This document shows positions 1-64,000 of a stretch of DNA of 64,000 bases, one piece after another. Every line of letters starts with the position of its first letter. Within the stretch, counting starts at the first letter, position 1. The notes below the pieces were generated by a model that was given only the letters and a program-made list of their open reading frames with translations, ran no database searches and was not told the DNA's origin. This stretch comes from Membranipora membranacea. Its lineage: Eukaryota > Bryozoa > Gymnolaemata > Cheilostomatida > Membraniporidae. The stretch is taken from the NCBI GenBank assembly GCA_914767715.1, contig OU612065.1:37076001-37140000 (forward strand), read 5' to 3'. The translations under genes were made by a program, and so were the position numbers.

Positions 1-370
1 TATGACATATCCGGTCATTTGTTAACACGCCCATTAAATATCATTGGTCAATCGATTGAACTGAGGGAGTTAATTGGTCAATCTAGGCACCTGATTTATT
101 ACCCCACTAAAACTCACTAAACCATCGAGTACTAACTCATAGGCCTGTGTAGCAGTGTGAGATCGGCCTAGCATGTCTAGACATGCCATCGGCCTGTGAT
201 TACATCGTGACATGTAGCCACACCTTTACTGGGAGAAAGTAGATAAGAAGATTTAGTATTGTTTGATTATCATCTGCTCCATATGTATTATTACCTATTG
301 TGTTTTGATGGTGATATGATTAGAGGTGGATCAAACTAAAATAATATGTTGAAATTTCAATATTTAACAG

Positions 371-3282
371 GATATGCTAAATTTTGGTCTGTGAGGAAAT
401 TTTATTCATTTGCTCGCTTTACCCATCATAAGCACATCTGGGTGAGAGCTTTGATTGTGATAAGTTACTACAGATCGCTCTGCTATCTACTTACACACAT
501 TGTCTAGTGTTCGGACTACTTATGTAATCTGGTGTTTAGACTTCTTATTACTTGGTTCAGCTCTTTGTATTGATGAGTAGCATTTACCAGTATCTATCAT
601 GACAAGTCAATACAGTGTTATATATTCTGTTTTCAATCTTGTTTCAGGCAACAATCAACCCAGTCTCCTACTTTTGGATAACAATGCACATTATATCCTC
701 AGGTATGTATTATTTTACATTGGATAGATAATGGATTTAGACACATTTTTACATGTTATTGTGATGCATCCTTCACATGCAGGTTAACTTTGAGTTGTCT
801 GCTGTTGTTTCAATATAGGACAACTCTAATAACAGATTAACTTTACAAACAGTGTTCGTGATGTAGAATAGTTAAGAAATCTGCATGAATTTTGATTTAT
901 TCTCATTTTCTACCCTCAGGTTTTTGTACAGTGTTTGAGCATGTCAATGAGAGTGGAAGCTTGGATCATGAAGGCCTGCTCATCGTCAATAATTTATTTG
1001 CGTAAGTCATTGTAATGGTCTAAACACACTTGAGAGGTTGCGACCTCAGCGGATACTTCAATGAGTTTTTATATATATATATCAATCCTCTGAGGATCAG
1101 CTGAAGCCTATATATTAGCAATGTGACGTCATGCAAACCGCTCTGCACTCTGAGGTTGCAACCGCTGATCAAACCTCTGAGGATCAGCTGAGGCTGCTGT
1201 CAGCATATATGTTAACAATGATGACATTGTGCAAACCTCTGAGGTTGCAACCTCCAAGTGTGTTTTGACCATAATAAAATGCAGCTGATTTACACAATGT
1301 TGTTCTTGGTAACAGCAGACATAACTGAGTTTTTTTGTGTCTAGTTCACTTTCCCCGTAATATCTGGATCCTTCAAATTTAAACAAACGCATGTTTGTTC
1401 ACCATAAGTTGGAAAAAGATAATAAATAATCAAAAGAGTTTTAGTTTCGATGCTCAAGTTGGTCAATTCCATGATATACTGGCATGAAATCGAAAAAAAA
1501 AACATTGAACCCAGGTTGGGACTTTCCAGAGGAATGTTCATTCCTATGTCTCAACAACCTAAACAATGGAAATAGCACCAGGGGTCTTATAGATATAGCG
1601 ATGTGGTTATTATATTATATAATCTACACACTAAATTTATGCTCTTCTATTACAGATTTTTATCACTTGCTCCATGCACATTCCTTTTTGGTAAGTTGAC
1701 ATCAATTTCAAATATATTCCAAATTTCTCGTTATCATTTGACCAATTTTTAATAATCACATAGTCATTTGTTTATTGCTGTTGTACAATATGTCATACGA
1801 AGAAGGCCTACCTTGAACACATACTGCTTTTGCCATTCTAGCACAGGAATTGCAATATTTTGCCACGATGAAAATTCTGCTGCTGACATATTCACAGTCA
1901 GCTATGAGGATACTAGAACATATATCGTAATATAATTTTCTCACTTTGCAGGTGATTTCCAAGCAGTGAAGACATATCCTCATCTCTACTTTTCCAAATT
2001 TTATATCGGAGTTATCTTTAGGTAAGGAAACCAGGTCATGTTTTTGTTAAATTGTCTCATATCTTGTTTAATGAGGCATAAACAGCATTATGGAAAGATA
2101 AATACAAAACATAATTTGCTTTTTGGTATTGCCAGAATTACTCTGCTCCAGTCTGAACAATCTGAAAATTTTCTATTTCTGTTTGGAGCAGCAGACTTAT
2201 TCGACATAAAATAGGCAGAGTGAAAATCAATCTAGTGCTTCCGATATGTCAGTTTCTATGCTAACATTTATATCACTGGAATGTCTAATGGCGACTTCGT
2301 TTGGCCAGCATAGAAACAAACATCATTATCTCATAAGTTGCTGTGACCAACAAGATATTGTTTCTTTATTTCAGTGGGATCTTCAATGCATTTTCCAGCG
2401 CTTTATTTATTACATTAGTTAATCAGGATATGAAAGCTTCCTCATCTCAACAACAAAACAATCTCAACTCTATCTCAGGTTATACAGCTCTGTCCAGAGT
2501 AAGTTAGACTGCTTTATTCTATGTGCTCAGACTCAAAATCAGTTCGATTATTTGAACTCGCTCTTTGAGGATATTTTGTTGTCTCTGTGGAGTTAACAGC
2601 AGTAGTTGTTAAGTTTGCGCACTTGTGGAACTTGTGCCATCATGTAAACTAGTAGTGTTAGGATGAAATTGTGAGCTTTATAAACATCGGTCTCTACCAC
2701 GTTTTCACTCTCAAGTCTTTCTCTTTACTCAGATTGTGGCAGCCATTACCTCCCAGGCAGTATTTGAGAGGATCTCATACACAACTGTTTTTTGGTAAGT
2801 TCAGATTTGTTGAAGTGCGAGTCTAGATTGATTCCATAGTTTATTGTAATTAAATTGTGACAGTATTTTCACGATTTTACTTGGCTTACACCTAGTTTGC
2901 GAGTGAAGTTAAGAAATTTGGACGTTTCTTCAATTTGTGAGCAGCCAACAGACTCTAGGGACTTGGGGTCGGGGACTTGGGGTCTGGGACAAATGTAAAT
3001 GTTTTTGCTTACTTGGTACATAAGTGCAACTCTTTACTGCAATAATCATTGCGGTTTACGTCGCTGCAAAAATCACATTCTGATGCTGGTTAGTACATGT
3101 TTACTGGTAAATATATACATATATACATAGTCTGGTTCATAAAAAATAGTAACATATATAGTTTAATTTTCATTTAAAGGTGCGTAGTGGCGTGTCTGGT
3201 CGTACCTGCTATACAGCTCAGTGAAGCCAGTAAAGAAGTTTTATCTGACGACAGTAACACAAACAGAAATCACTTAGTCTAA
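371..3282 (+). CDS. C-terminal part of an unidentified multipass membrane protein (8 exons seen, 5' end outside the window)
   Basis: Eight exons join in one open frame with GT-AG borders: 371-441, 648-702, 920-1001, 1656-1690, 1952-2021, 2375-2498, 2733-2794 and 3180-3282, with the stop TAA at 3280-3282. The first exon is entered in phase 2, so upstream exons lie outside the window. The product (about 200 residues here) has about four hydrophobic stretches, for example around NPVSYFWITMHIISS, GLLIVNNLFAFLSLAP, FYIGVIFSGIFNAFSSALF and VFWCVVACLVVPAIQL, separated by a hydrophilic Ser/Gln/Asn-rich loop. It ends in a polar tail. This looks like the C-terminal transmembrane block of a transporter or similar protein, but I do not recognise the family and assign no substrate. 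Phase bookkeeping is exact across all seven introns, so I am fairly sure of the exon structure and unsure of the function. Confidence 0.72.
1016..1271. mobile_element. MITE of about 256 bp in an intron, PIF/Harbinger-like
   Basis: The segment starts tggtctaaacacacttgaga and ends with the inverse (caagtgtgttttgacca), giving terminal inverted repeats of about 30 bp that continue into a GAGGTTGCRACCTC block. It is flanked by TAA at 1013-1015 and 1272-1274, a 3-bp target duplication typical of PIF/Harbinger elements; a TA-duplicating Tc1/mariner origin is the alternative. The interior repeats CCTCTGAGGATCAGCTGA several times. No ORF is present. It lies in the intron between exons 3 and 4 of the membrane-protein gene. 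Confidence 0.65.
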
Positions 3283-4184
3283 CTGAAACCTCTATGTTCA
3301 AGATGAATAGATATCCTCATGCAATGTACCTGTTTGTATGCAATGCATTTATTGGTGCCATAGACCTATTCAGGTAGATTTTAATATAATTTGAGGTGCT
3401 GAACTGAGTCTAGGACGGGACGATAGTCACATATATAAGTAACTGAAAGAGAGATGACCTTTGAGTGATATGATATCTTTGCACTGCTTCTTTTTAACCC
3501 CAGCTCTTTGTTTTGTTGATGAGCTCAATGTTTTTTTAATGTTGAACATTTATGATGTTATACACTGATTACTGAATATTGATGAATGGTTGAGAAATAT
3601 ATTGGGTTTTATTTTCTTCAAAAAAAGCAGTTAGAGAAATTCAGAGCAATAACATTTGAGCTGAGAAAAATATGAAGGTTGTGTAGTCGAAGCAGCAATA
3701 ATAAGGGTAGATAACAGTTCACTAACTTCATGTTTGTTTGGGGTGAATAAATGAGGACAGAGTATATGATAAACAATAACAAACTTTTGAGGGTTTATAG
3801 AATGTGAATACTATACACTGCTTGACTTCACTTCACATACTATAAACATACTTCATGGAAGGGTATGAATGCAATGTATGGCACTTGGTGATCTTTTTAC
3901 TGACGGCCACTGGTTTTGCATGATGTTAGACACATTATCTATATCAGTCACTTCATATAGAAAAAGGCATACAGACATAAACCTTTCTTTGTCTGTTGAC
4001 AAATGGGGAGTTGGAATAGTAATGCTGAATGAAATTTTGTGCTTAGTCACCTTCAAAATACATGACACAGGAAGTATAAATCTACTATTGTGAAAAATAC
4101 TAAATCAACTACTCGGTGTGATTAAGAGTGCTGGGCGGAGGAGTGTCACAAGGTTATAGAAAGGTTACTTATTTAGTGTTGTTT
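3283..4184. other. Intergenic, tail-to-tail between the membrane-protein and caspase genes
   Basis: No exon-like reading was found on either strand. It holds the presumed 3' UTR of the upstream gene, with an AATAAA-type signal near 3746, and the 3' flank of the minus-strand caspase. Short open frames here overlap each other on both strands and show no family signature. Confidence 0.5.
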
Positions 4185-7100
4185 TCAAGCAAAATAGAGC
4201 CTCTTAGTGAGCATGGAGGTGATACAGGGGCTCTGCTTCTTATCTGTCATACTCATGATACTAGCGTTAGACTGGAAGGTATAGGATACCATCCTGTTAA
4301 CTCTAGTCAGCAGTTCAACCAGCTCTAATCTCCTGCCGTCCCTAAGCATCACCTGACAGAAAGCCTGCATGAACCAAGAACCCTTCTGTACATTCCTCCA
4401 TGAGTAGTGACCTGTAGATTATCCATAGATATGTCATGTAATGGTTATCAGTATCCAATGATGGATCTCCCTAGAGGGGTTACTGAACTAGGTTGCTAGT
4501 TTTAGGGAGTTCCGTTGGTAGTTAAACTGCCTGTGCAATCAGCTGTACATGGTTTTTTGAGCATGATGTTACCATATAATTTGTTTCAAATCTGCAGGGT
4601 CTAGAAGGAAAGATGCTTGAGAACTGGTGATTTAAATACTCTACTGAGTCTACTCAATACTCATAAAATAATCTCCCTAGTGTATTTAAAATCATGTTAA
4701 TGTCAGGAAAGTTGCACATCCTCAAAGTCTAAAAGCATTTCATGAGGAGAGCATATTTAAACAAAGTAGCTCTGAGTGATTAGGAGTTCAATGCCTCACC
4801 AGAATGTTTGCTTCAATTATACATAAGATACATAATGTTGCCGTTGACCCTAAGCTCAGTATCACATTGAACTCTATATTTACATGAGTACCTTAGAGTA
4901 GCTAAGGTGTCTGACACAGGTGTTTATGATATAGTATATAACTACTCACCTGGTACCACAGAGTAGGCTACTAGGAAGTCTGATTCTTTTGATATTCTGT
5001 ACTGTTTCTGAGAAGTAGGTAAGGCATCTTGCTTGTATGTGGATCCATCGTCTAGCTTATCTCCTCTGCAAGCCTTAAATTTGTCAAGAATAGGAAGTGA
5101 CTTTTGTTTCAATGATGTTCTTTTGATACCAAAAATAATTTACTCATATCCTGAAATTAATTGGTACTTGAACTGGAAACCACAATACCACTTGCAAGTT
5201 TGGTATGGTTTATTTTAACAATCAATGTACCAACAGGCAACAAGACTGGATTGGTACATGAAAATGAACAGTTTAAATGTTGCTGAGAGCTGACATGTAG
5301 TGTGGAAAAAAGCTCTTTAAACGCTTTTGTGTCTTGCACTTTGGTGGGCGATAGATGGTCTGATGTAGACGAGAGGATACATTTTGCACAATTAAAAACT
5401 GTCAGCCAGCCAGAAGGGTCACAGCTCACCAGCATATACCCAACAACTCTCTAACCCACTCATCATATCAGGTAATACAGCTATCAGCTAGGGCTTTTTA
5501 TACATTAGAGAACTTCATCACGACAATGTGAGGTGCGCTCCATCAATAGCTGACTAGCCTATGATAGGAGTCAGCACAGCACTTGCCTGAGTTATTCCCG
5601 TAAGAAAACACCAAGACATCTTAGATAGGAGACTGCCGCACTAGATATTTTGGAAGTTCAACTCCAATAGGCCTAAAGAGTTGTTTATTATTATGTGCTC
5701 TTATCACAAATATGCATGATAAGCAAAACAATACAGCATAGATGATGTAAACAAATGTAATATTTGAGATTACACTGATTGTACTGTATATGGCAGTTCT
5801 GTTAGAATGAGTCATTCCTACTGAGGCAGGTAATGGTAATGATTTTACCTATCCTAGTACAATCTTTTCATGGAAATCGATCTGCGGGTGTTATTCTTAT
5901 TTCACAATGATGATATCATAATTTGATGGCTAGCATATAACCTTTTATGAGGTTGAAGGAAAATCATTGAACACATCATAGCGATGAACAATAATCCACT
6001 GAACATTCCTACCCTGGATGGAGTTTCCTGAATAATCAGTATTATTGCACACTGCACATTGCAAATAATTTCACCTTGCTCTTACTAAGATCTTTCTTGA
6101 TAAGTGGAGCATATGTGGAAAATCCAACTTCCAAGCTTATAATCATAGACAGGTGTATTTGAGTGACTCATCTAATGACAAATCAGCTTCTAACAGTCTA
6201 ATAATGCCATCAGGAAACTCTACAGGTGAGACAGTTGCTCATCATAATCGTCTTACCTGCACCACAAATATTTTAGGTTTCCCGACGAGAGATTTGCATT
6301 CTTTGAAGGGGGCCATTAGTTCTTCATAACCAATAGGATAGTCAGTACCATATATACCTTCCTCGTCACCATGGGATAGCATAGCAACGAACAAACAATC
6401 TCTGTCCTTGTGGTTCTCGCTAGCAACTGTAAAACAAAATAACATTATTTTTACACTTTCACTGATAAGGTGAGATATAGCATAAATATGTTGCAGACAG
6501 GTTCGCAAAGTCTAACATAAGCTAAGCTGTAATCCTTTTTTTGTTGTTCATTCACTGGGAATTCCACTTTTTTTCAAATATACCATCATTGACAGATTTG
6601 CTGACAGATACATTATGTCAAAGTATTCAAACTCTGGTAGCCCTGTCGACCGCTGAAGTTGCTTATGGCTGATGACATAAATACCAGTATAATGACTTTA
6701 AGGTACAGTACCACCATGGGCCCTAGGGACTTCCATGTCTTTACTTTGCCAATGTCCAGTGGTGGTTGATACTGGACATTGGCAAAGTAAAGACATGTAA
6801 GTCCCAAGGGCCCATGAGTACCACTGCCAGGATCACACCCGGTCATAATTAAGCGCTTCTGGGTAGACCTAAATCAGGCAAGTTCTCAGATTTTGATAAT
6901 ATAAGCAAGAAAAAACTTATCACATATTGTTACCAATCAAAAGACCAGAGATATCCCATGAAATGTGACAAAAACATTGGGTAATTTTGATGTTGATGAA
7001 TCACTAAATTGAGATTTGTAATGAGTGGAATTTCTATTCCGCAAGTTTGAAATGGAAAACTTCTTTTCACTCTTACCCCACATTAGTCACAGCGAGCGAT

Positions 7101-7707
7101 AATTAGTGAATGCTCACCGTCTTGCATGAGATTAATCATGTCCTTCTGTCTGAGATTATTTTTAACTCGGATGTCTTTGAAGCCGACAAACTTGAGAACC
7201 TTCTGTAGATTGTCTCGGTCCACAGATGAGCCGGTCCTTGAACCCATACCAGTTCTACTCTCAAACTCTTCATTGTTTATTATAATGGCTACTCCTCTCT
7301 CCCTGAAAACAATGAATATTGATATGGGTTGCGTTTTGTAAGTTTGCTAATGGCTGCTATATAACCGCTATTGCAACCTATTAGACAATCTAACTGGTAC
7401 AGCAACGATGCGAAATTTAGCTCTCAAATTTCTGCAAAAGGTCGGTAGGATTTCATGGGATTAGTTGAGAGACATGTAGTGATCAACCTGATATAGGCCC
7501 GGGCAAAAGATATATACTTCATTTAGGAAAATCAGAAGCCGCTTACAAATTAACTTACTTGTGTTTCATATGGTACTCAAAATGATGATCCTCCAGGTCA
7601 TTGTAGTCCTCTAAAGCGTATGTAGGTGGAGGAGCAGGAGACTGCATACGCCTTCCTCCGAATGTAGGGTTAGCATCTACCACATCTACAGCGCCTATGT
7701 CTGCCAT
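4185..7707 (-). CDS. Effector caspase (caspase-3/7-like cysteine protease)
   Basis: Five exons on the minus strand: 7707-7559 (ATG), 7302-7118, 6426-6257, 5073-4950 and 4411-4185 (TGA). The sum is 855 nt, 284 aa, with matching phases throughout. Residues 1-49 form a short prodomain with a Pro-rich stretch and no CARD or DED, as in executioner caspases. The p20 region contains SRTG (substrate-binding Arg), the catalytic His in MLSHG (about H130) and the catalytic Cys in QACRG (about C170). An Asp-rich linker follows (KLDDGSTYKQD), then p10 with AYSVVPG, SWRN (second S1-pocket Arg) and the C-terminal CITSMLTKRLYF. QACRG begins exactly at an exon border. Caspases cleave after Asp in cytosolic substrates during apoptosis. 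All key residues are present, so an active enzyme is expected. A 118-bp hairpin sits in intron 2. EEF2KMT lies head-to-head about 2.3 kb upstream. Confidence 0.93.
6706..6823. repeat. Near-perfect hairpin (fold-back) in caspase intron 2
   Basis: Arms of about 53 bp (6706-6760 and 6771-6823) pair around a loop of about 10 bp; the arms share ctttactttgccaatgtcca and its complement. There is no coding potential. It may be a small fold-back MITE or a local inverted duplication. Confidence 0.7.
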
Positions 7708-10034
7708 GATGACTGTGAGTATCTAAAAAGGAAATGTCACTTGGTAAGGAGGAGAAACAGGGTGCTCATATCATAGATATATAGCCTATTATAACGTCTC
7801 TAAACTGGTTCAACTATGCCTTTTATCTCACAACTTTAGTCCAACTCAACTGTAAGGTTGTAAACTCCAGGGTGTCCAGACTTCAGCCACTTCCTGGAGA
7901 ATGAGTCAGATTCTACTCTAGTACTTGCCAACGTTCTACTCTAGTACTTGCCAACACAGGGCTGACTGATGGGTACTTTCATACTTGTACAAACTGCAGT
8001 AGGCTACTCTCCATGCATGGTGGTTAGTCTGAGTGAAATGCTGCTCTTACTCATATAGTGACAGTCAGTGAATCAGGCCACTAGACTATAAGACTGGAGA
8101 TGTCTACTTACTTTACTTGTACTCAAGTCATTGCCAACTCTTGTCTTAGTCTAGGACTATGTCTTGAGGACTACACTTACTTAACTTAGTCTTACACTCA
8201 TTGATTAATCCATAGGACTGCCGCAGTTCCTGATTTTGCCCAAAAAAATCAGGAACTGTGGCAGTCCTATGGATTAATCTAATGGAACCCATTTACCTTT
8301 ACCAAACCATTACAGTGTTTATGAGCCAAGATCCACATAATAACTTACATGTCAATACTAGGGTGTTAGGTTGCACAGAGTTTTATCGAAGTCAATATAG
8401 AAGCTCCTGAAAAGTTGAACTTTTGCTGACTGATTTCTATTTATTATTGTTTTTCTCTCTCCACAAAATGAAACTTATCCTCGTTTTAGTTTCATATCAT
8501 GATTAGGTGCGTGATGAATACGTACCGTAACTTATGATTGGTCTCAGGCTTGTTCTTCTTTGGATTATGGTCTAAGAGCGTATCTGCAGCACATCTTTTC
8601 ATTCTGCAGAAGACCTCTTATATTAACCTGAAATCTCAAGCAATATTTGAAGTATTGATTGGGAGATAGCATTCCCTCATACATATGAAAGGGTCTGAGC
8701 TATTTCTTTAAGTCAAGGTCAATAATTTCATTCACCCAAATTAAAATAGGAAGGAAAAAACCACAGGACTACTAGCCACTACTATTACAATGCCAGGGTT
8801 TTCTCTTTTGACCATAACTGCCTGCCTCCTGGTTTTTGCTGTTATTATGTTGTCAACAATCCAATAAAAAGACATGAGTGAAGTCAAACATTGCAATGTC
8901 TGAGGTTATCTAGTCAATGAACTCCCTCTCAGTTCAGTGATGAGTGATCCAGACCAGTCCAATGAATCACTACTACATGATTTACATGTATCAATCAGCT
9001 AACTTCCCTCAAGTCATTGACCAAGTTCAACTGTAGTTTAATAATAGGAGTAATAATGGAGCCGAAACCTCAGCATACTTAAACCTAATTATTTTCTGAC
9101 TCATCACAACAACTCCTTCATCCAGAGAGTTGCTTGCTTGCCTCAACACAGGCCAGGGCACTGACTGCTGTTTGTCTGTGGACTGCCAATTAGGGTAGGG
9201 ATGTAAACTTGGGTAGGTATTCATTGCAGAGCCTCAACAGACATGTCCACTCACTGCAGTGCTGTCTCCTGTCTGGTCAAGTGCTCAAGCCGTTCTCGTG
9301 CTACAGTACAAGAAAATGCCGCGAATATTGGCACATGGGAAGTTTCCTCCTCGAAACAAGTACTAGCCTTAAAGGCTTAGTGCAATACCACGTACTCTAT
9401 GTCACACAACTTCTATCACCGGCAAGGCCTCTTATTTGGTTTTGCTGGTGGTGGGGGATACTATCAACGAGTGTCACAACATGCTAATAGCATCCCATGA
9501 GTGATAAGACCACTCATGTATAGCACTTCCATCATCTAAGTGCTTAGTTGGGAACACTCCAGGTGAAGTATAACAAGTTTGTTCCCTCTGTGAAGCCGCT
9601 TGATAAACAGCTTTGAGCAATATCACTATGATTACAAGTTGCAAAATTGCAATAGATTCAGGGGCTCATCGTGAGCAACTTCATAATATTTGTTATCATA
9701 ATGCCAACATCACAGGCCATCCTCTTTAAAGCCTTATCATTGTGGTTTCATAACATACCACTGACCTCTGTTCTGTTCATGGTAGGATGGATTTTGGGTC
9801 AAGGCTTCTTTCTAGGAATATATAGGTTTGAAATGGAATATCATTGATATGATAACGTCAAAAGTTCTAACATCAAGTTGAACATTATAGGGCACATGCA
9901 ATAAATGTTATGGGATCTTGATAGGTAAGTGACATTCTATTCGGGCACTGCAGGCTGCAAGGTATGATACATCTCTCTGTGTTGTATTACTATATTTTAT
10001 ATAATGTATTTTTACTTTAGTGACAGGGTTGAGT
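7708..10034. other. Intergenic between divergent caspase and EEF2KMT genes
   Basis: It holds the 5' UTR side of the caspase (an acceptor-like tract precedes the ATG exon near 7722, so a non-coding first exon further up is likely), the presumed promoters of both divergent genes, a small hairpin at 8203-8278, and a direct repeat of the string ttctactctagtacttgcca near 7912-7952. No other coding exon was recognised. Confidence 0.45.
8203..8278. repeat. Short hairpin repeat
   Basis: Two arms of about 32 bp, sharing ccataggactgcc and its complement, face each other around a loop of about 13 bp with A and C runs. They differ at one or two positions. No coding function. Confidence 0.65.
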
Positions 10035-13000
10035 ATGGATCTTGGATTGCTGCAGACACAGTTTCTCACCTGCTTTCCTCTTAAAGATATTCAATGGACG
10101 AAGGTATGATCTGTGGTTACCACAGCTTGGGAGTTTCCATTTCCAAATTATCGCTGTTGATCATAATTTATTGTTAAAGTAAAAGATAAAAAGTCAAACC
10201 ACTCACCAAGACAGCTTGCTAATTCCCACATAAACCTGGGAATATATTTATTTGTATTTATTTATATCATCTTTTCAACTTTTTATTTGAAGGACTTGAC
10301 GACAGAATCAACCCAGCAGGATATAGTAGCGGCAACTCTGAGGAATGAAGTCATATCTAAGAAACCAATATCTAAATCATATCTCTCAGCCTTCATGAAG
10401 CTGTTCATGTCTAAGGTGCTTCTAGTGACCATTTCTTTGTTTGTCATATAGCGATATTTGACTAATAGCGTCACCTCTGTTGACCAAAGTGGATTAATTT
10501 TGGATTGTATGGGAATTTTAGAATTAAGCAGGAGCAGCCCAAGCCCTCAAACTGATCCTCAAGATGAGATTCCACTCTAAGTATGCTAACTATGAGACAG
10601 AATATCAGATGAGAAAATTTTTTTCAGATAGAGGAGTTTGGGGGTGAGATATATGATGTAACATTCGAAGCATACGGCGATATCCTCACTCTGCCTGAAT
10701 CAGAAATCTCATACAAGCACTATACTTTGGTTCGTATGATAAATCAGTGTAGAAAAAATGGAGGAAAATCATATAAAGTTTGCTTGCTGTCTACTGTGGC
10801 CACAGTACCATCCTGTATTTAATCGTATTAAGTCTGAAGTCTCAGACTAGGTTCTGCTTATTAATGTACCTTAAAGTCTCACTAAATCTAGAAGACTCTA
10901 TGTCCTCTGCTGTTTTCATAGTTGCATTTCCTCGTAACACGAGTAGATAACTCTGGTCATGGGCATAGAAGGCGCTACTATTATCACTGACAGGTTGTCC
11001 TGAAACTCAATGCTGAATATTCATGTGGTTCATATCATAATGATCATTACGTTTTAACACTTTTATAGAGAGATAAAGTTATAAGCATACAGGAAACAAA
11101 TAACCTCATAGCAGAAGGTACCACTGGACTGAAGACCTGGCAGGTAAAACTACCTTAGTACAGTGCACTCTGCTCCAAAGCCACACACAGTCCACATAGG
11201 TTTGAATTAGGTGAAAATCAAGTAACATTGCTATGTGGCCTTCGGGACTCGGTGCAGAAGTCTATTTGATTCAGGATATAACTTGAAATTATGTGTTCGG
11301 GTTTCAGCAATGCGATATGTTTATTTTTTATTTTCAGGCTTCACAGTACCTGGCAGAATATTTATTACACAATCCTGATGTGATCAAAGATAGGTGAGTT
11401 ATCCAATACTCCTCCCACAAACAAATTAGGAGTGCCTCTTCTCAGTAAAATCTTACTGTTTCCATTACATATTTCGTTGAATCAGAAATGATGTAAACAT
11501 TTGAAGAAAGCCCATGCAGCAGTAGACACAATTGAAGTTTTGGCTTATGTTTCTGCATGTTTATTTACAGAGATGTTCTGGAGTTAGGATGTGGTCTGGG
11601 CTTTCTGGGACTATCTGTATGCTCTGAATGTAAATGTTCATCTTATACTCTGTCAGATCATCATGAATCGGTGAGAAGTAAAAGGGAGGAAATCCGACAA
11701 AGGTTTGCTCAGTGTGTGAAAATTTAGAGTAAATCTGCTGGATTGGTACTTACGGGATAGGTTAAATGGTTGCTTGCTGCCGTATGGTATTATATCTTTG
11801 GTATAACTCAACAAATTTCTGACAACTGCATGGTGTGGACTATTCCAACAAAATTTCCTAATGATAACATCATTTCACAGTCATAATGAGTGTGCTGCTT
11901 TCCAGAACTTATTATTTAATGATTTTCGTTTCAGGTCTTGAGAAAAGTAAGATCTAATGTAGCAGAGAATAAGATGAGTTTACTTTGTGCCCCCTCTATA
12001 CTCGAGATTGACTGGGAGACGGTGAAATCTAAAGGCCTCTCAGTGAATCAGCAGAAATATGCAGAAAGTAGTCAGATAATATTAGCTGCCGGTAAGTATA
12101 CTATTTAAAGTTTGTACCACCCTTGAAATGCTGTTTGCGTTGTGTCACTGTAAGCGCTTCAAAACTAATTGAATCAATTATTTCCTAATTTTAGCCTTTC
12201 CTGATCTTTGAAGCTGGTAAGACAATGTCCCGTAATAAGATGTCATTACAAACAATGCAGGCAGTTTTGGGTCAAATTTAAGGCAATTGTTTTAAATTCA
12301 AATTTTGTAATGTATTAATAATTAATCATCATGAGAGAACATTTAAAGAAGTCCATTATTATTTGATGATTTTTATTTAATGGCATTATATTTATGTGAA
12401 TATTTTTTAACAACCGTAAAAGTACTATATATATTATATTGACGTAATTATATTAATAATTACGGACATCCTAGACGATAAAATTAAACAATAAAGTTGC
12501 TCTCTATGTAAAAAAAAGTATTGAAAAATTTACGATATATTGGCACTATTAGTTGATTATTATCATTATTTTATGATTGGTTTGTACTTTAAACGCACAA
12601 AATGACACAATGCGACTGTTATACATCCACCCTATGCTTTATCCAATGAGGCGAGTGGAATATCATTGGGTCGTCTAGTTGATAATAATCCCTCTTGCAT
12701 TTGGCCTGACGTGTTCCGTATCGCCTCTTACATAGGAGAAAAAAGTATTTCAGAGAAAATGTATCACCATAAGAATGGTTTATTATTAGGTATATGATCT
12801 GCCTAAGGTTTCTTCTACCGAATCTACCTAAGTAGAAGTTTTTAAATCAAATAATTGGGTGGTTCTCTATTGCGATACAAGGAAAAATGTATATTGGTTA
12901 AGGTGGCTACCATTTTCCTGTTCGCATTTTTCTCGACCACACATAACATACTATTCTCCTTTTCAGATGTAGTGTTTGATTCAAATCTCTTTCCCTCCCT

Positions 13001-13505
13001 TGTCAGCACGCTCAAGTTGTTACTTAGCCATATGCCTGAAGGTAGCTGTACCTACATCGCCTCAACTCTAAGAAACGAGCAAACTTATACAACATTCAAA
13101 AACACACTTGGTAAGAAACTTGAAAGACACAATTTAATGAAACCATTGGATCAGACTCAAGAGTCAGTCATGAAGTGTGCTATAAAACTTTGTCAGGTGA
13201 CATGGGGTCAATAAACAGCTGATCTAGTTTATTAGGTAATGTACTGTGCATCACTACTTCATCTATAATGCGATCCGCTGTATTTATGCTTATTTAGTTT
13301 AATCAAATCTATAGCAGTTTTGTGCTAAATCAAACTTTTAGTAGTGATGCCGCAGGATATATATCAGCTTATTCTTGTTCTTACAGACCAGGAGAGTTTA
13401 TCCTATGAAGTGGTTGAGAGCTCAGCACCCAAAATTTTTCTCTACAACAGTTTGTGTAATGTGGAGATAATCCGAATCAATAAAGAGCAATCCTCGGGGA
13501 CCTGA
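10035..13505 (+). CDS. EEF2KMT: EEF2KMT/FAM86-type protein-lysine N-methyltransferase
   Basis: Nine exons: 10035-10103 (ATG), 10293-10415, 10628-10729, 11069-11143, 11338-11393, 11571-11670, 11935-12091, 12967-13110 and 13387-13505 (TGA). The total is 945 nt, 314 aa, with all phases consistent, close to the human protein at about 330 aa. The N-terminus (TQFLTCFPLKDIQW) matches the FAM86 N-terminal module. The class I methyltransferase core has GTTGLKTWQAS-YLAEY, the SAM-binding motif VLELGCGLGFLGL and an acidic-loop SDHHES. Next comes a DVVFDS post-II-like motif in place of the usual D(V/I)xYD/xADV, then a C-terminal strand PKIFLYNSL. The human family member trimethylates a lysine of translation elongation factor 2 in the cytoplasm, and I infer the same role here. 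Intron 7 is long (about 875 bp), very AT-rich, and holds a repeat copy. Confidence 0.9.
12411..12476 (+). repeat. AT-rich repeat copy 1, inverted partner at 16173-16240
   Basis: About 66 bp running from aacaaccgtaaaagtacta to ttacggacatcctag in intron 7 of EEF2KMT. The same string occurs in inverse orientation at 16173-16240. Each copy contains an internal palindrome, taattatattaataatta. This is probably a tiny MITE. Confidence 0.6.
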
Positions 13506-13948
13506 AAATATCGACCATTTCGTCAGAATTTGGAGTTGCTCCCCTTTACAGAGATAAACTATCAACTATGGTGCTAACTTCTATTTTACTGCGATGATTT
13601 TACTCCATGCATTAGGTATACATTGTGTTGATATTAAAGCTGTCTTTTTTTTGTGGTTGATATGTGGAATATGTTTGAGTATTAATCATCATAATTTTCC
13701 TGTTAAATACTATGACAAACGAGTAAGAACTGCAGATCATAAAATGGAATGCTAAAATGAGCAGACTCTGAATTCACTCAAAGAACCAGGGCCAGGCACT
13801 ACAATTGATTTAATCTGCAGCTTTGTTGCAACCAGTAAAACACCAAATTATGGCAATCCCCACAAAATAAAGAGCGCATGTTAAGCCTATCCTGGCAAGC
13901 TTTGCCATTTGTTTGTTAAAAAGAGCATGCCAAAGGTATTTTGTGGAA
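13506..13948. other. 3' flank of EEF2KMT
   Basis: Presumed 3' UTR with an ATTAAA-type signal near 13634. No exons seen. Confidence 0.4.
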
Positions 13949-14463
13949 ATAGACAGTGTTCTGAGCTCTTATTTATGCCTCAATTCGGAGTGGTCCTCTC
14001 TCCAGCTTGGTACTTTTATCCAACGCCGCATAGGAATAATCTGCTGAAAGAGGGTTATATTGAAAACCGCTAATAGTAAGATAAAAATGATTTTTGATTC
14101 AGAGTCTGCACCATTGAAAACCCTGTGAGACAGGGTTTCCAAATCACTGGAGGCTTGAATGTTGATAAATCTTAATTTTAGTGACGAAACTCATGAAAGA
14201 TTCTGCCAAATTGTCCGCAAAACAGGCGGATAATGCTATAATTGACTATTCAAATACTAAAATTGTTTCCCAAACTATGTCCATATGAGTTTTCAATGTT
14301 GCAGATTCTGAATCATAAAGCATTTTTATCCTAATAAAAACGGTTTTCAAGAAAACCCTCTTTTCAGCACGTTTTTCCTATGCGGCGTGGGTTAAAAGTA
14401 CCAAACTGGAGAGAGGACAACTCCAAATTGACGCCTAAATCAGAGCTCAGAAACTGACTATTG
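13949..14463. repeat. Fold-back repeat with arms of about 172 bp
   Basis: 13949-14121 is the inverse of 14292-14463; both contain gagctcagaa, ccaaactggagagagga-type and cggttttcaa blocks. A loop of about 170 bp separates them. The right half together with part of the loop (14182-14463) recurs in direct orientation at 15553-15845, so this is a dispersed repeat family. Confidence 0.7.
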
Positions 14464-15552
14464 ATTAAAATGGAGTTATTTGGCAATGAATTTGTTCCTG
14501 ACCGCATAGACAAAAATCAGCTGCCAACCGAATTCTTTCAGAGCACTGGACGCAAAAGTGACATGACTAGCATATACAGATTGCTCCATGGTTCTGACCA
14601 TATTTTGAAGCTGCTAGAACGATGTCAATCTCAACTGTTGCTGCCATTAACTGTTTGTTTCAATGACAAGTGTATATCCAGTCATAGAAAATCCAAATAT
14701 AAAGGTTTATTCAAACTAAACACAGGTCACAGAGAAAAGACAGGCTTCAGCAGCATCTAAGTTCCTCTAAATTTGTTTCTGATTCCTTTGTTATCATAAA
14801 AGTAAAGGCTGTCACCCAAAATCACAGTAACTTTTGCATACAGGAATAATAATTTTGCTGCCCTTCAATGCTGACAGTGACTTGCACCGAGGTTCATGCA
14901 TAGGAAGAGTTTTGATAGTGACAACTTGGTTTTCATATCACCAGTGCCACTCCTCAACCATTGGTAGCTGTAAATAAGTGTGAGACATGTTGCTACAAGG
15001 CTGGAGCTGCAGTTGACTGTGACAGCGTCCTCATGCATGGAGTTATACCATACAGGAGGGTTCTTTTGTCTGCACATACAATGCTGTTGTGCACACAGAA
15101 GACCTCCATTATTTTTAGTCCTGATCTGCAAGTACGACAATAAAAGCAGTTACTCAAGTCAACAGTGACCAACATACTGATGATAACTGTAGGTTTGTAC
15201 TCACAATAATTTACATTTTGTATAATTTGCATCCTGAGAAGACCGAGATTGGTACATCAGTCAGACAAGGCATACCAAACTGAGACTTGGCAATGGGGTA
15301 AGGCAAGGTGATAAATGACAAAAACATCAAGGTGAAAAATAAACAGAATCTGTCAAAGTTTATGGATGCTCTGGCTGTTCTTACAGATCTGACAGTTAAA
15401 ATCCACTGTTGTCTCTAGACTATATCTGAATAGTGATAGTTATGTAATAGAAACGTGCCTGCAGGTTTTCTCAAGATCTGATTGTGTTCTTGACCTTGAG
15501 TACCAAAGTTACATATACAAGAAATGACAATGAAATTACAAGTAAAGGAGTT
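14464..15552. other. Spacer between two direct copies of the fold-back repeat
   Basis: Contains a 99-residue open frame (14461-14760, +) with no family signature and several overlapping short frames. The spacer may be the interior of a composite element whose ends are the copies at 14182-14463 and 15553-15845, but no transposase or reverse transcriptase was recognised. Confidence 0.3.
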
Positions 15553-15845
15553 GTGTTACCCAGCGAAACTCGTGAAAAATTCTGCCAAATTGTCCGCAAA
15601 ACAGGCAGAAAATGCTATAATTGGCTAACCAAATACTAAAATCATTTCCCAAACTATGTCCATATGAGTTTTCAATGGTGCAGACTCTGGATCAAAAATC
15701 ATTTTTATCCTAACATAGCGGTTTTCAATATAACCCTCTTTCAGGAGGTTTTTCGTATGCGGCATGGGTTAAAAGTACCAAACTGGAGAGAGGAAAGCTC
15801 TGAATTGAGGCATAAATAAGAGCTCAGAAAACTGTCTATTGCAAG
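15553..15845 (+). repeat. Third copy of the 14.2-kb repeat
   Basis: Starts gcgaaactcgtgaaaaattc and ends near gagctcagaaaactgtctat. It aligns along its whole length with 14182-14463, with scattered substitutions and short indels. Confidence 0.7.
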
Positions 15846-16172
15846 AATTTGATAGAAATAGGTATGTCTCATATTATGGAAGACATCAGTTTCCTAATTC
15901 CGCACTGCCATGGATAGATAGGGCATCAAAATTAGCCAGCTGGTGCACATTGGAGTTTTTTACATGTTCACTTTCATCTCTTCTCACTCGGCATCCAAAC
16001 TCTTATCAAACAGTGGCTGGTCTTCAGGAGTTTAGCGTTTCGAGTCAGCAAGGAGAGGACGGCAAGAAAGTGTCCTCTTCAGCTGTTAAATATTCATAGA
16101 TTTGTCGTTTCAAGTTAATTAACATCTCACATTACAACCAAGTTAAGGTGTCATCAAAAATTTATTCCTCTA

Positions 16173-16240
16173 GGATGTCCGGAATTATTAATATAATTAC
16201 GTCAATATAATATATATAGTACTTTTACGGTTGTTATATA
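16173..16240 (-). repeat. AT-rich repeat copy 2, inverse of 12411-12476
   Basis: Inverse copy of the 66-bp block in EEF2KMT intron 7. It begins ctaggatgtccgg and ends gtacttttacggttgtt. Identity looks nearly complete. Confidence 0.6.
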
Positions 16241-16423
16241 ATAATGGACAAGAATAAGGGAAAGATCCTTCCCCCGAAAATTGTAGGATATGATATAAGT
16301 TTTTATATAAAATTTGATATGCTGCCAAAATCACGCTCGAATTTCATATTAACGATTTGTCGTTATAAAATTCATGTACAATATTGCTATTCCTCTCTAT
16401 TCAACTACTGACCAGCTACATAC

Positions 16424-16672
16424 CATTTTCATGATCTACTACACTTGAAACTGCAACAACATCTACTAAGACATCATCACATCCCACATCAGGCTTAAGA
16501 AGAAGAACAGTGTACCCAATACCTGAATCCTTGTCATGGGTTACTGCAACCAGTCGATTAGTTATTATCGAGTTATCAATAAATTTTGGGATAAATGTTT
16601 TACAAGTGGGGAGAAAGGCTGAGAGCACACTATCATCAATCGGCAAAACACAGTCGCGGATCGTTGTGTGAG
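16424..16672 (-). CDS. Possible isolated coding exon, unknown protein
   Basis: A minus-strand open reading of about 80 codons has protein-like composition (blocks such as RDCVLPIDDSVLSAFLP, AVTHDKDSGIGYTVLLLKP and DDVLVDVVAVSSVVDHENG). It ends at a good donor (AATG|gtatgt, exon end 16424). A weak acceptor candidate (gctag) lies near 16690. I do not recognise the family and found no partner exons that join it convincingly. It may be part of an unresolved gene, a pseudogene or chance. Confidence 0.25.
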
Positions 16673-18962
16673 TGTTGTTATTCCTAGCAATAGCTCATAT
16701 CCAAAACTAAACAAGCTTGCATAACAACTTGGGAAAACAAAACATAAACAAAACTGGAGCTGGAACTTAAAATCTCTAGAGAAATGGGTGAATCCAAAGA
16801 ACAACATTCTAACAGAATGGACAACACCTCATCAAAGGGCTCTCCACGCTTTTAACAGCTCAATTTTGTAAACCCGGAAATCTGAAAATAGATGCTTCAT
16901 TGTTTGAATGTATATAATAGCAATTAACTTTAATACAATCTATTTTTTTCTCACCAACCTCCCCTGAAATCCGTGTAACAATGTCCGGTAATAGTAAAAT
17001 AAACAGTTTTTTTGTTGCAACACAGAGTCATATTTAAGATGACAAACAGTATTGTGAAGAAAAGTTGTCATTTTTTAGAGAATGGTATCGTGCTTCAACT
17101 TTTTTCCAATGTATATTCAATAAGTCATTCAACAACAGGTCATTTGATTGTACAATTTTAGAATATTAAAAATGCCAAAAATTTTCACAAGTGCTAGGTT
17201 ATTAGTATCATTATGTATGAGGTATGACATATATGCATAGGCGCGTAAAATGAAACCAACCAATGTTAACACCACCTGTCATATATATTCTCTCTAAGGC
17301 AAGTTAAAGTGTCATGGAGTTATGTCACAATATCTGTAGCATTTTGTCTGACATGCTCCATATTGGCCCTACCACCTTAGAATCCATAGATACAGCTCCA
17401 TTCATGGGTGTGCCACCTTCATATATTTGCCTAATTATATATGCTGTTGATTATTGATAAATATAATGGCAGAAATGAATCTTGCAAAATCTGATCTGTC
17501 CTAGTGAGTGGTCAAAGGTAGTGATTCATCTAAGTGCTTTTATTTTTGTCGATACAATATGTCTATGGATAGTAATACAGTTCATATCTGATGATATTTA
17601 TCTCATATGTATCAATATTATTGTATTAAATAAAACTTAAGATAATCAAACAAGCCAAACACGTCATCAAGTTGTTACTGGTTATCAAGATTTCTTATCT
17701 GTTTATGGATTTGACATTTTGTTATAACTGGCATTCCTGTCGATAATAAGGATATCAAGGTCTCAATTCTAGTGTCAAATGATTTAGTACCACCGATATC
17801 CATGTACTTGATTTATTTGACAATAATGTTTTAAAACAGGGAAGACTTATGGACCAAAACAGTTTTGATGTAAATATTGCGACAGAATGAGATAGAATCA
17901 CATTGTGACCTTAGCCTGTTTTGTGCAGCTAGGCAAGACAGATCAGTGTGGCCTGGGCTCAATGATGTTTGCGAAGTTTATTACAAGGTCTATTACGTGT
18001 ATTATCCAGAGTGTATTGACATGTGTGGGTTTCTCAAATACCCTGAAGCCTGAATGTCACAGATAGGTCTGTCATTCATTTGACTGCCTACTCTTTTCCC
18101 CATGTTTGAAGCTTGGTGTACCCATGCTCTGTACAGTGGCTTAGATAAGTCACCTGCATTCAGTAATCTGTTATTATTCAATTTTGTTAAAATATAAACA
18201 CTTGAGGTATTGGGCCGGTTTTATCAATGGAAAACTCCCAACCACCAAATCTAGACCTCATGACTGCTGTAACAGCTGCCTTACTGTGAACAGCAAGTGT
18301 GCTAACTGGTGACATACTTCCTCTGAACACAACATAAAGTAGCTAAGCTGCTCTAACTGAGCAAGCTAAGACCGTCCTGTTACTGACACCAGATATTGTA
18401 ATACGCATTATACAAATATTAATTTGGGTCTGCGAAGAATGAAAGATACAGTGATTGCCTGCACCAGAGCTAGGGTGCCAACCGAATAGTATATATGCTG
18501 GCTAGTGAATTATGAGTTTGACGCCAAATCTAATGATGATTTTTAATAAAAAATTTGGGATCGACATTTTGTCGGTCGATTCATCATGTTGAACACGGAT
18601 GTGCTGTGATGTCACATAGATATCCACTGCATTCCTCATTAGTGTCAGCATAGCCTTGTATCCTGATATACTGATATACTGTTGAATGATGATACTTAAC
18701 TAAGAGGGCTAATTATATGCCAAAATTTAATGTGTCTGACGTCTGTCCATGTGCCATGAATAACCGTAGAGCAATTCATCTTAATTTGTGTTAAATAAAT
18801 CTATGAATGGTCCAACGTCATATCATCTATAATTTGTTCGGCAGAATTAAGATTATTATCATGTTTACATAAATATATGTATTCATAGTTATACATAGTT
18901 ATACATCGTCATTGGAATAGGTTCTAAGTCTACGGGTTAGGAACTGTAAGAAATATGTCTAA

Positions 18963-19013
18963 CAATATGAGGGCGAGTGTCCTCAATATGAGGGCGAGTG
19001 TCCTCAATATGAG
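18963..19013 (+). repeat. 21-bp tandem repeat, about 2.4 copies
   Basis: The unit caatatgagggcgagtgtcct occurs twice without a mismatch, followed by a partial third copy. Confidence 0.85.
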
Positions 19014-19792
19014 ATGTTCGACTATTATTGTGATTTTATTAGGAGGAAAGGTCTGCGATTTCTGATAGGCTTAAAATAGTGAGATCATTGTGGTTGGCTT
19101 GCTATCAGTATCTTCCCCTCATATTCGTACATAACTCCAACCTTAGCTATAGTGAAAATTTGCAGCTAGCTAACAACAAGTTAGCCTTGTACGATATATT
19201 GGCACACCGCCAGGTTCTCTTTACGAGGTCAGGGGAGAAAAAATTCCACTATGTGTTTTACTTGATCACTGCATTTTATTTTATCCAACCAACCTGGTGT
19301 GACGATAGTGTGTAAAATACAGCAAACTGTGATACGAAAATACAGCAGTCTTTTATCCAATAGGGATTACTCAAAGTACCGCTGTTTTAACATATTAAGC
19401 AGCCAGTGGTGCATCCTTGGTGAGGTCATCTGATTTATCTGTTACAGCCTAACTCAACTAAATCCCAGAGTGTTTGTTGAGCGCTTATTACTACACAAGT
19501 GGGTATGGTTATAATAATAAAAAAATTGAAACAAAATTCTAACTAATACTTTGCTCTAGAGATATACAGATAAACACAGTTTTGACAATCTTATAAAATA
19601 TGTGCTATCTTCATATCACTATGCACAGCTCCAAAAGTCTTGTTTAGAGGATGGAAATAATCATGAAGAATATGACTTTAAAGAGAACTTGCTTATTGCT
19701 TAGATAATATGGTGGTCATAAAAAGTGATAAATGATTGGGGCATAATATGTATCTCATCACAAACCATAGTTTATGCACTTAAACTGTGTCA

Positions 19793-19868
19793 GTAGCATT
19801 TCATTATCAACCACTTTCCCAACAATGAAGGAAAAATGGGGAAGTGGTTGATAATGAGATGCCACTAC
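19793..19868. repeat. Short hairpin repeat
   Basis: Arms around ttatcaaccacttt and its complement (about 28 bp each, one or two mismatches) flank a loop of about 18 bp. Confidence 0.65.
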
Positions 19869-20724
19869 CAGCTATCCCGACACAGTTTGACTGCTTAAAA
19901 TACACAAACCACAGTGTTTATCTCTCAGTTGAAACAAGAGCCAACAAGCTTGCTTTGAAAAGCGGGAGGGGGCTGTAATAACTAGGATACTGTTAGATTT
20001 CTCCGAAATTGGGTACACCAGAATTAAGCACATCAAGTCAAATAATGCCACTAAGTACAGAACCATGCATCGAGCCAGGTCGTTTATTGTGGTCTGCCAA
20101 ATAAATAGATTTGGCCAAAATGACATTCTCTACAAAGATGGTATTGGTGCAAAAGTGACATTGGCTGCAAAAGTGATATTGGCTGCCAATATAAAAAAAG
20201 AAGTAAAACAATGTGATGTGGACCGGAGGTGGATGGCAGACGAGGATCAGCAATCTCAAGTGTGGGGGCAGCTCAGTTGGCGAGAGTGCACGCCCGCTAA
20301 GGGGCACTGCAAAACTCGTTTGTGACAGGTATTAAATGTTAGGTTAGTCGTACAATTTTGGATAAATTCATTCCATCCCATGGTTAGAAGTTTCGGTTGT
20401 GGACAATTCTTACTGTGAAAACTGATGATACTTTCAACAATCTCTACACGTTTTATTATATCTAATGTTATATCATTTCCATCTGCCAACCAAAACACAC
20501 TGTTGGAGTATGAAATACAACAGGGAATCAAAAAATATGTATTTATTCTCTTTGATTTACAAAAAGTCAAATTGACTCTTAATCAATGATTATTCAGGAT
20601 GATGAGGCTGAGAGCAAACACATACTGCCATATAGACCTGTGATTTTGAGCTGAAAGAAGAAACCTTGATGGCGATTGCTTACATGAGGAGCAAATTTTA
20701 GCTGCAAATCAATGATTTGAAGGT

Positions 20725-21938
20725 ACCACGCCCAATTTGCATACCAACCAAACATTGGCACTGTAGATGCATTAATAAAACTTCTGGACGACTTCACATC
20801 TGAACTCGACAATCCTAACGTGAAGTTTATCCAAAGTGCTGTGATGGACTTTTCAAAGGCGTTCGACCGTTTGCAGCCTGCCATTCTTATTGAAAAGATG
20901 GAGAAATACAACTTCAATCCTCGTATCATCTCTCTAATATCAAACTTTCTAGATATGAGAATGCAATGTGTCAAGTATGGAGATCGGCAATCAAGCTATA
21001 TATGCAGCAGTGTAGGCGCCCCTCAGGGAACCAAGCTGGGCCCCGTGTCATGGCTCATATACTCCAATGATCTTTCTGCTGAAGGATTCAATCATATTAA
21101 ATACGCTGATGACACCACCTTCTATACGTCAGTCACCAACTATAACAATACATCAGCAGTGTCACCAGCAGTTGTATCCACTCAAAGATGGGCAGCAGAT
21201 AATAGCATGCAGCTGAACCCAGAAAAGACCGAGGTGATGAATTCTAGTTTGAGCCATAAGCATCATTATAAACAAGATGTTGTGGTTGATGATTTATCTT
21301 TTTCTCCAAATTCATTCACAAAATTTTTAGGGGTTTTTATTGATAATAAGTTGTCTTTTAACAAACATGTAGACTCTTTAGTATCAGCTTGTAGCTCAAG
21401 ATTATTTTTAATGAGGAAACTAAAGACAGTGATGGCTTAAAGCTTTTTATTTGAGCAACAAACGCTCAAAGCTTAGCTATGCTGCTCCGGCCTGGTATTC
21501 CTTGCTAGGCGAACATAACCGCGACAGACTTGAGAAAATACAAGGAGCAGCTCTGAAGATAATTTTTCCAGATTTAGAATACGATCATAGATTATCAGTC
21601 TTAGGCATCCCAAAACTCTGTGATTTTCTTTTTGATATCTCTTATTCACATTTTCTGCGTATAGTGAATAATGAATCACATCCTCTTTTTAGTGGACTAC
21701 TTTTCAACAAGAATTCCAGAACATCCTCTCGAGCTATACAAATTTTTCGCCCAAAACTCTGCAGGACTGAAAGGCGGAGAAAAGGCTTTTTTAATTTTTT
21801 CATGACCTATCATGACAACGGTCTAGTATATAAATAATTTTTAGTGTGTTGTTTTTTATTATGCCATACCATCGCTCGCAGTCTGTACCATCTGTCATGA
21901 TGATTGAATGAATACAAATCAAATCGAATCAAATCAAG
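20725..21938 (+). mobile_element. 5'-truncated non-LTR retrotransposon (CR1/Jockey-like LINE), dead
   Basis: Reverse transcriptase fragment. From about 20725 the reading contains FAYQPNIGTVDALIKLLDDF, then the catalytic block DFSKAFDRL, GAPQGTKLGP, the YADD box (YADDTTFY), LNPEKTEVM and FLGVFIDNKLSF. The frame breaks at 21438-21440 (TAA) and resumes in another frame at about 21451 with the C-terminal block YAAPAWYSLL...RLEKIQGAALKIIF, ending with a stop at about 21837. The 3' tail is an imperfect (AATCA)n-type microsatellite to about 21938, as in CR1/L2-type tails. The endonuclease and N-terminus are missing. LINEs copy RNA into DNA at a nicked target; this copy cannot do so because of the truncation and frameshift. 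Confidence 0.88.
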
Positions 21939-22239
21939 GTTTTCATTTACAGCTAAACGATGTAACAAATATATTCTGCTTATCCAGTTTTTAATTTGTG
22001 AAAAAAAAGATAGGGACAAAGACCACAAAAACTGTAAACTTCCTTCAGATTGGCTCTGTCACATTCTTTTCTCCAGCTGCAGTTTGGCATCAGACATAAA
22101 ATGTAGGATTTAATTTGCACACATTACTGGAATAGATGATAGGCCTATATATGGACACAAGGCAAGAATTGCTGAAGTGACTAACTTGGCAGACAATTAA
22201 AATATACTTGATTTTAATTTTTTGCCAAGTAATTTGAGC
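21939..22239. other. Flank between LINE and aquaporin minisatellite
   Basis: AT-rich with no gene signal. Confidence 0.4.
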
Positions 22240-22500
22240 CACGTGATACGATGACATTATTTGGCATCAATTATGGGAATTGGATGATAATTAATTAGCC
22301 ATCAAATGACGGGACAGATGATACAAGTCTGCATCAAGTATGAGGATTGATGCTATATACTGGCATCAAATATGGAAATGGTTGATATAAATTTGGCGTG
22401 CAGTATTGGTATTAGATGATTATATTTGGCATCAAACTAATTGGAATGCATGATACAATTATGCATCAAATAATGAGAGAATTGATGGTAAATGTTTATA
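22240..22500 (+). repeat. Degenerate minisatellite, unit about 30-45 bp
   Basis: Five or more imperfect copies of a unit resembling TTTGGCATCAAATATGGGAA followed by TTGATGATA. It lies just beyond the 3' end of the minus-strand aquaporin, in or near its 3' UTR. Confidence 0.6.
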
Positions 22501-22759
22501 AAAAAGTTAAATCACACTGGTATTGATTTATTGGAAACAGTTATATAGGCATATACAGCAGTGGGACAATTTCTCTGGCTGATACCACAGTATGCTGTTG
22601 AACATGAAAGCAACTGTATATATATATACCTATCTAATATATAATATTACATAAGACCTCCAAGCAACACTCAGACAAATAAATTATCACTGTCAACACC
22701 GATCAATAGTAATGACTGAGCTCAATGTGGTTATGACTTCTTGGTCCTTTGGGTTTGAA

Positions 22760-24957
22760 TTATGTGGGTACTAGCGAGTATCCTTTCATTGAAGCTTTGG
22801 ATAAACTGACTAAGCTTACACCTCGTTTGATGTCTCCCATCTCAACTTCAGCTTTCTCTTCTATGTCAGGTGGAGAGATAGGAGTGGTACCATAGTCTGA
22901 AGCTGTGAGCCATAACATGATCTTCTGAGCGCTCGCATCATCTGAAATATATATTGTAAATAACTCTGAAGGTAAGCTGATTCGATCAGAGAAGATTTCT
23001 CAAACATTCATAACAATGATTGGAGATTTCTGTGTTGTGATCTTTAGATATTGAAGAATAATTTACAATGAGCATGCTGAGAGATTGGTAATACTTGCTA
23101 TCATGTAAAATAGATCAATTACCTTACCAGCAATAATAAATTCATACAGCATGCCAGCAATAATCCCACCAAGAATCGGTCCGACCCAGTAAACCTGCAA
23201 AATATAACACATTTTTAAGTGCACACCCTCTATCAACAAAGGTAGAAAGAAATCAAAGTAAGATCATTGTTTATCAATGTTGAACCACAGAGTCGGGTAA
23301 TTCATCATATCAAACCCATCCTCCTTTACAATGTGTGACAACTTAAGGTCAAAGTAATCATTATCATCATAAGCTGTTTAATTTAATTAATTAATTCAGA
23401 TTAAAGACAAAGCGTCACATGATTTCCTGGTGTACTGACTACTTCCTCGTCTTCCCTTGTTGGTGCAGGTGAAAGCTCTACTTACCCAGTGATTTTCCCA
23501 GAGTCCAAGAGCATTTGCTGGCCCGAGAGTTCTTGCTGGATTCATACTAGCACCAGTTTGTCGGATCTACAAGAGAGAAAATTGAGATGGTTATTGGGTT
23601 ATGGTTTATAAGCTTTCGGCCTCTGCATGATTATGTAAACCATTAATTCGCAACCACATCCAACTCCTTGATAAAATGCCATGCAAATTATTGATTGAAA
23701 ACATTCTGGTGTATTTTGGGATTGGAATATAATATATATATATATATCAATTATATTTGCTGAGCCTATTTATCAACAATGTATTTTAACACAAGCTATC
23801 CTTGAAAACGAGACGGGCTTGGAAAAGGAATGTTATATTTTATTCTACATACAAAACAAAGTAGGCTCCCAGCGGCTGCGAGGCCCACAGCTAATGCTCC
23901 TGATCCATGCCGATCGATTCTCTTGCTATCTATGGTGGCGAATATCGTTATGATCAGGAAGAAAGTGATGAGTAACTCAATAATCATACCCTGGATCGGA
24001 CTCACTCCTGGTCCCAGCACAGTTGGACCTGACAAATCAATAAAATTCTATTTTTAATCATGTCATGGTAGTAATTATTATCAAGTATTTTATTCAATTT
24101 GAAATTTAAGAATGTGAATTCAAATAGAATGCTAGTGAAAAGCTGTATTAAGCTGGCTATTCTACCAACTTACCAAGTCCACATGTGTAATTGTCTCCGG
24201 CACCTAGCTTTGTTGTGGCATATGCTATTTGCCAATTACATGTTAGAGCTTGGAGGAGGTAAACGCCTATTACTGCACCGAGACATTGCACTAAGATGTA
24301 CACTATACATCTGATCAGGCTAATCTATAATATAATAATATGATAATTCCGGCATTAAACTAAGAATAAAAGTTACAAAATAGTTTTCTCCTCTAGGGTC
24401 ATCGGTCACTATATTTTCTGATTTTAAACACCGCTTCACAAATGAATGGTGTAATTATTCTTCGTAATCTGGTCATCATGGTTGTAAATATTCCAGTCTG
24501 CAAACTTCCTTATATTGGCTTCAAACTTAACAAACTTGTGATGTTAAAAGCAGAACCTTTACAACTGAAACCAAACCCCTACAATCTTTTTATTTCTTAA
24601 GCCAAAACAATGAGGAAACTGACAAATTTATTTTTTTCGTCCAGGTTTTCATAAAGATTCTATTGAGGAATCAGATTAACTCACTTTTCTGGTGACAAGC
24701 TTGGAGATAGATAGAGCTGGGTTGAAGTCGGCCCCAGACAGCGTTCCTAATATCCATATTAAGGAAGCGAGTACAAATCCAGTGGATAAGCTGACCCGGA
24801 CATGGTCTAAATCTGTACTACTCTCACCATATGGACTGGCACAAACCATAAAAATCAGACAGAAAGTGCCTATAAGCTCCGCTAATACCGCTTTGTAGAA
24901 GATTATGTCTTTCATATCTGCAGCACTGCTGGCAATGAATCTGTCGTAGATACCCAT
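22760..24957 (-). CDS. Aquaporin (MIP family water/solute channel)
   Basis: Six coding exons on the minus strand: 24957-24685 (ATG; the exon begins at acceptor 24971), 24324-24174, 24028-23853, 23566-23486, 23194-23128 and 22941-22760 (TAA). The total is 930 nt, 309 aa, phases consistent. The six-helix MIP fold is recognisable: helix 1 [17 protein letters not shown], first half-helix with the NPA motif ([10 protein letters not shown], about N79), helix 3 in exon 2, helix 4 [19 protein letters not shown], second NPA with the selectivity-filter Arg ([12 protein letters not shown], about N209-R212) and helix 6 [21 protein letters not shown] long acidic C-terminal tail is cytoplasmic by homology. 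A further upstream exon ending at donor 25076 keeps the frame open but has no ATG, so it may be 5' UTR. The last exon is read through a possible weak donor (gtgtaag) to the stop. Exon 1 is inside the large inverted repeat; exons 2-6 are not. Confidence 0.92.
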
Positions 24958-25146
24958 CTTAGTGCCAGCAACTAGAAAAAAATTTAAGTGCGATGAAGTA
25001 TTATTCACCACCGTAATTTATCATCTCATGGTTAACTATCGTAGACCACGCATCTCAGTTATTTTTTAGTCTCACCTGAATATTTTTGATAGTGATTGTA
25101 AGGTTCCAGAGAGGTGCTTTTTAACTTGACTTTTGTTTATGTAGGG

Positions 25147-25659
25147 CAGGGGTGCCCAACCTTTTCTCTCAAGTGAGCCATTTCAAAAATCAATTAAACC
25201 AAATGAGCTGACCACATCGCGTGTAGACAACATGGAAACAGTCAGTGATATATATGTATCATATTCATTCATGTATAAGTGTTGGCAAAAATTCCAAAGC
25301 AAAGTCATTGTGTGAGATTATGCGCGTAGCGCGAAAAAATTGTTGAGGCAATTTCTGGTCATTTAAGGCGACCTGGAGTTTTGTAAGCATTTTAAGCATT
25401 TTGCAAATTTTTGTAAGCATTTTGGAAAATTTAGGTTGGCAAGTCTGCAAGAAGACAACTCTACACACATATTACAATTCAGGCACCCAGTACAATGAAC
25501 TTGTATACACTATACATACATTTAATGTACATTGTACATGCACGAATTGAACGCATGAAATTCGCGCCAAAAAGCGCGTGAAATTGCAAATATTAAAATG
25601 AGCCACCCAAAAAGCCAAAATGAGCCGAGGTGGCTCAAGAGCCATAGGTTGGGCACCTG
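25147..25659. mobile_element. hAT-type MITE, 513 bp, left arm only
   Basis: The ends are CAGGGGTGCCCAACCTT and, inverted, AGGTTGGGCACCTG, typical hAT termini beginning with CAG. It is flanked by the 8-bp duplication ATGTAGGG (25139-25146 and 25660-25667). The mirrored position in the right arm (about 45130) carries a single ATGTAGGG and no insert, i.e. the pre-insertion site. There is no transposase ORF. It sits about 70 bp upstream of the probable 5' exon of the aquaporin. Confidence 0.92.
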
Positions 25660-25667
25660 ATGTAGGG

Positions 25668-26842
25668 TATTACAAGCTCACTTGACAAATCTTACAAAAA
25701 TTCAATGGATGAAATGTTCAACAAGAAAAGAAGTCTAAAATAGATATAAAAAATAGTATATTGGTATAACCTATACACATATAAAGTACATAAATGATCA
25801 TTGCTAAATTAAATCACAATAGCTTTTTTAAGTGTTTGGTATCTGTGTCTGTTATATTATTTTACCCAGCGATCCCCCATCTAATAATAAATGTCTTTTT
25901 TTTGCCCGTGATGCCCTATTCTATATGAAGTCTTTTCATTTTCACAGTAAACAAACCTAGTAATTGAGAGTGTGTGGAGTAATGACCAATTATGAGTATA
26001 CATTCCTATTTTAAACAAAAAATTGAGGTATTTTGTCCTTATTTACATAACAGCACTTGCCAAAAAAGTAAGCATTTTACAGAGGAGCAGACACATTACC
26101 TATTTGATATTACGATCTGATGAGAATAGTGCCACAGTTTTAGGTCTTCTTGCCAGGACTGCTAGTTACCACTGCTTCAAGAGTCTGGTCTAATTCACAT
26201 TTATACCACCAAAAGTCATTTCATGATTTCTGCTGTCATTGTTTCACTTTCGGCGATCAATTCTCATCCTGCTAGTAATATTTTAGATGTCAAAGTGAAA
26301 AATAGACTTTTTGCAGAAAAGATCCGTTTCTGCAGCAAGGTCATTGTTATATGAATTCATAGAGAGGTATGAAGTTCCCTAGAGGAGTGAAACAAGGTTA
26401 TTCCAAGGATAAATTTCTGATTTATTGTTGACGTGGGTTGGTCTGATATTGCCAGACATCCTAGATAGAGAGCCAATTATTGACATTTCAGCTCCGACGC
26501 TTGAGGGATCATAACTCGACAATTTGTTTATTCATTTCGATTTGATTGCCTTTTTCCTGAGTGGCTCATGTGTATCTCCAAATAAATCTGTTTAGTGAAT
26601 TTCAAAGAAATCATAGTTTTGATTGTCTGTAGCTTGGCTGATAGCACATATGATTCTGTGAATGCTGTACTATAGAGTGTAGATGAACGAATCATTATCT
26701 GTCCATGTCTGTAGTCTCTCTGAAGAAAAAAAGGGATAGAATGGACGACTTGACGAGAGATTCAATACAACACCATGTGTAATAACACATACCCTAGCTG
26801 GCTGACGATCCTATAAATCGCTAATTGTATGACTTTTGTATA
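25668..26842. other. Intergenic part of the left arm
   Basis: Lies between the aquaporin 5' end and the 3' flank of the caspase-like gene and is mirrored in the right arm at about 43960-45130. No exon was recognised; the short open frames do not stay equally open in both arms. Confidence 0.45.
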
Positions 26843-27153
26843 ACTACAAGGCCCTGTTTATGACAAAACAAGGGGTGGGCTGCCCCTAAAGAGGGACGCA
26901 AGTTACCCGAAGTCCTCGTACTGAGAGTGTGATACATCCTAGATAACTAGAATGCATCCTAGAGGTGAGGCCATGGTGGACCTCCTAATCATAAGTGTGC
27001 AGCAAGCTGTCAGAAACTGAAACAGGCACTAATCAGCTATTGGCAGTGACACTTTGATCTTAGCCAATAGGCCGAGAAGCAATCTACTACAAGGCCCTGT
27101 TTATGACAAAACAGAGGGTGGGCTGCCCCTAAAGAGGGACGCAAGTTGCCTGC
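26843..27153 (-). mobile_element. U2-snRNA-headed SINE-like repeat, copy A (left arm)
   Basis: On the minus strand a unit of about 242 bp starts near 27084 with a block matching the U2 snRNA 5' end (gattgcttctcggccta, then ttggctaagatcaaagtg). It continues through a hairpin region and a body with ctaggatgcattctag, and ends at 26843 with a tail containing gcgtccctctttaggggcag and aacagggccttgtagt. A second copy of the tail (27086-27153) precedes the head, so the element looks like the remains of a tandem dimer. Confidence 0.75.
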
Positions 27154-27807
27154 CTGCTGTGAGATTATTTAAATCTTGATTTGGTGATGAAACACTCAAA
27201 GTACAAACACAATATATTTGCAATAAAGTATATAAAAGTGAAATTAATTTGGTTTATCTTTTTCTTTTTAACATCATAAAATATATATTACGAATGACAG
27301 TGAAACAGGAAGCGCTTAAAAATGTAGAAAAAACACGACCATTCTTAAAAAGAGAAGATTTGTATGTTAGATCAATCTTATACGCAATCTCGAAATTATA
27401 TCTATATGGTTGAGCCACCAAACAGCCCTTTCTTAAAATAACTACCGTTTGTTATTTTTGTTAAAACTGTTGTTGCAAATTGAATACTAGAACAATGCGT
27501 GGTAACAGCATGCATTTGCTTTCGCTCACATGTATATATATATAAAAAAAAACACAAAATCACTTCACTAATGTTGGCAACGGAGTCTAACACCTCCTTA
27601 CTGTGTATCAAGGAAACCATATAGATTATTAAAACCAGGTACAAGATCCAGAACCTCAACAATTTAACCAAAACCAAATATAGCTTAAAAACTGTGTATA
27701 CTCTAACAAAGCCAGTCAGCTTACCGTCCAACACACTTTTCAGTTGCGCTCTCTGAGCGCCCTCGTAGAGGTCTCATACTCTTTAACCCCGACTGAGTCC
27801 CCAAAAT

Positions 27808-30800
27808 TCAGTTTTCCAAGCTTCCATTTGCAAAAGCTGCGTTTAGTACTATAGGGTCAAAAAGGGTTGACCTCAGTTCTGGTGTTTGAAAGTTCGAGCT
27901 TTTCGCTCTCATTGTCGCACATGCTCTAGCAAACATAGTGTTAATATCTGTGTGACCATCTGCTGCCTTGATTTGGTCAGCGATTGCCCCTGTAAATATT
28001 CCCCTTCTAGCACGCCCTCCTGTCACAGTGGACATTAAAAGTACTGTATTAGGCCTGGTTAACGTAATATGGCGATCAACTCTTACTGCACATCTTGACG
28101 TCGTCAGTGCAATAGAACTCTGGCATGCCTGAACTAACATCACCTGCATTGAGGAAAAAACAAGTTGTTCAGCAATAAAACTTTCAAATAATTTACAATT
28201 CAACAGTTGATTGATATATCGAATGGTTCAATTCGAAATTCTCATTACATAAGTACAAAGTGTTGCGGGATGAACAGAAATAAAGAAGAGATAAAAGTTT
28301 GCAATCAGAGACTAACCATTGGCACAGTGCTTGGCAGTCTTGTGCTGAACTGCTCTAGAAGATGGTTCAGTGACATCTCGCCACCCTCTCTGTTTTTCAG
28401 TATCCCACCAGCACCATGAGACATGATACACACAATCAGCACTGAGCAGGACTCATCGATATAACTGTCGATGTACTGATGAATGATGTTTCCCAGCTGG
28501 TAGTCATTGTCCCACTCAGATCTGACAACAGCACAGCCGGCGCTTGTGAGCGCATTATCCAAATTTACTGCTTCCTCTACAGCTCCTTTTCTGTTATGAA
28601 TGTTGTATAGAATCAATCCACAGTGACTAGGTTTTGAATATCCACCGGGTTTCTGAATACCTGCTGATATAAAACTATAGTTTAAAATCAGCCCTATCTA
28701 CCTCATGATTTTTTGCATATTGAACACGATGTCTTGAATAAGTTGAGCAAGCCCTTCACTTGCATTCCGAACTTTACTCTGCATTTGGTTATAAGAGTGT
28801 AATCTTATGGTATAAAAATCAAAAGGGATCCCATGATAGATGCCATAAAATAGACACACCATCATACCTTGAAGAACTGACTAAATGGCATTCTCTTGGT
28901 AGGCTATGTAGTTGATCATATTAAAACTCCCAAGCTATAAAAAATGGGCACTCCCTTATCTAGCTACAAATCGGTCGATTGTGACTACTTTTTATTAGTT
29001 GTAACATATATATGCCCGATCGATTCACATATTGTGTAGACTTAATTGACAATTTCCCATTGGAAAACAAATCACCGGTCATGATTTGATGCGCTGACTC
29101 TGTGGATGCTCTTATCCTTCCATCTGTAATATCAATAATTCACAGTGTTACTTACTCTTAGACTCATTTGGTTTGACCTGGCAGGTTAGGTCTGTCTACC
29201 TTTGAAGTAGCCTATCTTGACAAGCTTTGTTCGGTGGGCAAAGCTTGTCAAACCGAACAAAGCTTGTCAAGACAGGCTACCCATGAAGATGACCACCTAA
29301 AAAAATTGATGTGCAAACCACCAAATCTTTGACTTGGTGCTAAGAAAGGGAAAGTTTTTGCGATGGCCATATGGATAAAACAAATTTGATTCCTTGCAAG
29401 TATTCAGCCATTTAGAAATATACCAACTTGCCCATTGAACAACTTTGCATACTGGAGGTTAAGTTCTGATGAGCTGAATGGCTTCTCTCTGGCCCTGAAA
29501 AAAAGTAATGAATTATTATATTATTATGAAATGAGCTGAAGGCTGTGCTCATCTTATTGTAGTGAAGGGTCTAAGTCAAAGTAGATATAAGTAAAATCCT
29601 GAAGCGATCCGCGGACTGTCTGAATCTGCAAACTTGGCAAACTGGTGCATTTCCTACAGCTTAAATCGAGCAAAATTTACATCTTTAAGCCTAAATAATT
29701 AGCTTGGCAATACCAATCAGTAGTAAGGGACAAAGAAGATAGCAGTTTTTGGAAAAAAATTTCAGGTTGGTTTTTTATTTAATTTTGCTTCCACACTTAA
29801 TATAATTTGGGGGTAAACCGAAGTCTATTATGGGTATGATTTCCTTACATACCTCCAGCTTCTTGATGTCCGTCATCGAATGGGAGACATTTTTTGAGCC
29901 GCAATCTCATTGTGACATCAGGCTCATCAGCATCGAAAACCGATCCATAGGAATATCTCTCTATGTAGGTCTCCCTTAACCTAGTAGCTTCTGAAAATTT
30001 GAGTGAAAATTTTATGAGCATGTGGTCGTAAACTGACATATGAGTATTGAATCCAGGAAGAGGTTCTTGTAAAGTATTTGCTACCAAACTGTGAAGACTG
30101 TCGGCCAACAACCAAAAGGCTTTCACTTGAGTAAGAGAATGACAGCCTTGACAAAATTAAAGACGTCATTTGTATCACCCTTTTAAGTCTGAGCACGGTC
30201 ACCTGTCTATGGCTGTGCTGGCTCTTGTATTTACTTCTTAGGCTAGGCTTTGCTTATGTTCGGAAAAGCTTGAAACTAGCTGAAGATACTAGTCCGATTG
30301 TTTTGATATTGCAGCAGAATAGCCATAGATAATTGGCCCTGTGATATCTATAACACTCAAATTGATTGACATGCTGAAAAATACTCGAGACTTGGGTACA
30401 GCTACGGCTAAGGATAAGGTCTAGGACTAAGGCTAAGGATATTCCGTCAGTGGATGGCTATGGTATCCAATAGTCCAGCATATGACCTATATGAAATATC
30501 TGTGACTTAGGAACATGACCAGGTTCCAATTGCATACTGACTTAGCCTGGCTGGTCAAGTCAGGCTAATACTGACTCTAAATAACTTTTATCTTTTTTTT
30601 CTGATTTCAAGATGAGAGAGCACAGCTTTCTACTGGTTACTTTTGGGGGAAACCCTCATAAAACTAAGGGAAGTTATCAAAGAGAGGGTTTGAAACAATA
30701 TCAACTTGATATACTTTGAAAGATTGTGTTGGACCGGAGGTACTGAGCTCCCAACCTCCTCCCCCTCTCTGCATGGCAAACACACAACAACTGAGCTATG

Positions 30801-33800
30801 TTCCCTGATACCTATACTTGTTCAAGATGATAGCAGAAATTTTTAAATGCACTGAGAAATCTGAGAATGTAGCAGGCAACCAGGTGATGTCCACACCTTT
30901 TAAAGAATGGCTACTGGCTACGGGACTGTTTGTATAGCATACCTGATATTGACAGAATAATTTCTGCTCTGAAACTTCCATGTGTGTTCGGTGTTTCTGG
31001 GACAAGCTTAAATCGGTCCTGCAATGACAGCGGTGTCGACCGTTGAAAAACATCTCGGTACAATGTTCTCAGTCGAGCTACGATCATCCTTCTGGAGCGT
31101 ACATACTGGAGTGTGTGCGGAACTTTTATGTCAACGATCATGTGCACTAAAATATTATTAACAATGAAGAAAATATTGGTGAGCGTTTTGGAACTTTTGC
31201 CCCGAAGTTTTTTACTTAATAATGATACATACAAATAGTTCATACTCATGAGAGCCTAAAGTTAAAGGGCTTAAACTTGGGTTTAATGGTCCTTGCATTT
31301 AAAATTGACACAAATGACACTGTAGGTCCGACTTCGGTTAGTTTTGGCTATACTAAAGATTTTATATGTTGTTGGGGACAATAAGGCCAAGAAATGTGAA
31401 AAAACTTTGACCAATCCAACAAAATTGAGAAGAATATGTTTTCTTTCTTATAATGTAACATATTATAGGGGAAAAAAATATGGGGCGCCTCACGCATTTG
31501 TAACCGAAAGTAACGATCAACGCCACTGTATATGTTGTTTGGCAGACAGGGTACTTGCCATAGTATTAGATGTTGTTAATCTGGTGCAGAATTGACGAAC
31601 AAATGAACACCATCACCAGGAAATTGTTAGAATTTCAACAATGTAGGACATAGGTTAATGAAAGGGAGGTGGGTTGACCAATCCAACAAAATAGAGAAGA
31701 ATATTTTTACATTTTTTCTTACAGAATTGACAAAGCTTGCAGGAACTCCAAAATATGACCCTATTTAGGTTTTCTTACCAAATCCATTCATCATAGCACT
31801 ATCATACTCTTCAAGCTGCATCCATGGTCCCTCACGTTCCGTGATTCTTATCATCTCGTCTCTGTCTGGAAAACAATGCTACTACCTTTGAACATATATA
31901 ATTATGGCAAAGATTCCACTGGTAGGCTACTGTTTCATTGACCCTGTCAAACTTGATATGACCAATACTCAAGCAGTTGAAAGAAATAATTTCTTCAAAA
32001 ACTCATATATGGAAGGTACCCTGTCTGTCAAACAATGTATTACAGTAACGTTGAAGCGCACTTTTTCCCATTCTTTACTATCATGAGGAAGAAAAAAGAC
32101 ACCACAAACATCAAATTTAAAAGTAAGTGTTGTTTATTGATGCACATACAAACAATAGAGCAAACAAGCTTGAAACTAGCTCTTTGTTTCCATGAAATCA
32201 ACCTAACCTGTTTGAGCCAAAGAGAGTCTACTGGTTCGATGGTGCTATGGTGGGCCCGCATGGCTGCGCGGTTAGCATCAAAAGCTGCAGATCGGAAGAC
32301 CCGGATTCAAGTCTTGCCAAGTTTCAGTTTGGCCTCTGCCATTGGGTACAGATACAATTCAGTTCGAGCTCAAGACATACATGGAAATACAGTGACTACG
32401 ACACAGCTTAACAACTGGTCACTCTTGTTCAGATTAACAAATTGCTAGCTCACCATAAGTGTTTGATATATATATAAACGAGCTCTCATCTTCAGATTTG
32501 TAAAGCTCTGCTTGATGAATCACTCTTAAATATATCAGCCCACTATCTGCTAGTGCATTGCTTACTGCCATATACCCGATCCCATCTCTTGCTTTAATCA
32601 CCGACACAACATCTGAAAAATATGTCACATAAAATTCAGAGTATACGCAGTGCTACTAGTTACATTGTTGCGTTGCTCTGTAATCTGGAAATTAATGTGT
32701 TAAGAAAAACAAGAGTTTTGGTTTGTATTTAAAAAGAATTTTGCAATCGCCAATCTTGTATATGAACATTCTAATAACACAGATTAGTTCTGGGAAATAA
32801 TCTGCTATCGTATGTGTTATTTTCTGATTCTCAGCGCATAAACCAGAGCGTATTATTTTTCTCATACCACTGGATTAGGAGCAGAGGACAGACATTAAGT
32901 TTAATCTAGTAATATCATACCTGATGGTGCCTCATCCCACTGAAGCGAATCTGCAAGAGAAATAAACTCAATTTGATAAAAACTTTAGCTTAAAACCCAT
33001 GGAAACTAATGAGTAACTGCTCCTGTCGGATGAAATAAACACTTTTTCTTTTCCATGATGAAGATTTAACTCGAGCACTTCCTCATGGCGTCATTCTATA
33101 GTTTTCAATGAATCTGATGATGCAGCAGCAAGTTCAACTAAAGTGACACATTATTTGTCTTAGTCTGAGCCCCCCTTAGACTTTTGCCCCTCGCCCGACG
33201 GCCCCAGCAGTTGTATGAAAATTTGAAAGCAGAGGAAACGATTTTGATTGGTTGATAGTGTGTGGCTTTTTTTTCTTATACCTATATGTTTAACAAAAAG
33301 AGGGAAATATAATGCACCGCCATTGAATTCCATATCTGGAATAGCATCATTAGCTTTCTTTTGCAAAACAAAGGGCTTGCAAAAATAGCCAGTCCCTAGT
33401 AGCAATCTAGAAATGCCCTAATCATCGACACTGTAGGGGTATAATTACTGTTTGCAATTTTGTAAACAAGACAATTTCTCAGGCTAATTATTCATGCTAC
33501 TAGGGACAGCCAATCAGATAACAGTCAGATGGGTCCCTTGTTTAGTGTCCTAACTGTATAACGCTATGATACTATTTCCATTCTAAGAGAAGAATCTAAT
33601 TCAGTGTGCACCGCACAATCATCACATCCACCCAAATGAAAGCATCCAGTACATGTAGTAATAGTTAACCTGCCAAGTAACAACTTAGGGTGGGATGATA
33701 GTATTTGAGTAAGTAAGTGGCACTTCCTTTTTGTGCAGTGTTTAGAGTACTGTTGTTATGATAACTACAAATGACTATTCTGAAAGACGAGTTATATATT

Positions 33801-35375
33801 AGCAAAATATAATTTCCGCTTGTTGATCCCTGCTCGATGATATGCATTATTAACACTACCAGATCTCACACATACCTGGGGAGGAGGGAGCAGAACTATC
33901 ACTGCTGCTTTTATCTGAAAAGGAAACGTCCAATTAGTCAATAATAGGAGTCTGACGACATATTTGTAACAAGCGGTGAGTGATTCTTAAGAATAACAGG
34001 CTAAGAGACCTAGGTCCTATGACTACACTGTGATTTGTTAGTATCAGTCAATTAGAGTTTACAAAGTATAATTCTATTTATGACACACGCGTAAGCTAAA
34101 TAAAGTGCTGAAATTGAAAATGTTTTAGTATTTTTGTACTTTTCTTTAATCTGGTGCTTATTATGATTTGATACTCTCCATGTAATAATGAGCGTTTTTT
34201 AAACTTTATTGGCGTGTCTTTCACTCGATAAGAATGATTTTAACAATCAGCCATTGAGAAAAAAGTGAGAAATATTCGATCAAGATGAAAAAGAAGGCAA
34301 TCATAGTATAGTAGTTGTTTCATAATTTGAGGCCTATAACAAATAATACATCAAATATGTGAGCAGCAGGAGTTGTCTTTAAGGCATGAATGTGGGAGCA
34401 ACTCTTAACTGCATAACACCAATAAAATGTCAAAAAATAAAGAGACAACAATCGAGTCGTTGAAACCTGATGCAAAATTTGCCCTTTTAAGCATACATAT
34501 ATATTTCAAAACGAATTTGATAACTGCACTTAGCCCCTCATATTTAGCAGGTCATAAACAAATATCAGATCAAGAACAACATAATTGTTCAACACAGTAG
34601 CTTTTTGACTGTAAACATTTTGGCCTCTATGAATCGTATACTGTCATGGGTTTGATGCATCTCCAGTCTTAGTTTTGTAGTCATTGATTCTTCAATGACA
34701 TTTTTAGAAAATAGTCATCATTTTTTACGATTTGTTAGTCGTGTTGAGCATTGATGAACGTGTCTGGCAAGCCTGACAGGGCAAGCATAAACGAACAAAG
34801 ATTTCTCTGTAGTTGATCAGTAATTTTTTTTATGGTTAAGAATCTTCTAGTAATGTTTGACACTTGATTGGCATGTTCAGAAAAGATTCCTGATGACTGA
34901 TGTTCAAAAGGTTTTCTATTTATTGCGTTTATTGGATAAAATAGAAAGGTTTAAAATATTTACAATTCTAGGAGCATTTGAGTTCGCCCTGCATAACAAA
35001 TAATATATTCCGACATGCATCGAGCTTGAGCTAACCCAAATTTCATAAAGATTTCTTTGTTTATTTCCCTTGATTTTATTTATGGTTGATTTTCCTTGCA
35101 TATAAGGGAGAACACACTGCAGCGTTAATTGTGAATTGCAAATAAAATGTACTTATTTATTTATACATATTTATGTTAGTACACTTTTTCAAAGTGGGTA
35201 CTCTTTAGTCCGCCCTCAGAAAAAACCTGTAATTGATTAATCACTGCACACAAAGCAGTGAAAATCAACCACAAAGCTAAATCAAGTACACCCTACTACA
35301 GATGACAATCCGCACAAGCATAAACAAACAGTAGTAACACTTACCAACAGGGTGTTCCATATGTACGTCAGGCAT
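27808..35375 (-). CDS. Caspase-like protein with a novel long N-terminal region and QACQS active site
   Basis: Eleven exons on the minus strand: 35375-35345 (ATG), 33914-33876, 32950-32921, 32612-32454, 31865-31779, 31146-30943, 29990-29853, 29494-29453, 29123-29076, 28660-28317 and 28143-27808 (TGA). The total is 1458 nt, 485 aa, and all phases fit. Residues 1 to about 259 are an N-terminal region with an acidic, Ser-rich start and no CARD, DED or death domain that I recognise. Residues about 260-485 are caspase-like: GLILYNIHNRKGA (Arg of the S1 pocket), catalytic His in IMSHG (about H341), catalytic Cys in VQACQSS (about C381), a strand VLLMSTVTGG replacing the usual AYSTxPG, and a C-terminal QTPELRSTL. 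QACQS departs from QACR(G), and no WRN-type S1 motif is seen in p10. It may therefore cut after a residue other than Asp or be a pseudo-protease. The whole gene lies in the left palindrome arm; the right copy lacks exons 8-11. Confidence 0.85.
29206..29282. repeat. Hairpin in intron 8 of the caspase-like gene
   Basis: Arms of about 29 bp share agcctatcttgacaagcttt and its complement around a short loop that itself repeats caaagcttgtca. This part is absent from the right arm, lying inside the segment deleted there. Confidence 0.7.
32251..32420 (+). mobile_element. tRNA-derived SINE, left-arm copy
   Basis: A tRNA-like head with a box-A-like TGGCTGCGCGGTTAGCA and a box-B-like CCGGATTCAAGTC is followed by a non-tRNA body. 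The 3' end is unclear. It lies in intron 4 of the caspase-like gene, antisense to it. The mirrored copy at 40430-40580 shows that it predates the split of the two arms. Confidence 0.6.
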
Positions 35376-36497
35376 TTCTGAACGGCGATTTACTATATTT
35401 ATTATGTTCACAAATGAGTAGTATAGCCTTTGTCACTAGTCTATAAATGAAAAAATAAATCACAATCGTTTGAAATGAACTGAATTTCAACTATGCTCAA
35501 GAGTAGAGAGTCATTCATCACTAAGTGTGAATAAAATTTTGCAAAAGTGGAAACAAAATTGTCAATGTGTGGTAGAATTCTGATTGAGGTAACTTGTCAG
35601 AACATCGAGCAATGGTGTATGAATTCAAAACTGGCATTATTTGTTGTTCTGTTTGTACGAAGAGCTTCAATTTCTTTTTACCTGGAATTAATTTGAACAT
35701 GATACCAACTATTCAGAGAATTCGTGATAGCAGTCAACTTATTTTTAACATTTCTGAGCTCTAAGCTGGAACGCTTGATAGCTTCAAAACCAGCCTGAGC
35801 CGAGCCCAGTTTCAACTGATTCCAACAAAAAGTGATAATGAAAGGCAGATTAAGAGATTTATGAATCAATCATTCTTTCTTATCAAAATATATCAATTCG
35901 GTAGACAATATCTTCGGTGCTGCTTATTTATTTCACCATCCAAAACGTTCGGCAGTATTTGGCGAACTTGATACATGGATTGGAACAAACGGAAGCTCAT
36001 AACTTACAAGGAAAACCCAATGTCTTGGAAACTTTGTATACAAGAAAAAAGCTCCATACAAGAAAAAAAACTTGAGACGCAAGAGAAAAACTCCATATAA
36101 GAAATAATGCCATACACGAGAACTCCATATTCTTACCATAGAATGTATAATATGTTTATGTAACTGATTATCGTTTGTCCTTCCTTAGTATTCTATCGCT
36201 CAGTAGAATAAAAGATCTTTAACTACGTGGTGATTTTCCTGTAGCACTCAGACCCTCTCTCTCAGTAGTTGTTACTGCAAGCTTCCAGAACAAAATGGCT
36301 GCATGGGCTGAGCTGTCACATGACATATGATGATGTAACTTTATAATTTTTTCAGGCTAAGTAGATTCACTCTAGGAACTAGTGTTTCCCCAAAAAAATG
36401 AGTGCTATTGCACATGTGAAATCCAAAAGCCTGAGTTCCAATATGAACCATAATTGGCCTCCCAAAAAACCTGTTTGTCATCTGAGTTTTTCCTTGT

Positions 36498-36620
36498 TCT
36501 GAGTTCCAATATGAACCATAATTGGCGTCGTGCCATTCCCCCTAAATTTCAATAGCCAACAGAGCGGTTAGTGACTGTTGGGGTTCCCAAAAAACCTGTT
36601 TGTCATCTGAGTTTTTCAAG
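36498..36620. other. Asymmetric centre of the palindrome
   Basis: The spacer between the arms is built from local copies. The blocks gagttccaatatgaacca and acctgtttgtcatctgag occur twice in direct order on the left side (about 36440-36497 and 36500-36618) and once inverted on the right (36621-36690). Between them is about 60 bp seen nowhere else in the arms (from gtcgtgccatt to gactgttgggg). The innermost palindrome is gagtttttc-aag-gaaaaactc at 36609-36629. Confidence 0.8.
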
Positions 36621-37736
36621 GAAAAACTCAGATGACAAACAGGTTTTTTGGGAGGCCAATTATGGTTCATATTGGAACTCAGGCTTTTGGATTTCACATG
36701 TGCAATAGCACTCATTTTTTTGGGGAAACACTAGTTCCTAGAGTGAATCTACTTAGCCTGAAAAAATTATAAAGTTACATCATCATATGTCATGTGACAG
36801 CTCAGCCCATGCAGCCATTTTGTTCTGGAAGCTTGCAGTAACAACTACTGAGAGAGAGGGTCTGAGTGCTACAGGAAAATCACCACGTAGTTAAAGATCT
36901 TTTATTCTACTGAGCGATAGAATACTAAGGAAGGACAAACGATAATCAGTTACATAAACATATTATACATTCTATGGTAAGAATATGGAGTTCTCGTGTA
37001 TGGCATTATTTCTTATATGGAGTTTTTCTCTTGCGTCTCAAGTTTTTTTTCTTGTATGGAGCTTTTTTCTTGTATACAAAGTTTCCAAGACATTGGGTTT
37101 TCCTTGTAAGTTATGAGCTTCCGTTTGTTCCAATCCATGTATCAAGTTCGCCAAATACTGCCGAACGTTTTGGATGGTGAAATAATTAAGCAGCACCGAA
37201 GATATTGTCTACCGAATTGATATATTTTGATAAGAAAGAATGATTGATTCATATATCTCTTAATCTGCCTTTCATTATCACTTTTTGTTGGAATCAGTTG
37301 AAACTGGGCTCGGCTCAGGCTGGTTTTGAAGCTATCAAGCGTTCCAGCTTAGAGCTCAGAAATGTTAAAAATAAGTTGACTGCTATCACGAATTCTCTGA
37401 ATAGTTGGTATCATGTTCAAATTAATTCCAGGTAAAAAGAAATTGAAGCTCTTCGTACAAACAGAACAACAAATAATGCCAGTTTTGAATTCATACACCA
37501 TTGCTCGATGTTCTGACAAGTTACCTCAATCAGAATTCTACCACACATCGACAATTTTGTTTCCACTTTTGCAAAATTTATTCACTCTTAGTGATGAATG
37601 ACTCTTTACTCTTGAGCATAGTTGAAATTCAGTTCATTTCAAACGATTGTGATTTATTTTTTCATTTATAGACTAGTGACAAAGGCTATACTACTCATTT
37701 GTGAACATAATAAATATAGTAAATCGCCGTTCAGAA

Positions 37737-40700
37737 ATGCCTGACGTACATATGGAACACCCTGTTGGTAAGTGTTACTACTGTGTGTTTATGCTTGTGC
37801 GGATTGTCATCTGTAGTAGGGTGTACTTGATTTAGCTTTGTGGTTGATATTCACTGCTTTGTGTGCAGTGATTAATCAATTACAGGTTTTTTCTGAGGGC
37901 GGACTAAAGAGTACCCACTTTGAAAAAGTGTACTAACATAAATATGTATAAATAAATAAGTACATATTATTTGCAATTCACAATTAACGCTGCAGTGTGT
38001 TCTCCCTTATATGCAAGGAAAATCAACCATAAATAAAATCAAGGGAAAAAACAAAGAAATCTTTATGAAATTTGGGTTAGCTCAAGCTCGATGCATGTCG
38101 GAATATATTATTTGTTATGTAGGGCGAACTCAAATGCTCCTAGAATTGTAAATATTTAAAACCTTTCTATTTTATCCAATAAACGCAATAAATAGAAAAC
38201 CTTTTGAACATCAGTCATCAGGAATCTTTTCTGAACATGCCAATCAAGTGTCAAACATTACTAGAAGATTCTTAACCATAAAAAAAATTACTGATCAACT
38301 ACAGAGAAATCTTTGTTCGTTTATGCTTGCCCTGTCAGGCTTGCCAGACACGTTCATCAATGCTCAACACGACTAACAAATCGTAAAAAATGATGACTAT
38401 TTTCTAAAAATGTCATTGAAGAATCAATGACTACAAAACTAAGACTGGAGATGCATCAAACCCATGACAGTATACGATTCATAGAGGCCAAAATGTTTAC
38501 AGTCAAAAAGCTACTGTGTTGAACAATTATGTTGTTCTTGATCTGATATTTGTTTATGACCTGCTAAATATGAGGGGCTAAGTGCAGTTATCAAATTCGT
38601 TTTGAAATATATATGTATGCTTAAAAGGGCAAATTTTGCATCAGGTTTCAACGACTCGATTGTTGTCTCTTTATTTTTTGACATTTTATTGGTGTTATGC
38701 AGTTAAGAGTTGCTCCCACATTCATGCCTTAAAGACAACTCCTGCTGCTCACATTATTTGATGTATTATTTGTTATAGGCCTCAAATTATGAAACAACTA
38801 CTATACTATGATTGCCTTCTTTTTCATCTTGATCGAATATTTCTCAATTTTTTCTCAATGGCTGATTGTTAAAATCATTCTTATCGAGTGAAAGACACGC
38901 CAATAAAGTTTAAAAAACGCTCATTATTACATGGAGAGTATCAAATCATAATAAGCACCAGATTAAAGAAAAGTACAAAAATACTAAAACATTTTCAATT
39001 TCAGCACTTTATTTAGCTTACGCGTGTGTCATAAATAGAATTATACTTTGTAAACTCTAATTGACTGATACTAACAAATCACAGTGTAGTCATAGGACCT
39101 AGGTCTCATAGCCTGTTATTCTTAAGAATCACTCACCGCTTGTTACAAATATGTCGTCAGACTCCTATTATTGACTAATTGGACGTTTTCTTTTCAGATG
39201 AAAGCAGCAGTGATGGTTCTGCTCCCTCCTCCCCAGGTATGTGTGAGATCTAGTAGTGTTAATAATTCATATCATCAAGCAGGGATCAACAAGCGGAAAT
39301 TATATTTTCCTAATATATAACTCGTCTTTCAGAATAATCATTTGTAGTTATCATAACAACAGTACTCTAAACACTGCACAAAAAGGAAGTGCCACTTACT
39401 TACTCAAATACTATCATCCCACCCTAAGTTGTTACTTGGCAGGTTAACTATTACTACATGTACTGGATGCTTTCATTTGGGTGGATGTGATGATTGTGCG
39501 GTGCATTATATTTCCCTCTTTTTGTTAAACATTTATAGGTATAAGAAAAAAAAGCCACACAACTATCAACCAATCAAAATCGTTCCCTCTGCTTTCAAAT
39601 TTTCATACAACTGCGGGGGCCGTCGGGCGAGGGGCAAAAGTCTAAGGGGGGTTCAGACTAAGACAAATAATGTGTCACTTTAGTTGAACTTGCTGCTGCA
39701 TCATCAGATTCATTGAAAACTATAGAATGACGCCATGAGGAAGTGCCCGAGTTAAATCTTCATCATGGAAAACAAAAAAGTGTTTATTTCATCCTACAGG
39801 AGCATTTACTCATTAGTTTCCATGGGTTTTAAGCTAAAGTTTTTATCAAATTGAGTTTATTTCTCTTGCAGATTCGCTTCAGTGGGATGAGGCACCATCA
39901 GGTATGATATTACTAGATTAAACTTAATGTCTGTCCTCTGCTCCTAATCCAGTGGTATGAGAAAAATAATACGCTCTGGTTTATGCGCTGAGAATCAGAA
40001 AATAACACATACGATAGCAGATTATTTCCCAGAACTAATCTGTGTTATTAGAATGTTCATATACAAGATTGGCGATTGCAAAATTCTTTTTAAATACAAA
40101 CCAAAACTCTTGTTTTTCTTAACACATTAATTTCCAGATTACAGAGCAACGCAACAATGTAACTAGTAGCACTGCGTATACTCTGAATTTTATGTGACAT
40201 ATTTTTCAGATGTTGTGTCGGTGATTAAAGCAAGAGATGGGATCGGGTATATGGCAGTAAGCAATGCACTAGCAGATGGTGGGCTGATATATCCAAGAGT
40301 GATTCATCAAGCAGAGCTTTACAAATCTGAAGATGAGAGCTTGTTTATATATATATCAAACACTTATGGTGAGCTACGCAATTTGTGAATATGAACAAGA
40401 GTGACCAGTTGTTAAGCTGTGTCATAGTCACTGTATTTCCATGTATGTCTTGAGCTCGAACTGAATTGTATCTGTACCCAATGGCAGAGGTCAAACTGAA
40501 ACTTGGCAAGACTTGAATCCGGGTCTTCCGATCTGCAGCTTTTGATGCTAACCGCGCAGCCATGCTGGCCCACCATAGCACCATCGAACCAGTAGACTCT
40601 CTTTGGCTCAAACAGGTTAGGTTGATTTCATGGAAACAAAGAGCTAGTTTCAAGCTTGTTTGCTCTATTGTTTGTATGTGCATCAATAAACAACACTTAC

Positions 40701-42608
40701 TTTTGAATTTGATGTTTGTGGTGTCTTTTTTCTTCCTCATGATAGTAAAGAATGGGAAAAAGTGCGCTTCAACGTTACTGTAATACATTGTTTGACAGAC
40801 AGGGTACCTTCCATATATGAGTTTTTGTAGAAATTTTTTCTTTCAACTGCTTGAGTATTGGTCATATCAAGTTTGACAGGGTCAATGAAACAGTAGCCTA
40901 CCAGTGGAATCTTTGCCATAATTATATATGTTCAAAGGTAGTAGCATTGCTTTCCAGACAGAGACGAGATGATAAGAATCACGGAACGTGAGGGACCATG
41001 GATGCAGCTTGAAGAGTATGATAGTGCTATGATGAATGGATTTGGTAAGAAAACCTAAATAGGGTCATATTTTTGGAGTTCCTGCAAGCTTTGTCAATTC
41101 TGTAAGAAAAAATGTAAAAATATTCTTCTCTATTTTGTTGGATTGGTCAACCCACCTCCCTTTCACTAACCTATGTCCTACATTGTTGAAATTCTAACAA
41201 TTTCCTGGTGATGGTGTTCATTTGTTCGTCAATTCTGCACCAGATTAACAACATCTAATACTATGGCAAGTACCCTGTCTGCCAAACAACATATACAGTG
41301 GCGTTGATCGTCACTTTCGGCCCCATATTTTTTTCCCCTTTAATATGTTACATTATAAGAAAGAAAACATATTCTTCTCAATTTTGTTGGATTGGTCAAA
41401 GTTTTGTCACATTTCTTGGCCTTATTGTCCCCAACAACATAAAATCTTTAGTATAGCCAAAACTAACCGAAGTCGGACCTACAGGGTCATTTGTGTCAAT
41501 TTTAAATGCAAGGACCATTAAACCCAAGTTTAAGCCCTTTAACTTTAGGCTCTCATGAGTATGAACTATTTGTATGTATCATTATTAAGTAAAAGACTTC
41601 GGGGCAAAAGTTCCAAAACGCTCACCAATATTTTCTTCATTGTTAATAATATTTTAGTGCACATGATCAATGACATAAAAGTTCCTCAGACACTCCAGTA
41701 TGTACCCTCCGAAAGAATGATCAGACATCGAGTGAGAACATTGTACCAAGTTGTTTTTCAACCACCGCTGTCATTGGAGGGCCGACTTAAGCTTGTCCCA
41801 GAAACACCGAACACACATGGAAGTTTCAGAGCAGAAATTATTTTGTCAATATCAGGTATGCTATACAAACAGTCCCGTAGCCAGTAGCCATTCTTTAAAA
41901 GGTGTGGACATCACCTGGTTGCCTGCTACATTCTCAGATTTCTCAGTGCATTTAAAAATTTCTGCTATCATCTTGAACAAGTATAGGTATCAGGGAACAT
42001 AGCTCATTTGTTGTGTGTTTGACATGCAGAGAGGGGGAGGAGGTTGGGAGCTAAGTACCTCCGGTCCAACACGAGTATTTTTCAGCATGTCAATCAATTT
42101 GAGTGTTATAGATATCACATAGTGCAAATTATCTATAGCTTTTCGGCTGCAATATCAAAACAATCGGACTTGTATCATCAGCTAGCTTCAAGCTTTTCCA
42201 AACATAAGCAAAGCCTAGCATAAGAAGTAAATACAAGAGCCAGCACAGCCATAGACAGGTGACCGTGCTCAGACTTAAAAGGGTGATACAAATGACGTCT
42301 TTAATTTTGTCAAGGCTGTCATTCTCTTACTTAAGTGAAAGCCTTTTGGTTGTTGGGTGACAGTCTTCACAGTTTGGTAGCAAATACTTTACAAGAACCT
42401 CTTCCTGGATTCAATACTCATATGTCAGTTTACGACCACATGCTCATAAAATTTTCACTCAAATTTTCAGAAGCTACTAGGTTAAGGGAGACCTATATAG
42501 AGAGATATTCCTATGGATCGGTTTTCGATGCTGATGAGCCTGATGTCACAATGAGATTGCGGCTCAAAAAATGTCTCCCATTCGATGACGGACATCAAGA
42601 AGCTGGAG
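37737..42608 (+). pseudogene. Mirrored caspase-like copy without the protease domain
   Basis: Seven exons mirror exons 1-7 of the left gene: 37737-37767 (ATG), 39198-39236, 39872-39901, 40210-40368, 40958-41044, 41658-41855 and 42471-42608. All keep their frame, splice sites and phases (682 nt, about 227 aa). Exon 6 is 6 bp shorter, in frame. Directly after the exon 7 donor, a deletion joins the start of intron 7 to the stop-codon region, removing exons 8-11 with both catalytic residues. The remaining reading frame would stop within intron 7 (gtatgtaa) unless it is spliced to another exon. It could be a dead copy or encode only the N-terminal region, i.e. a decoy or dominant partner; the intact frames over seven exons favour recent loss or retained function. 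Confidence 0.8.
40430..40580 (-). mobile_element. tRNA-derived SINE, right-arm copy
   Basis: Inverse copy of 32251-32420, with the same box A-like and box B-like blocks. Confidence 0.6.
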
Positions 42609-43315
42609 GTATGTAAGGAAATCATAGGAGGAAACTGAATTTTGGGGGCTCAGTCTGGGTTAAAGGGTATGAGACCTCTACTAGGGCGCTCAGACAGCGC
42701 AACTGAAAAGTGTGTTGGATGGTAAGCTGACTGGCTTTGTTAGAGTATACACAGTTTTTAAGCTATATTTGGTTTTGGTTAAATTGTTGAGGTTCTGGAT
42801 TTTGTACCTGGTTTTAATCATCTATATTGTTTCCTTGACACACAGTTAGGAGGTGTTAGACTTTGTTGCCAACATAAGTGAAGTGATTTTGTGTTTTTTT
42901 TTATATATATACATGTGAGCGAAAGCAAATGCATGCTGTTACCATGCAATGTTCTAGTATTCAATTTGCAACAACAGTTTTAACAAAATTATCAAATGGT
43001 AGTTATTTTAAGAAAGGGCTGTTTGGTGGCTCAACCATATAGATATAATTTCGAGATTGCCTATAAGATTGATGTAACATACAAATCTTCTCTTTTTAAG
43101 AATGGTCGTGTTTTTTTTTACATGTTTAAACGCTTCCTGTTTTACTGTCATTCGTAACATTTTTTTTTAAATATGTCATAGTAATTCATATTTTATGATG
43201 TTAAAAACAAAAAGATAAACCAAATTAATTTCACTTTTATATACTTTATTGCAAATATATTGTGTTTGTACTTTGAATGTTTAATTTCCAAATCAAGATT
43301 TAAATAATCTCACAG

Positions 43316-43624
43316 CAGGCAACTTGCGTCCCTCTTTAGGGGCAGCCCACCCTCTGTTTTGTCATAAACAGGGCCTTGTAGTAGATCGCTTCTCGGCCTA
43401 TTGGCTAAGATCAAAGTGCCACTGCCAATAGCTGATAAGTGCATGTTTCAGTTTCTGACAGCTTGCTGCACACTTATGATTAGGAGATCCACCATGGCCT
43501 CACCTCTAGGATGCATTCTAGTTCTCTAGGATGTATCACACTCTCAGTACAATGACTTCAGGCAACTTGTGTTTCTCTTTAGGGGCAGCCCACTCTCTGT
43601 TTTGTCATCAACAGGGCCTTGTAG
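43316..43624 (+). mobile_element. U2-snRNA-headed SINE-like repeat, copy B (right arm)
   Basis: Mirror of copy A: tail remnant 43316-43382, U2-like head from 43385 (atcgcttctcggccta), body, and a complete tail ending gggccttgtagt at 43624. The head here is closer to U2 than in copy A (atcgc versus attgc). Confidence 0.75.
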
Positions 43625-45302
43625 TTATGGAGCAGATCACGGACTGCACAGATGATTTGCAGTAATAGTTTGGGTGTTTGGGTAATACTTCCAGCCAGTC
43701 AATCTGTTTTCATTCTTGATATTGACCGTATCACTGATTTTAATATTAAACGATGAGCAGTTTCCATTTTTAAATAGCCTGACTTCTATGCGTTAAGGCA
43801 TTTGTTTGTGGGTGATTTAACAACATTAAATTGTGTAATTGTAGCACTGTTGCATTAGTTGAAGTGCTCAGACAGCTGCAATGCGAGTTACCATGCATAA
43901 TGAATGGTTGATAATGCCTCACAATCTGACTAAGATTATGGGGGGGGGGGGGTTATAGGATCGTCAGCCAGCTAGGATATGTGTTATTACACATGGTGTT
44001 GTATTGAATCTCTCGTCAAGTCGTCCATTCTATCCCTTCTTTTCTTCAGAGAGACTACAGACATGGACTGAGATGGCATGATGATGATGATCCGTTAATC
44101 TACACTCTATAGTACAGCATTCACAGAATCATATGTGCTATCAGCCAAGCTACAGACAATCAAAACTATGATTCCTTTTAAATTCACTAAACAGATTCAT
44201 TTGGAGATAGCATGAGCCACTCAGGAAAAAAGGCAATCTAATAGAAATGAATAAACAAATTGTCAAGCTCGGAGCTGAAATGTCAATAATTGGCTCTCTA
44301 TCTATGTTGTCAGGCAATATCAGACCAACCCATGTCACCAATAAATCAGAATTTTATCCTTGGAATAACCTTGTTTCACTCCTCTAGGGAACTTCATAAC
44401 TCTCTATGAATTCATAATTTATAACAAAAAGTAAAAAGTACATCTTTAGAATGGCCTTGCTGCAGAAACGGATCTTTTCTGCAAAAAGGTTATTTTTCAC
44501 TTTGACATCAGAAATATTTCTAGCAGGATGAGAATTGATCGCCGAAAGTGAAATAATGACAGCAGAAATCATGAAATGACTTTTGGTGGGATAAATGTGA
44601 ATTAGACCAGACTCTTGAAGCAGTGGTATCTAGCAGTCCTGGCAAGAAGACCTAAAACTGTGGCACTATTCTCATCAGATCGTAATATCAAATAGGTAAT
44701 GTGTCTGCGCCTCTGTAAAATGCTTACTTTTTTGGCAAGCGCTGTTATGTAAAGAAGGACAAAATATCTCAAATTAAAAAAAAAATAGGAATGTATACTC
44801 ATAATTGGTCATTACTCCACACACTCTCAATTACTAGGTTTGTTTACTGTGAAAATGAAAAGACTTCATATAGAATAGGGCATCACTGGCAAAAAAAAGA
44901 CATTTATTATTAGATGGGGGATCGCTGGGTAAAATAATATAACAGACACAGATACCAAACACTTAAAAAAGCTATTGTGATTTAATTTAGCAATGATCAT
45001 TTATGTACTTTATATGTGTGTAGGTTATACCAATATAATATTTTTTATATCTTTTTTAAACTTCTTTTCTTGTTGAACATTTCATACATTGAATTTTTGT
45101 AAGATTTGTTAAGGGAGCTTGTAATACCCTACATAAACAAAAGTCAAGTTAAAAAGCACCTCTCTGGATCCTTACAATCACTGTCAAAAATATTCAGGTG
45201 AGACTAAAAAATAACTGAGATGCATGGTGTACGATAGTTAACCATGAGATGATAAATTAAAATAAAATGAATAATATTTCATGCACTTTAATTTTTCTCT
45301 AG

Positions 45303-45589
45303 TCACTGGCACTAAGATGGGTATCTACGACAGATTCATTGCCAGCAGTGCTGCAGATATGAAAGACATAATCTTCTACAAAGCGGTATTAGCGGAGCTT
45401 ATAGGCACTTTCTGTCTGATTTTTATGGTTTGTGCCAGTCCATATGGTGAGAGTAGTACAGATTTAGACCATGTCCGGGTCAGTTTATCCACTGGATTTG
45501 TTCTCGCTTCCCTAATATGGATATTAGGAAAGCTGTCTGGGGCCGACTTCAACCCAGCTATATCTATCTCCAAGCTTGTCACCAGAAAA
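45303..45589 (+). pseudogene. Orphan copy of the first aquaporin coding exon
   Basis: Same length (287 nt) and splice sites as the functional exon on the left (24971-24685), with ATG at 45317. It encodes helix 1, helix 2 and the first NPA, with changes including Thr to Lys before LSGADF and NPAL to NPAI. The inverted repeat ends 145 bp further on, inside intron 1, and no second aquaporin exon follows. It cannot make a channel. Confidence 0.88.
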
Positions 45590-45734
45590 GTGAGTTAATC
45601 TGATTCCTCAATAGAATCTTTATGAAAACCTAGACAAAAAAAATAAATTTGTCAGTTTCCTAATTATTTTGGCTTAAGAAATAAAAAAATTGTAGGGGTT
45701 TGGTTTCAGTTGTAAAGGTTCTACTTTTAACATC

Positions 45735-48700
45735 ATCATCATCTTTGAAGCATCCTTGTCCTTGGTGTTGGGAGTTATCTTTGATCATAAAATAGAAGAG
45801 CAACTCCCACTAATTTTTTTTGGTTTCATGCAATTGTGGATTGTGGAATCAGGTAGGATGGGATGGAATGGTGCAATGGTGGTATCTGATTGCAAGTTTT
45901 ACAATTTATCTAATCTAGACATACACTTTTTTCTAGCCGCTATACCAAGGGAGCCAAGATCAAAACACTGCTGACCATATCTGATCTTGCATATTTTTGT
46001 AATTATCACCGCATTACTCATTACTCATTACTCGCAGCATCCATGTTATCCGACAGATTTATGCGGAGAAAAGGATAGATTTGGCCACTAATGCTTTGGT
46101 TCTAGGCAGCATACAACATATATCATGAACCTAAACCATTGTTTATGCCAATTATGTCATAATAATTATATGCCTGCATGACAAATGGCGGGACAAGGGA
46201 AGCCTTATAAAAACCACAATGCGACAATTCCATCCAAGTCATCACCACTAGGTTAGATGAAGTTCCTACTGTAAATACTGGTATAAGCGCAACTTATTGT
46301 GCAGAGTTGACAGAATAAAAAATATTTTGCCGAAGGTACGATATCAAGCTGCTTAAAATCCTACTGTTGCTGAAAATATTTTCTACATGTTCAGCCACCA
46401 CTATACAAGATAGATAGACTCAGGAATGAGGTACAGTCAAGTGTATGTGGTTCAAAAGGAACCACTATGAACCACTTACCGCTCTTCAGTCTTTCAACTG
46501 CCTCATCTGCAGCAACACAACATAAATTTAGGTCAACAAGAAAATTACCATAATTATTACCATATTAAATAACAGCATACTCCTTTTAATTCAGACTTTA
46601 AAATTCAGAACTCCTGTTAATCAGCCAAGGAAAATCGGTCCGTTCAGCCACTTCTCAATGCATTCTACTGCCACTTTACTCAAACTCTGTTTAATTGAGA
46701 CAAAATTTGGTGGTCCCAGAGGTTTGAATTGAGTGGAGTGCACTTTACTGAGAATGCTAAGTATTCACCTATAAGAGACATGCAGAAGCCAGAGATGATT
46801 TAACAATCACACTCCTGTCAAATCTTGTGTAGCCAAGGAGGGTCCAACACACCCTGGTGTGACTCATTCTTATGATAAATTAAGTTGTCTGCTCAGTTCT
46901 AGAGAGAATATAATTATCGATAAAGCATAAGTAGAAAAAGGTGAAGTCAATGAAACTGACCCACGCTCTGACTGGATGAAATCTAGTCTGTTTGTTTAGT
47001 TTATGGTATAATATGAATCTATTGGTTATACAAGCATTTGACTTGAACTTGTGTCATTTTCATTACTGAAGTCATTTTCTTTCTTGACTGTTTAAAACCC
47101 TGGACCATTTATATTCTGTCAAGGGTCACTTTTTTGGTGTCTCTGCCCGAAACCTTTCAATTTTCTTCATTTGATACGATGCTTATTGTATACATTTCTA
47201 CATGTCGAGTTTGGAAATTAAGTTTTGAGTCTCTTGTTATTGTCAATTTTGGCATTTTCAAAATGCAAATCAACCAGGTCAGGTCCTTTATAATCCCATG
47301 TGCAATCATCAGCATATTCTCTTTGATCCATGATGCCAAACCTGCCTGTACACCGTGGTTCTCAATACTCGGACTCCATAAGCTTTGTTATAATTACTAC
47401 ACTCCTGCTGATGCTGTCATAATTGTTAGATAAAGAAACTTACCAGTACTTGCTGCCTTTTAATCCAGCGTTGTGAGCGTGGCGTGTAGTCCGACAGAAT
47501 GCTAAACAATGAAGCTAAGGTGGATGTTGTGTTTCGATCATTGTTGCCTTATCATCAATAGTATGCTAGAGTATTGAGTCGAAGTTCACTAAATCATGTG
47601 CAGAAAAATGAAGATGATTTAACGAGCCATCAAACACATGCATATCACATGGAAAGAAGAGTTGCATACCCTTGTTTTGTTATTTCTGAATCCAAGGATA
47701 AAACTGCTATAATTAAACACCATACTTGTCTATGGCCATATCATGTTGAAAACGCCAGTTCTTTTCCAATAACTGAAGCTAAGCCATGTCGAGCCCAGAT
47801 AGTACTTGGATGGTCCGTCTGGGAATATATATTCTTGGAAATCACTTCACAAATAATATAAAAATTATAATGGGGTGAGAGTCGAAGAGGGCATATACTT
47901 GCCTTCCTTTCTTTGAATTTGACGTAAAGAGAGATCCGCATTACCAGCAGCAGCTTGGTGAAACATTGGGAGGGTTCAACGCCAAGGAAGTGGTACGGAA
48001 GTGAAAATTGAAAAAAAGAATCCTGCATAAGCTCGAATGTTGAGCTTTAATTCAGGTCATGCCTTGTCTAGGATACTAATTAGGGAAATACTGGTCCAAT
48101 TTTCTTGATTTTTCATTCTAATTTTAGTCTTTCCTTATTTGGCAATTTACAGACCCTCAATTTCCTTTTATATACTTTCTCATGATTGCAATTAAAATTT
48201 GAGCCACTTGTGCCCATACGAATGAATAGGAGCAACCAATAACTGGAAGCAGACTCAAATACATTTGGTCCACAATCAAAGCTCATTGGTCTCACCAAGG
48301 CTTTGGAGGCATTGCCCCTATCACAAAGACTATACGAGATACGGTTTTCACATATTTTTACTTCTGTACAGCCAAAGTGCATTTTTGCCAAAATCTTGAC
48401 TAGTTTAGTAGTAAGATCAATTCAAATTGGTAACTGGCACATCATATTTTTTTTCTCATGTCAATTACTGCTACACAATCAAATGGCTGCAACTTTACAA
48501 ATTGGTTTATACTTTTATTTACGCAATGCGTGAAATAGACTTCAGGTATAAAGAACAAATTTCATTCATGGCAATATAAGTTTTGGCAAAGAATAGGACG
48601 CCGACGGGTTGGTGAATGCCGATCCACCCCAGCTGTGACCGTTTGAATTTTGGGTGATGGTGAGTCACAGTTCAAAAACTCGAGAGTACAGTTCTACCTT

Positions 48701-50878
48701 GCCTGAGGCAAAGAAAGGAAACGAAAGCTAATGACCTTTGCCCAACATTAAATATCCTGATGTTCAGCCAATCAGAATTCAGAGTTACTTCAACAACCAA
48801 ACTGTGAGGAAAGCCTCATTAACCATGAGAAGCCAACTCATAAATACACAAACAATTTCAATCTAAAAAAGCCATTTCTTACAAAATGTTTATTTTTCAT
48901 CAATTCTAATCAGCGTTGGTCTAGCATTGGCCAACATTGGTCAGCATTGGCCAACTATTGGGGCACAGCTCAATTTTTTTTTATAGTACTGCCAACACTG
49001 ATGGTTAAGCTGTCAGTATGTGAATTTTGATGTCATTTTATCTCAAGCCAAATAATCATGGAACTATTTTGTTGTTATGGCTGGAAAATATATATTCTTT
49101 TATAAAATTCAATGGACTGCCATAATCATTTCAAAGAATCTTTTCCATTAGGAGTAGTAAAGAGGGTAGTCTTCATGGAATGTCTGCGTCTGTTGCTCAA
49201 AGAACTTGCGATGTCTTTTTATATAATAACTATAGGTTTTGGCTTGTTGTTGAAATTCAATGTTGCGCTATGATTTTATGCGCAAGGTTGTTAAATTTTG
49301 TGTGTAGACAAGCACAATTTTTAACCCGGTACTAAAAGTTTTCCAGAATTGTTAGTTCCACAAGGCAACTTGAATCAAATTTTCAATAAACAGGAACTAT
49401 ATCAGAAAAATGACACAAGTGGCAATACATCGAATCGTCATTAGGATATATCTATGACATTAACTTCTAACTAATAATATTGGGCACTAACCTTGGTTGA
49501 CTTTCTTCATCATTTTTTTCTCATCACTAACTTTTTATTTGAATAAAATAACCTTATTATTTTTTTACAAACTATAAATAAATCAGTTTTGCCTTTTCTT
49601 CAAATCTTCACTAACCACTATGACTTCGCTCTTTGCCAGATCTGGGGAGGTTGAAAATTAGACTGGTGTTAAAAATATCATATACAATGGCCGATATGTG
49701 GTGTTGATATAGTGATTCATTTCACTACCGGTCATAACCTTCGGTTGCATTGGTCCATACATCATGTTGATCGCTGATGTGTCCTGTTGTTACATTATTG
49801 GCATGTTGACAACTGTTATCATGGTCATTAATGGTCAACATCCTCCAAATTCTCTGTTCATCAGGCAAGCTTTCGCCAAATTTTGTGATATGACAGTCTT
49901 TCTAAATATGAATACTGGAAGCACTTTATAAAAAATTCTTTCCTTACTCTCAATTTTCAACCTAGTTGAATAAATTCATGTCTATTAAAGCCTGTCATCT
50001 CGAGTGACTGAATTTAACTGTACAAAAAAGGTAGCGCATTAGGACACTACTATTTATGTTTATCTCAAACAGTTATCACATTAGTCATTCCGCTGCCTCG
50101 GACGAATCAAGTGTTACAGTTTGAAGGCCTATTACATCTTTTATAGAGCAGGATGATATATTGACCTTGTCTGTTGGTTTATCGGGAGAGATGCCTTTGC
50201 GTAATGTATTGTGGTGATGGAGAGACTTTATTTGATCAAGTAGGAGACAATTTGGATTCTCCTGGGTGGTCGCTCCTCAAAATTTCATTCTTAGTCTGTT
50301 TAATGCTGCTGCGCATTTATCTTTTTACGAAGGTTTCCATCGCTAAAATTGAACCTGGTATCTTTTTTTTAGCTAATACTGAGTACAATAATCGGACATC
50401 TAAAACTTATAACCAATACCAAACCAAACATATGGAATATTGTTAGCAGAAATAACGGCATCCTAGAACATCCATCCAGTAGAGTCTATCATGAATTAGA
50501 GTCATCCCTCCACGTAATAATGTAGAGAAAGCGATTACATATTAAACAAACTTCATAGCATAATAATTCATCTAGAAATGCAAGGTGTTGACGCTTGTTT
50601 CTTATAAATGTCATGTTATCGTTACAAAAAAAAACACAATCAATAGCAATTCATTTTAAAAAAATCAGCCATTAAGCTGCTGTAACACAGAGTGTACGGA
50701 TTTAGACCAAGCGATATAAGTGGTAGGGTGTCAATCTAATAAAATTTATGGAGGTATGGGATTATGCCTCTCTGTACCAAATAACTAAGGATGAAAAAAA
50801 TAGTATCACAGAAAATCTATTGCCGAGGACCTTAAAAGGACCTTTCCAGGGCCTTCAAGAGACATTGAGAGGACCTTT
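45735..50878. other. Gene-poor stretch beyond the right arm
   Basis: About 5 kb without a recognisable exon. It includes a (CATTACT)n tract near 46014-46035, a short tandem gcattggccaacattggtca near 48924-48960, and scattered AT-rich sequence. Short open frames on both strands lack family features. Confidence 0.45.
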
Positions 50879-51085
50879 TCCCCCTCAAATTTTGTCTTAA
50901 TTTCTTTGGCACTTCATGGAAAACATCCGTGCAGGATGATATTGTCTGCGAAATAAAATAGTGTACTAAGAATGACCTTTAAAGGAGATTTTCTCCCCTC
51001 AAATTTTGGCGTAATTTCTTTGGCACTTTATGAAAAACGGATGATTTATTTTCTGCCAAATGAAATAGTGTTATAAAAATTACCT
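50879..51085 (+). repeat. Tandem duplication of about 114 bp
   Basis: The block beginning cccctcaaattttg-cttaatttctttggcactt at about 50881 is repeated at about 50995 with roughly 85-90% identity, including the following aataaaatagtgt-type segment. Confidence 0.7.
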
Positions 51086-51135
51086 TGAAATGATCTTTCT
51101 TGTTGCTCAACGTTTCCTTAGAGATGAGGCAGAAC

Positions 51136-51622
51136 CAGGGCTGGGGCCATTTGTTGATAAAAGGCGTATTCAAATTTATTACTCATTCGAAAACAAAAAG
51201 TTGCCTTTGCATTTACAACCAGCATATAAAGCGTAAACCAGTGTATAGTTAGTTGCCTCGCTATTGTTCTGACAACAGCATGAAGCAACTATAATCTCAT
51301 AATGATGCTGCAGCTGTGTCACCATTGGGTATGAAATTGGAATTGGTAGAGCTTTTTCACTGCTCATTGTCTAATTTTGTTAGCCACAATCAACTCCACG
51401 CTTCGAAAAATTTGAGCCAGATATGAATCTCCATTTTCATCCGCATTTGCATTTGTTAAAGACAGCTCTTCCTCCATTTCAAATCACATTTTCATTTGTT
51501 CGCTGACCCTAAAAGTTCATTTTTCCTGAACTAAAGCGCATTTCTAATTAATTTGAAACTTGGAAATGCGAATGCGAATTAATACAAATACAAATGCACA
51601 TTTTTAAATGGTCCCAGCCCTG
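51136..51622. mobile_element. Possible hAT-like MITE, about 487 bp
   Basis: The ends cagggctggggccattt and aaatggtcccagccctg form inverted repeats of about 17 bp starting CAGGG. The 8-bp flanks do not match, so this is either an old element or a chance pairing. The interior is built of degenerate aaatgcgaatgc-like steps. No ORF. Confidence 0.4.
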
Positions 51623-52100
51623 CTACAGTGATCTTAAATGGCTAGATAGGACCTTTGTCCAACAATGATCCCTCCTCATTCTTTTGCCATTTTGCCCCAT
51701 AACTACACAACGTGGATCAGGAGTCTGCAAGATCTATCGATGTTAATACATCGACCAAGAAGAGGTGACCGCTAATTTGTTGAGAAATAATGGAGTTATA
51801 GGTATGCCATATGACCATGTAAGACCCTACCTGTTTTTGTCAGAGAATATAGATAAACATCCCTTTGCTTTGATAATCGAGAGGTAGCACAACTCATTGT
51901 CACTTATAAACAAACTGAATTTGTTTTAAAATATGTTGTGTAATATGCCAAAACCTTGCTGCCCAGTGCTGTTGCATTATTTTCACTACAAATGATCGAT
52001 GAAATTATGAGGACTGAGGAGATGTGCTAAAGCACAAAGACAGAGCGGAAGAATGAGTCTTAGGTGAAATCATGTCATTTGCAGGCTTTCAAGTATATAG
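51623..52100. other. No gene seen
   Basis: AT-rich DNA between the MITE-like element and a SINE; nothing recognised. Confidence 0.4.
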
Positions 52101-52300
52101 TATTCAGGAGTAGGAGATGGATCAGCGCATGGGTCCATCAGCAAGTAAGTATTGAAGGTCGTGGGTTCGAATACCACTGCGGTCCATCGTCTCCTGGGGT
52201 TTGGTTGGAACCCGGGTGTTCTCCGTCCTACCTGGAAACTGAGAGCAAAACTGGAGCAGAAATTCCAGCCTCGCCCTGAAAGCAGCTGATATTTCGCCAT
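52101..52300 (+). mobile_element. tRNA-derived SINE (family 2), copy 1
   Basis: A degenerate tRNA-like head (ggagatggatcagcgca as box-A region; ggtcgtgggttcgaatac as box B) is followed by a body with ggtttggttggaacccgggt and a Lys/Glu-like purine stretch. The box B region and first body segment match the copy at 61640-61832. Confidence 0.65.
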
Positions 52301-52389
52301 TCTTCAGGATGAGGCATGGGATATGGATGTGGATTTTAATTAACCATTGAATTTATATAATAATGGTTAGTTTGTGGTGGTAATAAGGA

Positions 52390-52691
52390 CATGGCATATC
52401 TGTGTCATTACTCTTAATAATTGTTATTGTCCATTGATTTCTCTTTTGTTTTCCAATGGCATAGTTTTTTGGCAATAAAATATTGGCTATGGTCATGAGG
52501 TGAAATGTTCAACTTGAGAGTTAATTTAAGACTTATTGTCTTTGATCTCCTCCAGTTATGACCATGACAGAACACTTTCCCTCAAAATCAGCACAACATA
52601 CATTAGCTTAACAGTTCTATCCGAGCAGGCAAATACCATGCTGTACTTACACCTGATACTGACATCATGGTCATCAATGGTAATTATAGTC
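52390..52691. repeat. Diverged dispersed repeat (pattern near 52.4, 53.0, 56.4, 56.7 and 61.5 kb)
   Basis: Phrases such as gacatcatggtcatc, aacttgagrgttaattt and gttctatccnagca-gcaaa recur in the same order near 52520-52680, 53030-53130, 56395-56440, 56740-56815 and 61555-61900. These are old copies of one long interspersed repeat into which younger SINEs have inserted. No ORF identifies the family. Confidence 0.5.
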
Positions 52692-52925
52692 CATTGCTTC
52701 TTGGCCTATTGGCTAAGATCAAAGTGTCACTGCCAATGGCCGATTAGTGCCAGTTCAGTTTTGTCAACTCGCTGCGCACCCTCGTTCAGGAGGGCTTCTA
52801 TGGCCTCACATCTAGGATGCATTCTAGTTTTCTAGGATGTATCACATTCTCATTATGAGGATTAAGGGCACCTTGCGTCCCTCTTAAGGGGCAGCCCAAT
52901 CTTCTGTATCTTACTAAACAGCAAG
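52692..52925 (+). mobile_element. U2-snRNA-headed SINE-like repeat, copy C
   Basis: The head gcttcttggcctattggctaa is followed by the shared body (ctaggatgcattctag) and tail (gcgtccctcttaaggggcag). It is flanked by direct repeats of about 17 bp, attatagtccattgctt (52683-52699, overlapping the head) and attatactccattgctt (52926-52942). This is the target-duplication pattern of LINE-driven retroposition. Confidence 0.78.
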
Positions 52926-53746
52926 ATTATACTCCATTGCTTTCCCTTTAATTCTTGTCATTTGAACACTCTGGTCACCAGATGATTTTCGATAAAGAAT
53001 ATGTCTCACTTAGGGGTTCTCTTGTGACCTATAGCCTCTGATCGCCTCCCGTTTTTGGCCATCAAGAAGCATTTTCCCTTTGCAAACAACACAACATTAA
53101 GTAGTTTAGCTGTTCTATCCCAGCAATAGATCAGAAGCAGCCTAGCTGTAACTGCTCTATAAAATAATGGCACGGACAATTTTTGATGGCAGGAAACTGA
53201 TCGCATATTATACTTCATTGATGTTTCTACTGTAAGATTCACCGGGTGTACCCAGTTGTAGTGGTCATATTTAGAAATTAAAAGGTGTTTTGTTTTTGCA
53301 TTATATGTGTGGGAACATAACTGCTATTCTGTGTAATCTTACTAATCTAATCTTCAGGGAATTCCAGGTTGAAACTGCATTGTGGGGATTTTGCTGACTT
53401 GCCAATTTATTTACCAAGTAAACTTGCAGAAGTCTGCTCGTGTTAGATCAGGACAAGTTTAAAATTTTCAATAAGTATAATGTCAGATCTTTATGAGGTT
53501 AGTATGATACTGCCTTGTGGCAGCATATCCGCAATATTTCTCAAAATTGCATATAATAAGTGAAATGTTAAGAATTCATTAAAAGGTGTTTCTAGGGTGG
53601 TGAAACGTGCTGAATCCAAAATTAAGGGTGTACCCAGTTGTAGCGATCATGTCAGCAGCAAAAATTGAGAGTTTAAATAAAAGGTGTTTCAAGGGTATAA
53701 TGTGAGGAACGGAATTGGTACTATCCTATACTAAAGTATATGCAGT

Positions 53747-53800
53747 GTACATAGACTTACTAATAATGATTATTATTAGTAGGTCTATGGCCGTGTACTA
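53747..53800. repeat. Loop-less hairpin
   Basis: Arms of about 26 bp, gtacatagacttactaataa and its complement, meet without a loop within the tandem-repeat region; two small mismatches. Confidence 0.65.
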
Positions 53801-54613
53801 TTAGTATGTTTAGTTGTTCTTTAACCGTCCTACTTTTAAATTTGGTTCTAACTATGGTTCTAGTAATGGTTTTAAATCCTGCACTCCGGACACTTCTAAA
53901 TGTCACTTTATTGTTGTGTAATTTATTTGTAGTTCTAATTTGGAGTTACCACCTCTTTCATGCACTTAAGAAAGACAAGATCGCTCAAATCTATTAAAAC
54001 GTGGTTCCAATTGGTAATACTAGCACTCTGGTGATGACGAGGTATTTAACTTATTAATTTCTAGTGATGAACAGCTGGTTCCCACTACTCCACAAAGCAA
54101 TTTACTAAGGGGTTGTTATTGAGCCTGACCTCTCTCTTCTTAGCTTCACTAGAAGTTGCCTTCAAGTAGTTTAAGAAAGGTTCCTGCCGATAACCTGCTA
54201 AGACCCCTGTCTTGTTCTAACAGTAAAACTCTTGATGAGTTTTGAGACAATGCTCTTACACCACAAAGTCAATATTATCCTTAGATGTTAGTAAGACACA
54301 ATCACTATTTATGAATGTGTTCAAGTACGTTTGATGTTTTTGTTATTCAACTTAGGTGACTGATTTTAATTATGAGCACCTACTTGATCTCTGTATAGTG
54401 CCTGGAAGCCCAATCAGGTAATCAAGGCGGTGTATCAGTATCACAGGCCTCTTAGCCAAGTTAAATTAGCTAAAGACTCCAACCCAATTTCTAGTGAAGG
54501 AAAGAGGTATCAGTCTGTGGTCACTCTAAAATTGATGTTCAATTTCTATATTCAATGTTGAATTAATGTTTCACAGATTAGAGGTATCTTATCTTAAATC
54601 GGTAGCGTCCTAC

Positions 54614-54713
54614 GAATCCGCGACAACTTGGCCCGAGCCAAACTTGGCCCGAGCCAAACTTGGCCAAGTTTGGCTCGGGCCAAATTTGGCTCGGGCCAAG
54701 TTGTCGCGCTTCC
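54614..54713. repeat. 100-bp near-perfect palindrome with flanking 9-bp direct repeat
   Basis: Two 45-bp arms (54619-54663 and 54664-54708) are reverse complements with one mismatch and no loop. They are GC-rich and internally repeat cttggcccgagccaaa. The palindrome is bracketed by gcgtcctac at 54605-54613 and 54714-54722, as if inserted with a target duplication. Confidence 0.8.
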
Positions 54714-55260
54714 GCGTCCTACTTATCGCGGCGTGACCAGTGGATCGGGAGCCACTCAGAATGCAGGCAAATTGACCAAACTTGGTCTAGTGTACCCAGT
54801 CGTAGCAATCATGTCAGCGGAAGATCGGCAGCGCGGCAGCATATCGCAATTTTTCTCAAAATCGCTAATAATAAGTGAAATGTTACGAGTTTTAAACAAG
54901 GGTATATCTAGGATAGAACAACATGCTGAATCCAAAACTGAGAGTATACCCGGTTGTAGCAATCATGTCAGTGGCAGCGCGGCAGCATAACTGCAATTTT
55001 CTTCACAATCGGTTCGGTAAGTGCAAAGTTAAGTGATTAATATGGTCAGCAGGAAACACGACTATATGTATGATTTTAACAAGATATTCTATCACATCAT
55101 TTTAAAAGGTGGTCAGCGACAGCATTACATCTCAACGAGAACAAGACAAAAAGCAGCCTAGACGTAAGACTGCTCAACACATGATAGCGTGAGACAAATT
55201 TGATGTAGGAAAATAGTGTGTACCCAGTTGAAGAGGTCAGCCGCAGCACTACTGCATATC

Positions 55261-56227
55261 CCAAATATTCACACTATCGATATGTGATTAGTGGGAAGTC
55301 AAGAGTTTGATGCTGTTGGCACAAGTCAAGACTATAGTCCTGGGTTCTATAGATGTGTTCGTTATATCATTGCATGAGGTGGTTGGTGAGAGTCAGCGAT
55401 ACCGCATATCCCCATATCATGGCATTAGCATGTTAGGAAAGTATGCGAAGCTGGCATATCTAAGTTTTTCAGACTCTGACAGTTGGTATTCTTTCTGAAA
55501 AGTAAGGCACTCATTGAACTCTTTGCTCATGTGTTATGCAAAAGATATCCAGCCGAAAAATGACATAAGAGGCAATTGAAACATCAAAAATGTTGTTTGC
55601 AATTGCCCCAAGACAGTGGTCTTAAGACCATACAATATCATACTAGTCCCATAAGAAGTTTGACATAATTCAATTGAAATTTTTCAATTTGTGCTGGTCT
55701 GATACGAGCATACTTCTCTAGAAGTTGACTTCGTGAATTAATTGCCATGTCAACAAAATCCCACAATGCAATTTCAACCTGGAATTCCCTGATGATTAGA
55801 TTAGTTAGATTACACAGAATAGGAGTTATTTCCCAACACATATAATGCCAAAACAAACACCTTATAATTTCTAAATATGACCACTACAACTGGGTACACC
55901 CGGTGAATTTTACAGAACACACACCAATGAAGTATAAAACGTGAACAGTATCCTGCCATCAAATATTGTCCGTGCCATAACAACTTATGTTATAGGTGTT
56001 TCTGGCCTACAAGGAGTTAAAGACTCTTTAACTCCTTGATCTCAGCAAGCCAACAAACACCATGTTGAAATTTACACTGTTAATCTTGTACTGTTATACA
56101 AAATGCAAACACTGATGACCGCTGTTTACTCAATCCTGAGTGTGCCATCTAAACAAGGAAGGTCAGAGCGTTTTTGAGTTGGAGGAAAAAAACAAGCCAA
56201 TACGTTGGCTTTGATATGATTGGCTGT
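55261..56227. other. No gene; contains an inverse copy of the tandem-repeat unit
   Basis: Sequence 55865-55990 is the inverse of about 53150-53280 (shared phrases gtacccggtgaa / ttcaccgggtac and tgatggcagga). A short local repeat, agttaaagactctttaact, lies near 56014. No exons. Confidence 0.45.
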
Positions 56228-56335
56228 CCCTATCCTGGTCTCGGTTCCCGCCCTGCCCCGGTCCCTTTCCCTTTCCCTGTCCCGTCCCGGTGCCGGCCCC
56301 GGTTCCTACCCCTGTCCCTATCCCTGTCCTTGTTA
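56228..56335 (+). repeat. GC-rich polypyrimidine minisatellite
   Basis: About 100 bp almost free of A on this strand, made of 6-bp steps like ccctgt, cccggt and cccttt. It stands out in an otherwise AT-rich window. Confidence 0.8.
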
Positions 56336-56441
56336 TAAAATTTAGCTTTTGATGTCCGTTGATTTCTCATCTGTGTCCTTGGCCTCTGGTCATGGGGTGA
56401 AAAATATGACCAACTTGAGGGTTAATTTGAGACTTGCTGTT

Positions 56442-56666
56442 TGCTAAGAAACAGAATATTGGGCTGCCCCTAAAGAGGGACGCAAGGTGCCCCAATCCTC
56501 ATACTGAGAATTTGATACATTCTAGAAAACTAGAATGCATCCTAGAGGAGAGGCCATAGAGGACCTCCTAATCATAAGTGTGCAGCAAGCTGCCTAAACT
56601 GAACTGGCACTAATCAGCCATTGGCAGTGACACTTTGATCTTAGCCAATAGGCCGAGAAGCGATCT
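56442..56666 (-). mobile_element. U2-snRNA-headed SINE-like repeat, copy D
   Basis: On the minus strand it starts at about 56665 with gatcgcttctcggccta followed by ttggctaagatcaaagtg. The body and tail are shared with the other copies, ending near 56442 with gtttcttagcaa. A clear target duplication was not seen. Confidence 0.78.
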
Positions 56667-57539
56667 TTGACCTGCAGTCTCTGATTTCTGTCAAATTTGT
56701 TTCTAATGCATGGCCATGAGAGAATATGTTCCCTCAACAATGGAGTTTGCAGTTCTATCAAAACAAACCAAACCCGTAGTGTACTTACAGATTATGCTGA
56801 CATCATGGTCATCCATTAAAGTTTTGTTAGTTTTCCGTTTGTTTCTCATCAGTGTTAATATCCTGGAATCAGTCCTTTTGTTGTCAAATTTCTTCAAGGA
56901 TAATTATTCGTATTCATCATGTTGAACGTAGATGGGTCATGGTAATATATTGGCAAGTTGATATCCCGGAATTATGTCCAATTATGGTCAACATTCTCGA
57001 AAAAAAAAACAGCCTAATTTATCACGAAAATGTGTCAAATGTTTCAGCTTTTTCCAATGAGTACCCATCAAAATAACGATATGTGTCATATTTGAAATGT
57101 AATTAGGAAGCACACATCCACATCTTTCTCCACAGATTTTTCCTCCTTGTCAGTTTTCAATAAAATGAATGCAAATCGAACAAGTCGTCCTAGCCTACAA
57201 AGCGTCTGCTAAGGTATAGCACTAAATTTGAGTCATTAACACGTCTCGTCTTTTTCTCTGCAGCCTTACGTCTTCCCGACCTACATTCCCCACCATAAGT
57301 ACAAAAAAAGGATGAATATTTGTGAGCCAGGGCCTTTCTTATGGTAGAGACCCAGTTAACATCTTCTGATTGTTGCTCGTGATTATTATCAGATTCGAAG
57401 TTGAAATAATAGTCATTGATAACCATGATGTCAATATTTCAACATGACCCTTCAGCTATCATCATGATGAATTGAGTAATTTGCCATCAATAAGGTTCCT
57501 CCATTTTTATTAAAACCCTCACTAAATTTGATGAAACAT

Positions 57540-59995
57540 ATGTGGTGGCAAAGTGCTGTATCACTTGCAAGTGCGTGTATTATGACAACATGTCATGTTA
57601 TCCCAGTGATACACACCCCCACAGCGAGGACGCCAACCTCCCACGCAAAGCAGAAGGAGCCGCCCCCTCCTCCCCCAGTTGGTGTGAATTCCACAGGTAA
57701 ACACCTGTGGTTAACATTGACCTCTCCCCTCTACAGTTGTTGGCTCTCTTTGGGGCAAATTTTTCCTTCGACCTAGTGGCTGTTATGGCAGGAGTCTGAA
57801 TTTCTAACTCCCCATTAAGGCGAGTATTATTAAAATGTAACAAATAGCGGTATTTAAAAAGCATTTCGATGGGCATAATTTGATACTGAGAGAAGAAAGA
57901 GGTCACATGACCACGTGGGCGGATTTTGAGTATGACACAAAGAGCTGATTTTTTAAGTAAATAGATTTGATTAAGATGACAATTTGCGGCATGACCATAA
58001 AATTCAATACCATAAATTAAATGTGGATAAAAGAATGTGTAATACAAATTGATCATCGTAGGAATATCGAAATATGGTCGTACACTACGCATTAAAAATA
58101 GGATGTAGTTCAATTTCCGACAAACTTCTAAAATATGGGTTTTAAAGATAATGCTCTCATCAAGGTGAATGCTGAGAAATTTGGTGCTATTTTTTGTCTC
58201 TAAAACCAAGTTTAATTTGGTACTGTTCAGGATCTACAATTTGCTTATTTTGGGATTTAAAAATTACCTGAAATGTTTTTGTGTAGTTTAAAATCAATTT
58301 ATTACTCAAGCACCATTGTTCAATTTACTGAACATTTGATTTTAAAATTTCGGGATCATTGGAAAATATATTTGTGTCGTCGGCAAAGAGAGTATATTTA
58401 AACATTGGCGCAGATATAACCAAATCATTGATAAATATTAAAAATAAAATTGGTCCTAATACAGTACCCTGAGGAACTCCTATATCGACCTTTTTCATTG
58501 TACTGGAATGATCGTTGATTTTGACAAATTGTTTTCTGTTTTCTAAATAAGATTTCAACAAGTCACATGCATCATTTGTAAAATTATAAAAAGGCAATTT
58601 TTTGATTAAAATATCATGGTTGATGGTAGCAAAAGCCTTGCTGAAGTCTAAAAATATTCCTTGTGTAATTTTACTGTTGTACAGGTGTTCCATTAGTCTA
58701 GATATAGCAGAAGTAGTGTTCCGTTTTTCACGGAATCGAAACTGGCTGTCAATTAAAATATTAGAATTTTCCAAATAAATGCGGAGTTGGATAGCTAATA
58801 ATTTTTCCGCAATTTTGGATATTGCAGTTAATATTGATATCGGCCGATAGTTGTTACAGTCAAATTTATCACCTTTTTTATGCAGTGGTCGAACACTGGC
58901 AATTTTTTGGCTATCTGGAAATTTTGATGTTCGAACAATAAGATTGATCATATGGGTCAAGATTGGGCTGATAGCATTTTTATTTTCTTTAATGATTTTC
59001 ATGGAAATCCCATCGTACCCAACTGCTTTTTTTGCAGAGGAATTATTTATAACACTCTCTGTAATGTCGTTTGTAATTTCTAAGAAGTCAAAATGGTTAA
59101 TTCTGTCGTATTTTGATAAGTATGATAACGGGTCAGCTCCACATTCAGGTAATTTAGCTGCCAAGCCAGAACCTACACTCGTAAAAAACTTGTTAAAACA
59201 TTCAGCAATTTCATTTTCAGATGTGTACCTTTGTCCATTTGTTTCATTACAGCTTGGTGTTGAAGACTTGTCTGCTTTTCTGTTTAAAGCCGATTTACAA
59301 ATGCCCATTTCTCATTTTGATTCGATTTTACATTTTCAAATTTTGTTTTGTAAAATTCTATTTTTGCATCTTTGATGATATTACATGTCAGATTTTTTAT
59401 CTAAAATATTTTTGAAGAAGTTTACTGTTGAAAGGCTCATCCTTTAATTTCCAGGCAAGTTTTTGTCGCTGTTGAATCAATTTGAAGATTTTGAGCGTCA
59501 TCCAAGGCTTTTTAAAAGTAAATTTTTTGCTTAGCTTTTTAGTTTTAGTTGTTGATGACTCAGCTACTAATTTCTGTAGAGTATTTGTAAAAATTTCAAA
59601 GGCGTCATTTGGATTACTGCTATTGAGCACACCCTGCCATACTTCGGGGTCATTAACTTTCTTGTAAAGTGTGTTTGGATCAAGCTTAGTAATTAAAATT
59701 TGGTTTGCTTGGTTTGGCTTCCATGTGTTTGGAAAAGCAATGGAGCTGATCACTGGAAAATGGTCAGCTATCATGTCAGTTTTAACTGTACATGACAAAA
59801 TTTCATTACTGCTGTTGTTGACCAGAGTATGATCTAAAATACTGTCTTTCGTGCGGCCGCACCGTGTTGGCGACTCAATAATATTAAAGAAGCCATTCAT
59901 GCTCATAATTCTCATATAGTCTAGGGTAAAGTTATCAGTTTCATTTGAAGGATTTAAGTCAAAATTAAGATCACCAACAACTATAGAGGGAGCGA
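57540..59995 (-). mobile_element. Second non-LTR retrotransposon (LINE), 5'-truncated and frame-broken
   Basis: On the minus strand, in order: the C-terminal part of an AP-like endonuclease (59990-59397) with VVGDLNFDL and DHFPVISS; reverse transcriptase (59308-58325, 327 codons) with DFSKAFATINHDIL, GVPQGTVLGPILF and the FADD box (LFADDTNIF); and a C-terminal domain (58209-57598) with HLIYGIEFYGHA. The three parts are in different frames (breaks near 59305 and 58210-58325), so no complete polyprotein is made. The 5' end is cut at about 59995, next to a short GC-rich segment. Its motifs differ from those of the LINE at 20.7 kb, so it belongs to a separate family. Confidence 0.9.
58325..59308 (-). 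pseudogene. Reverse transcriptase ORF of the second LINE
   Basis: A 327-codon open frame covering most of the RT palm and fingers, with the catalytic Asp residues in DFSKAF and FADD present. It starts mid-protein (the preceding residues continue in another frame, for example KWAFVNRL) and ends in a stop before the thumb. It is therefore an inactive remnant of a longer polyprotein. Confidence 0.88.
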
Positions 59996-61639
59996 AGGCA
60001 GCAGCGCCTCCCAGTTCACCAGGAAAGCTGCCGGCCCCACTGAAAGGGTGCGAAATTCATCATTAAGAGCTTGATCACACAGCACACAAAGCCTCAAGTT
60101 CAAATTTGAAACATAATTCCTCATTATTCGGCCTCATTCCTCTTCAGTAGAGATGATTAAAATGGCGATATTGTACCTCCCAAGTATTGGACAAAATATT
60201 CAAGTGTCATTGTTTTTGTAATACCAGCAAATGGAGAATAATCACAAAATGATTATTTGGTTTCTTAACTTGCAAATTCTGTGAAAGCGTTTCAAGCATA
60301 AACAAATAATAATACATGGTGACCACTAAGGTCTATATCCTCCATTTTAGAACTGACAATGTGTAGGTAAGTGGAGATATTATACAAATTTGCAGAGAAA
60401 AACGGGTGACAAATTTTTGATGCAACATTTAGTCGTGTAGTTTGGTACAAGCCTGTATGTACCGTAAGTAGAGGTTACTTGTGAAGGAATGCCAGACCTG
60501 TACTCATCCAATTGAAAATGACAAAAACTGTTGTAGAAAATTGAAGAAAGTGCTTCCAGTACTATATCTAAAGTGGCATGTCCCATCATCATTTTGATGG
60601 GTGTAAAAACATAGGACACCAAATCATCTGACCTCCTTTATATTCTTTAGACTTCAGCAGATTTTCAAACTTATAATTTATGGTCCTTTTTCTATTCATA
60701 TGACAGAGAAGCGCTTGTTCTAGCACACAGTAAACACTTTTTTTCCACAGACCCAGACTAACAATTGTGTTAAGTATATAATCAGTAGCTGGTGTCAATG
60801 ACAACACAGACTCGGTTTGCTCAGTTAGAACAGCTAAGCTTCTCCATGATGTTACAGAAGGAAATGATATGGCTTGGTGATAAACTAGAGACAATTGGAG
60901 GCCATAAGTTTGAAGAAAAGCTGTTAGATATTTGTATGTTATCTGCAATCATCTCTTGATCCTTGCTGTCAAAGCAATGGCGCACATGATGGGGATAAAT
61001 ATGAAAACAATAATATTAAAATAAACATTGATGACAGTGATGTCAATTCATTCATATGGCACATCAGTTATTATTTTAATAGAAAGAGCCAGTGAAATCA
61101 TGAGTCTATCCAGTGCTTCATCAAAATAGAAATGTTATCCACTGATGCCACCTTGCACCCTGGCCAATGGGTCAGCTGCTGTGTCAAATTGACACCATGA
61201 TCATCAATGGTTATTATATTTCTGTCGCTTCCTCATTTTACCCCATAATATCATCTGTTGATACATAATAATAACTTGGGTTATGAAGATGTTGCCACTA
61301 AGAATTATCTCAAGATTGGAGCCTCTCCAGAGGCTTGTTTTATCTCTGATGTGCGGTGTGAACTGTGGAGGTTACTAATTTTTTGCCTTGCCAGGGCATG
61401 TTGTTATGACAGATTGGTCGATTCATGATGATGATAGATTTCCTAGTGTTATATTGACATCATACTCATCGCCATCGCCATCGCCGGGGATGGTCACTCT
61501 GTGATTTCTGATTACAAATATGTCTTACTGAGGGGTTTTCTCAAGACCTATGGTCTCTGATCGCCTCCAGTTTATGGCCTTGTAGAAGCATTTTCCCTCT
61601 GTAACAACACATTAAAGGTTGATTAAAAAGGTTGATTAA
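59996..61639. other. No gene recognised
   Basis: A minus-strand open frame at 60589-60948 is long but shows no family signature. Diverged copies of the 52.4-kb repeat lie near 61480-61615. A (CATCGC)n tract is at about 61468-61485. Confidence 0.4.
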
Positions 61640-61832
61640 AATCCGATGTCATATCACTCGCCCATCCCGAGGCATGGGCGGCTCTCTGTTTGCAGGCAGG
61701 TCGGAGCACACCTGGGGGACCAACCAATCCCCAATAAAAGATGGACTGCAGTGGGATTCAAACCCACGACCTTCAACACTTGCGTGTTGAAGTCCTGCGC
61801 TCTAACCAACTGAGCCACCTCCTACTCCTAAG
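61640..61832 (-). mobile_element. tRNA-derived SINE (family 2), copy 2
   Basis: On the minus strand it begins near 61832 with a tRNA-like head: box A GTGGCTCAGTTGGTTAGAGC and box B ggtcgtgggtttgaatccc. A body shared with the copy at 52.1 kb follows, with gggattggttggtcc. The acceptor-stem halves do not pair and the anticodon arm is distorted, so this is a SINE head and not a tRNA gene. It interrupts an older repeat (flanks cattaa and agtagctaagctg). Confidence 0.75.
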
Positions 61833-61959
61833 TAGCTAAGCTGTTGTATCCAAGCAGGCCAACCCCTGCTGTAATTGACAATGATAATAATTATGATATC
61901 TCTGGTGTGCCTGGTTGAGGTTTGTGAATTTTTTGCCTTGCCATGATGATGATAGATGC

Positions 61960-62062
61960 CCTATTGATATATTGACACCATATCCGTCTTTTTCATTGCG
62001 GTTGACCTCCTCGCCACCGTCATATTCATTGCGGTTGACCTCCTCGCCACCGTCATATTCGT
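61960..62062 (+). repeat. Tandem repeat, 27-bp unit, 2 copies plus partial
   Basis: The unit attgcggttgacctcctcg followed by ccaccgtc is repeated almost exactly at about 61994 and 62027. No coding role was recognised. Confidence 0.7.
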
Positions 62063-62582
62063 TGCAATTTCCAGGATCCATTGTCTTAACTTTCAAATCC
62101 CAGTTCTGTCACCAGATGTAAGGGTGCGCTGTCCTTACAAGTTGTGGTGGGTATTTGTGATCACTTAGAAGTACTACGCTACTTCGTTGCAACTTATTAA
62201 CTGGTTTATTTGATAGTAAAACTTCTTATATATATATGATACATAAAATATCTAAACCAATAGTAATACAGCAGTTCATATGATGGTAACAAAATGTAAT
62301 CAGGATACAGCGAGCAAATGAATATTCAATCAATTAATTTCGATGACAGCACAATCAGTCATGAATCTTGGCACATTCTTAACATGATGACCTATTAATG
62401 ATGATGATATGAATTTGTCTATTCACATCTGATGTCATCCTTACAAATGTATAATGGTCGACAGGTGCCAGGATAAGCTCCAGCTCTGATATTTATGTCC
62501 ATGTTGCGGATCACTGTGTGTCTCAACACCGAGCCAGCAGGTTGTGTAAAAAGTTTATAAATCGCCACAGTTAAAGCTTAGG

Positions 62583-63954
62583 ATGGCGATCAGATGTTGG
62601 GGCATGTGTGTTGCTGTTATTTATCTGCTTGTGGTGTCTTCTCTAATCTCTGAGATCGCAGGTCAAGGTAGGAATGATGTCTGTCTTATTCACCATGTAT
62701 GGACTGTGAAAAGACACTTTTATAATGTAGTTACCAATACCAGAGTAGATATATCAGATGTTATGGTTGCCTTACTGTAGATCATGATTAGTAATCTGAT
62801 TGTTTTGATATAATAATCATCGTCTGAAGTACGGTCTCCTTTCTGTGCGATATATAGGAGAAGACTGCCTTTGGGTGTAGTTATATCAGTATTTAGATCA
62901 TAGAATCAGGTTTGTGACTGAAATGTCTAGTAAACTGCTTCTGGTCTGTTGTGCGTTAATTATACATAGATATGAGGATAGGACCCGGTCAGTAAGTGAG
63001 TTACGCTTAGATACTCAATGTGTGAGCTACATTAGATTGAGTAAGTTCACAACTTCAATCCAGGATCGGAAATATTTTGTTTTTGTTTTTTTTAGGCAAA
63101 GATTGATCCTTTAAAAGGTCATTAACCGTCATTGGCAGCAGCCAGATATCTCAACAGAAAAATTGGTGCTGATGAAGAGACACACGTTTTAAATGATGGT
63201 ATCCAGGCAACAAAGGCAAGTCAAGCCGATGATACTAAATTCATTTTAGTTGTGTCTGTTTGATAGATATTTTACCTGTGGAGCATTCAACTAGGATTCC
63301 CATCTATATTTAAGTGTATGTTTCTGAATTATATGTGATATTCTGTAATTCAGCAGATGACAGTTGTGTACAGAGATGCCATGATAGATATAACCCTACA
63401 CTACCATGTCAGTGTAACGAACTTTGTTTTATCTTTGGGGACTGTTGTAAAGACTTCCTTGAACTCTGCTCCTCAGGTCAGTCACTTCTCTGCTTTCTTC
63501 TCATGATAATAATAAAGTAGTCAGATATCCCTGTCACCACCCTATGCTATTAGTTGTCATCCTGCCTTAACCAATGTGTTCCCTCTGATCGGCTGGTGAG
63601 AGGGAGAGAGAAATTCGCAGGTCAGAATGTTGTTTCCTAAAGGTACTGAATGTGAAAGTGGTTCAATTTCGGCTCCACTATTTATTTCAGTAGGTACTTT
63701 CAGTATCCTCTCTCTCTCAACCGAAAGGCCAATCAGATCAAAGCCAACACATTGACTCACATTGCCCGTCACTCACAAAAATATGTACAATGTTATATAT
63801 TCACAGTGGAAACAGACATCACAGATGCAGAGTTACTGACAATGGGGGACAGATTGTATAATGCTGATATCTACAGGATGAAGCCGTGGGACATCATTAT
63901 GCACCTTCAAAACCAAACTAACAGCAGCCTTCCTGAGGATATGGCGTCTCAAAG
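62583..63954 (+). CDS. Secreted SMB-XendoU protein (ENDOU-like), 5' three exons
   Basis: Exons are 62583-62667 (ATG), 63357-63476 (or from 63354) and 63807-63954, all phases matching; the gene runs off the window. Exon 1 encodes a signal peptide (hydrophobic core CVAVIYLLVVSSLIS). Exon 2 encodes one somatomedin-B domain with the full set of eight cysteines in the pattern C-x3-C ... C-x-C-x3-C ... GDCC ... C (CQCNELCFIFGDCCKDF). Exon 3 starts the XendoU domain (ITDAELLTMGDRLYNADIYR). Human ENDOU has the same SMB-then-XendoU order and is a Mn-dependent, U-specific RNA endonuclease. The catalytic His/His/Lys lie beyond the window, so activity cannot be judged. An imperfect hairpin (about 63565-63740) lies in intron 2. 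Confidence 0.85.
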
Positions 63955-64000
63955 GTAGGAAATAATTAGAATGTGTGAGAGCAGCTATAGGCAAAATTAA

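Follow-up and report, generated by a model that had tools for sequence, protein, structure and literature searches.

Exon 6 of a duplicated caspase-like gene in Membranipora membranacea is a narrow peak of divergence between the arms of an inverted duplication

Results

A caspase-like gene copied head to head

The DNA analysed here is a stretch of 64,000 nucleotides of Membranipora membranacea (the window, C1:37076001-37140000), and it belongs to the single haploid assembly of 339 Mb in 18 contigs that was used for the genome searches below. Comparison of the window with itself by blastn finds the two arms of a head-to-head inverted duplication (Table 1), which face each other across a centre that contains a 69 bp palindrome (36585-36653, 95.7%). 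The combination of repeated short pieces and a palindrome at this centre is suggestive of template switching. Substitution divergence between the arms climbs outward, from 0.7% in the inner 2.9 kb through 1.9% in the next 2.6 kb and 2.5% in the next 0.55 kb to 4.1-5.0% in the three outer blocks. Two stretches, 30388-30725 and 33321-33606, are present in the left arm only, with short shared sequence at their junctions.

The arms carry a caspase-like gene. The spliced model of its left copy has a caspase fold (PF00656, E = 3.8e-11; score 43.5 bits, cut-off 21.4), its nearest solved chains are those of caspase-8 (E about 6e-4), and it carries SHG and QAC motifs, which we take to be the sites of the catalytic His and Cys. 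No homologue of the whole left model was found at E<=0.001 in a large protein database, nor of its residues 1-200 at E<=10, and no Pfam family was hit by exons 4-7 even with E relaxed to 10. Seven inner-arm open reading frames upstream of exon 2 were compared with Pfam without revealing where the gene starts; weak similarities of these frames to Csm6_6H (0.018) and DUF7591 (0.069) fell under the Pfam cut-off and were set aside. The predicted exons 2-7 have intact splice sites, phase 1-1 throughout and open frames in both arms, and the right-hand exons 2-7 contain no stop codon, frameshift or splice damage.

Table 1. Positions in the window of the duplication and of the caspase-like and aquaporin exons that it carries. 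N and S are nonsynonymous and synonymous differences between the left and right copies.
Feature	Position	Strand	Remarks
Left arm of inverted duplication	24539..36496	-	self-blastn
Duplication centre	36497..36653	.	120-bp spacer of repeated pieces and 69-bp palindrome
Right arm of head-to-head inverted duplication	36617..45735	+	self-blastn
Exon 2, right	39198..39236	+	left 33876-33914; 2 N, 0 S
Exon 3, right	39872..39901	+	left 32921-32950; zero differences
Exon 4, right	40210..40368	+	left 32454-32612; 3.5 N, 0.5 S
Exon 5, right	40958..41044	+	left 31779-31865; zero differences
Exon 6, right copy, 198 nt	41658..41855	+	AG/GT intact, phase 1-1, frame open
Exon 6, left copy, 204 nt	30943..31146	-	splice sites and frame; codon alignment with right copy
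Divergence island, right	41669..41793	+	left counterpart 31005-31135; 18 mismatches in 125 columns
Exon 7, right	42471..42608	+	left 29853-29990; 0 N, 1 S
Caspase large-subunit exon, left only	28317..28658	-	tblastn range, ends approximate; SHG motif
Caspase small-subunit exon, left only	27808..28140	-	QACQS and stop codon; start approximate
2.0-kb left stretch with both caspase exons minus the last codons	27815..29834	-	missing from right between 42626 and 42632
Copied aquaporin exon, internal control	45317..45589	+	MIP match of left counterpart; near right-arm end

The right arm gives no p20 or p10 match, the caspase domain having gone with a 2-kb deletion that begins slightly within intron 7 and reaches the final codons, and when the right copy is read on beyond the exon 7 splice site a stop follows after two codons. 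We infer that the right gene would encode no protease. The neighbouring aquaporin gene is represented in the right arm by one exon only and has more exons, recognised by eye, on the left past the end of the arm. The left arm is probably the parental side, with the protease exons kept and the aquaporin gene running past the arm end; since the right arm is without the caspase domain and has the one aquaporin exon only, it is probably the daughter copy. The two copies of the aquaporin exon differ by 2 N in 211 sites and 3 S in 62.

Other elements were seen in the window. A separate second caspase gene lies at 6245-7346 (-), where the open reading frame 6245-6511 matches PF00656 (E = 1.5e-11) and the frame 7086-7346 was recognised by eye. 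A 5S rRNA match at 47728-47843 (+; Rfam, 42.5 bits) is perhaps a 5S-derived repeat, and two reverse-transcriptase-like frames of LINE type, at 20721-21834 (+) and 57601-60056 (-), were identified by eye. A dispersed repeat family occupies 26876-27092, 43376-43602, 52684-52925 and 56433-56666; its start presumably resembles U2 snRNA, for which Rfam at gathering scores gave no match.

Exon 6 differs far more than its surroundings

The two copies of exon 6, whose boundaries in the original prediction were exact, differ by 20 nucleotide changes, of which 17 are nonsynonymous and 3 synonymous (NG86). The codon alignment bears out the predicted 13 amino-acid-changing codons and two-residue deletion, the latter an in-frame loss of 6 nt from the right copy, and gives three silent changes where about two had been counted; the V4N, R16P and R18E replacements are as described. 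The changes are indeed tightly packed: a single 125-column window over the exon (Table 1) holds 18 mismatches, the highest count across 8725 aligned columns of the arms, and the next densest windows of that size hold 13, 13, 11, 10 and 10, all of them outside recognised exons. With the different gap placement of the blastn alignment the exon 6 window has 14 mismatches and is still the top one, barely above 13. The near-identity claimed for the neighbouring sequence also stands, with 3 of 300 and 3 of 216 positions different in the flanking introns, none in exon 5 and a single silent change in exon 7.

The repeated swapping of charge is real in its examples and affects 7 of the 13 changes, but the excess over random replacement (4.2 expected) is not significant (P = 0.08), and we do not use it as a signal. 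Nor was a helix-surface pattern found. AlphaFold2 models of exon 6 (two sequences, mean pLDDT 61) place a predicted helix at residues 18-32, which would include 6 of the 13 changed residues with no clear split by helical face.

How unusual is a window with 18 mismatches? Of 2000 within-block permutations one produced such a window, as did 0-1.5% of neutral conversion-mosaic simulations, depending on the assumed divergence and tract length. A negative-binomial null based on the 42 noncoding windows of the inner and middle arm gives 1.4e-5 per window, which survives correction, whereas the same null on all 62 noncoding windows gives 0.0027 per window, which is not significant after correction for window number. 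These tests, like those of selection below, were chosen after exon 6 had been picked out.

The arms are a mosaic

A two-state hidden Markov model describes the arms as a mosaic of segments of 0.6% and 5.4% divergence, and because the divergence is such a mosaic we infer that gene conversion has probably acted from arm to arm. The outer arm is mostly in the high-divergence state. In the inner and middle parts the diverged segments lie at exons 2, 4 and 6 and in part of intron 6, with a short weak one at 39746-39808 and another weak one at 42332-42360; the inner islands cover all of exon 2, 100 of the 159 nt of exon 4 and 152 of the 198 nt of exon 6, where the island (41652-41809) reaches 11.4% divergence. 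By circular shift, the overlap of islands with exons is above chance (P = 0.011), as is the number of mismatches in exons (P = 0.005); without exon 6 the overlap is not significant (P = 0.14). The intron 6 island (42003-42236 on the right, 13 mismatches in 233 columns) is noncoding and lies at the site of a left-arm insertion, and thus islands need no coding selection.

A distant paralogue and the search for a donor

The DNA of exon 6 was found in two places in the 339-Mb genome, which are the two arms, and a protein search with exons 4-7 gave nine matches, eight in the arms and one, to exon 7, on contig C7. The C7 locus is a distant paralogue, in which tblastn recognises exons 6 and 7 together with the two caspase exons; counterparts of exons 4 and 5 were recognised by eye. 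Both counts are lower bounds; the protein search overlooked the C7 exon 6, so that relatives at such a distance can be missed. The original prediction had offered conversion from an unseen paralogue as a source of the changes; within these lower bounds no third close copy was found in the genome, and no donor for exon 6 appeared in the window or in the haploid assembly. It had also likened the gene to those of self/non-self recognition or pathogen sensing. In place of many copies with a variable exon, the searches returned two places with exon 6 DNA and one distant paralogue (again as lower bounds), and a self/non-self function is unsupported.

Identity of the C7 paralogue to the left copy is 35% in exon 4, 25% in exon 5, 41% in exon 6, 48% in exon 7, 44% in the large subunit and 49% in the small subunit; to the right exon 6 it is 35%. 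The description of exon 6 as hypervariable is unproven, since it compares two sequences of a single genome, and at 41%, near the 44-49% of the caspase exons, the left exon 6 is no more variable than the rest of the paralogue pair. The C7 paralogue carries AHG and QACQ (SHG and QACQ in the left copy), and its possession of both caspase exons argues for loss of the domain on the right and against its gain on the left.

At the changed positions of exon 6 the C7 paralogue has the left amino acid at five and the right one at one, and it is without the right-copy deletion, which gives a polarity of 6:1 if the deletion is counted (P = 0.125) and 5:1 if it is not (P = 0.22). Single-nucleotide outgroup agreement is 5:5, and residue 18 of the paralogue is acidic, as in the right copy. 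These counts weakly suggest that the right copy may be the changed one.

Selection on exon 6

Is the divergence of exon 6 a mark of diversifying selection, as the original prediction proposed? Differences counted exon by exon (Table 1) put N above S in exons 2 and 4 as they do in exon 6. In the latter, dN (0.124) is larger than dS (0.067), a difference that is not significant when 3 of 20 changes are silent (P = 0.16 under neutral random placement; Fisher P = 0.41 for the N and S rates), so dN/dS by itself does not indicate diversifying selection. A local amino-acid excess is real against the following yardsticks. Nonsynonymous divergence in exon 6 is 11.5%, which is 2.4 times the outer noncoding divergence (Fisher P = 0.0015; binomial 0.0007-0.003) and about 12 times the 0.95% of the copied aquaporin exon (P = 1e-5); the N:S ratios of the two exons, 17:3 and 2:3, differ with P = 0.07. 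Silent divergence, at 6.4%, is above the 1.04% of inner and middle noncoding DNA (P = 0.014; 3 changes against 0.5 expected from inner noncoding DNA, P = 0.013) and resembles the 4.8% of outer noncoding DNA and the 4.8% of silent sites in the aquaporin exon. Because of this agreement, exon 6 looks like an unconverted patch as old as the duplication, one that conversion may have spared. Selection is a reasonable reading of its amino-acid excess.

Discussion

The explanation that we favour, at a probability of about 0.45 and therefore tentatively, is gene conversion among the arms with exon 6 as a surviving, selected peak of divergence in a right copy that is without a protease. The caspase-like gene and the neighbouring aquaporin exon were copied head to head in an inverted duplication, and the 2-kb piece with the caspase domain was lost from the right copy. 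Conversion from arm to arm would have kept the introns and exons 3, 5 and 7 homogenised, while exon 6, and to a lesser degree exons 2 and 4, retained or gained differences, with an excess of amino-acid changes, mainly in the caspase-less right copy. A peak would remain where selection holds duplicates apart at one functional site in spite of conversion. The right gene product would be the front part of the protein, without a protease and with the surface of exon 6 altered, perhaps a regulator or decoy and not a caspase. In its more specific form, which we think doubtful, the right copy would be a new caspase-less partner whose exon 6 surface was reshaped by positive selection, the difference being held against conversion within the palindrome; if this were true, its product might act on the left caspase, or on a fast-evolving ligand, as a decoy or regulator. 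The right copy has no caspase domain, a point absent from the original prediction, and relaxed constraint or a changed role is therefore as likely as a recognition surface.

The rival that survives best, although we consider it somewhat unlikely, is that the caspase-less right copy is dying and that exon 6 is a patch not yet overwritten, drifting without constraint. The deletion itself fits such a decay, as do the noncoding island, a dN/dS not significantly above 1 and the five changes that hit residues common to the left copy and the C7 paralogue (H10, R16, L25, T37 and F45). Much depends on the neutral divergence assumed: at the 10.4% of the densest noncoding window 15.4 N are expected and the 17 found are unremarkable (P = 0.37), but at 4.8-5.4% they are excessive by the binomial test given above. 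If the right branch alone was free to change, 17 N has a probability below 1e-6 at 4.8-5.4% and of 0.002 even at 10.4%. The undamaged frame and splice sites of right exons 2-7 also speak against decay.

It is improbable, in our estimation, that exon 6 was imported as a short conversion tract from a diverged paralogue or from an allele missing from the assembly. Its sharp edges, its dense mixed substitutions, the four codons with two changes each and the raised number of silent changes would all suit such a tract, but the DNA search returned the two arms only (a lower bound, in a haploid assembly that may lack the donor), the protein search added the one distant paralogue, and the right exon 6 is less like that paralogue than the left one is. 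An artefact of the single assembly on which this work is based, with two haplotypes joined in inverted orientation to give the palindrome or a local consensus error to give the difference in exon 6, is very improbable, as divergence climbs from the centre in a way that a fold-back read would not produce, the right arm is without 2 kb and ends inside the aquaporin gene, and neither the 20 changes nor the 6-nt deletion breaks the frame.

Returning to the selected peak under conversion, a head-to-head pair of duplicates, near-identical outside one exon and with a protease in one copy only, offers a clean test of selection against conversion, and the locus allows one to ask for the binding partners of the front part in this family of caspases. 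Should exon 6 prove to be mere decay, it would be a caution against reading clusters of amino-acid differences between two copies as immune diversity.

Comparison with known systems

Among the literature matches listed for hypervariable caspase exons, palindromes and caspase expansions nothing fitted, which leaves absence in print unproven. Narrow coding peaks of divergence between duplicates are described elsewhere. PMC3924837 presents exon 5 of the red/green opsins, with theory, as such a peak under gene conversion; PMC3728101 reports a divergence peak between converting duplicates of GOT1 in the copepod Tigriopus, together with a second duplicate pair in which intron islands are explained without selection; and PMC2588116 gives a coding divergence peak in the Drosophila transporter pair CG18281/CG17637. 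RHCE/RHD is named as the same pattern in PMC3924837 and PMC3728101. With opsin, RHCE/RHD, CG18281/CG17637 and GOT1 the present locus shares a narrow coding peak amid near-identical surroundings. It differs from them in the inverted, head-to-head orientation of its arms, in the loss of the catalytic domain from one copy, and in that conversion is deduced here from the mosaic and not from an intron outgroup.

Compared with caspases (peptidase family C14, PF00656), the left copy and the C7 paralogue share the large- and small-subunit exons, whereas exons 4-7 are without a Pfam match and the right copy is without the caspase domain. Caspases have protease-less relatives in c-FLIP-like and CARD-only regulators. 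The right copy resembles these in being the front part of a caspase-gene copy without a working protease, and differs from them in that no death-fold domain was recognised in it. The locus would be either a new member of the established divergence-peak pattern or a decaying copy that resembles one.
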